This document shows positions 1-64,000 of a stretch of DNA of 64,000 nt, one piece after another. The position numbers and the translations under genes are program-made. Source of the stretch: Chamaelirium japonicum (Eukaryota > Streptophyta > Magnoliopsida > Liliales > Melanthiaceae); assembly GCA_947650365.1 (NCBI GenBank), contig OX393555.1:16046251-16110250 (forward strand), read 5' to 3'. Numbering within the stretch: the first letter of the stretch is position 1; every line of letters starts with the position of its first letter. Below the pieces are notes generated by a model. It did not search any database and was not told where the DNA came from. It saw nothing but the letters and a program-made list of their open reading frames with translations.

Positions 1-2
1 CG

Positions 3-3000
3 GATGTCTGGTCCCGGCTCGGGGCACACCCCCGACAACCGCATGCCTCCAAGCATCACTCGAAGACGGACTCGGCACAAGTTCATCGCCCGAAGCGCGA
101 CGGCGAACATCATCGTCAACCGAGTGATAGTCATCACACTCGGATGACGCCAGCTAGTCGGCAGCCGGCCCATACCACTGACCGGAGGAGCGTACACGAA
201 CGCATTCGGGTACATGCGTCGGAGCGACTCGGTGAGCGAGAGGAGATCCAGCGAGACCGACCGGGGGTCCGAGCTCCCGACCGGTTGGAGGAAGTCGCCA
301 TCCGAGGAGCCGCACGATCGCCGCTTGTCGAGAAGCTACTCCGGGAGCCATTCCCTCGAGGATGGAATCCTCCACGCCTTCCCAAGTTTGACGGATCGAA
401 AGACCCGGTGGAGCATGTACTGGCTTTCCGGGATGCTCTGGTCCCGCATGAGGATGATCATATCCTCTGCCGGACCTTCGCCAACAGCTTGTCGGGAACC
501 CCCCTCGAATGGTTCCACAAGCTTAGGCCCTCATCCATCTCCTCCTTCGCGGAGCTGAGCATGCGGTTCATCGACCAGTACCGATGTAATCGCCGGGAGC
601 TGAAGACTCTGGAGTCACTCTTCGGGATGAGTATGACCCAGAAGAAGACGCTCCGACAGTTCTACCATAGGTTCAGGTCCGAGTACCTGAGCTTAGCGGA
701 CGCAGACGGGCATGATCGCATGATGATCGCAGCCTTCAAGAATGCCATACAGCCTACCCAGCTCGTCAACGCGTCGCTCATCAAGCGAACCCCGAAGACG
801 ATCGACGAGCTGTCACGACGCGTTGAGAAGTACATCAAAATTGAAGACGCGGACCGCAAGAGGAAGGCGGTGGAAACCAGGGCCCCGTACCAAGGTTACG
901 CCAAACCAACCGCCGTGAAGAACGTCAACAAGCAACAGGGGGAGGCGACGCGGCACGAGGCGAAGCGGCAGAGGCAAGACAGGCCCGCGAGGCCACAGTG
1001 GAACAGGGAGTTCACAGTACTGAACGCCCCCATAGATCAGATCCTGGAAGCCATCAAAGGTGAACCGTACTTCAAGTGGGCGCAACCGCTTGAGCCCGGG
1101 GAGAGGGGAGCCAGAGATGCATCAAGGTACTGCGAGTACCATCAAGGCCAAGGTCACACCACCTTGCAGTGCCGGGCGCTCAAACATCATATTGAGGATC
1201 TCATTGAGGCTGGCCATATTGGCTGCTTCATTGACCTCCCTCAACGTAAGGAGACTAAGGCTGTAGGGGAAGTCCAGCGAGAAGCGACGGCACAGCACTT
1301 ACCGGGTCCTCCACCAGAAAGACGCCAGCTCCGAGAGGTAGACGCCGTCTACGGGTACCCTGGCCCTGTCCCGTCGTCAAATACTGTCGACCGACAGGTG
1401 CGGCGTATTGAACAAGCAAGGCAAGTCCATCATGTGGTGCTCGACCCTGTCATCCGTCCCGAGCCAAGAGTGGAAGCGGCAGTACAGTTTTCGGCGGCTG
1501 ATCTGGTCGGAATAGAGAGGCCTCACAACCATCCCCTGGTCATACGGCTGCAGATAGCCAATTGCCTAGTGAAGAGAATTCTGGTCGACGCCGGACGTTC
1601 AGTAGATGTACTCTTCCTCAGCGCCTTCGACGCCATGCAGCTAGATCGCGGACAGATGACCGAGTCGTCATCGACGATAACGGGCTTCACGGGGGAGGCT
1701 GCAAGGGTGGTTGGTGAGATCACCCTCCCGATCACAACAGGGCATCTCACTAACCTTACTCGGTTCATTGTGATTGAAGCTCACTCGGCGTACAACATCA
1801 TCCTCGGAAGGCCGTGGCTCTACCACTTGGATGCGGTCCCCTCGTCGGCCCACCAGGTAGTGAAGTTTTGGACCGACGAGGGCGTGATGAGTATTCGAGG
1901 AGACCAGTCCTCGGCAGCCAAGTGCGAGCTCAGTGCCATCCATCTGAAGGCGATATGCCAGATTGAGGGAGGAGCACCAGGTGGGGGCGGCACTGAGTTG
2001 GACATCCTCAACCTCTGGACTACGAAGAGGAGTCAAGAGGCTCCAACGCGCCAGTGCCTCGCTCGATCGAGTGAAGGAGCGCGGGGAGGCCAAGCACCTG
2101 AGAAGACCGACCTGTCAGTTGAACTTAAAGAACTGACAGTGTCGGGAGACCTGCTGAAGACCGACCTGTCAGCCGAACGTAAAGAGCTGACAGTGTCGGG
2201 AGACCTGCTGAAGACCGACCTGTCAGCCGAACGTAAAGAGCTGACAGTGTCGGGGGACCTGCTGAAGACCGACCTGTCAGCTGAATGTAAAGAGCTGACA
2301 GTGTCTGAGGACTTGATGAAGACCGACATGTCAGCTGAACGTAAAGAGCTGACAGTGTCAGAGGACCTACAGAAGATCGACCATTCAGTTGAATGTAAAG
2401 AACTGAATGCGTCGAGAAGCTTGAAGAAGGCCGATCAGTTAGCTGAACTTAAAGAGCTAACTGGTCCGAACGACCCGATGAAGACTAACCTACCAGCTGA
2501 AGGTGAAGAGCTGAGTAGGATGACGCACCCTCAGAAGACCGACCGACCGGTTGAATCTAAAGAACCGGACGAGTTGGAGAGCCCGAACGCGGAGTGGGAG
2601 GAGTCGCCTGCCGTCGAGCCAATTCTGCCCGTGGACTTAGGAGAAGTGGGCCATCCGAGGATAACTTTTCTCGGGTCGCAGCTGCCGAAGCATCATGCCG
2701 AAGCCATGACGACATTTCTCAAGGCAAACCTGGACGTGTTCGCATGGTCAGTTGAGGACATGCCAGGCATCCACCCCGAGGTAGCCTGTCATCACCTCAA
2801 CATTCGAGAAGGAGCTACGCCTGTACGCCAGAAGCCCCGGTCGCTAGCACCGGAAAAAGCAGCAGCTGTCAACATGGAGGTAGAGAAGCTGCTACGAGCG
2901 GGCATCATCAGAGAGGCTCGGTACCCGAAGTGGATCGCTAACGTGGTCGCCGTCCCCAAGAAGTCAGGAGCCATTCGGGTCTGCATCGACTTCACAAATC

Positions 3001-3569
3001 TCAACCAGGCATGCCCGAAGAACAGCTACCCGCTACCACGCATCGATACCCTGGTGGATTCCACGGCGGGACACGAGAGGCTCTCGTTCATGGACGGCTA
3101 CTCGGGCTATCACCAAATCCCCATGAATCCGGAAGACCAGGAGCACACGACCTTCGTCACGGGTCGAGGGCTCTTCTGCTACAAGATGATGCCTTTCGGG
3201 CTGAAGAACGCGGGAGCAACGTACCAGAGGCTGGTGAACAAGATGTTCGTTGACCAAATTGGGAGGAACGTGGAGGTCTACGTTGACGACTTGCTTGTGA
3301 AGAGTCAGGCTGAGGATATGCATATGCAAGACCTGAAGGAAACCTTCGCAACCTTGCGGAGGTACAGTATGAAGTTGAACCCGGCCAAGTGCGCCTTCGG
3401 CGTGACGTCGGGAAAATTTCTGGGATACTTGGTCACCCGGCGGGGAATCGAAGCCAACCCGGAGCAGATCCGTGCTTTGGAGGAGATGCCGTCGCCCAAG
3501 TCACGAAAGGAAGTCCAGAAGCTTACCGGACGGATCAACGCCCTCAATCGCTTCATTTCCAAGTCCTAA
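3..3569 (+). pseudogene. Element A gag-protease-reverse transcriptase, open to a premature TAA
   Basis: The frame is open from base 3 (the start is beyond the edge; by comparison with B about 180 codons are missing) to a TAA at 3567-3569, where B reads TCA. The gag core lies at about 340-870. A zinc knuckle of CX2HX4HX4C form (second Cys replaced by His) starts at 1131. The aspartic protease motif V-D-A-G is at 1584-1595; the residue after it is Arg where B has Ser. Nine 18-residue repeats (2103-2588) join protease to RT. RT shows the MPFGLKNAGATYQR block near 3190 and YVDD at 3279-3290. The product would be a virus-like-particle polyprotein acting in the cytoplasm. The TAA removes RNase H and integrase, so the element cannot be autonomous as read. 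Confidence 0.93.
2103..2588 (+). repeat. Nine 54-bp in-frame repeats, each encoding 18 residues and containing a hairpin
   Basis: Nine units of exactly 54 bp start with Lys (AAG, one AAG variant context) and read roughly K-T-D-L-S-x-E-x-K-E-L-T-V-S-G-D-L-L. Each unit contains an inverted repeat around a loop of consensus GAANNTAAAG. Unit 1 pairs CTGTCAGTT with AACTGACAG, unit 6 CATTCAGTT with AACTGAATG, unit 7 CAGTTAGCT with AGCTAACTG, and unit 9 CCGGTT with AACCGG. The arms differ between units but stay complementary. The repeats lie between protease and RT. B has eight homologous units. No domain is recognised in the encoded peptide, which is acidic and lysine-rich and probably a flexible linker. 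Confidence 0.93.
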
Positions 3570-5140
3570 GACCGGTGTCGGCCCCTGTTCGAGAGGCTGA
3601 GTAAGCTCGCACCTTTCGACTGGGACCAACGCTGTGAAGAGGCGTTTCAAGAGCTGAAGACGTATCTTGGCCGACCCCCTATCTTGACAGCCCTCCGGCC
3701 AGGTGCAACGCTGGGGGTGTATCTTTCGGTATCTGAGGCAGCAATCAGCGCTGTACTGATATGCGAATGTGAAGGAGTAGAGAGGCCTGTCTACTACGTC
3801 AGTCGCATCATGATGTCAGCTGAGACGAGGTACGCGAGGATCGAACAAGTAGCTCCAGCTCTAGTGTACGTGTCAAGGAGACTTCGCCCGTACTTCGTCG
3901 CTCATCCCATCGAGGTCATCACCGAGCACCCCCTGAAGGAAGTACTAGATAACTCTACTCGGGCAGGTCGGCTGAGCAAGTGGGCGGCAGAGCTACAAGA
4001 GTTTGGCCCTCGGTACATACCTCGGAAAGCAATCAAGGGTCAAGCACTTGCAGACTTCCTCAGCGATTTCCCGGCGGAAGACACTGCACCGGTGCCAGAG
4101 ACGTTAGAAGACCTGTCGGTAGCTGTCAATCGACCCATGGGAGTCGGTGCGGCAGCAGGACAAGAGGACGAAGAAAAAGGCTGGAGGTTGTTCGTGGATG
4201 GCTCGTCATGCGCAGCTGGGAGTGGTGTGGGGGTAGTCACAGTAACCCCCGACCACACGAAGCTCGAAAAATCAGTGCGGCTACTTTTCCCGACGACGAA
4301 CAACGAAGCGGAGTACGAGGCGATGCTGACAGGACTGGAGATGGCAACAGCGCTGGGGGTGACCAGCCTGCAGGTCTACGGCGACTCCCAACTGGTAATC
4401 AATCAGATTACCGATAGGTATGAAGCCCGCGACGCAAGGATGCAAGCCTACCTGAAGCTTGCCCGGGAGTTGATCGTCAAGTTCGAAGATATAAGCTTTC
4501 ATCAGTTCCCCAGGGCGGAAAACAAGCAGGCGGATGCCCTTGCTAATCTAGCATCGGTACTCGGAGAAGACAAAGAGAAAAGGGTTTTCATCGAGGTGCA
4601 AGCTGAACCCCGAACTATCGGCCCCGCAGAAGATAGTTGCCTTACGAGGAGAACACAAGTCATTGAGGCGGCCCATACTATTGCGGTCGGAGCTAATTGG
4701 GTAGGCAACATGAAGAAGTACCTACTTGATGGGATACTACCGGAGGACGTCGATGAAGCCCGAAGAACCAAGGTGCACGCTCCAATATACACCCTCATAG
4801 ACGACGAGCTGTACAAGCGTTCGTTTGGCGGACCGTACCTCAAGTGCCTCACGAAGGAACAAGCGGCAGAAATCCTGAAGGAGGTACACGAAGGGGGGTG
4901 CGGGAACCACTCCGGAGGAAGATCCCTGGCGCGGAAGATAAAGCTGCAAGGCTACTATTGGCCCACCATGGAAGCAGATGCGGGGGGATATGCGAAAAGG
5001 TGCTTGCAATGTCAAAAGCATGCTCCCTCCATACACCAACCGGCAGAAGAGCTACACCCAGTATCCAGCCCTTGGCCCTTCCAACAGTGGGGGTTGGATA
5101 TCTTGGGCCCCTTCCCAACGTCTCCCAACCGGAGGAAGTT
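3570..5140 (+). pseudogene. Element A RNase H, archaeal-type RNase H and integrase zinc domain
   Basis: This continues the same frame after the TAA at 3567. The Ty3-type RNase H follows RT at about 3690-3960 (PGATLGVYLSVSE block, then P-V-Y-Y-V-S-R). A connecting region leads to a second RNase H of archaeal type at about 4180-4560, with the FVDGSS aspartate at 4197, the NNEAEYEA glutamate near 4310, the YGDSQ aspartate near 4385 and the ADALANLAS aspartate near 4530. The integrase HHCC zinc domain lies at about 4870-5030 (C-L-Q-C pair near 5005). The first catalytic Asp sits in GLDILGP near 5095. A 1-base deletion relative to B near 5137-5145 breaks the frame just after it. Confidence 0.92.
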
Positions 5141-5941
5141 TCCCTCGTCGCCACCGACTACTTCACCAAGTGGGTGGAGGCAATTCCACTACTGAAGATT
5201 GGTGAAGTTCAAGTAGGAAAGTTCCTATGGAGCAGCATCATCTGTCGATTCGGACTGCCGCGGGCTTTCGTTGCAGACAACGGGCGACAGTTCGACGCAG
5301 AGTCGATCAAGAAGTTCTGCGCCAGTAACAACATCAAGTTATTCTTCTCTACACCGCGGTACCCCCAGAGCAACGGGTAGGCAGAGTCGACGAATCGTGC
5401 CATTCTCGACATATTGAAGAAGAAGCTGGAGCAGAAGAAGGGATTGTGGGAAGAAGCTCTACCCGGAGTTCTATGGGCATATCGGACGACACCGAAGCGA
5501 CCAATGGGAGAGTCCCCGTTCAGTCTTACCTACGGCTCTGAAGCAGTCCTGCCAACGGAAACCCTGGTCCCGACACAGAGAACGGTCGTAGCTGCCGACC
5601 CAAAGCTGAATGACGAGCTCCTGCTTGATGGCCTGGACTTGCTGGAAGAGAAGAGGGAGAGAGCGAGGGCGCGCCTAGCTAACTACCATCAGGCTATCAA
5701 GAGGGCATATGATCGCAAGGTCAGAAGGCGGGTATTCAAACAAGGAGACCTGGTCATGCGGAAGGTCTTCGATAATACCAAGGAGCTGGGAAGTGGCAAG
5801 CTGGGAGCTACCTGGGAAGGACCATACATCATCGATGGTATGGGGAAAAATGGAGCCTACCGCCTGAAGACTCAAGACGGCGACGCGCTAGCAAGGCCAT
5901 GGAATGCAACTAATCTGCGCAAGTTCTACCAGGGCAGTTAA
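5141..5941 (+). pseudogene. Element A integrase core and C-terminus (frameshifted, internal TAG)
   Basis: After the 1-base deletion the integrase core continues in the next frame: FTKWVEAIPL near 5165, the second catalytic Asp in ADNGRQF near 5275, then TAG at 5378-5380 where B has CAG (Gln), then the catalytic Glu at about 5384. The remainder to 5941 is the integrase C-terminal region (W-A-Y-R-T-T block, then G-D-L-V-M-R-K-V). It ends at TAA 5939-5941. No chromodomain is visible, as expected for Tat elements. The 3' end converges on the antisense gene that ends at 6788. Confidence 0.92.
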
Positions 5942-6052
5942 AGGGGCAAGACGCGTGTAATCGTTTTGTAACTCCGAATCTATTCAATGAAAATGCACTT
6001 GCTTAATGTTTTTGTTCACGTGTGAGAATAATGATTAACCGAGGCAACCTAA

Positions 6053-6470
6053 ACCAAGTGGTACATAACACTCCGAGCGAGTTCTATCACTTGGCCAACC
6101 GGTCCCTGCGAAGGGCGAGACCGACCGGTGAACAACTGGAAAGATCGGTCGACAGACCCTGTCAGGGTACGACCGATCAACCAGCCTAACCAAGTGGTAC
6201 ATAACACTCCGAGCGAGTTCTATCACTTGGTCGACCGGTCGACAGGTCCCTGCGAAGGGCGAGACCGGCCGGTGAACAACTGGAAAGATCGGTCGACAGA
6301 CCTTGTCAGGGTACGACCGGTCAACCAGCCTAAACCAAGTGGTACATAACACTCCGAGCGAGTTCTACCACTTGGCCGATCGGTCAACAGGTCCCTGCAA
6401 AGGGCGAGACCGGCCGGTGAACACTTGAAAAAATCGGTTGGCAAAACCCGCGGGGGAACGACCGAGCGAC
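6053..6470 (+). repeat. Convergent-spacer tandem repeat, ~150-bp unit, about 2.8 copies, rich in palindromes
   Basis: Units begin ACCAAGTGGTACATAACAC. Each contains an inverted repeat ACCAAGTGGTA...TACCACTTGG around a ~22-nt loop, GGTCGACCGGTCGAC-type palindromes, and a tight hairpin ACCCTGTCAGGGT. The array lies between the end of gag-pol (5941) and the end of the antisense gene (6788), that is, where two transcripts would meet. B has the same array with about four copies (11572-12152). It may hold termination or polyadenylation signals for convergent transcripts (inference). Confidence 0.85.
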
Positions 6471-6645
6471 GTGTAGTTACGCATGTCGTTGGCGTGCGGT
6501 TACGCATGTCGTCGACGTGTAATTAGAACATGAGAACCGGATTTTTAATGACACATCGTCGACGTGTAGTTACGCGCGTCGACGACGTGTAGTCAAGACA
6601 CAAAATCCAAGTTTTAATAGCGAGACATCGACATGAACTTGAGAT
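6471..6645 (+). repeat. Short interspersed motif GTCGACGTGTAGTTACGC
   Basis: A motif of about 18-26 bp built on CGTCGACGTGTAGTTACGC is repeated several times with changes. The same motif occurs in the introns of both antisense genes (around 7345-7365, 10500-10580 and 20015-20065), in B at 11360-11570, and, in degraded form (ACACGTCGA), in the antisense leaders. It therefore brackets the antisense gene in both elements. Its function is unknown. Confidence 0.7.
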
Positions 6646-6723
6646 GTAAAGTTGATGAAAAAGACAATGATCATGGCATTCAGATGAAATATCAAGAGAT
6701 CCCAACACAAACAAGAGTTTTGT

Positions 6724-6729
6724 TTTATT
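6724..6729 (-). terminator. Polyadenylation signal AATAAA of element A antisense gene
   Basis: On the minus strand AATAAA lies about 60 nt downstream of the antisense stop codon at 6788. The copy in B keeps the same signal at the same distance (11223-11228). This supports a Pol II transcript reading opposite to gag-pol. Confidence 0.6.
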
Positions 6730-6787
6730 ACATCACGAAAAAAAGTAAGGCAGCGAGTAAGATCGGTCAAGCGTCGCCCCCAGCTTT

Positions 6788-7279
6788 CTACGATCCCGAC
6801 GGGAGCTTGCCGCGCAGCTTCGCGACCTTCTTGCGCCATTCCGCCGCCTGCTCCGCAAGAAGCGACTTGCAGTCCGCGGTGTATTCAGCATGCTGCCTGT
6901 CAAGCGCAGCCTTATGCGCTGCTTCGGACTGATCAAGGGAAGCCTTCAATGCGGCAAGTTCGGCCTCGTAAACGGCTCGGGCGGCGTCGGCCTCTGCGCG
7001 CTGCTCCCTGATCGTAGCCGCCTGCTTCCTGAACTTCGCCCACTGCTCGTCATTTTCCACCTTAGCAGAATCCAACGCTTCTTGCAGCCCGAAGGAATCA
7101 GAAGCATTCTCCAGCGAGGCTTCGAGCGGAGCCTGGACTGCAGCAAGCTCTTCGGCGTGAACCCGTCGAGCTTCCGCCAGCTGATCGCGTAGCCCTCTCG
7201 ACTCCTGCCGAGCAGCCCGAAGGGAGTCCTTAAGCTGCGTCATCCTATGCATGCCCCCCTCGACAAGTCGACAGCCCGC
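6788..7279 (-). CDS. Element A antisense gene, exon 2 (coiled-coil C-terminus, intact)
   Basis: On the minus strand an acceptor (pyrimidine-rich, then TTTGTCAG) ends at 7280. The exon reads 163 codons to a stop at 6788-6790. It joins exon 1 (20084-21511) in phase 0. The peptide is almost all Ala, Glu, Lys, Arg and Gln with heptad-like spacing: a long coiled coil (E-A-A-H-K-A-A-L-D type repeats), probably an oligomerisation segment. The frame is fully open here, while B has a TAA in the matching exon. The two exons of A are now separated by element B. The cellular role is unknown. Confidence 0.75.
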   Translation of the reverse strand, partial: AGCRLVEGGMHRMTQLKDSLRAARQESRGLRDQLAEARRVHAEELAAVQAPLEASLENASDSFGLQEALDSAKVENDEQWAKFRKQAATIREQRAEADAARAVYEAELAALKASLDQSEAAHKAALDRQHAEYTADCKSLLAEQAAEWRKKVAKLRGKLPSGS

Positions 7280-7364
7280 CTGACAAAGAAGGAAACAACA
7301 TGTACCACAGAGTTAATGGGAGAAGTTACTACTACGTGAAGTCAAAACATGTCGTCGGCGTGTA

Positions 7365-7369
7365 GTTAC
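7365..7369. repeat. Left target-site duplication GTTAC of element B
   Basis: GTTAC immediately precedes TGTGGGG, the outer edge of B's LTR, and the same five bases follow the other LTR at 20011-20015. Five bp is the usual size for Ty3/Gypsy integrases. Confidence 0.93.
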
Positions 7370-7617
7370 TGTGGGGGGTTCTAATTCGAACCGGGTGGTT
7401 CGGGTGGCGAGCACAATCCAACAAGCCAAATACAAAGAAGAGACGGTGGTTACGTGGAAAAACCCCTTCGCAACGTCGAAGGGGAAAAAACCACGGGTGG
7501 GGCGAGAATGCACTAAGACTAATCTTTCAGTTACAATCTCTCACCTTAACCCCAATTACATACCCTGAGGACCGGTCTCCCAAACTACCGACCTCTGTAA
7601 TTTCACTCAGTCTACCG

Positions 7618-7800
7618 ACCGCTGCGGACAGCGTCTGTCTGCAGGTCGCTTACAAACAGTGTCTGGCTGCTGACCGACCGACCTCCACAGACAGACTCTG
7701 GGTGCAGACCGACCGACCTCCGCAGACAGCCTCTGGGTGCAGACCGATCGGTCTCCGCTGACAGCCTCTGGGTGCAGACCGACCGATCTCCGCAGCTCCG
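7618..7800 (-). repeat. LTR minisatellite near R/U5, ~34-bp unit
   Basis: Four to five copies of a unit built on CTGTCTGCGGAGGTCGGTC / GGTCTGCACCCAGAGG (minus sense). Matching arrays are at 19040-19220 and, in A, at 22700-22880 (+). They lie just downstream of the LTR TATA box, so they would be in the transcribed leader. Confidence 0.8.
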
Positions 7801-8080
7801 CAAATTCCGGGACGAAACGAGCAGCGTCTCCTCCAGAATTCTTCCTCCTCCTTCGCTGAAGGGGTAGGTCCCCTTTTATAGTGGCGGGGTGACGGTTACA
7901 CTCCGCGAAAATCGGGCGAGTGACGTGTCCCTGCAATGAGCTCAACCACCGCGGTGACGTGGCGCGCGGTTGATACCTGGTCACGTTGGCCCGGAAATGC
8001 GGAGCGTTGTCAGCACTACGGGTCGTGTCTGACTGCTACTTCACTCCTCATTTCGTTACACATCCCGTCGAGGAGGGGGG

Positions 8081-8600
8081 GTGCTTCCTTGGTGACCAGC
8101 CGACCGACCCCTTCATGGGGGGGGGGGGGGTGTGCTGCCTCCCCCTTGTAACAACCGGCCGACCCCTTCATGGGGGGGGGGGGGTGTGCTGCCTCCCCCT
8201 TGTAACAACCGGCCGACCCCTTCATGGGGGGGGGGGGGGGGTGTGCTGCCTCCCCCTTGTAACAACCGGCCGACCCCCCCCCCCCTTCTGGGTACATGCC
8301 GACCCAGGGGGGGGGAGTGTGCCCCCTTGGTGACCTGCCGACCCCCCCCTCTCTCTGGCTACATGCCGACCCAGGGGGGGTGAGCTCCCCTTGGTGACCG
8401 GCCGACCCCCCCCCCCCCCCTCTCTCTGGCTACATGCCGACCCAGGGGGGGGGTGAGCTCCCCTTGGTGACCGGCCGACCCCCCCTCTCTCTGGCTACAT
8501 GCCGACCCAGGGGGGGTGAGCTCCCTTTGGTGACCGGCCGACCCCCCCCTCTCTCTGGCTACATGCCGACCCAAAGGGGGGGGTGTGCTTTCCTTGGTGA
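8081..8600 (-). repeat. U3 minisatellite with poly-G/poly-C runs
   Basis: Two related unit types occur: about 52 bp with CCCCTTCATGGGGG and TGTAACAACCGGCCGACC, and about 65 bp with CTCTCTGGCTACATGCCGACC and TTGGTGACCGGCCGACC. Each is separated by runs of 7-16 G or C. Copy number differs between the two LTRs of B and from A (22010-22400). The G-runs have strong G-quadruplex potential. They lie upstream of the TATA box, in U3. Confidence 0.88.
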
Positions 8601-8637
8601 CCGGCCGGCCACCTCCAAAAAAGCAGCGGTACACACA

Positions 8638-8649
8638 ATACCCCCTCCT
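8638..8649 (-). promoter_or_regulatory. Element B polypurine tract
   Basis: On the minus strand the tract reads AGGAGGGGGTAT directly before the 3' LTR start TGTGTGTACC. The same tract precedes A's 3' LTR at 21965-21976. It would prime plus-strand DNA synthesis. Confidence 0.85.
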
Positions 8650-8836
8650 AACCGGACGGTCCTCGGTCCCGCCCGGTCAGGATGATTTGCCTCGATTTGT
8701 GTGCCCGCCTCAGTTCGGGGCTGTTGCAACTCAAAAAAGCTATCTAGAGTTTCTTCTGATTTTTCACCACATGGCGTCGCCGGGTGCCGCCGCCTTGCCT
8801 TTTCGAAATTCGAATCCCTCCATCTCCAACTTCGTC

Positions 8837-8844
8837 TATAAATA
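8837..8844 (+). promoter_or_regulatory. TATA box of element B antisense gene
   Basis: TATAAATA lies about 210 bp upstream of the conserved ATG at 9058, on the strand opposite to gag-pol. A keeps it at the same place (21706-21713, minus). It is separate from the LTR TATA boxes, so the antisense gene appears to have its own internal promoter. Confidence 0.65.
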
Positions 8845-8937
8845 GGAGTCAGATGGTTCATTTCTCTCCTCTGCTTCAGATCTTTCCTCTGCGGCTGAAG
8901 GTTCATTTGGGAGGAGTTTCGCCTGAATACACATCGA

Positions 8938-9057
8938 AGTCCTGCGTGTCGGCTCGTTTGGATACACGTCGTGGACCTGCGCGTCAGCTCGTTTGTATAC
9001 ACGTCGAGTGCATGCGCGTCAGCTCCTTGGATACACGTCGAAGACCTGCGGCGAAGA
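8938..9057 (+). repeat. Leader minisatellite upstream of antisense ATG, ~35-bp unit
   Basis: Three to four degenerate copies of a unit containing GTCGGCTCGTTTGGATACAC and GTCGAGG lie between the TATA box and the start codon. The reading frame upstream of ATG 9058 happens to stay open across them, giving a longer apparent ORF. The conserved protein, however, starts at M-S/T-F-T-W-F. Confidence 0.75.
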
Positions 9058-10481
9058 TGTCTTTCACCTGGTTCACAGTGCCGAACAAGTTCCCACTGAT
9101 GGAGGATGTCCGGGCAGCATACGGCATTCCAGATGAAATTTTGCTTTCTTTCGCTACCGATCCTCTGGACTCGTCAGACGACGACCACACCGTCGTCACG
9201 CTCGGTCAGCTTCGCTGCGGCATGCGGCTTCCCCTGGCGAGTTTCTCTGGTCGTCTACTGGAGCGCATGAGCGTGTCTCCTGGCCAGCTAGCTGGCAACG
9301 GCTGGAGGATCCTCCGCTGTATGGAAGAGATAGAGGTGCGGGCGGGGCAGCAGCTTTGCGTCGCGTACCTGCTGAAGAAGTATTTCCTCAAAGACTACAA
9401 GGTGACGCCTGACAGCATCTTCTCGTACTTCAGCCTGCAGGCGCGTGCAGGCAGTCGCCCTCTTATTGGGGGTTTAGCTGATTCAGTAAGGACTTGGAAA
9501 GAATGCCCCATTGTGGTCGGGGGACCTTGGAGGGGTGGCTTCAACGTTCCCAGTCGTCTCTCCCAACTCGCCGCGACCATTGAGGAGTACTACCCCTCCA
9601 GGCAGCTTCAGTGCCCCGGAGCTGTTGAAGAGGAGTTGGACCAACTCATCAAGGAGGTGACAAACAACGATGACGACTGGCGGTAGCTGTTTCCGAAGCT
9701 ACCGGTCGTCAGGTCCTACAGCTCCACTTCGAAGAAAGGCAAACAGCGTGCGGCGTCCAGTAGGGGAGAAGAACCCATTTCTTACTCTTCTGAGCTTCCT
9801 GACAGGTACGTCAGCTCCGTCAGACGCTTCAATCCCAACACCGCTACATCTAAACTCTGCGTGGTCTTCAGGCGGCGCGCGAAGTCGACTAAAGCTGCAG
9901 GCGAGAGCAGCCGACCGGCCGAGCGCAACGTAGCTGCGCCGACTGGGAAATCAAGGAGGCGAGTTTTGCTGACTGAGTCTTCCAGCGATGAAGAGGCTGG
10001 ACGCGCTCTTCTCGCTCGCTCCATGCGACGTACCGCTGCCGACGACCTTCGCTCCCTCCCTGACGACTGGGTAGAGGACGTGCCATCGACGGGTAAGCAG
10101 TATATGGAGGTAGAGGAGTCGGAGATGAGCTCCGGTTATAGTCCCTCTCCTTTCCTCGGGCGAGACGAGCGAGCCATACCGTCTGGCTCGGCTAGGTCGC
10201 GTAGGCGAGCTTCACCCCGCGGTCCCTCCGCTACACCTACCGTTGCACCAACTGCTGCCCCTGCCGCTAGAAAGCTTGATCGTGCTGTGGCGCGGGAGTT
10301 CCTGCCTTCACCTTGCTCCTCTGCATCTGGGGGCCCCGCCAGGCCATCCCCCCATTCTCCCCTCAGGGCCACTGAAGCTACATCCCATCGCCGTTCTCCC
10401 GGAGCTACTGAAGATTGCGGGGAGGAAGATGACTGTGTGGGTAGTCCTGGCTGGGAGCGTCAGCTCGACGAGTTTCATGAG
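9058..10481 (+). pseudogene. Element B antisense gene, exon 1: Transposase_28-like protein (internal TAG)
   Basis: I chose ATG 9058 because A's copy starts at the same codon and both lie downstream of TATA and leader repeats. The N-terminal ~200 residues (SFSGRLLERM, L-A-G-N-G-W-R-I-L, PIVVGGPWRGGF) resemble the plant family annotated in Pfam as Transposase_28 (putative gypsy type transposon); this is recognition by eye. A basic, Ser/Pro-rich linker follows. TAG at 9684-9686 replaces a Gln codon present in A. The exon ends in phase 0 at GAG|GTAAGT (10481/10482). It probably encodes a nuclear accessory protein of the retroelement; its function is not established. Confidence 0.78.
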
Positions 10482-10639
10482 GTAAGTCTAAGTCGTTAAC
10501 GAGTTGACTGCACGTCGACGACGCGCGTGACTGCACGCCGACGATATGCATAACTACACGCCAACGATATGTTTTGACTTCACGTAGTAGTAACTTCTCC
10601 CTTTAACTCTGTGGTACATGTTGCTTCCTTATTTGTCAG
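10482..10639 (+). other. Intron of element B antisense gene (158 bp)
   Basis: GTAAGT at the 5' end and TTATTTGTCAG at the 3' end; phase 0 on both sides, so the two open frames join. It contains copies of the CGTCGACGACGCG motif. A's intron, with B and one GTTAC removed, is also 158 bp. Confidence 0.8.
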
Positions 10640-11164
10640 GCGGGCTGTCGACTTGTTGAGGGAGGCATGCAAAGGATGACGCATCTTAAGGTCTCCCTTC
10701 GGGCTTCTCGGCAGGAGTCAAGAGGGCTACGCGCTCAGCTGGCGGAAGCTCGACGGGTTCACGCCGAAGAACTTGCTGCAGTCCAGGCTCAGCTCGAAGC
10801 CGCGCTGGAGAACGCTTCTGATGCCTTCGAGCTCTAAGAAGCGTTGGATTCTGCTAAGGTAGAAAATTACGAGGTGTGGGCAAAGTTCGAGGCGCAGGCG
10901 GCTACGATCAAGGAGCAGCGTACCGAGGCCCATGCCGTCCAAGCCGCTCATGAGGCCGAAATTGCCGCATTGAAGGCTTCCCTTGATCAGGCCAAAGCAG
11001 CGCACAAGGCCTCCTTTGACCAGACCGAAGCAGCGCACAAGGCTGCGCTGGACAGGCAGCAGGCTGAATACACAGCGGATTGCAAGTCGCTCCTTGCGGA
11101 GCAGGCGGAGGAATGGCGCAAGAAGGTTGCGAAGCTGCGCGGCAAGCTCCTGTCGGGATCGTAG
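10640..11164 (+). pseudogene. Element B antisense gene, exon 2: coiled coil (internal TAA)
   Basis: Reads in phase 0 from the acceptor. Residues are mainly A, E, K, Q, R and L in heptad-like order, matching A's exon 2. TAA at 10835-10837 replaces a Gln codon in A. It contains a small internal duplication (QAKAAHKASFDQTEAAHKA) absent from A. The ending K-L-R-G-K-L-L-S-G-S then stop matches A. Confidence 0.75.
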
Positions 11165-11222
11165 AAAGCTGAGGACGACGACTGACCGCTCTTGCTCGCT
11201 GCCTTACTTTGTTTCGTGATGT

Positions 11223-11228
11223 AATAAA
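11223..11228 (+). terminator. Polyadenylation signal AATAAA of element B antisense gene
   Basis: AATAAA lies 58 nt after the stop codon of exon 2, at the same place as in A. Confidence 0.6.
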
Positions 11229-11359
11229 CTACACTCCTGTTTGTGCTGGGATCTCTTAATATTTCATTTGCATTTCATGACTGTTGTCTTTTTCGTCAAC
11301 TTTGCATCTCAAGTTTGCGTCGGTGTCTCACTACTAAAACTCGGATTTTGTGTTTTGAC

Positions 11360-11571
11360 TACTCGTCGACGATGTGTGTAACTACACGTCGACGACATAC
11401 AGAACTACACGTCGACACGCGCAACTACACGTCGACAACTCGCAACTACACGTCGACAACGCGCAACTACACGTCGACGACGCGTAACCAAAATCCGGTC
11501 CTTATGTTTGGATTACACGTCGACGACATGCGTAACCGCACGCCGACGACATGTGTAGCTACACGTCGCTC
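11360..11571 (+). repeat. Array of ACTACACGTCGACGAC motif
   Basis: About eight to nine copies of AACTACACGTCGAC(A/G)AC(G/T)CGC, 19-24 bp apart. This is the same motif as 6471-6645 in A, and it is amplified further here. Confidence 0.85.
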
Positions 11572-12152
11572 GGTCGTTGCCCTGCGGGTTTTGCCAACCG
11601 ATTTTTCCAAGCGTTCACCGGCAGGTCTCGTCCTTCGCAGGGACCTGTCGATTGGTCGGCCAAGTGGTAGAACTCGTTCGGAGTGTTATGTACCACTTGG
11701 TTTAGACTGGTTAACCAGTCGTACCCTGACAGGGTCTGTCGACCGATCTTTCCAGTTGTTCACCGGCCGGTCTTGCCCTTCGCAGGGACCTGTCGACCGG
11801 TCGGCCAAGTGGTAGAACTCGCTCGGAGTGTTATGTACCACTTGGTTTAGACTGGTTAACCGGTCGTACCCTGACAGGGTCTGTCAACCGATCTTTCCAG
11901 TTGTTCACCGGCCGGTCTTGCCCTTCGCAGGGACTCGTCGACCGGTCGGCCAAGTGGTAGAACTCGCTCGGAGTGTTATGTACCACTTGGTTTAGACTGG
12001 TTAACCGGTCGTACCCTGACAGGGTCTGTCGACCGATCTTTCCAGTTGTTCACCGGCCGGTCTTGCCCTTCGCAGGGACCTGTCGACCGGTCGGCCAAGT
12101 GGTAGAACTCGCTCGGAGTGTTATGTACCACTTGGTTTGGGTTGCCTCGGTT
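11572..12152 (-). repeat. Convergent-spacer palindromic tandem repeat, about four ~150-bp units
   Basis: Homologous to 6053-6470, with about one more unit. Each unit has the CCAAGTGGTA/TACCACTTGG inverted repeat and ACCCTGACAGGGT hairpin. It is bounded by the gag-pol end (12248, minus) and the antisense gene end (11164, plus). An AATAAA on the minus strand at about 12197-12203 could serve gag-pol. Confidence 0.88.
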
Positions 12153-12247
12153 AACCATTATTCATTCACATGAACAAAAACGTTGAGCAAATGCATTTTT
12201 ATTGACTAGCTTCAGAGTTACAAAGCGGTTACATGCATCTTGCCCAT

Positions 12248-15200
12248 TTAACTACCCTGATAGAACTTGCGCAAGTTGGCTGCATTCCATGGTCTTGCCA
12301 GCGCGTCGCCGTCTTGAGTCTTCAGGCGGTAGGCTTCGTTTTTTCCCATACCATCGATGATGTATGGTCCTTCCCAAGTAGCTCCCAACTTGCCACTTCC
12401 CAGCTCCTTGGTATTGTCGAAGACTTTCCGCATAACTAGGTCCCCTTGTTTGAATACCCGCCTTCTGACTTTGCGATCATATGCCCTCTTGATGGCCTGA
12501 TGGTAGTTAGCAAGGCGCGCCCTCGCTCTCTCCCTCTTTTCTTCCAGCAAGTCCAGGCCGTCAAGCAGCAGTTCGTCATTCAGCTTCGGGTCGGCAGCTA
12601 CGACCGTTCTCTGTGTCGGGACCAGGGTTTCCGTTGGCAGGACTGCTTCAGAGCCGTAGGTAAGGCTGAACGGGGACTCTCCCGTTGGTCGCTTCGGTGT
12701 CGTCCGATATGCCCATAGAACTCCGGGTAGAGCGTCTTCCCACAATCCTTTCTTCTGCTCCAGCTTCTTCTTCAGTATGTCGAGAATGGCACGATTCGTC
12801 GACTCTGCCTGCCCGTTGCTCTGGGGGTACCGCGGTGTAGAGAAGAATAATTTGATGTTGTTACTGGCGCAGAACTTCTTGATTGACTCCGCATCGAACT
12901 GTCGCCCGTTGTCTGCAATGAAAGCCCGCGGCAGTCCAAATCGGCAGATGATGATGCTCCATAGGAACTTTCCTACTTGAACTTCCCCGATCTTCAGCAA
13001 CGGGATTGCCTCCACCCACTTGGTGAAGTAGTCGGTGGCGACGAGGAGGAACTTCCTCCGGTTGGGCGACGTCGGGAAGGGGCCCAAGATATCCAACCCC
13101 CACTGTTGGAAGGGCCAAGGGCTGGATACTGGGTGCAGCTCTTCTGCGGGTTGATGAATGGAGGGAGCGTGCTTTTGACATTGCAAGCATCTTTTCGCAT
13201 ATCCCCCCGCATCCGCTTCCATGGTAGGCCAGTAGTAGCCCTGCAGCTTTATCTTCCGCGCCAGGGCTCTTCCTCCGGAATGGTTCCCGCACCCCCCTTC
13301 ATGTACCTCTTTCATGATTTCTACCGCTTGTTCCTTCGTGAGGCACTTGAGGTACGGTCCGCCAAACGAACGCTTGTACAGCTCGTCGTCGATGAGGGTG
13401 TATCTTGGAGCGTGCGCCTTGGTTCTTCGGGCCTCATCGACGTCCTCCGATAGTATCCCATCAAGTAGGTACTTCTTCATATTGCCTATCCAATCCGCTC
13501 CGACCGCAATAGTATGGGCCGCCTCGATGGCTTGTGTCCTCCTCGTCATGCAACTATCTTCTGCGAGGCCGACTATTCGTGGGTCGGCTTGCACCTCGAT
13601 GAAGACCCGCTTCTCTTTGTCTTCTCCGAGTACCGATGCTAGATTAGCAAGGGCATCCGCCTGCTTGTTTTCCGCTCTGGGGAACTGGTGGAAGCTTATG
13701 CTTTCGAACTTGGCGATCAACTCCCGGGCAAGCTTCAGGTAGGCTTGCATCCTTGCATCGCGGGCTTCATACCTACCGGTAATCTGATTGATTACCAGTT
13801 GGGAGTCGCCGTAGACCTGCAGGCTGGTCACCCCCAGCGCTGTCGCCATCTCCAGTCCTGTCAGCATCGCCTCGTACTCCGCTTCGTTATTCGTCGTCGG
13901 AAAATATAGCCGCACTGATTTTTCGAGCTTCGTGTGGTCGGGGGTTACTAGGACTACCCCCACACCACTCCCGACTGCGCACGACGAGCCATCCACAAAC
14001 AATCTCCAGCCCTGTTCTTCGTCTTCCTGTCCTGCTGCCGCACCGATTCCCACGGGTCGACCGGCAGCTACCGACAGGTCTTCTAACGTCTCTGGTACCG
14101 GTGCAGTGTCTTCCACCGGGAAATCGCTGAGGAAGTCCGCAAGTGCTTGGCCCTTGACTGCTTTCCGAGGCACGTACCGAGGACCAAACTCTTGCAGCTC
14201 TGCAGCCCACTTGCTCAGCCGACCTGCCCGAGTAGAGTTATCCAGTACTTCCTTCAGGGGGTGCTCGGTGATGACCTCGATGGGGTGAGCGACGAAGTAC
14301 GGGCGAAGCCTCCTTGACACGTACACTAATGCCAGGGCTACTTGTTCGATCCGCGCGTACCGAGTTTCAGCTGACGTCATGATGCGGCTGACGTAGTAGA
14401 CAGGCTTCTCTACTCCTTCACTCTCGCATATCAGTACAGCGCTGATTGCTGCCTCCGATACCGAAAGATACACCCCCAGCGTTGCACCTGGCCGGGGGGC
14501 TGTCAATATAGGGGGTCGGCCAAGATACGTCTTCAGCTCTTGAAACGCCTCTTCACAGCGTTGGTCCCAGTCGAAAGGTGCGAGCTTACTCAGCCTCTCG
14601 AACAGGGGCCGACACCGGTCTGAGGACTTGGAAATGAAGCGATTGAGGGCGTTGATCCGTTCGGTAAGCTTCTGGACTTCCTTTCGTGACTTGGGCAACG
14701 ACATCTCCTCCAAAGCACGGATCTGCTCTGGGTTGGCTTCGATTCCCCGTCGGGTGACCAAGTATCCCAGAAATTTTCCCGACGTCACGCCGAAGGCGCA
14801 CTTGGCCGGGTTCAACTTCATACTGTACCTACGCAAGGTTGCGAAGGTTTCCTCCAGGTCTTGCATGTGCGTATCCTCAGCCTGACTTTTCACAAGCAAG
14901 TCGTCGACGTAGACCTCCACGTTCCTTCCGATTTGGTCGACGAATATCTTGTTCACCAACCTCTGGTACGTCGCTCCCGCGTTCTTCAGCCCGAAAGGCA
15001 TCATCTTGTAGCAGAATAGCCCTCGACCCGTGACAAAGGTCGTGTGCTCCTGGTCTTCCGGATTCATGGGGATCTGGTGATAGCCCGAGTAGCCGTCCAT
15101 GAACGAGAGCCTCTCGTGTCCTGCCGTGGAATCCACCAGGGTATCGATGCGTGGTAGCGGGTAGCTGTCCTTCGGGCACGCCTGGTTGAGATTCGTGAAG

Positions 15201-15382
15201 TCGATACAGACCCGAATGGCTCCTGACTTCTTGGGGACGGCAACCACGTTAGCGATCCACTTCGGGTACCGAGCCTCTCTGATGATGCCCGCTTGTATCA
15301 GCTTCTCTACCTCCATGTTGACTGCTGCTGCTTTTTCCGGTGCTAGCGACCGGGGCTTCTGACGTACAGGTGCAGCTCCTTC
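12248..15382 (-). pseudogene. Element B RT, both RNase H domains and integrase (long open segment)
   Basis: This segment is open from just after a TGA at 15383-15385 to the natural stop at 12248-12250. It contains RT (YVDD), Ty3 RNase H, connecting region, archaeal-type RNase H with its D-E-D-D residues, the integrase HHCC zinc domain, and the DDE core with all three acidic residues in one frame (GLDILG, ADNGRQ, then the Glu of N-G-Q-A-E-S). It is the best preserved pol in the A/B family here. A has a stop and a frameshift in the same stretch. Loss is limited to the upstream stops that cut it off from gag. Confidence 0.93.
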
Positions 15383-15493
15383 TCAAATGTTGAGATGATG
15401 ACAGGCTACTTCGGGGTGAATGCCTGGCATATCCTCAACTGACCAGGCGAACACGTCCAGGTTTGCCTTGAGAAATGTCGTCATAGCTTCGGC

Positions 15494-17242
15494 CTAATGC
15501 TTTGGCAGCTGCGACCCGAGAAAAGTTATCTTCGGGCGTCCCGCTTCTCCTAAGTCCACGGGCAGAATTGGCTCGACGGCAGGCGACTCCTCCCACTCCG
15601 CATTCGGGCTCTCCAACTCGTCCGGTTCTTTAGATTCAACCGGTCGGTCGGTCTTCTGAGGGTGCGTCATCCTGCTCAGCTCTTTACTTTCAGCTGGTAG
15701 GTCAATCTCCATCGGGTCGCTCGGACCAGTTAGCTCTTTAAGTTCAGCTAATTGACCGGTCCTCTTCAAGCTCCTTGACGCATTCAGTTCTTTACGTTCA
15801 ACTGAATGGTCGGTCTTCTGTAGGTCCCCTGACACTGTCAGCTCTTTACGTTCAGCTGACATGCCGGTCTTCAGCAAGTCCCCCGACACTGTCAGCTCTT
15901 TACGTTCAGCTGACAGGCCGGTCTTCAGCAGGTCCCCCGACACTGTCAGCTTTTTACGTTCAGCTGACAGGTCGGTCTTCAGCAGGTCCCCCGACACTGT
16001 CAGTTCTTTAAGTTCAACCGACAGGTCGGTCTTCTCAGATGCTCGGCCTCCTCGCGCTCCTGCGCTTGATAGGGTGTGGTGCTGGAGCGTTGGTGCTTCT
16101 TGACTCTGCTTAGCAGTCCAGAGGTTGAGGATGCCCAACTCAGTGCCGCCTTCACCTGGCTCTCCTCCTTCGATTTGGCATGTCGTCTTCAGATGGATGG
16201 CACTGAGCTCGCACTTGGCTGCCGAGGACTGGTCACCTCGAATGCTCATCACACCCTTGTCGGTCCAAAACTTCACTACCTGGTGGGTCGACGAGGGGAC
16301 CGCATCCAAGTGGTGGAGCCACGGTCTTCCGAGGATGATGTTGTACGCCGAGTGAGCTTCGATTACGATGAACCGGGTAAGATTAGTGAGATGCCCTGTT
16401 GTGATCGGGAGGGTGATCTCACCAACCACCCTTGCGGCCTCCCCCGTGAATCCCGTTATCGTCGACGACGACTCGATCATCTGTCCGCGATCTAGCTGCA
16501 TGGCATCGAAGGCGCTGAGGAAGAGCACATCAACTGAACTTCCGGCGTCGACCAGAATTCTCTTCACTAGGCAATTGGCTATCTGCAGCCGTATGACCAG
16601 GGGATGGTTGTGAGGCCTCTCTATTTCGACCAAATCGGCCGCCGAAAACTGTACTGCAGCTTCCACTCTTGGCTCGGGACGGATGACGGGGTCGAGTACC
16701 ACATGGTGGACTTGCCTTGTTTGTTCAATACGTCGCACCTGTCGGTCGACGGCATTCGCTGATGGTACCGGGCCATGGTACCCGTAGACTGCATCTACCT
16801 CTCGAAGCTGACGCCTTTCGGGCGGAGGACCCGGTAAGCGCTGCGTCGTTGCTCCTCGCTGGACTTCCCCTACAGCCTTGGTCTCCTTACGTTGAGGGAG
16901 GTCAACGAAGCAGCCAATATGGCCGGCCTCAATGAGATCCTCAATATGATGTTTGAGCGCCCGATACTGCAGGGTAGTGTGGCCTTGGCCCTGGTGGTAC
17001 TCGCAGTACCTTGATGCATCTCTGGCTCCCCTCTCTCCAGGTTCAAGCGGTTGCGCCCACTTGAAGTATGGTTCGCCCTTGATAGCTTCCAGAATCTGGT
17101 CAATGGGGGCGTTCAGTACCGTGAACTCCCTATTCCATTGCGGCCTCGCTGGCCTGTCTTGCCTTTGCCGCTTCGCCTCGTGCCGTGTCGCATCCCCCTG
17201 CTGCTTGTTGACGTTCTTCACAGCAGCAGGCTTGGCGTAGCC
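15494..17242 (-). pseudogene. Element B gag C-terminus, zinc knuckle, protease and repeat linker
   Basis: Same frame as the flanking segments, bounded by TAG 17243-17245 (Gln in A) and TAG 15494-15496. It holds the CX2HX4HX4C zinc knuckle (C-E-Y-H...C replaced by Y at the last ligand: ...T-T-L-Q-Y), the protease motif V-D-A-G-S-S and the 18-residue repeats. The 108 bp from 15493 to 15386 is open and leads to another TGA at 15383-15385, which is CGA in A. Confidence 0.9.
15602..16033 (-). repeat. Eight 54-bp hairpin repeats in element B gag-pol
   Basis: Homologous to A 2103-2588 but with eight units instead of nine. Arms pair as CTGTCAGCT/AGCTGACAG, CATTCAGTT/AACTGAATG and CCGGTT/AACCGG around the same loop. 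In the sense RNA the first unit has a G-U pair where A has an A-U pair, so pairing is kept. One unit (arms CAATTAGCT/AGCTAACTG) has a single mismatch. Confidence 0.9.
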
Positions 17243-17479
17243 CTAGTGCGGGATCCTGGTTTCCACCGCCTTCCTCTTGCGGTCTGCGTCCTCGATCTTG
17301 ATGTACTTCTCAACGCGCCGCGACAGCTCGTCGATCGTCTCCGGAGTTCGCTTGATGAGTGACGCGTTGACGAGCTGGGCAGGCTGAATGGCGTTCTTGA
17401 AGGCCGCGATCACCATGCGATCCTGCCCGTCTGCGTTAGCTAAGCTCAGGTACTCGGACCTGAACCTATGGTAGAATTG

Positions 17480-18670
17480 TCAGAGCGTCTCCTTCTGGGT
17501 CATACTCATCCCGAAGAGTGACTCCAGAGTCTTCAGCTCCCGGCGATTACATCGGTACTGGTCGATGAACCGCGTGCTCAGCTCCGAGAAGGAGGAGATG
17601 GATGAGGGCCTAAGCTTGTGGAACCATTCGAGGGGGGTTCCCGACAAGCTATTGGCGAAGGTCCGGCAGAGGATATGATCATCCTCGTGCGGGACCAGAG
17701 CATCCCGGAAAGCCAGTACATGCTCCACCGGGTCTTTCGATCCATCAAACTTGGGGAGGCGTGGCGGATTCCATCCTCGAGGGAATGGCTCCCGGAGTAG
17801 CCTCTCGACAAGCGGCGACCGTGCGGCTCCTCGGATGGCGACTTCCTCCAACCGGTCGGGAGCTCGGACCCCCGGTCGGTCTCGCTGGATCTCCTCTCGC
17901 TCCCCGAGTCGCTCCGACGCATGCACCCGAATGCGCTCGTGTACGCTCCTCCGATCAGTAGTATGAGCCGGCTGCCGACTAGCTGGCGTCATCCGAGTGT
18001 GGTGACTATCACTCGGTTGACGATGATGTTCTTCGTCTCGCTTCGGGCGATGCACTTGTACCGAGTCCGTCTTGGAGTGATGCTTGGAGGCATGCGGCTG
18101 TCGCACGTGCGCCCCGAGCCGGGACCAGACATCCGAGCGTGCCGACGCCGCCCGAGCGTGTTTGTTTTTCTCCGTAGGCTCCGGGCTACTCGAGTCTCGC
18201 CCATCGGGATTTGCACTCTGGACCTCCACCGAGTGATTACCCCTGACCTCCACCTGAGGCACTGGTTGCGGCTGCATTTGCACTGGTGGGGCAGCTTGAG
18301 TGGGGAGACTCTGTCCCGCTTGGGCCAACATGCCCTGGTTGAGCAGACCACCAGTCGGAGCGGCCCGCACGAAGTCACGCAACTCCTCGTAGTTGCGCTG
18401 CATCGTTTGGAGCTGGGTGGTGAGAGCTTGCTGGGTCATCATCATTGTGGCTAGAAAAGCTTCCGATAGACCCCCTGTCAGAGGTGCCAGGGTTGCTACC
18501 GGAGCTTGACTGGACTCCCCGACCCCCAGTACAGGATTCGTCAACGGGGCTACGCGCTCCGTGCCCGTTGGCTGTTGAACAAGACGCCCGACGTCATTTG
18601 CATCTCCGAGTGGTGCGGCTTCGGACAGGAGCTGCGACGTCGAGCGAGTACGATACGGTCCACCGGCCAT
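17480..18670 (-). pseudogene. Element B gag N-terminal part, ending at premature TGA
   Basis: The ATG at 18670 (M-A-G-G-P) lies ~125 bp after the PBS. The first ~200 residues are a Gln/Pro/basic-rich region and the gag core follows (PKFDGSKDPVEHV...LEWFHKL). TGA at 17480-17482 is CGA (Arg) in A, a C-to-T change at a CpG. This segment also shows what is missing from A beyond the left edge. Confidence 0.92.
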
Positions 18671-18776
18671 CGTTCTTCAACCGTGTGGTCGTGGACTGCT
18701 GGTTGCAGGTAGCTTCGGACTGGTTGACACCCACGGGTCTACAGTCAAAAGCTCTAGTAGGAAGTCTCGAAGACTA

Positions 18777-18794
18777 TCCCACAGACGGCGCCAA
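18777..18794 (-). promoter_or_regulatory. Element B primer-binding site
   Basis: On the minus strand TTGGCGCCGTCTGTGGGA starts three bases after the 5' LTR end. This is the usual place for tRNA priming. The tRNA was not identified here. Confidence 0.8.
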
Positions 18795-18797
18795 GAT

Positions 18798-20010
18798 TGT
18801 GGGGGGTTCTAATTCGAACCGGGTGGTTCGGGTGGCGAGCACAATCCAACAAGCCAAATACAAAGAAGAGACGGTGGTTACGTGGAAAAACCCCTTCGCA
18901 ACGTCGAAGGGGAAAAAACCACGGGTGGGGCGAGAATGCACTAAGACTAATCTTTCTGTTACAATCTCTCACCTTAACCCCAATTACATACCCTGAGGAC
19001 CGGTCTCCCAAACTACCGACCTTTGTAATTTCACTCAGTCTACCGACCGCTACGGACAGCGTCTGTCTATAGGTCGCTTACAAACAGTGTCTGGCTGCTG
19101 ACCGACCGACCTCCGCAGACAGACTCTGGGTGCAGACCGACCGACCTCCACAGACAGCCTCTGGGTGCAGACCGACCGATCTCCGCTGACAGCCTCTGGG
19201 TGCAGACCGACCGATCTCCGCAGCTCCGCAAATTCCGGGACGAAACGAGCATCATCTCCTCCAGAATTCTTCCTCCTCCTTCACTGAAGGGGTAGGTCCC
19301 CTTTTATAGTGGCGGGGTGACGGTTACACTCCACGAAAATCGGGCGAGTGACGTGTCCCTGCAATGAGCTAAACCACCGTGGTGACGTGGCGCGCGGTTG
19401 ACACCTGGTCACGTTGGCCCGGAAATGCGGAGCGTTGTCAGCACTACGGGCCGTGTCTGACTGCTACTTCACTCCTCATTTCGTTACACATCCCGTCGAG
19501 GAGGGGGGGGGGTGCTTCCTTGGTGACCAGCCGACCGACCCCTTCATGGGGGGGGGGGGGGGTGTGCTGCCTCCCCCTTGTAACAACCGGCCGACCCCTT
19601 CATGGGGGGGGGGGGGTGTGCTGCCTCCCCCTTGTAACAACCGGCCGACCCCCCCCCCCTTCTGGGTACATGCCGACCCAGGGGGGGGGAGTGTGCCCCC
19701 TTGGTGACCTGCCGACCCCCCCCCTCTCTCTGGCTACATGCCGACCCAGGGGGGGGGGGGGTGAGCTCCCCTTGGTGACCGGCCGACCCCCCCTCTCTCT
19801 GGCTACATGCCGACCCAGGGGGGGGTGAGCTCCCCTTGGTGACCGGCCGACCCCCCCTCTCTCTGGCTACATGCCGACCCAGGGGGGGGTGAGCTCCCTT
19901 TGGTGACCGGCCGACCCCCCCTCTCTCTGGCTACATGCCGACCCAAAGGGGGGGGGTGTGCTTCCCTTGGTGACCGGCCGGCCACCTCCAAAAAAGCAGC
20001 GGTACACACA
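18798..20010 (-). repeat. Element B 5' LTR (1213 bp)
   Basis: Direct repeat of 7370-8637. The TATA box TATAAAA reads on minus from 19308 to 19302 and would drive the gag-pol transcript. The U3 minisatellite is at about 19500-19990 and the 34-bp array at 19040-19220. It is flanked at 20011-20015 by GTTAC. Confidence 0.95.
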
Positions 20011-20015
20011 GTTAC
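20011..20015. repeat. Right target-site duplication GTTAC of element B
   Basis: Second copy of the duplication at 7365-7369. It lies inside the intron of A's antisense gene, in a CGTCGGCGTGTAGTTAC-type motif. Confidence 0.93.
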
Positions 20016-20083
20016 ACATATCGTCGGCGTGTAGTCACGCGCGTCGTCGACGTGCAGTCAACTCGTTAACGACTTAGACTTAC

Positions 20084-21511
20084 CTCATGAAAGTCGTCGA
20101 GCTGACGCTCCCAGCTTGGACTACCCACACCGGTATCGTCTTCCTCTCCCTGATGAGCAGAGAGCCCGGGGGAACGGCGGTGAGATGTAGCTTCAGTGGC
20201 CCCGAGGGGAGAACGAGGAGGTGGCCCGGCGGCGCCCCCAGAAGCAGAGGGGGAAGGCGAAGGCATGAACTCCCGGACCTCCGCGCGATCAAGTTTTCTA
20301 GCGGCAGGGGCAGCAGGTGGTGCAACGGTAGGTGCAGCAGGGGGACCGCGCGGTGAAGCTCGCCCACGCGACCCAGCCGAGCTAGACGGCATGGCTCGCT
20401 CGTCTCGCCCGAGGGAAGGAGAGAGACTATAACCGGAAGACCTCTCCGAGTCTTCTATCTCCACGTGCTGCTTACCCGTCGACGGCACGTCCTCTACCCA
20501 GTCGTCGAGGAGGGAGCGAAGGTCGTCGGCAGCAGCAAGTCGCATGGAGCGAGCGAGAAGAGCGCGTCCAGCATCTTCGTCGCTGGAAGACTCGTTTAAC
20601 AAAGCTCGCCTCCTTGATTTCCCCGACGGCACAGCTACGTTGCGCGCAGCCGGACGGCTGCACTCGCCTGCAGCTTTAGTCGACTTCGCGCGCCGCCTGA
20701 AGACCACGCAGAGTTTAGATGTAGCGGTGTTTGGATTGAAGTGTCTGACGGAGCTGACGTACCTGTCAGGAAGCTCAGAAGAGTAAGTAATGGGCTCTTC
20801 TCCTCTACCGGACGCCGCACGCTGTTTGCCTTTCTTGGAAGTGGAGCCGTAGGACCTGACGACCGGTAGCTTCGGAAAAAGCTGCCGCCAGTCGTCATCG
20901 TTGTTCGTCACCCGCTTAATAAGTTGGTCAAGCTCTTCCTCAACAGCCTCAGGGCACTGAAGCTGCTTGGAAGGGTAGTAGTCCTCGATGGTCGCGGCGA
21001 GATGAGAGATGTGACCGAGGACTTTGAAGCCACCCCTCCAAGGTCCCCCGACAACGATGGGGCACTCCTTCCAACCCCTCACCGTGTCAGATAGACCCCC
21101 AATAGGAGGGCGGCTGCCTACGCGCGCCTGCAGGCTGAAGTACGAGAAGACGCTGCCAGGCGTTACCTTGTAATCATTGAGGAAATATTTCTTCAAAAGG
21201 TACGCGATGCAGAGCTGCTGCCCCGCCAGCACTTCCAATTCTTCTATACAGCGGAGGATCCTCCAGCCGTTGCCAGCTATCTGGCCAGGAGACACGTTCA
21301 TGCGCTCCAGCAGACGACCAGAGAAGCTCGCCAGGGGAAGTCGCAGGCCGCAGCGAAGCTGGCCGAGCGTGACGACAGTGCGGTCGTTGTCTGACGGGTT
21401 CAAAGGACCGGTAGCGAAGGCAAGCGAAATCATATCTGGAATACCGTATGCTGCCCGGACCTCCTTCATCAGAGGGAACTTGTTCACCATCGAGAACCAG
21501 GTGAAAGTCAT
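20084..21511 (-). CDS. Element A antisense gene, exon 1: Transposase_28-like protein (intact)
   Basis: From ATG 21511 to the donor G|GTAAGT at 20084/20083 this exon has 476 open codons. Joined in phase 0 to exon 2 (7279-6788) it would give about 639 residues. The N-terminal third (M-T-F-T-W-F, SFSGRLLERM, L-L-K-K-Y-F-L-N-D-Y, PIVVGGPWRGGF) matches the Pfam Transposase_28-like pattern. A Lys/Arg-rich patch (K-K-G-K-Q-R near codon 250, R-R-R-A-K-S, G-K-S-R-R-R) may be nuclear localisation signals. An acidic Ser-rich and Pro/Ala-rich linker follows. Expression would need a ~12.8-kb intron to be spliced, because B sits in the intron. Confidence 0.78.
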
Positions 21512-21515
21512 CTTC

Positions 21516-21640
21516 GCCGCAAGTCCTCGACGTGTATCCAAACGAGCCGACACGCAGGTACTCGACGTGTATCCAAACGAGCCGACACGCAGGTACTCGA
21601 CGTGTATCCAAACGAGCCGACACGCAGGCGAAACTTCTCC
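21516..21640 (-). repeat. Leader minisatellite of element A antisense gene
   Basis: Three near-perfect ~35-bp copies (GTATCCAAACGAGCCGACAC on +, joined by GCAGGTACTCGAC) lie between the ATG and the TATA box. They are more uniform than in B, so copies are exchanged or homogenised. Confidence 0.85.
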
Positions 21641-21705
21641 CAAATGAACCTTCAGCCGCAGAGGAAAGATCTGAAGCAGAGGGAAAAAATGAACCATCTG
21701 GCTCC

Positions 21706-21713
21706 TATTTATA
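21706..21713 (-). promoter_or_regulatory. TATA box of element A antisense gene
   Basis: TATAAATA on the minus strand, about 195 bp upstream of ATG 21511, matching 8837-8844 in B. Confidence 0.65.
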
Positions 21714-21964
21714 AACGAAGTTGGAGCTAGATGGGTTTGAATTTCGAGGAGGCGGCGCCCGGCGATGCCATGTGGCGAAAAATCAGAAAAAACCCAGACA
21801 GCTGTTTTTGAGTTGCAACAGCCCCGATCTGAGGCGGGCATGCAAACTGAGACGCGCACGCAAGCCGGTGCGGGCGCGCAAGGCGATACTAGCGTGCAAG
21901 TTGAGGCTGCATGCAAATCGAGGCGAAGTGATCCTGACCGGGCGGGACCAAAGACCGTCCGGTC

Positions 21965-21976
21965 AGGAGGGGGTAT
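21965..21976 (+). promoter_or_regulatory. Element A polypurine tract
   Basis: AGGAGGGGGTAT immediately before TGTGTGTACC at 21977; identical to B's tract. Confidence 0.85.
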
Positions 21977-23128
21977 TGTGTGTACCATTCTCTTTTGGAG
22001 CCGGTCGGTCGGTCACCAAGGAGGGCAGCAGCCCCCCCTCTCCCTGGGTCGGCATGTAGCCAGGGGGGGGGGGGCGGTCGGTCGGTCACCAAAGAGGGCA
22101 GCAGCCCCCCCTCTCTCTCTGTGGGTCGGCATGTAGCCAGGGGGGGCCGGTCGGTCGGTCACCAAAGAGGGCAGCAGCCCCCCCCTCTCTCTCTATGGGT
22201 TGGCATGTAGCCAGGGGGGGCCGGTCGGTCGGTCACCAAAGAGGGCAGCAGCCCCCTCCCTTTTTCTCTGTGGGTCGGCATGTAGCCAGGAGAGGGGGCC
22301 GGTCGGTCGGTCACCAAAGAGGGCAGCAGCCCCCCCCCCCCCCCCTCTCTCCCCTGGGTCGGCATGTAGCCAGAGGGGGAGGGGTCGGTCGGTCACCAAG
22401 GAAGCACACCCTCCCTCTTCTCGATGGGACGTACAATGAGCCGAGGAGTGAAGCAGCAGTCGAACACGGAGGTCTCGCAGTGCTGACAACGCCCCGCGTT
22501 TTCGGGCCAAAGTGACTAGGTGTCAACCGCGCGCCACGTCACCGCGGTGGTTGAGCTCATTGCGGAGACACGTCAACCGCCCGATTTTAGCGGGGCGTCG
22601 TAACCGTCACCCCGCCACTATAAAAGGGGACCTACCCCTTCAGCAAAAGGAGGAAGAATTCTGGAGGAGACGCTGCCCGTTTCGTCCCGGAATTTGCGGA
22701 GCTGCGGAGATCGATCGGTCTACACCCAGAGGCTGTCTGCAGAGATCAGTGGGTCTGCACCCAGAGGCTGTCTGCGAAGGTCGGTCGGTCTGCACCCAGA
22801 GGCTGTCTGCGGAGGTCGGTCGGTCAGCAGCCAGACACTGTTTGCAAGCGACCTGCAGACAGACGCTGTCTGCAGCGGTCGGTAGACTGAGTGAAATTGC
22901 AGAGGTCGGTAGTTTGGGAGACCGGTCCTCAGGGTATGTAATTGGGGTTAAGGTGAGAGAATTGTAACCGAAGGAATGGTCTTAGTGCATTCTCGCCCCG
23001 CCCGTGGTTTTTTCCCCTTCGACGTTGCGAAGGGGTTTTTCCACGTAACCATCGTCTCTTCTTTGCATTTGGCTTGTTGGATTGTGCTCGCCACCCGAAC
23101 CGCCCGGTTCGATTCAGAAGCCCCCACA
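21977..23128 (+). repeat. Element A 3' LTR (1152 bp)
   Basis: Starts TGTGTGTACC and ends GCCCCCACA. It is homologous to, but inverted relative to, B's LTRs. The U3 minisatellite (22010-22400) has about six copies of a ~65-bp unit with GGTCGGTCGGTCACCAAAGA and GGTCGGCATGTAGCCAGGGG. TATAAAA is at 22619-22625. The 34-bp array follows at 22700-22880. Its U3 minisatellite differs in sequence and copy number from B's, while the region around the TATA box is well conserved. Confidence 0.94.
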
Positions 23129-23420
23129 TAAACGATGATCCTGAACCGTTGTCATGTACGTCATTTATTATAAACAACGGTCATAAACCATCTCATATCA
23201 AGAACAGACATAAACCGTCGCAAAAGATCGTCGTTCTACAGTCAATCAGGGTGGTTGGTTTAATAAAAACAACAACGATTGACCATAGTTAATAAACGAC
23301 GGTGTCCGACCGTCATTTATTTGTGTCTATTTTTAAAAATAACTTGATTTTAAATAAACGACGGTTAAAGACTGTCATTTATCTGAAGAGGTTTTTTGAA
23401 AAAAACCATCACTTCAAACA
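23129..23420. mobile_element. CACTA-like subterminal repeat region (fragment)
   Basis: Contains ATAAACGACGGT several times in both orientations (for example 23292 and 23364) with ACCGTCATTTAT complements. This is the style of subterminal repeat seen in plant CACTA (En/Spm-like) transposons. No terminal CACTA/TAGTG is visible; the left end may have been cut when A inserted. It may be linked to the sucrose synthase fragment that follows. Confidence 0.4.
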
Positions 23421-23436
23421 TGGCACTGCAAGCATG

Positions 23437-24271
23437 GACCAAGTGAAAGCACTGGAGGAGGAATTGCTCCTTAGGATCAAGCAGCAGGGGCTGAATATAA
23501 AGCCTCAGATTCTTCTAGTAATCCTGAAATCCAACAATGAGAATCTAATTCCGAGTAGAATTCACTGACATAAATTTAGGACTTAGTCCAATGACTCCAA
23601 TGATGGATGCAAGAGCATCTGATGTAGAGATTGGCAGGTAACAAGCCTCATACCAGAAGCCCGGGGGACGAAATGCAACCAGGAACTCCAGCCGATCCTC
23701 AACACGAAGCACTCACATATCCTTCGGGTGCCCTTCAAGACGGAGAGTGGAGTTCAACGACAGTGGGAGCCCTACCTCGAGAGATTCGCACAGGTACGCC
23801 ATCGATCGGTCGCTCATTCCTCAGACTTTCATAGCTTCTTTGCACATCAAGACTGTCCTGACAAGCGGGCGCATTGTTTCGGGGTGCCCTCAGGATGCGG
23901 CGGAAAGAATTCTCGACCACATGGAAGTGAAGCCAGACCTGATAATTGGGAATTACACTGATGGAAACTTGGTAGCATCTCTGGTGGCAACCAAGCTTGG
24001 AATTACTCCAGTATCTGTAATAATTCCAATTCATCGGAATCTTGAATCCATGGTTGAAGGAGTAATCAAACATAAAAGTTCTTTTCTTCTTCTACTTGAA
24101 CTATTACTCATCTGCCATTGACCTTGAAAACCAGGGGACCATAGCGCATGCCCTCGAATGGAAGGAGCTGGACCCGAAGCACCATTTCTCGTGCCAATTC
24201 ACAGCAGACATGATCTCGATGAACACAACCGATTTCATCATCACAAGCACATACCAAGAGATCGCCGGAAG
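23437..24271 (+). pseudogene. Sucrose synthase gene fragment: four exons with introns
   Basis: Four coding blocks match the middle of plant sucrose synthase, at the end of the N-terminal half and the start of the GT-B domain: 23437-23517 (KALEEELLLRIKQQGL), 23638-23793 ([17 protein letters not shown]), 23894-24010 ([18 protein letters not shown]) and 24135-24271 ([18 protein letters not shown]-like, [12 protein letters not shown]). The three introns are GT-AG and phase 0, and exon frames are open. Compared with the family, about 7 residues are missing in exon 2 and 10 in exon 4. The start, the catalytic nucleotide-binding half and the end are absent. It is therefore a captured or decayed fragment, not a working enzyme. 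Confidence 0.85.
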
Positions 24272-24283
24272 ATTAGAATTGAA

Positions 24284-24758
24284 TTAACCAATGAATTGTT
24301 TCCTGCATTTGGATGTAATGCTCTTAAGAGTCTGAGGATATTAGCTCGCTACGACGATGAAGAATGGTGATCGATTTTGATGTGATCTTATCAATTAGGG
24401 TTTTGAGGTTTATCAAAAGATATCAAAGCGAAGGCAGAAAGCAGTATGCTTGCACCAGAATGTATAGATTAATAGTTAATGAAGTAAAAGCACAAAGCTT
24501 TTGGACAATCAATTAAGAATATAAGAAAGAAGTTTGAAGAACTTCATTTTGCATTTATTCGAAGCCAAAGCAGCAAATTTATGCCCAATCAGATGCATAA
24601 CAAAAGGTTGTAATTAGGACAGTCAATATTATCTGATCTGGACTTTAGAGTTAAGACATGAAGCAACACCAGCGCGCACAGATTAAACTATTTCACCAAT
24701 TTTGCAGACAACAATACAATACTAAAGAAAACTGAGCAAAAACTTGATTTATGATATA
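24284..24758. other. No gene seen
   Basis: AT-rich sequence after the sucrose synthase fragment. I see no further sucrose synthase exons, ORFs or repeats here. Confidence 0.6.
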
Positions 24759-26081
24759 TGTCGGGGGAAATTTTTGCTGGTGAGGCCGTCCGACCAGCAA
24801 GGCAAGAAAAACGTGAGAACGGCTGGCTCCGTGAGGAGCGCAGACCCTCCGACGCTCAAGTTAGTGATGGTTCGAAAGGGAGAAGGTTTAGAAGTAGGAA
24901 AATGTCTGGGTTTTGAGTTTCGAATATGTACTTTGGAGCCAGGGATCGTACCTTTATAAACCTTTTGCACACTGCCAAAGTCTGACACGTGACCGCTCTT
25001 TTTCGCACTTTCTACACCTTCACATGCCAGCCCACATGGTCCCTTTAATGGCCTTTGTCATTTAGCCTGCCAGGCGGTGGCGGTCTAGGCCAGGTAGACG
25101 TTCTGGAAGGCTCTAGTCTGGGGCATTCTAGATCGACCTTGACTGGCGAATGTGGCTCGCAATCGTCCACGTAGTTCCATGGGGGTGGTAACATCTGTTG
25201 ATTTGTTACCGCCTTACTGTAGGCAACCACCGCGGGGAAGTAGGTAAACTCTTTTGTTGTTACATGATCGGGCGAGCTCCTAGGCAAGTCAATCGTGAGC
25301 TAACTGGGAGAGCTCCCGGGCGAGCTATGGGTGTTGAATCTTCTGAGGGGTTCTTTAAGCTAAGCCAGGGGCGACCTCCTCCGCGCGCGAGCTGATCACG
25401 TATGGTCAGGGCAAGCTCCCAGGCGAGCTGTGGGCGTTAGTCAGGGGCGACCTCTTCCGCATGCGAGCCAATCGCGTGCGGTCAGGGCGAGCTCCCGGCA
25501 AGCTGTGGGCGTTAGCCAGGGGCGACCTCTTCCGCGATCAAGCCGATCGAGTGTGGTTAGGGCGAGCTGTGGGCATTAGCTAGGGGTGACCTCTTCCGCG
25601 TGTGAGCTGATCGCGTGAGGTCAGGGCGAGCTCCCAAGCGAGATGGCAGTGGGCGACGTACGTCCGGTGAGTTGCGAGACATCTTACGGTATGTGACACT
25701 TATCATCAAGAGATGACTCTCGGCGTATGTGCTGATCCCTATTCGAGCTACGTGCAAGCTAATCTCGCACGAGCTGCTCCCTTTTTGAGCTACGTGCGAG
25801 CTGATCGCGCGCAAGCTGCTCGTGAGGGTGGAGGCCAACTTCGTTGGGAGTGTTCTTTGAACTTCAAGACCTATTTTGGTTACAATGCTTCTTACCCAAA
25901 AATCAGGATTAGCCTTGAATCCCGAGCTCATCTGGGGGGGGCTTCTTCTTTGGTCATCCGATGTCACCCAGCGTGTGCCCAAAGACAAGGGCAATCTCCC
26001 TGAGAACTTCTGTCGTCTCGTCGTGACCTCCCCTGCTGCTGCCACGTGGACGACGAGCCGGTGGCTTTTTTGGCAGCATCA
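24759..26081 (-). mobile_element. Probable solo LTR (1.3 kb)
   Basis: Starts TGTCGGGGG and ends GCAGCATCA, that is TG...CA, with 5-bp flanks ATATA (24754-24758) and ATATC (26082-26086), one mismatch. A TATAAA reads on the minus strand at 24958-24953. GC content is well above the flanks. No PBS, PPT or coding region adjoins it. The tandem repeat at 25260-25660 lies inside. It is not related to the LTRs of A-D. Confidence 0.5.
25260..25660. repeat. Tandem repeat, ~85-bp unit with GGGCGAGCTCC
   Basis: About five copies containing GGTCAGGGCGAGCTCCC, GCTGTGGGCGTTAG and CAGGGGCGACCTCTTCCGC. Two weaker copies of GAGCTACGTGCGAGCTGATC follow to ~25820. Located in the upstream half of the probable solo LTR. 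Confidence 0.75.
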
Positions 26082-28725
26082 ATATCCAAGACAGGGATTC
26101 CACAATAACAATAGCAATCTAATTTCTAGAGCATAAATTTAAATAAAGGAATCAAGGAGGAAGAATAGCACAAATTGACCAATTCTAATGCTGGATGCCT
26201 GGATCTATGTGCGACAGCAGATATGATAATTTAAACTAGTAGAAATACCCAAATACATATAGACTAAACATATTGGATTAACTGACCAAACCAAACTCTA
26301 ATGACATCTCATCTCAATTAACCAAACCAAATTCATTATGTGTAACATCAGAATTAGAAAATAAACCACACTAAAACTCAAAGACAACAAAATACCGAGA
26401 GAATTGACACCGAATGTAATTGGATATATTGTGCTCCATATAGATTTTAGGTCCTCTCGTAGCACCCCTAATTACAACTTAATGCAACAGGTCGCATCAA
26501 TAGCTTCCATTGCTTTGAGACTTGAGATCCTCCTCGATATCATAACATGACCTAGTTCCAGTCTGACAATACCTTTTACTGTAATGGGACCTACATTTGA
26601 TCTTTCAAGCTAATATCAAAATTTCTGACAAGTGATTGTTATCAATAAACTTCTGAGGCCTCGGAAGTCATACACACACGAGTAGATGTTACCTTGCTCA
26701 TGAAACTTTGAATTATGGTCTAACAACTCTCATCGAGTGGATGTGTGGCATTCATCGGTCCGTGTCGCCAATCACTTGGTTCTTATGCTTGGCAAAAGAG
26801 AAACTTGGATGACGGATTAAACATGACAATGAATCCATGCCAACTGATAAGGTGTCTCCTTTCATTTCACCTTAAGGTTCAGCTTTTCCACCATCTCCAT
26901 CGATAAAAAAATCACCATGCTCCCTTCCTCACTTTATCAACAATCATCTTGTATAATTTCCACACAGGTGATTGTGGTTTTAAGGATACTATTGTGCTTC
27001 CACTCTGTCATTCACTATATACAGTCCAGTTACCTCTAAGATGATTAATAAGCATCCATGTTCAACAAAGCTTCAATTGGGTTTGGCACAGGAGTGCAGA
27101 GTAACTAGGGCATCACCGGGTGATTTTTTTTAGTTCCACCACTTTGTTGTCAATTCTTTATTGTTTTCTTTCCTTTTGTCGGTTCGCTACGTGTGGTTGC
27201 GGAAGAATTGGAGTACTTACTGAATTTGTTGTTTCAAGAACTCAAGCTTCTTTGACATCAGTAGTTAATATTTCAGTTTGGACGAAATTAGTTTCAAGCC
27301 TACTTCTAATTCATAGATCATGACGAGGAGAAAGAAAGTATAAAATATCATGAAAGAAGGGTTTTTGAACCGTTAGCACAGGCCGAATGAGTCTTAGATA
27401 CCAATTGTTGTTTTAAAGCTTTCTAGTGTACACAAGTTGAAAGCGGAAAGTAGAAATCAGATCTTCACATCAAGTTAGAAAGCAATCCTGAAATAAATGT
27501 AGCAAAAATCAACTTCTTCTAATCTTAGAGCGATATATAACACAAACGGTAGGTATTTAGCAAATAACTAGTAAAAGTCAACTTCTTCTAATCTCAGAAT
27601 GATGTATGACACAGATGATAGGTATTTAGCAAATAACCAATAGAAATCAACTTCAAATCCTGAACAGTCTCCCTATAAGTTACATGCATAAAAAGTATAA
27701 TAGAATGTTGTGAACATCAAAACCTTATAAATTCTAGATAAAATATAATATCTAGGTTCAAAATCAACTTCTAGACTAAGCTTATCGACCTTATGTAGAT
27801 CTAGTTAGACCAAAATAAAGAAGAAAATGCAACCAAGTTCAATTACAAATCATAGACTTGAGTAAAATTGATTTTTCATGCAGAAATTTTGCAAATATGC
27901 AATTAATAGACCACATGTAAACAACTGGATCATACCTTGTGGCTCCAAGCAATAATTTTGGAGGTTTGCACCAAACGATTACAATCCTAAACTTAATAAA
28001 AATGAAACACGATTTCTATTGTTGAAAGAAGAAAACACAAAATCAAGTGTATATCAAAATAAATACTTATACCATAAAGTAATCACTTGATTTGTTAAGT
28101 TTTTACTATGATCAGTAGAGAATGATCGTGCAAGGCCAAAATTAGCAAGCTTCAAATTCCCTTTTTTTATCAATTAGAAGATTGGATCTTGCATATAAAA
28201 TCAGCAACAAAATAGTAGCACTAAAAGATCCGCTAGATAATATACCAAAAGAAGATTTTATTTTGAACCTGATCACTCCATCTTCTGATCCATAAATGGG
28301 AGCATCTTCATCGAGCTAATAATAATGATAAATTTGATAAAGAATTGATAGAAGTTCTAAACTGTAATTCAATAGAAAAAAAAGAGAAAATGACATGAAT
28401 TTCTCACATTCAATAATGCATCAATAGACATTGGGTGCCTAAGTTAAAAATAAGTTAAATTAATTGATGTTGTAAGGATTGTCATCATAAACAAATGTTT
28501 ATATCCAAGCAAATAAATGCAAGTGCCCACCTAAATAAAAAAAATGTACGTACCTCCCTGGAGGACGTTGTCAGGATATATGGTATCCACAAGAGTACTT
28601 ACTCTTGATAGAAGAGAAACCTTACTAAAAAAATAAAAAATAAAAAATCCAACTATACATTAATTCAATCCCACATATTAAAAGATCACACTATAGACTT
28701 AAGTACATATTGATCAATCTATACA
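26082..28725. other. AT-rich intergenic DNA, no gene seen
   Basis: No supported coding region. A Copia-style PBS complement (GATACCAATTG at about 27390) is followed by TGTTG, so a worn Copia LTR may start near 27396. A ~95-bp duplication with GGTATTTAGCAAATAAC lies at about 27540-27650. Confidence 0.5.
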
Positions 28726-28729
28726 CTAA

Positions 28730-29720
28730 AACTCGAATTAGTTGTTTTTGTTTCTAAAATGCTCGGATTACATTGTGACCCTATTCAAGCGTATTTTGGA
28801 CCGATTCATACTATTTCAGATCGATTTGATGTGAATCATGCTTTATTAGAGCTCGAAGCGATCATTTTGCCTCTAAAATTATTGCATTACCCCAAAACTT
28901 GACATTTTAGAGGACTTACTCCTCTTGTATTGTATTGTGAACCATTTCAAGCTCATTTTGGATCGATTCATACTATTTCGGACCGATTTGATACGATTCG
29001 TGTTTCATTAGAACTTGAATCGGTCATTTCATCTTTAAAATTATTGTATTATCCCAAAACCTGACATTTTAGATAAAATGACTGATTTGACACGATTCAT
29101 GCTTTATTAAAACTCGAATCAATTATTTTTGTTTCTAAAATGCTCAGATTGCATTCTAAACCCTCTTCAAGCCCATTTTGGATCGATTCATACTATTTCG
29201 GATCGATTTAATACGATTCGTGCTTCATTAGAACTCGAATTGGTCATTTTATCTCTAAAATTGTTGTATTACCCAAAACCTGACATGGTATCCACAAACG
29301 GACTTACTCCTAATCGGAGAAGAACCTTACTAAAAAATAAAGAAGAAAAATATTATGCTTCATTAAAACTTGTATTGATCGTTTACTAGGAGAGGACTTA
29401 CTCCACAACGTGCTTCATTAAAACCCATGTCGATATTTTTATCTTTAAAATGGTTGGATTGCATTGTGAACCTTATTCATGCCCGATTTGCATCGATTTA
29501 TGTTATTTTGGAATGATTCAGTATGATTCATGCTCTAACTATACTTGAATAAGTCGTATCATGTCTAAAATGGTCGAATCACGTTGTGAACCATATTCAT
29601 CTAGTTCTTACGGTGTATTGTTCTCGATACAAAAGTGTCGGCCATAACTCTTCCTAGAGTTGAATCTATTTCGAATTGCTCGATTCATACTCGAATCGGC
29701 TGTTTTGTGCCTAAATTGCT
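28730..29720. repeat. Degenerate tandem array, ~170-190-bp unit
   Basis: At least five imperfect copies containing AAAATGCTCGGATTGCATTG, CATTTTGGATCGATTCATAC, ACTATTTCGGATCGATTTGA and CGTGCTTCATTAGAACTCGA. The sequence decays towards the right. Unit size and AT richness resemble old satellite DNA. Confidence 0.75.
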
Positions 29721-30330
29721 CGAATTAGTGTATGATGCAAAGAAATCATAGTTAACAACATGCGCGATAAATTAGCATATGTATTATATTGTGTGTCCTT
29801 GATAGGGCATCTCTATCTGGATGAGATGAATTATAATTTCGACATACCTAATTATTTAACTACGTCATGAATGAAAAACATCTCCATTAATTTTATTTCC
29901 TAACTTGCCCTATATTTTTTTCAGAGAAGCAAACATGATTAGTCTACCGAATATGATCATAAACGTTTCCAAATAATTATTATTCAGAAACCATCAAAGA
30001 AATTATGGCATTCCATCAAAATATATATCGGTGATGCAAAGTATTAGAGATATACCATAATCACTAGGTGCAGCTTGAAGAATCCATAGATGGTTTCTCA
30101 TAAAAGCAGCTTACCCAACTATCCTGAAATAGGACAATCCATCAAAAATTATTAATATTGAACACAAAAGTAAACACATGCTAGTATGGATCTAAGACTA
30201 CAAGTTCAGCAAGTATGGGTGGACTACTACGAAATGAACACATATAATATAAGAGAATCAGACTGCAGTTCTAAGTATCTCAGAAATATACACTTCACAA
30301 CTTAGAAATAAAATAATAAAACACGTTGCT
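29721..30330. other. AT-rich DNA, no gene seen
   Basis: No ORF, repeat or motif that I can support. Confidence 0.5.
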
Positions 30331-30331
30331 A

Positions 30332-30852
<521 letters not shown>

Positions 30853-30934
<82 letters not shown>
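30853..30934. repeat. (TA)n/(TG)n microsatellite
   Basis: Twelve TA then about 29 TG dinucleotides. Confidence 0.97.
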
Positions 30935-30936
<2 letters not shown>

Positions 30937-30959
30937 ACTAGCTAACTATAAAAAGCTGA

Positions 30960-32060
30960 CCTGAGCCAGCTGCTCAAGGTCCACTGCTTACTCCTCGGAG
31001 TCAGAGTCGATATCCGACTAGTCGAGTACCAAGGTGGTATAGAGTTCCCTCAGCATCCGGTCCTACCTCCTCGACCACCGATCCAGCCTCTTGAGTATCT
31101 TGCGCTGTGCGAGCTGCTCATCATAGAAGTGGTCGAGGTCCACATCTAGGCTATATATACAGAAAGAGCCTCAAGAGTCGCGAGACCTCCTGGCTGAGGT
31201 ACTACAGCGGTCTTGTCCTTGTCCTTCTCCTCTGTCGCCTTGTCTGGGACGAACTCCTCGCCCTCGTCATCTGAGATAAGGTCGACACTCACCCGCTGGG
31301 CCCGAGTGACCCTCAAAAGATACTCGGCCCCTATGGGCTGCATAGGGCGAGCAACCTCGAAGCCGGAAGGGAAAGGCACCCGAAATAACTGAAGAATCCT
31401 AGTGATAAACCTAGGAAAAGGTAGCACATTGTGCCCTACGATCGGCACGAGTGTCAATAGTGAGGAACATACAATAAGCGATGTATTTGCAGACGTCAAA
31501 AGAAGACATGACACCCCTACTGATCTCGAACATAAGCTGAGCCGTTTCCTAGAGGACAACATCCTTGCTCCCCTTAGCAGGCTGCAAGTTGTACTGAACA
31601 AACTTGCGAATAATGCCATGTAGAGGAGTAATGATGGTCACAGGAAAGTTCGAGTGACCTGCGTCAATGTAATGGATATGACGGGGTCCGGCTAGAGCAT
31701 GCAGCCAATGGAGTCGCATCACGCTAGTCATTTAGGTTGGGGAAGACGTAATGGACGAACTGGATGCTGAATCCTTATGATCTGAGCAAGTATGCTCAGG
31801 GTGATGGTCATCGAGACCCCCTAAACATACGTAGAGAAAGATTGACCCTGCCTAGGGATCACTATCGTCAAGTGCATATTGGCATAGAAATACCGAGTAA
31901 GAAGTAGATACACCAGGAGGAGACGAATGCGAGTTCGGAGAGGAAGAGAAGGGGTGACAGATTGTGTGCACGAAACGCTCGGATCGAGTCTTGTAAAGAC
32001 ATGAAATCGTGCGCAGTCGTGCATGAGTTAAAATTTGTACTAACACTCGTGCGCACGGCC
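30960..32060 (-). pseudogene. Decayed plant-transposon-associated protein gene
   Basis: On the minus strand, pieces in several frames read in order: EFYANMHLTI-like and FSTYV-R-G-V (about 32000-31800), M-R-L-H-W-L-H-A-L and H-Y-I-D-A-G (31730-31650), VPIVGHNVLPFPRFITRIL (about 31450), then an acidic tail D-D-E-G-E-E (31265) and a short C-terminal helix (31140-30960). This order resembles the plant family annotated as putative plant transposon protein (PF20167-like); the match is by eye only. It carries multiple stops and frameshifts and is clearly dead. It may have belonged to the same element as the Copia gag to the right. Confidence 0.45.
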
Positions 32061-32844
32061 CTGCTAAAATTTTCGATTTGAAAGCAAATTCATGCCACAA
32101 TCATAACTCCGATAGACTCCAAACCAATTGTCACACGGCGAGTATCCCAAGAGGATCGTATGAGCAGTAGTGCAACGCAAATACGACGGTTTGAATAATC
32201 TGTGCGCGGTGGCCGCGCACAAACATTAAAAATACAAACAGGGGCAAAATAGTAAATTACTGATATATAAGGGTTAAAACTACCTAGAATCATCTAAACT
32301 TGAAGAATACATCTAAGGGTAACTATTAAATCATACTTAAGATCAATAGTATCATATCAGATTAGATTAATACGCAAATAAGCATAATTTTAATAGGACT
32401 AAATTCTAAATATGCATAAGTGTGATCTCGACCCAATATAGAACAAGCATATAATCGCATTTCATATCATTTTATATTTAAACAACATAAATTTATACTT
32501 AGCACAGTATCAACAATCCAAATAAGGACACTCTTATTTAGTTAAAATTCGATAAAAACACATTTGGCTAATTTTGGCTATGTTTCAAGATTTCTCTTTT
32601 ATTTATTCTTTAGAAAATCTAATGCAACAGATCTCGTGTAAAGAATATAAGTTGGCATCCCCTCGCCAGTTGGCCAGTGGTGTTGAGCTTCGAGATGCCC
32701 CTACGAGCCATTTTACTGAAGCGAGTTGCGAAAAGTCATGGAACCATTTGAAGAGTCCCTTGTAACAAGAATATGACCGACAACTTCAAGCTAGTTGGTT
32801 TTGGGTACCGTGCACATTGCTCCTCGGGCTATGATCTTGAGATC

Positions 32845-32882
<38 letters not shown>

Positions 32883-33590
32883 GTGTTCAAGAAGAAAGTT
32901 TAATAAACAGAGGCAATAAAATGTGTTATACGTACCAACTTAGATTAATAAAGCAAAATAGAGTCTATCATCAATGCTAATACTAACAAATTATATCGAA
33001 CAATCATACTTAAGCATACCACAACTTAAGCAATTTTAAAAACCGTTATGGCATGACAAAGTGGCTAATAAATATAATACAAGATAAACTAAGGGTTTGA
33101 TATGCTTTAATTACTTTTCCGATCATTTCAACCTTTGAAGATGAGAAAAAGTAGTAGACAACTCTAAGAGACAGTGAAAGGCAGACACAGTGCCCCCTTA
33201 TCGACGCATGCCACGGATTCAAAAAAGATTTGCAAAGAATACACTACAAACGATAAATCAAAACAAAATAAAAACACACCCTAACTAGAAAACAGGAAAA
33301 TAAAATATACAAACTACAACTAGCCAAAAAAATAGAGACGTGCCAAACAGACAGGCTAGTGCATAAAGGTCATGTGTTGGGAGCAGAGGATACAAGAAAA
33401 CTATAAACAAGTGACTCCCACCCAAAAGACCGACCAAACTAGTGGCTAGAAGTATGACTTCCAAGAGGTGTGTCTCCTAAAAGCCCCTGATCAGTGAAGC
33501 TCTGAGCAGTGTTCTCGGCACTCTTTGGAACCCACTCTTGTGTACCTTGGGAGGTATGGAAATACGAAACAGGGGGTGAAAGAGCGCAAC
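32061..33590. other. AT-rich DNA, no gene seen
   Basis: Contains (AT)n at 32850-32881. No supported ORF, LTR or repeat. Confidence 0.5.
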
Positions 33591-33942
33591 GAACACTTCA
33601 CCTTAAAGGCGAACCAAGACCCCAAAAAAGGTTTGAAAGAGATGGATATTGGTTTGTAGGGTCAGTCAAAGACACATGAGTAGGGAAAGTGCTAGAAGAT
33701 AGCAGTATACAAGCACCTTTAAAGTGGCAAGGACATGTGTGCCTCTTCTTACTCGAAGGATAAGTTGGGACAAAATTCCCAGAGGCAATGAGGAGAGAGG
33801 TCATAGAAGTAGCACTAAGCTCCTCATTATATGAACTTCCCTTAACGAAGCAAGGCCACTGACTAGTGGTGCTAGCTTTGTCGAAGCCTATCCCCCTAAG
33901 AAACTTACCCTTCCTTGTCTGATCACAGATATGGATCAAGGA

Positions 33943-35330
33943 TTAAGTGCTAGTATATTGCTTTAAAAGCAAACTCTCAGACTTGACCGATTTACCACGA
34001 AGGTCCTCAAACTCAAGATTGAGCTTGTCCAAGTCCTCACAAAGAGAATATATGAAGCTCGTATTCTCAGAAGCCTCCATTTGGAGACCCTCAACCTCTA
34101 TGTCCCTCTTCTTAACGGCCTCTCCTAACAAAGCATACTTAGAGCAGGTGAGCTTGTAGGCCGCAATGATATCAAACTTCTGTTCACACCCTTGACATGT
34201 TGTCTCGGGTATGCTAGGAACATCGCTCTCGGAGATACGAACGGAGGAAACAAAAGAAACGATATGGGCAAGGCCACAATTAGCCGACTCGCTCGTCTCT
34301 TCCTCAATGTCAGAGTCTGACTCATCCCACGATGCATTAAGAGATTGATCTCGAGAAATAGGCATCTTATTGAGACACTCCCTTGCAAAATGGCATATGC
34401 CTTTGTAATTGAAACATAGGCGAAGTGTGCCGTATGTTTTTCCTCGACTGTAAGGCTCCTTTATAGGAGCTTCTATCTTGGTTATCTTTACAAAAGGAGC
34501 TTTACCCTTGTGACCCTTAAAAGGCCTAATAAGATCTCGGGGTGCTTCTTTGGCCCTCCCAAAATCACCCATATTCCTTTTTAAAAAGTTTTTAAATTGG
34601 GAGGAGATCATGGCATCCACTTTCTCAAGGCCCAAAATGGACCCTTCACCTTCCGAAGCACTACTTCCATAAGTAGAGGATATAAAGGCAAGCCCCTTGC
34701 CTTTAGAGGCAGGCTTCCTAAAAGTGCTCAAGTAGGTTCGGAGGTTTTCGACAAACTCTTCCGGAACGAACTTCCCAATCTCTTTAGTCTCTTCTATTAC
34801 TGTGACTTTCGGCATAAATCTCTTGAAAAGAGACCTAAGGATCTTACGGTATATCTTCTTGTTAGATACTCGTTTACCCAATGCAAATGAGAAGTTTACA
34901 ACATCATTCAATTTGACATAAAACTCGTTGAAAGACTCCTCCATTGCCAAAGCCTCAAAGCGATAGGATAGTTGTTGAAGCTTGGCATCCTTTATAGAGG
35001 TCGTTCCTTCGTGGGTGATCGAGAGGATATTCCAAGCCTCTTTCGAGGTTTGGGCAATGGAAATCTATCGAAACTCACTCTTATTTACACCAGAATGAAT
35101 GACATTAAGGCCACGCTAATTAGCGATGCATAAGATTTTCTTATGGTCATCCTACAAGTCAAAGGGCTTAAGGCTCATCTTGACCTCCTCACTCTCCATC
35201 ACCGAAAGGATCGGTGGAGCCCAATCATCCATAATACAAATATACACTTCTTCGCTCATTCCACGAAGAAATGCTTGTATTTTGCACTTTCAGTGTGCAT
35301 AGTTTATGCCATCCAACAATGGAGGTTTTT
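33943..35330 (-). pseudogene. Copia gag (UBN2-type), broken
   Basis: On the minus strand, from about 35330: P-P-L-L-D-G-x-N-Y-A, then W-A-P-P and N-K-S-E-F-R blocks with stops at several places. A 335-codon open part then runs from 34950 to 33943 (L-S-Y-R-F-E-A-L-A-M just upstream, F-A-L-G-K-R-V-S-N-K-K-I). The zinc knuckle (near 34410) reads C-x2-Y-x4-H-x4-C, so the second Cys ligand is lost. The C-terminal third is a Ser/Glu-rich coiled region. It is a gag-like nucleocapsid protein and is not functional. A further open piece (33939-33598) follows a stop. Confidence 0.8.
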
Positions 35331-35646
35331 TAGTAGCACTTTTCTCTCTTTATGAACCTATCACTTCAAGGAAGTATTAAGAACAAACAATTGGGTTGCC
35401 CGAAACAAAAAATAGGATAGAGAGCTAAACATGTCCTAAAAAATTGGACCAAAGCTAAACAAAACAAAGAGCCTTAAAAAGGTTTCCACTCGGAGCAGGA
35501 TGTGCAAAAGCTTCGTAAAACCCTAAAGTGGGCCATAAGCACACACCATAAAAACTTGTAAGCAAGACACGTGATCACAGGCGATAGATTAACAATCTAA
35601 AACGGATCATACTCTAGAAGTGTTAGCTCAAACAAAAGAGACCCAC

Positions 35647-35658
35647 TCTGATACCAAT
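35647..35658 (-). promoter_or_regulatory. Element D primer-binding site
   Basis: On the minus strand TTGGTATCAGAG, the typical Copia PBS complementary to the 3' end of initiator tRNA-Met, lies directly after the LTR end TTTTCA. Confidence 0.85.
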
Positions 35659-37173
35659 TGAAAATTATATTATTTGAGTTCTAATAACCGTGCTAAAATA
35701 AATCCACTAGACGAAGCTAGTGGGGTGCCCAACAATGAGCAGATGCAAGCACGGGTTAGATCGCACAATCTAAAGAATAACAGAAGTTTATGAGTAGTGA
35801 TCAAGAGTTATGACACTAAAGAGCACACAAGCTTATATAGGTAAAAATCCTTAATAGGGATGAAAACCACCCTCCGGTCGAAACCGGATCTAGACCCTTC
35901 ATACAGAGGGGTCTAGCTTCCCTTAGAAAATCCAGACAAGATTACAAGCAAACTAGACGTGATTACACAAAGATTAACCCTTAGCCCCTAGGTCCATGAC
36001 TCGCGTCTTTGGTGAAGTGGAAGCGACACTCTCACTTCAAAGGTGCTGAACTGAGCTGACTCTTGCACCTCTGTCGTCGTTTCTATTTTTTGTTTTCCCT
36101 TTTCTTCTAAGATAACTCCCAAAGTGAGCGGTGTCATTAAGGGTGCTCAACGTGAACGGCGTCATGGAGTGCTCTCACAAGAGCCTTCCACACGGTGGTG
36201 GGAGCATAAGGTGTATGTAAGTGAAGTGGGGGAAACAAACTAAAAAGAAAAAGGGCTTGGATCTAAGTAGTAACTAGAATAGAAGGTGATCTTAACCTCT
36301 TTCGAGATCTTCGATCAAGCTCCTAAACCTAGTACACTCAAAAGATTCAAACTCTTAGAAAAACCCTTAAAGACTAGTTCTAGATCTAGGTATTGGAAGA
36401 CACCATAGATCCTTAGCTAACTTTGCCCTCTCTAACTTGAATGAACACAAGTAGTTTGATGACTCTCAAGTGATCATTCAAACGATGAGTCCAACCTCCA
36501 TAGATTTGATCTAGATAGAAGGTTATAGAGAGGAGAAGAAGCGAAAGAAGAAAATAGATGGAGCTCAAAGATAAACTCACTAAACCCTAAGGTCCTCTTC
36601 TTATTTCTTACTAATTAATAAACATAGATCTATTATCCATGAACTCATTAAATATGGATTTATTATCTACGGACTCATTAGCAGTTGAAGGGTGTAGGGA
36701 TGGGCTATTTATAGCCCAGGGAAGCTTTTAGGTGGATGACTAAAACCAAGCAAGAGATTATTATCTTTAAGGGTCTGTCTCAGTCAAATTGTGCGCATGA
36801 CCTAGACGTGGCAAATTTGGATTGGATGAGCCAACCGACTCAACCCTTCCAGTAGATTCTAGACAGAGTCATGTGCATGACATTCCACGTGACATCGTGC
36901 CATAGGATCGTCCCATGTGGGGCATAAAGTGGATATCAACTAGAGTGTGGTTGACTTGGGCACAACTTGAAAAAGTCGTGGTATGACTTTAGTCAGGCAG
37001 ACTATGCTTGATAGTCCAAAAAGACTAAGGTAAAGTTGTGCGCACGACTAGCCTACTATGCACACACTTAATGTAGGGCTTCGGCCCTTATTCCGAACAA
37101 GGTGAAACGTTTGAAGTCTATCATGCCCATATTGTCATATCTTGTCTAAAAAGATATCCGTACATCTTTAACA
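35659..37173 (-). repeat. Element D 5' LTR (limits: right end tentative)
   Basis: Begins TGAAAATT at the PBS side. The far end is proposed at TTTAACA (37173), giving TG...CA on the minus strand, but there is no second copy to confirm it. TATAAATA reads on minus at 36713-36706, about 460 bp inside the proposed start. Confidence 0.5.
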
Positions 37174-37504
37174 GGAATGAACATGCATGTTTGAACCAAA
37201 ATGATAAAAAAAGATCAAACGGAACCATGTGTGTGTGTGTGTGTATGCTAGCTAGTCATGCACCCAAACCCTAATCACTATAGCAAAGTCTTTTACCCAA
37301 AGAATTTAGAAATATACCTTCCATGCAAAAGTATGGTGGAAAAGAATGGTAGGAGTGGTTTTGACTGCAATGATACTTCTTTATTGTAAAGAAGTCAAAC
37401 CTAACTCTACCCTCCCGACTTTACCTCGCAGTTACTCACTATATCAGTAAAGTATGTTTGTTTAAGTCACTAAAAACTAATGGCAATATAATCAGACCTA
37501 ACAG

Positions 37505-37833
37505 TGATACAGTGCGGTCTCTTAACGTGTGGCCCCTACCAGGAGTTTTTTTTTTTTAATTTTTTTTGGAGGATGGTCACCTCCCCTTTGATAGCACGCA
37601 TAAAAAATTTCAATTTATTCTAAGACCTTTAGGTCTATCAAATGTGGCCAACAAATTGATGGTAAAAAAGAACGATCGAAAAAAGTCGAGAATATTTGAC
37701 AGACCTATAGGTCTTAGAATGAGTTGAAATTTTTTTTTGCGTGATATCGAAGCGAAGGTGATCATCCTACAAAAAAAAATTAGAAAAAAACCCCTAGGGT
37801 AGGGGCCACATGTTAAGCGGCCGCAATGTATCA
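37505..37833. mobile_element. Foldback MITE 2 (329 bp)
   Basis: Termini TGATACAGTGCGG and CCGCAATGTATCA are complementary apart from one base. Arms also share GTGGCCCCTACC/GGGTAGGGGCCAC and GACCTTTAGGTC-like/GACCTATAGGTC blocks. No convincing target duplication is visible at these ends. Confidence 0.75.
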
Positions 37834-38427
37834 GTATCAAAATTCTCATTGTAATGGACTATAAAATTCTTTGTATCATATTCAACACGACTACTGCACA
37901 TATTACATAAACGCAAACATCAAATATTTGATTTAGACCCCAAAACTTAACTTAAATTAGTGATAAGCCTAAAAACTACACATTTGGGTTCTATTCAAAG
38001 CACGTTCCCATGTCCAAAAAAAGCACAATGTACATAGGGGTTATCAACCCCATGTACAAAAAAACACAAAGTACAATGTACATGGACTATGATAAACCAT
38101 CACTATCGGGTGTTTACAAACCCTAACTGAGGAGAATACATTTTACTTGAATAATTTGTGGGTCATGACAAAAATACAAGGAAAAGGTGTTAATAGATAC
38201 AAACCCTACCAGTTGGGCATTACAAACCCTAACATGATGATAACGTGGACAGAAATGATAAGAGACAGAAGTTTGAGGGAAAACTTACAATAATTCCTTC
38301 TTCTTTGCTTTATCCATCGCCGGATTTCAACAGGTTCAATGACGATCAGATGATCAGAGCTCCACAACTCCTCCGGCAGGGCCACAAAAATCCAGTCGTG
38401 ATTTGGGGATTTCAAAAAAATTGTTTG
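37834..38427 (-). other. Intergenic DNA with one possible minus-strand exon next to element C
   Basis: Most of this shows nothing. From 38427 to 38289 (minus) there is an open block (H-D-W-I-F-V-A-L-P-E-E-L-W-S-S) that ends at a strong donor GTAAGT (38288). I do not recognise the peptide. No start codon is present, and element C inserted exactly at its upstream edge. Confidence 0.25.
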
Positions 38428-38432
38428 ATGTT
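38428..38432. repeat. Target-site duplication ATGTT of element C, left
   Basis: ATGTT precedes TGTGGGC at 38433 and is repeated after the 3' LTR at 55268-55272. Confidence 0.93.
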
Positions 38433-40527
38433 TGTGGGCATCGAAATTAACCCACGGGTCGAACCCGATTTGTACACAAAAAAATAGGCCCGCACTCAAC
38501 GGCCTTCGGGTCGAACCCGACTCGCCCATGCAACTTGGGTCCGCACACAACGGCCCACATGCGGAAATCCGGCCCATACACAACGGCCCACATGCGGAAA
38601 TCCGGCCCATACACAACGGCCCACATGCAACTTGGGCCCGCACACAACGGCCCGCATGCAAAATTGGGCCCGCACACAACGGCTCGCATGCAAAATTGGG
38701 CCCGCACACAAACGGCCCGCATGCACACTCGGCCCGCGTGCAAGCTCAATCCGCGCACCATGGCCCAATTCAAAACAAACGGGTCCCACCGGACCCGTGA
38801 CTCGAACACAAAGAGAGGGGCCCACCGGCCCCTCTTCTAGAAAACCGTGCCCCCCTCCTCATGGAGAGGTGGGGCCGGCCATAAAAGAAGAAAAGAAAAG
38901 AAAAGAAAAGAAAAAAAAGAAAAAAAAAGAGAAAAGAGAAAAATCAAAACCGCCTCGATGCGGGGGGAGGTGGCGTGGACGTCTACACAGCCGTAGATCC
39001 GCGACGATCTCTCGATCCAACGGACAAGATGACGTTGTGTCGCCATCCGATCCAAAAGTGCAACAAAAATAACAACTCAATCTTTAAAAGATCGAGTCAC
39101 ATCTCGCCCGTAACCACCCCAACTAAAAAGGAGGGGATCGGGTTTGTTTCCTTGGATAAAGGAACAAAATCTTGATGGTTATGGGGGAAGATATTGGATG
39201 AAACAAAAAGATTTCAGCCATATCTCCCCCAACCGCCCCCCTTTGCCTATAAATAGAAGGGGTGGGGGAAGGCACAAAGGGTCCGAAAAGCTGAAGACGA
39301 AAGAGCGCTACGAAAAAGCTCCAACGCTTGAAGACCGAAGGCTTCACGAGGCACGGCAAGCATATCCTACGGGAGTCCTTGGCCCTTCAAGTCCTCATCA
39401 ACGTGAAGACCTTGCACTCGGAGATCAGAGCTTCAACTTCTCGCACGAAGAAGAAAGCGTGGAGAAGAAGACCCGGAGCCGTCATCACCCGATCGCTCCA
39501 ACGATCTTTATCAGCTCCGAAGACGCCATAAGCAAAGGCCAGAGAAGAAGATCGAAGCCGACAACACCCGTCGTCTTCAAAGGCATCAACTCCTTGCACG
39601 AAGAAGAAAGCCGGGAGAAGAAGGCCTGAAGCCGGTGCTACCCCTGCCGCCTTCGTCAACAAAAACCGACGCTACAACCGTCGTGTTGAAGCCGGTACTA
39701 CACCCGCCGTCTTCATCAACCAAAAGCCGACACTACAACCGTCGTGCCGGAGATCGGTGCTACCCCCGCCGTCTTCATCAACAAAAGTCGACGCTACAAC
39801 CGTCGCACGAAGATCAGAGTTACCCCCACCGAAAAGCCAAGCCGACGCCACAACCGTCGAGGAAGCCGGAAGAAGAAAGAAGCCTTGAAGAAGCAACGCC
39901 AGTCGTTCGAGAAGAAGATCGAGTCAAAGCTAAAGTCAAAGCCGACGCAAGAAGCCAAAGCAAACGCATCGGTAAAGCCCGCGCTAAAGCAACGCACGTG
40001 CCAAAGCCAAGCAACTACGACGGTCACGAGCAAAGCACCGCATGTTCTAGCCGATATGACGCGAAGTCCGGAAGAACTAAAGCATCGCAAGTCTCTACCC
40101 GCCTACGTTCAAGCGCAAGCGCCAAAGCAAAGCAAACGCCAGAGCAACGCCAAAGCCGAAAGCTAAAGCCAAAGCCAAAGCCAAAAACACGATCGACGTC
40201 GCGAACCAACGATCAAGGACGCCAAGGTCTAGCAAGGATCGAGGAAGACACGAAGGTCGAGGAACGAAGCCCAAAACCTCCCTAACCGAGAAAGCGCGAA
40301 GCACGGACGGGACAAAATCAACGGCGGAAACTCCTTAGCCTCTCAAAAACCCTCATCCTGTAAAGACCTCTGTCCTGGGCAACCCCTTCAGAGCTCTCGC
40401 ACGAATACCACGTGGAGACGCGGATCAAAGGGACCCTCCAGAGGATCTCTCCCACAATCTCCTGATCAAAGAAAATCTGTAATCTCGTGTGATCCGCAAT
40501 AAAGACGACCCTTTTTCCGCGCTCACA
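38433..40527 (+). repeat. Element C 5' LTR (2095 bp)
   Basis: TGTGGGC...GCTCACA. U3 carries a ~33-bp array (38541-38740) with CAACGGCCCACATGC and CCGGCCCATACA units. The TATA box TATAAATA is at 39248-39255. The transcribed part has repeated CTACAACCGTCGTGCCGGAGA-type units (split; 39640-39850) and CCAAAGC-rich sequence. Several frames stay open here for 100-200 codons, but they are LTR leader sequence with repeats and no protein signature. I count about 20 substitutions and three indels against the 3' LTR. Confidence 0.97.
39248..39255 (+). promoter_or_regulatory. Element C LTR TATA box
   Basis: CCTATAAATAGAAGG context, also present in the 3' LTR at 53972-53979. Transcription would start about 30 bp downstream. 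Confidence 0.8.
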
Positions 40528-40533
40528 GATTTC

Positions 40534-40550
40534 TGGCACGCCCGGTGGGA
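40534..40550 (+). promoter_or_regulatory. Element C primer-binding site
   Basis: TGGCACGCCCGGTGGGA begins six bases after the LTR end, the usual place for the tRNA primer. It differs from the PBS of B, so the two families prime from different tRNAs (inference). Confidence 0.82.
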
Positions 40551-40599
40551 CCTCCTCTCCTTTCATCCGTATGTTTGAAGGAGTTGCTTCAAGTTCGCC

Positions 40600-43500
40600 A
40601 TGGCCGGAACGAATGATGATACGTTTGCTCCAACAAGCCTCTCACCTATCGCCGAGTCTCCACTACTCCAACACGGTGATCCAGAAAACCCGGAGGATGC
40701 CATTCCCCCGGTAGTACGCGTCTACACTCGGCGTACTCAAACTCTTGCGGACTTCTTCACGCCAGAAACTGCTGCCGAAGATGCCCGCCAAGGCGCCAAT
40801 GAGGTCTTGGTGCATGAAGAAACGAGCCTCAATCCTGGAACATCTGTCCAGAAATTTGGGAAGGACCAGCCCCAACCCCGAACCCGTTCGGGTTCTCCAG
40901 CAGACTTTGCACCCCCCTTGCCAGGGGCAAACATCCGTCATCAAACAGAAACAAGTCAACATAACTACATCTCCGACGACGATGGCGAGGGTGCGGGCAT
41001 GCAACATCGAGACGTCCTGCGACATCATCCTCCGTCCGCTCTCCAGCTCCAAGTCATGCAAATGGGTGAACACATGGCTCAGCTGACCCGACTAATGGAA
41101 GAGAAAGATCGTCACATCAACACTTTGCTTCAGAGACTGAGTGCCAGGGATGTCGCAACATTCGGTCAACCTCCTGCTTCTCCAGTAGCTGCTCCAGCCC
41201 CGTCTCCAACAGAAGTTGGCCCGGCAACACTAGCAACTACTCCTGCACTTTCCTCGGCTCCCGTGCCGGTCTCGGTGGCCGCGCAACCTTCAGTGGCAGC
41301 AACGATGAATGCCCAGCAAATACAAGCACTAGTGGCCGACATGATGCGTTCCCACGGCGGCAGCCTACCTCCGATTACGGCAGCATATTCGAAGCCTTAC
41401 ACTACAAGGATCCAGCAGCTGCGCTTCCCTACCGGGTTCCAGCCACCAAAGTTCCAGCACTTCGACGGGAAGGGGAATCCAAGGCAACACATTGCCCACT
41501 TCGTCGAGACTTGCAACAACGCCGGCACATACGACGATGAGATGGTGAAGCAGTTCGTTCGCACCCTCAAAGGTAATGCTTTTGACTGGTATGTTGACCT
41601 TCCTCCAGGATCCATTGACAGCTGGGATCAGATGGAAAGAGAATTCCTCAACCGCTTCTACAGCACTCGGCGCATCGTTAGCATGACCGAGCTTACTGCC
41701 GTCAAGCAAAGGAAGGACGAATCAGTAATCGACTACATCGATCGATGGAGGAATCTCGCCCTGAATTCACGAGACCGTTTGTCGGAAGACTCGGCTATCG
41801 AGATGTGCACCCAAGGCATGCACTGGGGCTTACTCTACATCCTCAAAGGGATTAAGCCTCGGTCCTTCGAAGAACTCGCAACTCGAGCCCACGACATGGA
41901 GCTCAGCTTAGCAAATCACGGGGACTCAAAGACCAAAGACTTTCTGAAGGTGGAAAAGAAAGACAAACCGCCGGCGCCCAAATCGAAGCAAGTTAACGTC
42001 GCCGACATCGCCTCGGCCTCCAAGCCACTCAAAATCAGCGGTAAGTCGGATCAAGAAAAGGGAGCTGCCATACCACCGCCTCCACCCCAAAGACAGTCAA
42101 AGATGACTCTAGAAGAACTCAAGGCCAAAGAGTATCCCTTTCCAGACTCGGAAGTCTCCTCCATGTTCGATCAACTGCTACAAGAAAAGATGATCGAGCT
42201 TCCTCCTTCAAAAAGGCCCGAACAGATGCATCGTGTCAACGATCCGCTCTTCTGCAAATACCATCGGCTGGTTAGCCATCCTATTGAGAAGTGTTTCATC
42301 TTCAAAGAAAAGATCATGGCACTCGCAAAGCAAGGAAAAATCGAGATCGACTCCAGCGACGTTGCAACAGCAAACATGACGTCCATCGCCTTCGGTTCGT
42401 TTCAACCAATATTCGTTGCCACCCACCAGGGAAGGCCCAAGTTGCGCATCAATCGCCAAAGACCAATTGCAAAGTTAGCTCCACGACGGAAAGTCTCAAG
42501 ACGACAGCGGTACGCTCCTAAGCTCGCTAAGGAAGAAACGTCACTGCCCTGGGGGCAACCATCGCCTACATCGACGTCTCTCTCAAACAAAGCTATGTCC
42601 CAACGGAATCTCCAGACAAGGTACGAGCAAGGAGACCCGGAGGTCGGTCTGTTAGGCCAGCCCTCAGGTAAATTCGACTACTACGTCCTCTATTCCAGAC
42701 CTTCGCCTGTCTCAATAGAAGAAATCAAGCCCACCGGTTGGGAGTCAGAAGGCGAACTACCAAGGTCCCCAGAGGAGCAAGGCTCCCCGACTCATGGAGA
42801 ACCCATAAATCTCCAGACAAGGTACGAGCAAGGAGACCCGGAGGTCGGTCTGTTAGGCCAGCCTTCAGGTAAATTCGACTACTACGTCCTTTATTCCAAA
42901 CCTTCGCCTGTCTCAATAGAAGAAATCAAGCCCACCGGTTGGGAGTCAGAAGGCGAACCACCAAGGTCCCCAGAGGAGCAGGTCTCCCTGACCTATGAAG
43001 AACCTACAGCTGCCACTCCAGACCTTCACCTTGGTAACGAAGAATCCACTGATGAAGATGCATGGGTCATGTTGTCTCGCAGACGAAGGCCATGGAAGCC
43101 AAGAAGTCGCAAGCTCGATCGGGTAACAAGAAAGCTTCCGGAACGAAGAACTTACAAAAAGAAAAGCAAATCTCCAGGAAGGAAGGCGTTCAAAGTACCG
43201 CCAGCGGACCCTGATGATCTCCTCCTGCAAAACCCTCCAGAACCGACAACGCTGCAAGAGTTCTTCCCCGATTACTTCCTCCCAGCTAATCAGCAGCACG
43301 AAGCCTCCTGTTGCATGGTTGAGATTCACGTGGCGCCGGAAGAAGAAGATAGGATCAAGCCTTCTAAAGAAAGCAACACCGGCAACGAGGAGGATGATTC
43401 CGACAAAGAAAGTACTGCTGCTTACGATGAGGCAATTCTACACTTGCCACTCATAGAAGCACTACACCTCCCAGAGAAAGCTCGCCTAGCAATGGCCGAG

Positions 43501-44646
43501 GCTTTGACAGACCCAGACAGCTACAAAAGAAAGAAGAAAAACATCGAGAAGGACGAAACTATTGTCTCGTGTAACGCAGCAATAACTTTCTCGGATGAAG
43601 ATCTGCAGCTCGGAACACGACTGCACAATCGACCTGTCTATGTCTCGGGATACATCAACGAGAAACCGGTAAATCGAATCCTGTTGGACTGCGGCTCCGC
43701 CGTCAACATCATGCCTATCCAAACAATGCGCCAGCTCGGCACCACCACCGACCAGCTCTCGCAAAGCCAGCTGGTCATTCAAGGGTTCAACCAAGGAGGA
43801 CAGTCCACCATAGGGATCATTCGTCTAAAACTCTCCATCAGTCAGCTTGACACGACGGTTCTTTTCCACGTCATTGACTGTCAAACATCATATCACCTTT
43901 TGCTGGGAAGACCGTGGCTGCATGAAAACGATGTCGTAGTGTCTACCTGGCACCAATGCCTCAGGTACTACGAGGAAGGTCTGGAAAAGTGCATTGTTGC
44001 AGACGACAAGCCATTCAATGAGGCTGAAGCGCACCTCGCCGATGCCAAATTTTACCAAGCAAAGGACCTTGTTGCAGAAGTCCTTCCAGCTAAAACTCCT
44101 CGAACTCAGAAAGCTAAAAGGATGGAGCAGGACGACGCTCTGCCAACTCCAAATCCAGTACCACCATCTAAGGCGATACACGAAGTCAAAGAAGTGCTAG
44201 CGCCAAGACGAAGAATGCGCATCAGCTCCAAGCCAAGATCCATGAAGCATACTCCATTACCTGTCAAAGCTACGACAGCCTTACGCCTCACGCCTCAATG
44301 GCTTCGCAAAGATGAACCACCACCTTTTGCCTCGCCAAAAGGGATGGTCCAGCCGCTATCGGAAGCTAATGTCATCACTCTGCAAGAGATGACACTGCCA
44401 CTACCCAGCCTGGGGCAAGCTTCAAATTCGCCAAAACCCATCAATCCCTTCGAATCCAGCCAACTCACATTCAAGCCAAAAGGAAGTTGGGGGCAAAATG
44501 CCGCCAAGCTCCTGTTCAAAGCTGGCTACGACAAAGACAATGCTGCACATATGAGTACGCTCCTGCCAGCTCCAATACCACACGGGATGACTAAGACTCA
44601 AGCCCATTTACTCCAGGGTGGCGAGCAGATCCCACCAAATCGGTGA
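40600..44646 (+). CDS. Element C gag-protease
   Basis: ATG in GCCATGG context, 1348 codons. The N-terminal ~250 residues are acidic and Pro/Ala-rich. The gag core follows at about 41390-41930 (FPTGFQPPKFQHFDGKG, then F-D-W-Y-V-D-L-P and L-N-R-F-Y). A CX2HX4HX4C zinc knuckle lies at about 42250 (C-K-Y-H...H...C), the same Cys-to-His variant as A/B. A 201-bp duplication is at 42607-43008. The protease motif L-D-C-G-S-A lies near 43685. The stop TGA (44644-44646) is followed by the same open frame, so it may be a mutated Arg codon or a natural gag-pol boundary with readthrough. Confidence 0.93.
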   Translation: MAGTNDDTFAPTSLSPIAESPLLQHGDPENPEDAIPPVVRVYTRRTQTLADFFTPETAAEDARQGANEVLVHEETSLNPGTSVQKFGKDQPQPRTRSGSPADFAPPLPGANIRHQTETSQHNYISDDDGEGAGMQHRDVLRHHPPSALQLQVMQMGEHMAQLTRLMEEKDRHINTLLQRLSARDVATFGQPPASPVAAPAPSPTEVGPATLATTPALSSAPVPVSVAAQPSVAATMNAQQIQALVADMMRSHGGSLPPITAAYSKPYTTRIQQLRFPTGFQPPKFQHFDGKGNPRQHIAHFVETCNNAGTYDDEMVKQFVRTLKGNAFDWYVDLPPGSIDSWDQMEREFLNRFYSTRRIVSMTELTAVKQRKDESVIDYIDRWRNLALNSRDRLSEDSAIEMCTQGMHWGLLYILKGIKPRSFEELATRAHDMELSLANHGDSKTKDFLKVEKKDKPPAPKSKQVNVADIASASKPLKISGKSDQEKGAAIPPPPPQRQSKMTLEELKAKEYPFPDSEVSSMFDQLLQEKMIELPPSKRPEQMHRVNDPLFCKYHRLVSHPIEKCFIFKEKIMALAKQGKIEIDSSDVATANMTSIAFGSFQPIFVATHQGRPKLRINRQRPIAKLAPRRKVSRRQRYAPKLAKEETSLPWGQPSPTSTSLSNKAMSQRNLQTRYEQGDPEVGLLGQPSGKFDYYVLYSRPSPVSIEEIKPTGWESEGELPRSPEEQGSPTHGEPINLQTRYEQGDPEVGLLGQPSGKFDYYVLYSKPSPVSIEEIKPTGWESEGEPPRSPEEQVSLTYEEPTAATPDLHLGNEESTDEDAWVMLSRRRRPWKPRSRKLDRVTRKLPERRTYKKKSKSPGRKAFKVPPADPDDLLLQNPPEPTTLQEFFPDYFLPANQQHEASCCMVEIHVAPEEEDRIKPSKESNTGNEEDDSDKESTAAYDEAILHLPLIEALHLPEKARLAMAEALTDPDSYKRKKKNIEKDETIVSCNAAITFSDEDLQLGTRLHNRPVYVSGYINEKPVNRILLDCGSAVNIMPIQTMRQLGTTTDQLSQSQLVIQGFNQGGQSTIGIIRLKLSISQLDTTVLFHVIDCQTSYHLLLGRPWLHENDVVVSTWHQCLRYYEEGLEKCIVADDKPFNEAEAHLADAKFYQAKDLVAEVLPAKTPRTQKAKRMEQDDALPTPNPVPPSKAIHEVKEVLAPRRRMRISSKPRSMKHTPLPVKATTALRLTPQWLRKDEPPPFASPKGMVQPLSEANVITLQEMTLPLPSLGQASNSPKPINPFESSQLTFKPKGSWGQNAAKLLFKAGYDKDNAAHMSTLLPAPIPHGMTKTQAHLLQGGEQIPPNR
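42607..43008 (+). repeat. Two tandem 201-bp in-frame repeats in element C gag
   Basis: Two copies of 67 codons (L-Q-T-R-Y-E-Q-G-D-P-E-V start, K-P-T-G-W-E-S-E end) differ at few bases. They sit in the linker between gag and protease, close to where A/B carry their 54-bp array, but have no sequence in common with it. Confidence 0.92.
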
Positions 44647-46170
44647 GGCATCGGCTCTCTTCAAACCCCGATGGTCATCAAGATAACAGGAGAGAAGACC
44701 TTCACCTCTAACTACATTGAGGTGAAGTTGGTAGATGAAGCGGAAAAGGGATTGTCAGCCTCCGATGCACGCTCCACCAATATCATTCATCCCGCTACAA
44801 AGGGCGCCAAAAGAAGGCGATATCGAGCTCGGCGTCGGACCGTACCTCAAAAGCAAAAGAAGAGCGTCAAAAACCAGGTAAGTCAAAATCCCATATCAGT
44901 ATTCAAAAGACTTGGGCCAATCAGACAAGCAAAGTGAAGGTCAGTATTCGACCGTTTGGGAAAGCCACCCACTGAGGTGAGAAAAATCATTCCCACCCAC
45001 CCACCCTTATCATTCTACGAAACTGGCGACATCACAGACATTATTATGGTCTCTGTTAATCATATCACCATTTCCGACTCTCCAATCGACGCATCTTCTA
45101 CTTCGGACGACGAGTTGCCCGATGCCCCGCCAGTCCTCGAAAAAGGGGGGCAATCTACCGTCGACGATTTGAAGGAAATCAACTTGGGTACACAAGAGGA
45201 TCCTCGGCCTACATTCGTAAGTGCACTCCTGACTCCCGAAGAGGAAGCCGCATACATCAGGCTACTCCAAGAATACAGAGATGTCTTCATATGGTCCTAC
45301 AAGGAAATGCCCGGACTTGACCCCAAGATTGCAGTACACCAGCTTGCTGTCAGACATGGAGCTAGCGCCGTCAAACAAGAACAAAGACGCTACCGGCCGG
45401 AACTGGTACCGCAAATAGAGGGCAAAGTCAACAAGCTCATCGAAGCCGGCTTTATCCGAGAAGTTAAGTATCCAACGTGGATCTCCAGCGTGGTCCCAGT
45501 CAAGAAGAAGAACGGCCAGATCAGAGTATGCGTGGACTTCAGGGACTTAAACAATGCATGCCCCAAAGATGATTTCCCACTGCCAATCATAGAACTAATG
45601 GTGGATGCAACGATAGGCCATGAAGCACTAACCTTCATGGATGGATCCTCAGGCTACAACCAGATCCGGATGTCGCCCAAAGACGAAGAGCTTACGGCAT
45701 TCCGCACGCCCAAAGGGATCTACTGCTACAAAGTCATGCCTTTCGGCTTGAAGAACGCAGGAGCCACTTACCAACGAGCCATGCAAAAAATTTTCGACGA
45801 TATCCTTCATCAGAATGTAGAATGCTACGTCGACGACCTCGTGGTAAAATCGAGACAAAAGTCCACACATCTTCAAGACCTCGAGCTAATCTTCAAGCGA
45901 CTTCGAAGGTACCAGCTCCGCATGAACCCGCTTAAATGCGCATTTGGGGTCTCCTCGGGAAAGTTTCTCGGCTTTGTCGTACGCCATCGAGGCATCGAAA
46001 TAGATCAAACCAAGATAGATGCTATCCTTAATATGCCAATCCCGAAAACCGTGTGAGACCTCCGAGGTCTCCAGGGCCATCTAGCATATATCAGAAGGTT
46101 CATCGCCAACTTAGCTGGAAAATGCAGGCCCTTCAGTCGCCTCATGAAGAAAGGAGCAGCATTCAAGTAG
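44647..46170 (+). pseudogene. Element C reverse transcriptase, with in-frame stops
   Basis: Same frame as gag. TGA at 44935-44937 precedes the SVFDRLG block. RT spans about 45400-46060, with VCVDFRDLNNACPKDDFPLP, MPFGLKNAGATYQRA and YVDD at 45826-45837. TGA at 46054-46056 and TAG at 46168-46170 (Trp expected) interrupt the link to RNase H. Each stop is one transition away from the family residue (CGA to TGA, TGG to TAG). No bases are lost, so the decay is recent. Confidence 0.92.
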
Positions 46171-48450
46171 GATGAAGCTTGTCAGGAAGCCCTCCAAAAC
46201 ATCAGGGATTACTTACTCAAGCCCCCGGTTCTGACAGCACCAGTTCAAGGAAAGCCATTGGTCCTTTACATCAGCGCCCAGGAGCAGTCCTTGGGGGCAC
46301 TCCTGGCTCAAGACAACGAGCTAGGCAAGGAAACAGCTTGCTACTATTTGAGCCGCACTCTCATCGGCGCGGAGCTAAACTACTCCCCAATTGAGAAGGT
46401 CTGTCTGGCGCTCATCTTCACTACAAAAAAGCTGCGACACTATATGTTAGCTCACGCCATCAGGCTCATCTCAAAAGCCGACCCGCTCAAATACATCATG
46501 TCGAGACCAGTGCTCTCCGGACGTCTGGCCAAGTGGGCTTTGCTCCTCCTTGAGTTTGACATCACCTTTGTCCCTCGTAAAGCAATCAAAGGTCAAGCTC
46601 TCGTAGACTTCCTAGCAGAATACCCCCTTCCAGCAGAATGGGAACTATCGGAAGATCTCCCGGACGAAGAAGTATTCTGCATCGACATCGCCCCTTCTTG
46701 GAAAATGTTCTTCGACGGTGTGGCCAGGCAAGACGTAGCAGGAGCAGGAATTATCTTCGTCACACCAAACGACGAAGTACTTCCCTTCTCATTTCTACTA
46801 TCAGAGCCATGCTCCAACAACAGGGCGGAATATCAAGCTTTGATTATTGGCCTCGAACTCGCCAATGATATGAAACTTCAAGGGCTCGAAATTTTCGGCG
46901 ATTCTCAGCTCGTCATTCAGCAAATATTGGGAGCATACGAGGTCAACAAAGAGGATCTCGTGCCATTGCACCTACGAGCTCTGAAACTCCTTGGTACACT
47001 CAAAGATGCTTCAATCCAGCATGTTCCCAGAAACCTTAATCAGCAGGCTGACGCGCTTGCAAATTTAGCGGCTACACTTCCGTTCCCAGAAAAAAGCCAA
47101 CTCATCATCCCTCTCTGTAAGAGGATGGTGATCACCGAGGAGGACCTCCCTATGGGAATCCCGGACCAAGTCAATACAGTACACGTCTTCGTGACCGACG
47201 AGCTAGACTGGAGACAACCATTCATAGACTTTCTTGTCCACGGGAAGCTCCCTGAAGATCCGAAGCGTAAGGCCGACATTCGCCGGCGGTCTCTGAAATT
47301 CTTCCACTTCAACGAGTTGTACCGTCGAAGCTACGATGGTGCGCTCCTGAGGTGTCTTGCAAAAGAAGAAGCGGAAACAGCACTAGAAGAAGTCCATGCC
47401 GGGATCTGTGGCTCACATCAGTCCGGTCCAAAGCTGCACTTCCGCATCAGGCGGATGGGGTACTACTGGCCCACTATGATCAAGGACTCCCTCGAGTTTG
47501 CAAAAAGATGCCACACTTGCCAGCTGCATGGCGACTATATCCGTCAGCCTCCGGAACCTTTGCATCCAACCATCGCATCATGGCCCTTCGATGGATGGGG
47601 ACTCGATATTGTCGGTCCGCTACCCAAGTCATCCAAACAGCATCTTTATATCCTGGCGGCAACAGATTACTTCTCCAAGTGGGCTGAGGCAGTACCATTG
47701 CGAGAAGTTACCAGGCACTCTGTCATCAACTTCATCCAGAACGACATCATCTTCCGGTACGGCATCCCTCGCTATATCGTTATGGACAACGGGAAGCAAT
47801 TCAAGAATACCGTTGTCAGCCAATTCTGTGCCAAGTTCGATATCAAGCAAAGGTGTTCAACCATGTACAACGCCTCTGCCAACGGCCTAGCTGAAGCTTT
47901 CAACAAAACACTCTGCAAACTTTTGGAGAAAGTCGTCTCAAAGTCGAAGAAAGACTGGCATGAACGCATGGGTGAAGCGCTATGGGCATATCGCACCTCT
48001 TTTCGCACTCTAACACAGGCGACTCCGTACTCACTAGTGTACGGAGTAGAAGCTGTCCTCCCCCTTGAGCTCCATATTCTGTCACTCAGAATAGCTGTCC
48101 AGGAAGGCCTCGTCAACGGCGACAACGCTCAACTTCGCCTAGCAGAATTGGAAGCCCTGGATGAAAAGCGCCTCGAAGCCCAGCAACGCCTGGAATGCTA
48201 CCAAGCCAGGCTGACCCGAGCCTTCAACAAAAGGATTCGCCCTCGATCCTTCCAAAAAGGAGAATTGGTACTCGCAGTCAAACGCCCCATCATCCTTTCA
48301 CATCGAGGAGGAAAGAAGTTCGACGCCAAGTGGGATGGACAGCACGCTGTCAAAGAGGTCTACTCCAACGGCGCATATCTTCTCACCACGCCAGAAGGGC
48401 TCACACTCGGCCCCATCAATGGCAAGTACCTCAAAAGGTACTATGCCTAA
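46171..48450 (+). pseudogene. Element C RNase H, archaeal-type RNase H and integrase (intact segment)
   Basis: Open to the natural TAA-type end at 48448-48450. Ty3 RNase H at about 46250-46520 (LVLYISAQEQSLGALL, Y-Y-L-S-R). Archaeal-type RNase H at about 46700-47080 (FFDGVA Asp, NNRAEYQA Glu, FGDSQ Asp, QADALANLA Asp). Integrase zinc domain at about 47390-47530 (C-H-T-C), DDE core with GLDIVGP, VMDNGKQF and the Glu of N-G-L-A-E-A at about 47885. All catalytic acids are kept. No chromodomain is visible. Marked pseudogene only because upstream stops cut it from gag. Confidence 0.93.
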
Positions 48451-48691
48451 AAGCAGGGCTACATTCCTTGCAAAAAAAAAAAGGGAACTACGTGTGACTT
48501 GATCCCTTTCAGTAGGGTACGTAGGCAGCCTGTAAAGGTTCAGTCCAAACAAAAAAAAACACAACCAAACTCTGCCATTCCAGAAGACAAGTTCAAAAAA
48601 AAAAAATAGATGCATGATACCAGATAAAGAGAAGCAGAACTACAAGTCTGTTTAGCAGAAATGACAAGAAAGAAAAGGAAATGTGACATTG
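48451..48691. other. Short convergent spacer of element C
   Basis: 240 bp between the ends of gag-pol and the antisense gene. It contains A-runs (12, 9 and 12 A) and GTAGGGTACGTAGGCAGCC. It lacks the long palindromic array seen in A and B. Confidence 0.7.
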
Positions 48692-49680
48692 CTAGTAAAG
48701 CGAATCAAATTCTTTTAGACGTTGGAGCAGCTCGCCGTCAGTAACCTCCATGCGCTCCAACTCTAAAGACCGAGAAGCTACCCGCTCCCGATGCGTCGCC
48801 AGCTCGATACGCTGCTTTGCCAGGTCTGCTCTAGAAGACCTCTCGATCGTCTCAGCTTTCTCGAAAGATGCGCGAGCAGCCTCTAGCTTCTTCCGTGCCT
48901 GAACAAGGCTCGCGGTTGCAAGTGCATGCTGCTCCTCCAGTCGACGCTCCTCATTCTCAGCTTTTGCTAGTATCGAAGGAAGGTCATCTTCCATCGAAGC
49001 CCGTTTCAAGCAATGAGCTTCACTATCCGCCAAGAGAACACGCATTTGTGCCTCAAACAAAGAGCCATCTACCTGGAAGGCCGCCAGGTTCTTGCAAAAC
49101 TCAGGCCCCTCAAGAACCCACCAGCTGCTCAAAGCGTCAAAACCCTCTTCCTGGAAGGGTGCGAGCATCGTCTGGATATACTTCCGACAGCTCTCCAAAA
49201 GAAGCACAGAGAGAAGGTCTCGCGAACTGCACTTTCTCCTGTCAGCCTCTGAATGCACAGGCAAGGTGGGCTCCGGTCCTGAAGACTCAAGTGTAGGAAC
49301 CGCCTCCTTGACCACCGCCGTGATAACAGTCAGCGGAACCACCGGAGCTGAAGGAGGAGACTCAGGCAAACCTTCCAACAAAACGACTGCGGGAGTAGCC
49401 TCTGCCGGAGTACCGGACCTAGCTAGAGGAGTCTGCTCTCTCCCTACACTGGAGACCTCATCCTCCTCCCCAAAGCCTAACTGCTCCACGTCAATATCAT
49501 CCAGGTTGACAGCACTGCCGGCAAAATCTGCTCCATATGCTCCCAAAAGCTCCAAGTTATCCCAGGGAACATCCAGCCCGCCACCTTCAATCAACATTGC
49601 TTTGAGGGGAGAGCACTCCTGCCCAACCCCCTTCGGGGCAGACTCGCAGTCCGGTCCAGCAGACCATGCCAAAATAAGAG
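48692..49680 (-). CDS. Element C antisense gene, C-terminal exon (acidic linker and coiled coil)
   Basis: The exon starts after TTGTCCAG (acceptor ends 49681) and joins the upstream exon in phase 1 to make an Ala codon. About 330 residues: an acidic Pro/Val/Thr-rich linker, then a block with R-K-Y-I-Q-T-M-L and W-V-L-E-G-P-E-F, then ~100 residues of Glu/Arg/Leu heptad-like coiled coil ending F-D-S-L-Y. It is open throughout. Architecture is parallel to the coiled-coil exon of A/B, without clear sequence similarity. Confidence 0.65.
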
Positions 49681-49750
49681 CTGGACAACTCAGCCAACGA
49701 AGTAAAAGTACAAGCACAAAAATTCATGAGAAACTAGAAACAAGATATAC
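49681..49750 (-). other. Small intron of element C antisense gene (70 bp)
   Basis: Donor G|GTATAT at 49751/49750 and acceptor GTCCAG|CT at 49681/49680 on the minus strand. Phase 1 on both sides restores the frame. The frame would otherwise stop within about 5 codons. Confidence 0.6.
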
Positions 49751-51896
49751 CTGCAGCGTCCGATGAAGTTACCCCAGAAGGAGGGATTACCTCATCGGCA
49801 AAAAGCCCTGGCTCTCCCTCTCGAGCTGGCCCTGCCTCGCCAGCACCAGTCAAAGCTGCCTCATACAAGAGGTCCAACTTTCTCCTCTTGGGAGAAGCAC
49901 ACCCACTCCAAGAAGCCTGAGTCTCAGGAAGACTCTGAACCTTGGAGGACGGAGCCATCTCAACTTCTTGCACAGAAAGTGAAGCTTGGGAAGTACTCTC
50001 TCGACGGCCACAATATTTCTCTGACCATCGCTCCTCGGACCAAAGACGGCGATCCTCCGACCCCGCCAAAGAGTCAAAAGGAAAGTCAGCCCGCTCGCTG
50101 CTAGCAAGGACGTCTAGTGGAAGGCTAGCCAAGAGGGGAAGCACCGACCCGTTGACCCAGCGGCGATACTCAGGAGTTGCAGCATCCTTGCCGCCCGACT
50201 TAATCCCCGGTGAGAAAGTACACCCAGTAAATCGATCGTAGAGTGCTCCCAGAGGCGGTACGCCTCCTGCGGAGTGTAACGTAACCGCAGGCGCAAAGGA
50301 GTCCCAGGCAACTCCTGCCGAAAACCCTGCTGGCGAGCAAACCGGTGGGGAGAGTACCGTGCCACCTCCACTACATCCCCACGACGCCAAACAAGATACC
50401 CAGGCCTGCAACTCACCATGCTCCAGTACAAAGGCTCGGACATCTCCACCCCATCACACACCAGGGATTTCATAGAAGGCGCAAGTGCATTTTCCGATAT
50501 AAATTCAAAGTCAGAAGGGCCCATGCGCCGCAAACACTCTCGGGCACTAGGCTTCGGACGCTCCCATACGTAGTAAGCGTTCATCACACCTCCCACACAA
50601 GGAAGAAAGGGCACCGAGGTCGAAGGTCCACGCGCCGCAAAGATCCCCTTCGGAAAGTGAAGCCCAATCCAACCATAGAGGTAATGCATGGGGCAAAACG
50701 AACTGGCTCTGCCTATTTCCCCTCTTGCATTACCCGCACTCGATAAACTCCAGTAGGTGCCGCTAAGCCCGCTATACAACGAGCAGAGGATCACCGGCGC
50801 CAGGTTAAGAAACTCTCCATTCACCATCCGAGCAGCTGCAAGGAAGGTCCCAGGGCGTACCACATCCCCTTCCCAGGGTAAAGCAAAGCGGTAGAGAAAA
50901 AGTACTAACCCCGCTGACCAGTAAACAGCACGCCAGTCATCGCTGCATTCTTCAAGTCCCAAAACTTCCCAGGGATGTTGCGCCCCGGCCATGGAGTACC
51001 ACTCTTTCTTCAGAGATTCAATCGGTCGCCGGAAGGTGCCAGGCGTCGGTCTCTTTGACGAAGCATATCTCCACATCGGGTGACTCGAAGGGGGAGCGTG
51101 ACGATACTCTCCTCGAAACCAGAAGTCCACCCAATCCGAGTGAAGTACCCGGTCTGACCGCTCGCGCGCCGCTATAATAGCATACGCCTTAAAAAGCAAA
51201 AGGCAGAAGCTAGGAGACTCGTCTGGGTCCGTCAAAACCTCCAGAGAAGGAACCTCCTCCTGATAGTAGCTCTGAACTTCTGGACACCCAGAGATGACGT
51301 GCACGTCACGAAGGGTGATCCCGATTTCACCAGCTCCGGTCAAAAAGGTATTGGTCTCAGGGCACCACTGCTCACACAGAGCCCGGTACATACCGTCCGG
51401 TCGACTGTATTCCCAACAAGCTGGCTCCACAAACCTCGCCAAACGCTCCATCCCTGGCTCTGCCTCCAACGCGCCGGATAGCTCTCTCATCCAGTCCCGG
51501 AAACCTCCCAGATACGTGACATCTCCACGCGATTGAATCCCCACACCCCATCGCGTACGACGGGAGCATATCTTCAACGCAACAACAGGGACCGGAACCA
51601 ACTCCTCACCAGTATGGTGGAACGGCAGCCCCAAACTAGGCCGGACGATTTGCCGAGAAGATCCTTCGTCAGTAAGGATATGCTCGCCAAGTTTCAACAC
51701 TCGACAGGAGCCGTTGGTCACGCCGTCCTCGCAAACTCGCTCGTGCGTCAAAAGCTGAAGTACTGACAGTCCGGTCTCCTGTCTCGAAGCACGGTGGTGG
51801 AAGACTTGCGCGAAAGGGAAGCGAAGATGCGTACTCCCGTGGGAGACCGCATCAACGATCCAGCCGGAACTCGGAAAGCTCTCGTAATGACGAGAC
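49751..51896 (-). pseudogene. Element C antisense gene: plant mobile domain (PMD) protein, one frameshift
   Basis: Minus strand. The coding block follows an acceptor-like tract (TTCTTTCTTTTTCAG, ends 51897). The PMD signature is clear: W-C-P-E-T-N-T-F...G-E-I-G-I-T-L-R-D-V-H-V-I-S-G near 51350, then W-V-D-F-W-F-R-G and Y-W-S-A-G-L-V-L-F-L-Y-R-F. PMD proteins occur both in transposons and as host proteins such as MAIN/MAIL1. Near 50243 the frame shifts by one base: the reading from E-A-Y-R-L-W-E-H continues as L-Y-D-R-F-T-G-C in the next frame to 49751. The end carries a basic nuclear-signal-like P-K-R-R-K-L. The first exon and start codon are not identified. Confidence 0.78.
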
Positions 51897-51929
51897 CTGA
51901 AAAAGAAAGAAGACAAAGCCCAAGTTAGA

Positions 51930-52310
51930 TAGATTCTGAAACGAAGAAGTCAGGGGGGGGCCTTGAGCAAATAAAAAAGAAGAGAGGGGGGTCACAGCAA
52001 AAAGCCACGACCCTCTCCTCCTCTCTCCTGTTGAAACTAGCAGGGGGGGCCTTGAGCAAATAAAAAAGAAGAGAGGGGGGTCACAGCTAAAGGCCATGAC
52101 CCTCTTCCCATCTCTCCTGTTGAAACTAGCAGGAGGGGGGCCTCGAGCAAATAAAAAAAAAGAGAGGGGGGTCACGGCAAAAAGCCGCGACCCTCTCCTT
52201 CTCTCCTGTTAAAATTATCAGGGGAGGGGCCTTGAGCAAATAAAGAAGAGTAGAGGGGGGCATGGCAAAAAGCCACGACCCCCTCTCTCTATGTTCTATT
52301 AAAACATGCA
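51930..52310. repeat. Four ~91-bp tandem repeats with G-runs
   Basis: Units contain GGGGGGCCTTGAGCAAATAAA, GAGAGGGGGGTCAC and CCACGACCCTCTCCT (first motif shown across a one-base variable run). They lie upstream of the PMD block, probably in its first intron or leader. Confidence 0.85.
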
Positions 52311-52900
52311 GAGGGGGGGGGGGGTGCTGTCGTCCTCGACCTACACCGGCCACCGCGTCCCCCCGTCGGCCCCCGTAGCCCCGGCCGCCCCCGCCGCTGC
52401 CCCAGCCGCCTCCTCCGGCCCGCAGCCCCGGCCGCCCCCGCCGCTGCCCCGGCCGCCTCCTCCGGCCCGCAGCCCCGCGCCCCTGGCCGAGCCCGGCTCC
52501 GGCCCCCGCGCCCTGCCGCCCTGCGCCCGCGCCTCCGGCCCCCGCGCAGCGTGCCGCTCCGGCCCCCGCGCCCTGCCGCTTCGGCCCCCGCGCCCTGTCG
52601 CCCTACGCCCGCGCCTCCGGCCCCCGCGCAGCGTGCCGCTCCGGCCCCCGCGCCCTGCCGCTCCGGCCCCCGCGCCCTGCCGCCCTGCGCCCGCGCCTCC
52701 GCCCCACTGCCCCGCCCGCGCTCCGCGCCCCGTCTCCAACCCACGCGCCGGCCGCATATCGCAGCCCCCGGCCGCCTCCCATCTCCGGTTCGCCCGCCGG
52801 CCGCATACCGCAGCCCCCGGCCGAGCTCGCCTCCGCACCTCGCGGCCTCTCATCCGGCCTGCGCCCTCCCGCGCCACCGACTACCCGAACCCGAAGAAGA
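52311..52900. repeat. Very GC-rich Pro/Arg-like repeat block
   Basis: Over 80% G+C, made of short CCGCCCCGGCC and CGGCCCCCGCGCCCTGCCG-type units, with an approximate 110-bp higher period at 52500-52700. Open frames on both strands (P/A-rich on +, G/R/A-rich on -) are expected from composition alone and are not called genes. It is dense in CpG, unlike the rest of element C. Confidence 0.8.
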
Positions 52901-53176
52901 AGAAGGAGGAGGAGGAAGAAAACGCGCCTTGCTTGCGACCCTCCGTAGTCCACGGGCCGGCGGTCTTCCCTCCTCCACGAACCCCATGGCGTCACCATCT
53001 TCATCCTCCGCGGCATCGTTGCGAAGCAAGAAACCCTAGCAGAGCTCTCGACTCCAAGCCGCCGGGAATTGTCAATAATGAAGAGAAACAAAAACGGGGG
53101 TCCTTTTAAAGGCCTAGTCCCACACGAATACGCGACTCAAGTCCAAGCGCTACGCGTTTCCCGCGGGCGCACTCGA
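52901..53176 (-). promoter_or_regulatory. Possible 5' region of element C antisense gene, with telobox
   Basis: On the minus strand GCTAGGGTTTCTTGC (at about 53040-53026) carries the AAACCCTA telobox common in plant 5' UTRs, followed by a Met-rich open start (M-P-R-R-M-K-M-V-T) at about 53017. It looks like the first exon and leader of a plant gene. The link to the PMD exon at 51896 is not proven. Confidence 0.35.
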
Positions 53177-53180
53177 ACTT

Positions 53181-53191
53181 GAGGGGGCACT
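53181..53191 (+). promoter_or_regulatory. Element C polypurine tract
   Basis: GAGGGGGCACT directly before TGTGGGC of the 3' LTR. Confidence 0.75.
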
Positions 53192-53616
53192 TGTGGGCAT
53201 CGAAATTAACCCACGGGTCGAACCCGATTTGTACACAAAAAAATAGGCCCGCACTCAACGGCCTTCGGGTCGAACCCGACTCGCCCATGCAACTTGGGTC
53301 CGCACACAACGGCCCACATGCGAAAATCCGGCCCATACACAACGGCCCACATGTGGAAATCCGGCCCATACACAACGGCCCACATGCAACTTGGGCCCGC
53401 ACACAACGGCCCGCATGCAAAATTGGGCCCGCACACAACGGCCCGCATGCACACTCGGCCCGCGTGCAAGCTCAATCCGCGCACCATGGCCCAATTCAAA
53501 GCAAACGGGTCCCACCGGACCCGTGACTCGAACACAAAGAGAGGGGCCCACCGGCCCCTCTTCTAGAAAACCGTGCCCCCCTCCTCATGGAGAGGTGGGG
53601 CCGGCCATAAAAGAAG

Positions 53617-53652
<36 letters not shown>

Positions 53653-55267
53653 GAGAAAAGAGAAAAATCAAAACCGCCTCGATGTGGGGGGAGGTGGCGT
53701 GGACGTCTACACAGCCGTAGATCCGCGACGATCCCTCGATCCAACGGACAAGATGACGTTGTGTCGCCATCCGATCCAAAAGTGCAACAAAAATAACAAC
53801 TCAATCTTTAAAAGATCGAGTCACATCTCGCCCGTAACCACCCCAACTAAAAAGGAGGGGATCGGGTTTGTTTCCTTGGATAAAGGAACAAAATCTTGAT
53901 GGTTATGGGGGGAGATATTGGATGAAACAAAAAGATTTCAGCCATATCTCCCCCAACCGCCCCCCTTTGCCTATAAATAGAAGGGGTGGGGGAAGGCACA
54001 AAGGGTCCGAAAAGCTGAAGACGAAAGAGCGCTACGAAGAAGCTCCAACGCTTGAAGACCGAAGGCTTCACGAGGCACGGCAAGCATATCCTACGGGAGT
54101 CCTTGGCCCTTCAAGTCCTCATCAACGTGAAGACCTTGCACTCGGAGATCAGAGCTTCAACTCCTCGCACGAAGAAGAAAGCGTGGAGAAGAAGACCCGG
54201 AGCCGTCATCACCCGATCGCTCCAACGATCTTTATCAGCTCCGAAGACGCCATAAGCAAAGGCCGGAGAAGAAGATCGAAGCCGACAACACCCGTCGTCT
54301 TCAAAGGCATCAACTCCTTGCACGAAGAAGAAAGCCGGGAGAAGAAGGCCTGAAGCCGGTGCTACCCCTGCCGCCTTCGTCAACAAAAACCGACGCTACA
54401 ACCGTCGTGTTGAAGCCGGTACTACACCCGCCGTCTTCATCAACCAAAAGCCAACGCTACAACCGTCGTGCCGGAGATCGGTGCTACCCCCGCCGTCTTC
54501 ATCAACAAAAGTCGACGCTACAACCGTCGCACGAAGATCGGAGTTACCCCCACCGAAAAGCCAAGCCGATGCCACAACCGTCGAGGAAGCCGGAAGAAGA
54601 AAGAAGCCTTGAAGAAGCAACGCCAGTCGTTCGAGAAGAAGATCGAGTCAAAGCTAAAGTCAAAGCCGACGCAAGAAGCCAAAGCAAACGCACCGGTAAA
54701 GCCCGCGCTAAAGCAACGCACGTGCCAAAGCCAAGCAACTACGACGGTCACGAGCAAAGCACCGCATGTTCTAGCCGATACGACGCGAAGTCCGGAAGAA
54801 CTAAAGCATCGCAAGTCTCTACCCGCCTACGTTCAAGCGCAAGCGCCAAAGCAAAGCAAACGCCATAGCAACGCCAAAGCTACGCCAAAGCCGAAAGCTA
54901 AAGCCAAAGCCGAAGCCAAAAACACGATCGACGTCGCGAACCGACGATCAAGGACGCCAAGGTCTAGCAAGGATCGAGGAAGACACGAAGGTCGAGGAAC
55001 GAAGCCCAAAACCTCCATAACCGAGAAAGCGCGAAGCACGGACGGAACAAAATCAACGGCGGAAACTCCTTAGCCTCTCAAAAACCCTCATCCTGTAAAG
55101 ACCTCTGTCCTGGGCAACCCCTTCAGAGCTCTCGCACGAATACCACGTGGAGACGCGGATCAAAGGGACCCTCCAGAGGATCTCTCCCACAATCTCCTGA
55201 TCAAAGAAAATCTGTAATCTCGTGTGATCCGCAATAAAGACGACCCGAATCTTTTTCCGCGCTCACA
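53192..55267 (+). repeat. Element C 3' LTR (2076 bp)
   Basis: Same as 38433-40527 but with one fewer ~32-bp unit in the 53440 region, a 12-bp insertion near 54880 and a 4-5-bp insertion (GAAT) near 55246. Substitutions counted by eye are about 20 in 2.06 kb, nearly all transitions. TATA is at 53972-53979. Confidence 0.97.
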
Positions 55268-55272
55268 ATGTT
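55268..55272. repeat. Target-site duplication ATGTT of element C, right
   Basis: Perfect copy of 38428-38432. Confidence 0.93.
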
Positions 55273-56314
55273 AGTCAACCGTATATTATATTTCGAGGGG
55301 TAATACGGTCAGTCGAAAGTCAGTTTGAGGCGAAATACAAGTCAAATGTGTTTGACTGACGGAATTGGACGGAATGGGAGGGTAAGTCTAATAACGATTA
55401 AAAGGGAGGTGGCTTACTAAATAACATATAATATTGGGGGGATAAGTCTAATTTGCCCTTCATTTGACCATGAATATTTTTACAGTGATTATTAATTAGA
55501 TGGAGTTATGAATTCTTCCATCGTCATTTCTCTTTCACTTCAATTATTTTTTTTCTCGATTATGAAGCATATCTTATGTTATAAGGCAATTCTCTTATGA
55601 TAGATTACTTTTATTTGTGCAAATCATAGAACGAGGGTGTCTTATGTGTTATATCATGATGTTAGTAGGAATCCTTAGGTCATCTTGATCCATTAATCTT
55701 TATGATTGAGATCATGAGCTGAAGTGTGCAAAAATATCACTATGCAATGTATTTAATTTAGTAACTAACATGATATAAACTCTACATTATTATATTGTTA
55801 ATATTTTATTTTGAAAAATTGGATTTGGACTGAAGTTGGTGATGAAGGATTATCTATATAAAATCCTTATAAATAGGATAAGGATTGTCTCATGTGGAAT
55901 TGCCAATATTTTTATAACTTAACCATAGTTAATTACTCGACTTCACAAAATTAATATTGAATATTTAAAACCACTTGGCCATTGAATCTAAATCCAAAGT
56001 CATTCTTATAGCTCTACCCTAGTCATCTTTGCCTGCCATGTGCACTCATGTTTAATATCACAAGCATGGAATCAAAGCATGTAGTATGTTCAGTTTACAT
56101 TGCTTTAGCCTATGTTAGCTTGACAATCATTTATTCACCTCCACAAAATAGTTATATTCTCATACTAAATTAGTATTTTGTTATCTAACCCATAATTCTT
56201 TTCCTATTAGTAATTTATAAAAATTATGAGTGTCAAACACATAAGAATTTTGTTAGGGGTGATGTTGCCATTGAATATCTTAATATTAGTGAGGCTCTTG
56301 CTCAATTAAAAAAT
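55273..56314. other. AT-rich flank, no gene seen
   Basis: Continues the pre-insertion sequence right of element C. No ORF or repeat recognised. Confidence 0.5.
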
Positions 56315-56548
56315 AGGATAAATTACACATAGACCCCATTTAGTTTGATCGATTATCAGTTTCACCCCGTCATGTTTAAAATCCTACAAATGCCCTCCTA
56401 TAGAATGAAGAACATATCATTCACCCCCCTCCCACGGGTGTGTTTGTGCAAGAAAATAAAAACTACAAGGAGGCATTTGTAGGATTTTAAACATGAGGGA
56501 CGAAATTGATAATCGATCATACTACAGGGGCCTATATGTAATTATCCT
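56315..56548. mobile_element. MITE 3 (234 bp) with perfect 7-bp target duplication
   Basis: Terminal inverted repeats AGGATAAATTACACATAGAC and (complement of the right end) AGGATAATTACATATAGGCC extend inward for ~80 bp with TTTAAAATCCTACAAATGCC / GGCATTTGTAGGATTTTAAA. Flanked by AAAAAAT at 56308-56314 and 56549-56555. Seven bp could fit a Mutator- or hAT-derived MITE; the superfamily is unassigned. Confidence 0.88.
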
Positions 56549-56818
56549 AAAAAATAAGGTTCGAGGAACTATATATGGAGCAATCAGGTATAATTTGATA
56601 CTGATTTTGTATAATTTGGTAACTTCAATTTCGTTAACAACCACTTTTGAATCGTATTTTTTTCCCTACACCTCTTATCATGGAGATTAATTAAACTTGC
56701 TCGAAAACAAAGTAAGCTATAATATGAAATCTAAGCCGTACTTTCAGCCCCCACGATACAAGAACATTACCATGAAGTTATTTGTTCCAAGGATAATCAA
56801 TATAAATAAACAAAAACC

Positions 56819-57008
<190 letters not shown>

Positions 57009-58677
57009 TGCAGCGGGCCGTCTTCGGCAGCAACACACTCGCCTTCGACGGCAAGACACCCCCTGGCATCACCACCCCCACCAATACCATCATATTCGTG
57101 CGGCAACACATCTAACCGCCTTCGACAACAAAACACTGTCAGCAGTAAACTGGCCTACAGCAGCTAGCTCAAGGGCATCGTGACTAAGTGATGGATATTC
57201 TCACGGCGAGTCGATGGAGGATGCACAACTTGTTTGGAGTATTTTTTTAAAATTAATGAAAGAAAAGAATAATTATGGAATTCGATCGAGAAATGAAATC
57301 ATCGGATCAGTGCATCACATGATTCGAACCAGAGGAGAGCCTCGAATGTTCTACAGACTTAACGAAGTATGATGGCGGCTTGCGAATGTGGCACGGAGAA
57401 CACTCGGCCTGCCACCATTTCTCTCTCTTCAATTTCTTTCTTTCCTTTTTCTTCTCTTTCTCTTCTCTTCTCTTTATTTTCTCTTTTCGTTTCTTATTCC
57501 TTTTACCCATCACACCCGACTTAACCCATTATAACCTTATGCAACTCGTATGCAAACCAACCGTCCAAACCCAACCAACCATGCATGTCCAAAAACTCTA
57601 CACAACTCAACCCATGCATGTGAATCCAAGAACCCGAGTCCCTCGCATCCAGCTCTCATTCGAGACCCCCCTTGGGATTCTCTCTCTAGTCCGAGCCGAT
57701 ACCCGATCAGCGGGGAAATTTTCAGCACAACCTGATTATGCTAGCTACAACCATTGCCCAGAGCCTATCAGCACGCTCCAAGTACTGGGGGCCACTACCT
57801 AGTCAGCATGTAAACCGTCCGTCCTTTGTTCGTGTAGACAGTCTATTGGGATGTTGTCACTTGTCGGTACTTTCTTCGTGTGTGGTCACGGGTTGTGGAC
57901 CTTGATGCTGAACGATTTGGATATTGCCACATGAGCGTCCTCTCGTGCGATCATACGACGGGGTTGTCGGTGATCTCTGTCCAATTGAGTATAAATTTGC
58001 ATATGGTCGTCATAAGTCCGTTCGATTAGAGATGGTACCGAATAACGCGACTTCACGGCGACGAATAGGGGATTGAATCTAGGACCCCGCATAAACTCAA
58101 AACACGGTGTGGATCATCATTCCATTGATACAGATGGACGGTGGATATCAAAGCCGGGGAGGAGATTAACGTTGTTCGCTTTCTCTGAACCTAACAACTA
58201 TGGCTGGATCGATGGATTCATTGATGTGGTCTATGTATATAAACAAGCACAATCGGACGGCTGTCATCGCACCATTGGGTTGTTAGAGGCTAATATGGTT
58301 TGCATGGCCAAGATATTTATGGGATTCTCTCTCTCTCTCATCCCTTTTTCTGACCTTCCTTGCTAGTATGCTAATATGGTATTAATGAATTAATATGATT
58401 ATAATTATTTAATTTAATATGAGATACTCTCTCTATCTCTCTCTTTGCATGTTGAACGACCATGCAAAATATCAATTTATGGGATTTGCTCTCTCTCTCT
58501 CTCTCTCATCCCTCTATATGATCTTTCTTACTAGTATGTTAATATGATATTAATGGGATTTATGCACAACCAACAAAGGGAGCTAATATGGTAATAATCA
58601 TTTAATATGAGATACTCTCTTTCTATCTTTCTCTTTGTATGTTGAATGGTCATGCAAGAGAATAATTTATGGGATTT

Positions 58678-58744
<67 letters not shown>

Positions 58745-58930
58745 GATCTCTCTTTATGATCTTCCTTTTTTTCTAAAATAATAAAATTTTAAAAATATAA
58801 AAGTGAATAATTGAATCTTGATCGACGGTCGAATTTGTTTTTTTTTTGTCTAGTCAGCTTGTTTCTTTTTGTCTAGTCAGCATTTGGTTTCATATTGTCC
58901 TAGTTAGCACAAAACCGCCGTGCCATGTTA
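57009..58930. other. Non-coding region, probably Helitron body
   Basis: 57009-57175 is related to 58964-59200 (CGGCAACACAC, GGCATCACCACCCCCA, CCGCCTTCG-ACAACAAAACACT), so both are subterminal parts of the same Helitron family. I see no Rep/helicase coding, so the copies are non-autonomous. The rest has no supported gene. Confidence 0.45.
58672..58745. repeat. (CT)n microsatellite
   Basis: About 33 CT units with one interruption. Shorter CT tracts recur at 58330, 58425 and 58490 after near-identical GGGATTTGCTCTCTC contexts, which indicates a local duplication. Confidence 0.95.
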
Positions 58931-58936
58931 TATAGA

Positions 58937-58963
58937 CTAGTGCATGCTCGTGCCTGTCGGCAC
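58937..58963 (-). mobile_element. Helitron 3' terminus 2
   Basis: Minus strand: GTGCC-GACA-GGCAC hairpin (58963-58950), nine bases, then CTAG (58940-58937) and T-like host side. Subterminal sequence matches terminus 1. Confidence 0.65.
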
Positions 58964-59200
58964 TGTAGCGAGCCACCTTCGACGGCAACACACCTGTCGG
59001 CATTGCAGTGGGCTGTAATCAGCGGTAAGACACCCCTCGGGCATCACCACCCCCAACCCACACCGTCGTATTCGGTGGCAATACACCTGACCGCCTTCGG
59101 CAACAAAACACTTTCGACAGCAACACCGGGCTACAGCGGCCCCACCCTCGATGGACCGTCGACCCTGACACCACCAATAGTGGCCACTGTTGGGCCATTC

Positions 59201-59924
59201 GCTACAACCTAAGCCGCCGCCTTCGGCGATAACACCCAGCTTCTACCACCCCGCCTCGATGAACTGACAACCCCAACAAAATCACTAGTCAAAGCAAGAA
59301 CCGCCGCATTTATCAAAAATTGTATTTGAAAAACTTCATTTGAACTATAAAAAAATATTTAAAATTACAATATAAACTTTGAAAAAACTTTAATGGTCAG
59401 CCAAGATAGAATGGTTTAATTAGTTACCCAAATTAAGTAGGGGGTATGATCAAAAAACCCGTTTCACGGAATGGTTCAATGGCTGACCATTAAATCCATC
59501 ATTTAATGGTCGGCCAAGATAGATCGTGCCTAGACCCGACCCGTTTAACTAATTATGCCAAAACCCCTAAACCCAGACTCAACCTGACATGTTTGACTAA
59601 TCGTTTCTAGATTCTAACCCCGTACCTGACCCGTTTATAAACTGGTAGACCCGGTAAGACCCATTTAAATATTTATTCTCTATTTTTTGTAATTTTATAT
59701 TTCATTGCAACTCGCCATCATGGTTGTCCTAATCACAGTCGTCCGTTGAACCCATTATACACTGTGATTAGATGCTGGGTAGACTCGACCCGATCCATTA
59801 ATTTTTAAACGGGACTTAAATGGGTCAAGGGTCGGAGACAAAACTCGGACCCGACACGTTTACTAAACGGGTTAGTCGTGTCGATCTGTTTACAACCCGA
59901 ACCCATTACAGTCACAGTTGGGCA
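59201..59924. other. No gene seen
   Basis: Contains a short direct/inverted motif TTAATGGTCGGCCAAGATAG (59395, 59500, and inverted at 59475) and GGGTC/GACCC-rich text. No ORF with support. Confidence 0.45.
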
Positions 59925-60500
59925 CACATCACAGCCATCCATTACAAAAACCCATGCAAAACCATGCATGATCCCATTACCCGAAACCTGATTGCAGCCC
60001 TCTTTTAAATCCTATTTTCTCTTTATTAAAAACTCATTTATCCCCTCTTTAATCCCTCCATTAAACTCTCTTAAAACCTCATTTAATCAAACATGCTATG
60101 CATGCATGCATGCAACGACCATCACCCTCTTTCTTTCTCTCCTTACCCAAACCAATCACAGCCGTCCCTACACATGCAGAATCCCCCGCACACATCACAG
60201 CTATCCGTTGGGCAAACATCATAGCTATCCATTGCAAAACCCATGAAAAATCATGCATGATGGCATTACAGAAACCTTGATGGCAGCCCTCTCTTAAATT
60301 CCGTTTTCTCTTCATTAAAAACTCATTTATCCCCTCTTTAATCCCTCTATTAAACTCTCTTAACACCTCATTTAATCAAACCTAATCGCAGCCATCCCTC
60401 TATCAGCATGCATGTATGCATGCAGTCGGCCATCACCCTCTCTCTTTCTTTCCTTACCCAAGCCAATCACAGTCGTCCCTGGACATGCAGAATCCCCTTC
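59925..60500. repeat. Tandem duplication, ~300-bp unit, two copies
   Basis: Blocks GCACACATCACAGC, ATGATCCCATTAC/ATGATGGCATTAC, TTTATCCCCTCTTTAATCCC, AATCACAGCCGTCCCT and ACATGCAGAATCCCC recur in the same order about 290-310 bp apart. Confidence 0.8.
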
Positions 60501-60993
60501 CAATCAGGAACTTCTCACTCTCTCATGACCGAACCATGCACGGTTATTCTCTCTCTCTCTCTCTTCCTTGATTCTCTATCTTTCTGTATCTCTTTTTCTC
60601 CCTCTGAATCTCTCTACATCTCTCTCTCTCTTCCTTGATTCTCTCTCTCTTTCCATATCTCTCTTTCTCTCTCTAAATCTCTCTACATCTCTCAACACCT
60701 AACGTCTCTCTCTTCTCTTAATCCGATCACAACCATCCCAAAATCCTCTCTCTCCTCTGATCCCCTAGAAAGGTAGCCATCAGCCCTTACCCGAGACCCC
60801 TCCGATTCCCCATTTCTCTTTCCATATCTCTCTTTCTCTCTCTATTGAGATGGGGGGAAGAAAGAGAGAAAACCGGACGGGGGGAGAGAGAGAGAGAACC
60901 GGAGAGAGAGAGAGAGGGGAGAGAGAGATTATGGGAAGAGAGAGTCTAGTCAGCATTTTTTTTTTATCTAGTCAGCTTGTTCCTTTTTGTCTA

Positions 60994-61840
60994 GTCAGCC
61001 TATTTGACAATTTGAGCTGTCAGCTCTTAACCATCCGATTCAAATCAATAGCCGTCCATTATTTTTAAAAAAAACCTAGCTATAATACATCTGTAACCCA
61101 CCCTCACGAATTATAAAAAAAACCAGAAACCCTTACCCCTCTCTCTTTCACTCTCCCGATGGCCCCGACCCCGGCGACCCCCTCTAACGGTGACCCTCAT
61201 CCCCTCCGACAGCCACCCAGACTCCGGCGACCCTCTCCGGTAGCCACCCCAACCCCGGTGGCCCCCTCCAGGCCTCCGACACACGCACTGAAACCCCGAC
61301 CCCGGCGGCCCCCTCCAGCGGCCACCCTCATCCCCTCCTGCGCGCTGAAACTACGACGCCCACGGCGGCTATCTTCTCTCCCGACCACCAGCGACGGCAG
61401 CCTTGCCCCCCTTCGGTGTCGATCACAGCCCCCTTCCTCTCCGATGCCGATCACAGCCCCGATCTCTCTCCCTCCGGCGCCGGAGGGGAAGAGATCGGGG
61501 CTGCGATCGGCGCCGGAGGGGAAAGGGACTGCCGGAGGTGGAGGGTGGTGGTCGGGCTCCTGCGATAACGGGGATCGGGCCGGAGGTGAAGGGTGGTGGT
61601 CGGGGCTGGTGCGCTCCATCGTCGACGAGTGATCTGGGCTGCGATCGGTGCTGGTAGTCAGGGCACCGGCGATCCATCGCCGGTGCTCTGGGTTTCAGCG
61701 AGAGAGAGAGAGAGGGGGGGGGGGGGGTGAGGGTGGGTTACAAATGTATTACAGATAGGTTTTAAAAAAAAATAATAGACGGCTGTTGATTTGAATCGGA
61801 TGGTTAAGAGCTGACAGCTCAAATTGTCAAATAGGCTGTC
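60994..61840. mobile_element. Foldback element with ~110-bp inverted arms and GC-rich insert (Pack-MULE-like)
   Basis: The left arm 60994-61110 and right arm 61735-61840 are inverted copies (CCTATTTGACAATTTGAGCTG, CCATCCGATTCAAATC, TAACCCACCCTCAC). The inside is GC-rich and different in composition from all neighbours. Long arms around a GC-rich gene-like insert recall Pack-MULEs. No 9-bp target duplication is visible, so the class is not secure. Confidence 0.6.
61159..61632 (+). pseudogene. GC-rich captured sequence inside the foldback element
   Basis: 157 open codons, Pro/Arg/Thr-rich (M-A-P-T-P-A-T-P start), preceded by CTCTCTTTCACTCTCCCG leader-like text. Open frames exist on both strands, so coding is uncertain. 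It contains direct repeats of GGTGGTGGTCGGG and of CCCCGATC/GATCACAGCCCC blocks. I do not recognise a protein family. Confidence 0.3.
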
Positions 61841-61867
61841 AACTCATACCCCGTATTCTCTCTCTCT

Positions 61868-62324
<457 letters not shown>

Positions 62325-62333
62325 TATATATAC

Positions 62334-62358
62334 TAGTAATGCCCATGCCTGTCGGCAC
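62334..62358 (-). mobile_element. Helitron 3' terminus 3
   Basis: Minus strand: GTGCC-GACA-GGCAT hairpin with one mismatch (62358-62345), seven to eight bases, then CTAG and T. The host side is again a TA repeat. Confidence 0.6.
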
Positions 62359-62360
62359 GC

Positions 62361-62725
62361 AAAAGATTTCGAGGGCGGTGACTTAATTTTGGGGACGTGA
62401 CAAAATTTTGAGGGAGGTGAATATTTTAAGGGTGACAATAATAATTCAAAAGCGATTATAATATTTCGATGGAGGTGACAATATTTCAAGGACGACAACA
62501 AAAAAGAAGCGTGAAGATGATCATGTCGGCACACACATTTGGCTTGGTGCGGACGCCCATATTTTGTGAAGGCGTCCATATTCGATGGGGGCGCCCACAT
62601 TCATCAAGGACGTCCAAATTCGAAGGGGACGCCCACATCGGTCGTGACGACCATTTTCAGCAGGGCGACTATATTATTCAGAAACCACCCCGCCGAAAAT
62701 GAAGTCATCGCCCTCGAAATCTTTT
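62361..62725. repeat. Inverted-repeat segment with GACGCCCA tandem motif
   Basis: AAAAGATTTCGAGGGCGGTG at the left pairs with CATCGCCCTCGAAATCTTTT at the right. Between them GGCGCCCA/GGCGTCCA/GACGCCCA recurs five times at ~22-bp spacing. It adjoins Helitron terminus 3 and may be its body. Confidence 0.7.
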
Positions 62726-63458
62726 ACTTCATCCATATGCTCTCTGTCCAAGTACCCCCCATTGGTCTGGTTTCCATAGGCCCTCATGCTTCTTTCCTTA
62801 CATCCTCCCCTCCCAACCCCCCGCATGCATCTGCCTAACCCCCATCCCGTACCCCCCCCCCCCCCCCAAAAAAAAAAAAAAAAAAAAACAATCAATTATG
62901 ATATACTCTCTATAACCCTTTGAAGCTTTAGGAAAAAAGAAGATGGTTAACATCTCAAGAACCTATATTAGCACCTATATAATCATAATAGTTGGATTCA
63001 CACAATAAAATACAAAGTTGTTCATTCTCAAACAAAAAACAGAGTTCTAAAAAAAATAAAAAATAAATCTAAAAATGTATGCAACACCCGCAACCAATTG
63101 TGTGCCAATACCATCGCTTGACTTGCCGTCGAGGGCGGGTCCAACAATGGTATTGCCATGTTAGCTAGACCTATGAGGAATCTCTGCCATCTCTTTCTCT
63201 AGAAAAAAGAAAACAAAAAAAAAATTGTTCTTCATGACTCAATGTTGAGAAGAACTTAAAAGGGGAAAGCATTTGAGTTTTTCATAACTCAATGTTGGAT
63301 CTATGAGAAATCGGCAAATTGATGACACATCATTCATGCTAAGCAGTCGGGATCATAGCCATCCGTTGCACCCAATCCCAACCTAGTGAATCGAATTCAC
63401 GTCAAACAATCAGCATAGGAAAGCAATGATTGGATGCGATAATGCGATAATCATTTTC
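62726..63458. other. No gene seen; poly-C/poly-A tract
   Basis: A run of about 18 C followed by about 20 A lies at 62851-62888. The rest is AT-rich without ORFs. A worn direct repeat of TTCATGACTCAATGTTG / TTCATAACTCAATGTTG is at 63231 and 63278. Confidence 0.5.
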
Positions 63459-64000
63459 GGCCGTCCGATCAATGTGAATCGGACGGTTCAAATTCTTTTC
63501 GCCCGGTTAAAAGCTTTAAACGTTCCCGACCGTCCGATCGGCGTGAATCGGACGGCACAAATCCGTTCCGCCCCGGTTAAAAGCTTTAACCGTTCGATCG
63601 AATGATCGAACGGATGAGTTGGAATTCGAATAGGACAAAACAAAATCATACTTTTTTGTCTTATTCGAAAGAGATCTCACGGTGCTTTCCGCCGGTTAAA
63701 AGCTTTAGCCCTTTCCGACCGTCCGATCGGCATGAATCGGACGACACAAAACCTTTCCGTCCCGATTAAAAGCTTTAACCGTTCGATCGAATGATCGAAC
63801 GGATGAGTTCGAATTCGAATAGGACAAAACAAAATCATACTTTTTTGTCTTATTCGAAAGAGATCTCACGGTGCTTTTCGCCGGTTAAAAGTCGGCCGTC
63901 CGATCGGCATGAATCGGACGACACAAAATCTTTCCGCCCCGGTTAAAAGCTTTAACTGTTCGATCGAATGATCGAACGGATGAGATCCGTGAGAGAGAGA
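63459..64000. repeat. Palindrome-rich satellite, ~176-189-bp unit, continues beyond the window
   Basis: One partial and about two and a half full units start with CCGTCCGATCGGC at 63531, 63719 and 63896. Each unit carries four stem-forming blocks: CCGTCCGAT/ATCGGACGG, GGTTAAA/TTTAACC, CGTTCGATC/GATCGAACG and TTCGAATAGGACAAAA/TTTTTGTCTTATTCGAA. The array runs off the right edge. Confidence 0.9.

Follow-up and report, generated by a model that had tools for sequence, protein, structure and literature searches.

A tandem array of hairpin units within the gag-pol frame of a retrotransposon from Chamaelirium japonicum

Why should a retrotransposon carry, in the middle of its coding frame, a run of repeats that can each fold back on themselves, with arms that differ from one repeat to the next and in most cases still pair? 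The window analysed here, a stretch of 64,000 nucleotides from the Chamaelirium japonicum genome (contig OX393555.1), contains such an array, and the original prediction held that structure, in RNA or in DNA, is selected there in addition to the peptide. We ask how far the pairing exceeds what chance and coding would yield, how it behaves among other copies of the element, and which function or copying process may account for it.

The array and its host element

At positions 2102-2587 of the window lie, as had been predicted, nine in-frame units of 54 bp (18 codons each); they follow one another head to tail without insertions or deletions. Their host is a Ty3/gypsy element of Retand type (Tat), referred to herein as element A, and within its gag-pol frame the array lies between a protease-like region and the reverse transcriptase (RT). 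A second, closely related element is nested within the first and carries a homologous array:

3..3569, plus strand: open frame of element A, comprising gag (Pfam PF03732), protease-like region, array and RT (PF00078)
2102..2587, plus strand: array of nine in-frame 54-bp hairpin units in element A
3570..5195, plus strand: continuation of element A, with RNase H, RVT_3 (a second RNase H) and an integrase zinc-binding domain
7370..20010, minus strand: element B, an antisense insertion in element A, with LTRs at about 7370-8637 and 18798-20010
15603..16034, minus strand: eight-unit array of element B, homologous to that of element A

The left end of the element A frame lies beyond the edge of the window, and the frame is terminated by an in-frame stop. 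The protease-like region, which has no Pfam match, was recognised by eye, as was a knuckle-like C-x2-H-x4-H-x4-C stretch in gag. Elements A and B are 92% alike across 6.5 kb, and in both of them Pfam places RVT_3 between the RT_RNaseH and integrase domains; an extra RNase H in this place is described for the angiosperm Tat lineages Ogre and Retand (PMC6317226). The region between pol and the 3' LTR of element A (about 5941-7369 plus 20010-22003, the boundaries being alignment ends) measures roughly 3.4 kb, which falls inside the range of 2,933-6,566 bp given in a survey of Retand elements (PMC11963269). The separation of gag-pro from RT by an intron or other non-coding stretch that typifies Ogre is absent, as the frame of element A is open from gag through the array to RT and the frames of other copies exceed 2,100 aa. 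An antisense ORF in element B weakly matches Transposase_28 (E 0.00078, 20.1 bits, below the cut-off of 26.2), and Pfam returned no Transposase_28 match for the antisense ORF at 20069-22009. Domain order fits both Ogre and Retand, and the single frame and the antisense ORF favour Retand.

Several other repeats and frames are present in the window. The LTRs of elements A and B contain a number of tandem arrays (7662-8607, 19090-19980 and 22000-22835), some of which include words such as GACCGACC or CGGTCGG that resemble the lower stem of the hairpins. Another Tat-like element, at 40579-46056, has gag-pro and RT frames about 290 bp apart, as in intron-bearing Ogre elements; the gap between these frames holds no tandem hairpins, just single short repeat pairs, and the gag-pro frame carries a 201-bp in-frame duplication (42607-43004). 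This element is flanked by direct repeats that are 96.6% alike and are likely LTRs (38432-40527 and 53191-55267), between which lies an antisense ORF (50117-51949, minus strand) that encodes a Plant Mobile Domain (PF10536, E 3e-16) and may be a gene captured from the host.

A typical unit of the array consists of a lower stem, CCGAC/GTCGG, a 9-bp upper stem and the loop GAANNTAAAG, with one bulged base on the 3' side between the two stems. The predicted stem of 6-9 bp is thus present, and in most units it is longer than proposed, with 9 bp followed by a 1-nt bulge and a further 5 bp. Individual units, named U1 to U9, are as follows:

2107..2145, plus strand: U1 hairpin, 9-bp upper stem, 10-nt loop, 1-nt 3' bulge and 5-bp lower stem, 14 of 14 pairs; arms CTGTCAGTT/AACTGACAG
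2161..2199, plus strand: U2 hairpin, 13 of 14 pairs, C/A mismatch at the loop
2215..2253, plus strand: U3 hairpin, 13 of 14 pairs, C/A mismatch at the loop; one base different from U2
2269..2307, plus strand: U4 hairpin, 13 of 14 pairs; arms CTGTCAGCT/AGCTGACAG
2323..2361, plus strand: U5 hairpin, 12 of 14 pairs, the outermost position of the upper stem being an A.G mismatch
2377..2415, plus strand: U6 hairpin, 14 of 14 pairs; arms CATTCAGTT/AACTGAATG, lower stem TCGAC/GTCGA
2433..2466, plus strand: U7 hairpin, 11 of 14 pairs in the common register; arms CAGTTAGCT/AGCTAACTG
2490..2518, plus strand: U8 hairpin, 8 of 14 pairs in the common register; arm CTACCAGCT with a bulge, loop GAAGGTGAAG
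2539..2577, plus strand: U9 hairpin, 13 of 14 pairs; arms CCGGTT/AACCGG, upper stem 8 of 9, G.T in the lower stem

The arm pairs listed for U1, U4, U6, U7, U8 and U9 are those originally given. The lower stem CCGAC/GTCGG is intact in U1-U3 and has one mismatch in each of U4 and U5. Two units pair better in registers that were picked after looking: U7 then forms 12 contiguous pairs without a bulge, one of them G-U, and U8, with the bulge shifted into the upper stem, forms 9 of 9. The first description of a constant loop between complementary arms needs correction in U8, whose loop is one base away from the motif around which every other unit is built, and in U2, U3 and U5, whose arms contain mismatches.

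Pairing exceeds chance and coding constraint

In the common register, 111 of 126 cells are paired across the nine units, 109 by Watson-Crick pairs and two by G-U. Measured against controls that leave out the descent of units from one another, this number lies above every codon-preserving shuffle tried, in keeping with the original prediction: 20,000 resamples of codon usage averaged 73.2 paired cells and peaked at 96, and 20,000 synonymous permutations averaged 82.1 and peaked at 97. When arms were re-paired between units, 111 was reached in 18 of 200,000 permutations. The folding z-score of the array was -12.3 when 100 dinucleotide shuffles served as the reference, -9.0 with 200 synonymous permutations and -4.3 with 200 codon-usage resamples. 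When 180-nt segments were taken along the frame, those with the four lowest z-scores all fell within the array (-4.33 to -4.91), whereas 45 segments outside it averaged -0.47, one of them reaching -3.34; two segments within the array scored only -2.59 and -3.17.

Covariation was assessed on the eight distinct units, U3 being omitted. Pairing was found in 98 of 112 cells (87.5%), compared with 77.5 (sd 2.0) in shuffles that likewise leave out descent, none of 500 being as high, and with 19.6-37.5% of cells when the register was slid. The arms do covary within the array, as claimed: 8 of the 14 pairs have changed on both sides (1 of 500 shuffles), and the covariation score was 0.362 against 0.191 in shuffles (0 of 500 as high). 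We also simulated independent change of the two arms from an assumed perfect ancestor, which gave P values of 0.0017 for U6, 0.0025 for U9, 0.18 for U7 and 0.041 for U8 in its favourable register. The case is clearer for U6 and U9, while chance is not excluded for U7 and is excluded weakly for U8.

The loop was also compared between units by codon position. Its three third codon positions do not differ among the six ancient units (U1, U2 and U6-U9), although the second loop codon varies at its first two positions (CTT, CGT, TGT, GGT and TCT). Because three of five third positions in the linker are likewise invariant among these units, constancy of the loop is weak evidence and may reflect descent. 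More telling is the choice of codons: the loop lysine is encoded by AAA in all eight units that have one, whereas elsewhere in the frame AAG outnumbers AAA by 45 to 7 and GAG outnumbers GAA by 51 to 23. Common descent of the units weakens this signal too.

Could the peptide itself be the object of selection? The 18-aa repeat might serve as a linker or binding module, with the palindrome merely left over from the origin of the repeat, in the manner of the PARCELs of microbes; palindromic coding repeats are known (PMC2996958), and unit spacing is 54 bp or a multiple of it in the arrays listed from the genome, bar one spacing of 51, with three older copies having spacings of 53, 55 and 107. We nevertheless consider this explanation unlikely, since the encoded residues differ on both arms while pairing stays, and synonymous codon choice carries signal. 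In addition, the array peptide matched no Pfam family above the cut-off, and no DUF285 match appeared among Pfam results up to E 10. A predicted structure of the peptide was set aside as unusable, being a poor, inconsistent helix (pTM 0.31; mean pLDDT 37.8-75.4 over five models) built on a four-sequence alignment.

Copies in the genome, recent variants and a multi-copy derivative

We searched the window's own assembly (1.52 Gb) for other copies of the element. A DNA search with the array gave 46 matches, the best 40 of 772 candidates having been scored, and a search with the adjoining protein scored the best 150 of 15,658 candidates, whose frame lengths were tallied by eye. Among these 150 rows, 33 have open frames that differ in steps of 18 aa: 2124 aa in 22, 2142 in five, 2160 in three, 2106 in two (one with an internal stop) and 2178 in one. 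Five further rows, of 2111-2146 aa, fall outside this series, and the remainder are of other lengths. Three copies that were read have nine units and frames of 2160 aa, and one with ten units has a frame of 2178 aa; array length has thus been gained and lost in whole in-frame units, their number ranging from 8 to 11 in the copies listed and from 6 to 10 as inferred from frame lengths. Among the matches scored, the similarity searches returned only close copies and no families that are 60-80% alike.

An older subfamily was sampled as 20 stretches from 40 scored places, together with loci L026, L032, L037, L044 and L047. In this subfamily U6 commonly reads CAGTCAGTT/AACTGACTG where the window has CATTCAGTT/AACTGAATG. 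Pairs were then counted in U6-U9 over 55-57 copies per unit, with units assigned by closeness to a reference or common unit and those differing from the reference at more than 16 of 54 positions dropped. Pair 13-36 of U6 is T-A in 32 of 57 copies, G-C in 20 and otherwise in five, the last comprising intermediates changed on one side (T.C in two, G.T in two and G.G in one). Pair 12-38 of U8 is T-A in 50 of 55 copies and G-C in five, and its pair 14-36, tallied by eye in the list of haplotypes under the register chosen post hoc, is C-G in 30, T-A in 18 and unpaired in seven. One copy has pair 12-37 of U7 changed on both sides. Two-sided changes therefore occur between subfamilies as well as between units. 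Pairing is not universal: four pairs (U6 6-44, U8 13-37, U9 6-44 and U9 13-36) are unpaired in 24 to 53 copies, with mismatches fixed in many copies at U8 13-37 (A.C in 30 of 55), U9 13-36 (A.A in 53 of 56) and U6 6-44, and in the common register pair 14-35 of U8 is C.A in 37 of 55. The compensation seen in the lower stem of U6 is not general either: of 57 copies, 44 have C.A at this pair (6-44) and 13 have T-A.

Recent variants gave a different picture. Units in the variant and haplotype counts were again assigned by closeness to a reference or common unit; we left out those with a loop differing at more than two of eight positions, with fewer than four of the first five pairs, or departing from a common unit by more than six differences. 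Across three copy groups, 182 distinct one-sided variants at paired sites comprised, as raw counts, 74 that form G-U, 66 that form A-C and 42 others, and hence a preference for G-U over A-C among single-step variants was not found. An earlier, smaller count of singletons, also raw, gave 19 G-U against 15 A-C in stems and 8 against 24 at unpaired sites; the opposite skew at the latter may be a matter of base composition. Distinct unit haplotypes contained 381 changed cells, 356 one-sided and 25 two-sided, where about 8.6 two-sided would be expected by chance. Of these 25, 20 are still paired and five are not, and 18 belong to the single pair 18-31, which differs between unit types. Independent divergence of the arms, put forward at the outset as the finding that would count against selection, is thus largely what recent variants display, yet it does not decide the matter, as many copies are probably in decay and the tests consequently have little power. 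These tests lend the RNA model no support.

The strongest rival to selection on structure is repair of inverted repeats by template switching, in which a palindrome is duplicated in tandem and its arms are subsequently copied from one another during DNA replication or reverse transcription, such that covariation arises without selection. Template switching is reported to create hairpins and make compensatory changes (PMC8794818) and to homogenise the arms of inverted repeats (PMC8604942). It predicts Watson-Crick rather than G-U pairs, as observed (2 G-U in 98 paired cells among the ancient units), as well as the lack of an RNA-strand bias in the 74 to 66 count above, and expansion by whole units fits tandem duplication. 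Against it, stepwise change would be expected to leave intermediates altered on one side, such as those at pair 13-36 of U6, and two-sided changes are few in recent copies and concentrated in one pair. In 89 loci, read in the sense orientation, we also found 562 normal loops and none inverted, inversion of the loop being one possible footprint of the process, though arm repair could still occur without it. We regard template switching as a possible but uncertain origin of the pattern.

The rarity of G-U and the lack of strand bias would also suit a role at the level of DNA, with the palindromes serving as sites for a DNA-binding protein, for example an antisense-encoded TRP28 protein. Such proteins are predicted to bind DNA in the published survey (PMC11963269), and the antisense ORF of element B has the weak, below-cut-off Transposase_28 match noted above. 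A binding site should keep its arm sequence, yet it is the arms that differ from unit to unit, most of the loop being constant, and we therefore judge this role very unlikely.

A further class of copies is a multi-copy derivative in which the array is joined to the repeats behind pol. Three of its loci (L033-L035), picked up by a pattern search, extend from gag across the array into sequence that follows pol in element A, and their frame stops right behind the array. A DNA search with one derivative locus, using a query that spanned the array and the new junction, scored the best 40 of 1118 candidates, which were 93-100% alike. The resulting set (L033-L035 and L052-L081) comprises 33 loci at 32 places, L034 and L052 being the same place. 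The gag side and the 3' side were matched in all 33 loci, and part of pol was also matched in 29. Five copies were read closely: four pass from position 2406 or 2461 of element A into the 145-bp 3' repeats (5963-6470 of element A) and then resume at about 3692 or 4038, such that RT is missing from its place, and the fifth has no pol within the 3 kb examined. A scripted count found 5-7 array units per locus in 30 derivative loci (six hits were spurious), and one derivative haplotype with an A.C mismatch is present 21 times. Retention of the array in this derivative fits a cis-acting role and, equally, plain inheritance.

The 145-bp tandem repeats, which lie behind pol in element A and occupy the place of RT in the derivative copies read, are themselves strongly structured (6048-6470, plus strand; 11565-12140, minus strand), with a z-score of -6.25 for 6048-6438. 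Over seven copies they have 46 consensus pairs, one of which has a two-sided change.

The derivative also bears on a role in translation, whereby stable hairpins between protease and RT would hold back the ribosome and thereby adjust folding, cleavage or how much Pol is made. The stems are strong, and the array sits at the boundary where Ogre elements are reported to have a partly spliced intron (PMC6317226). This role seems quite improbable to us, more so than selection on the peptide, given that the frame of element A crosses the array without a stop or shift, that unit number varies, and that in L033-L035 there is no downstream Pol left to tune.

A candidate recognition site and its relation to known systems

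The original claim of selection on structure beyond the peptide is borne out in part: covariation, codon-controlled pairing and recurrence in the family support it, while selection at the level of RNA is one possible cause and template-switch repair of the arms could yield covariation without any function. The roles first suggested, namely packaging, control of translation and resistance to host small RNAs, are each conjectural. The reading that we prefer, to which we give a probability of about one in three, is that the hairpins are a repeated recognition site in the genomic RNA, most likely read by Gag, for selection or packing of that RNA. The loop (GAANNUAAAG) would be the part recognised, most likely by the element's own Gag, and a hairpin read by its loop and shape could change its stem in sequence as long as the stem stays paired. 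Several copies of the hairpin may add binding strength, which would explain the tandem expansion, and the encoded peptide would be tolerated as a linker. The near-constant loop, the variable yet paired stems, the repetition and the multi-copy derivative that keeps the array are features to be expected of a repeated RNA site read through its loop; a packaging or assembly signal read by Gag was chosen by analogy with retroviral stem-loops. An extension of this proposal is tentative and rather doubtful: the length of the array would set a tunable dose of RNA binding sites, and the RT-lacking derivative would have retained its array in order to travel with the full-length element.

Searches for known partners or relatives of the hairpins were negative. 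No complement of the loop, as a kissing contact would require, was present inside elements A and B, and viral contigs yielded nothing for either the RT piece or the hairpin pattern. Rfam gave no match at the gathering score; three matches below that threshold (to sR14 and sR41, the best at 21.9 against 38 bits) were rejected as identifications on account of their scores.

If the hairpins are selected, then the coding DNA of plant retrotransposons, a place that annotation passes over, contains cis-acting RNA signals. The family also offers a natural series, with perfect stems, fixed mismatches, arrays of varied length and a derivative, by which selection on structure could be separated from template-switch repair.

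Among the papers listed by searches of an open-licence PMC library, none describes such an array in its title or the beginning of its abstract, and the closest parallels are each partial. Retroviral packaging stem-loops lie near the 5' end, whereas the array has nine copies in mid-frame. Gag is described as binding those stem-loops, a purine loop in MMTV among them (PMC8096270), and in our reading it would bind the hairpins too. Within the Retand lineage itself, about half of the surveyed elements carry tandem arrays, but the text of the survey places these between pol and the 3' LTR and does not use the word hairpin (PMC11963269), whereas the array described here is inside the polyprotein frame. 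The Ogre intron between gag-pro and RT occupies the same place in the polyprotein (PMC6317226), though here the frame runs on uninterrupted.

Outside retroelements, PARCELs are likewise tandem in-frame repeats whose DNA has dyad symmetry; they are described as 25-aa repeats of the DUF285/TIGR02167 type in unicellular microbes (PMC2996958), in contrast to an 18-aa unit with a near-constant loop and no DUF285 match in a plant retrotransposon. The palindromic coding elements of Rickettsia and Wolbachia are also in-frame palindromes within protein-coding genes, but are presented as isolated insertions scattered over different sites and genes (PMC2996958), unlike the tandem array of one element family. 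In Nematomorpha mitochondria, coding palindromes keep protein and stem together in the same DNA, as the array does; these are long perfect inverted repeats in mitochondrial genes, for which the abstract mentions no tandem units (PMC6649704). Palindromic coding repeats are thus already known from microbes and mitochondria, and the hairpin array of this plant retrotransposon is a variant of them.
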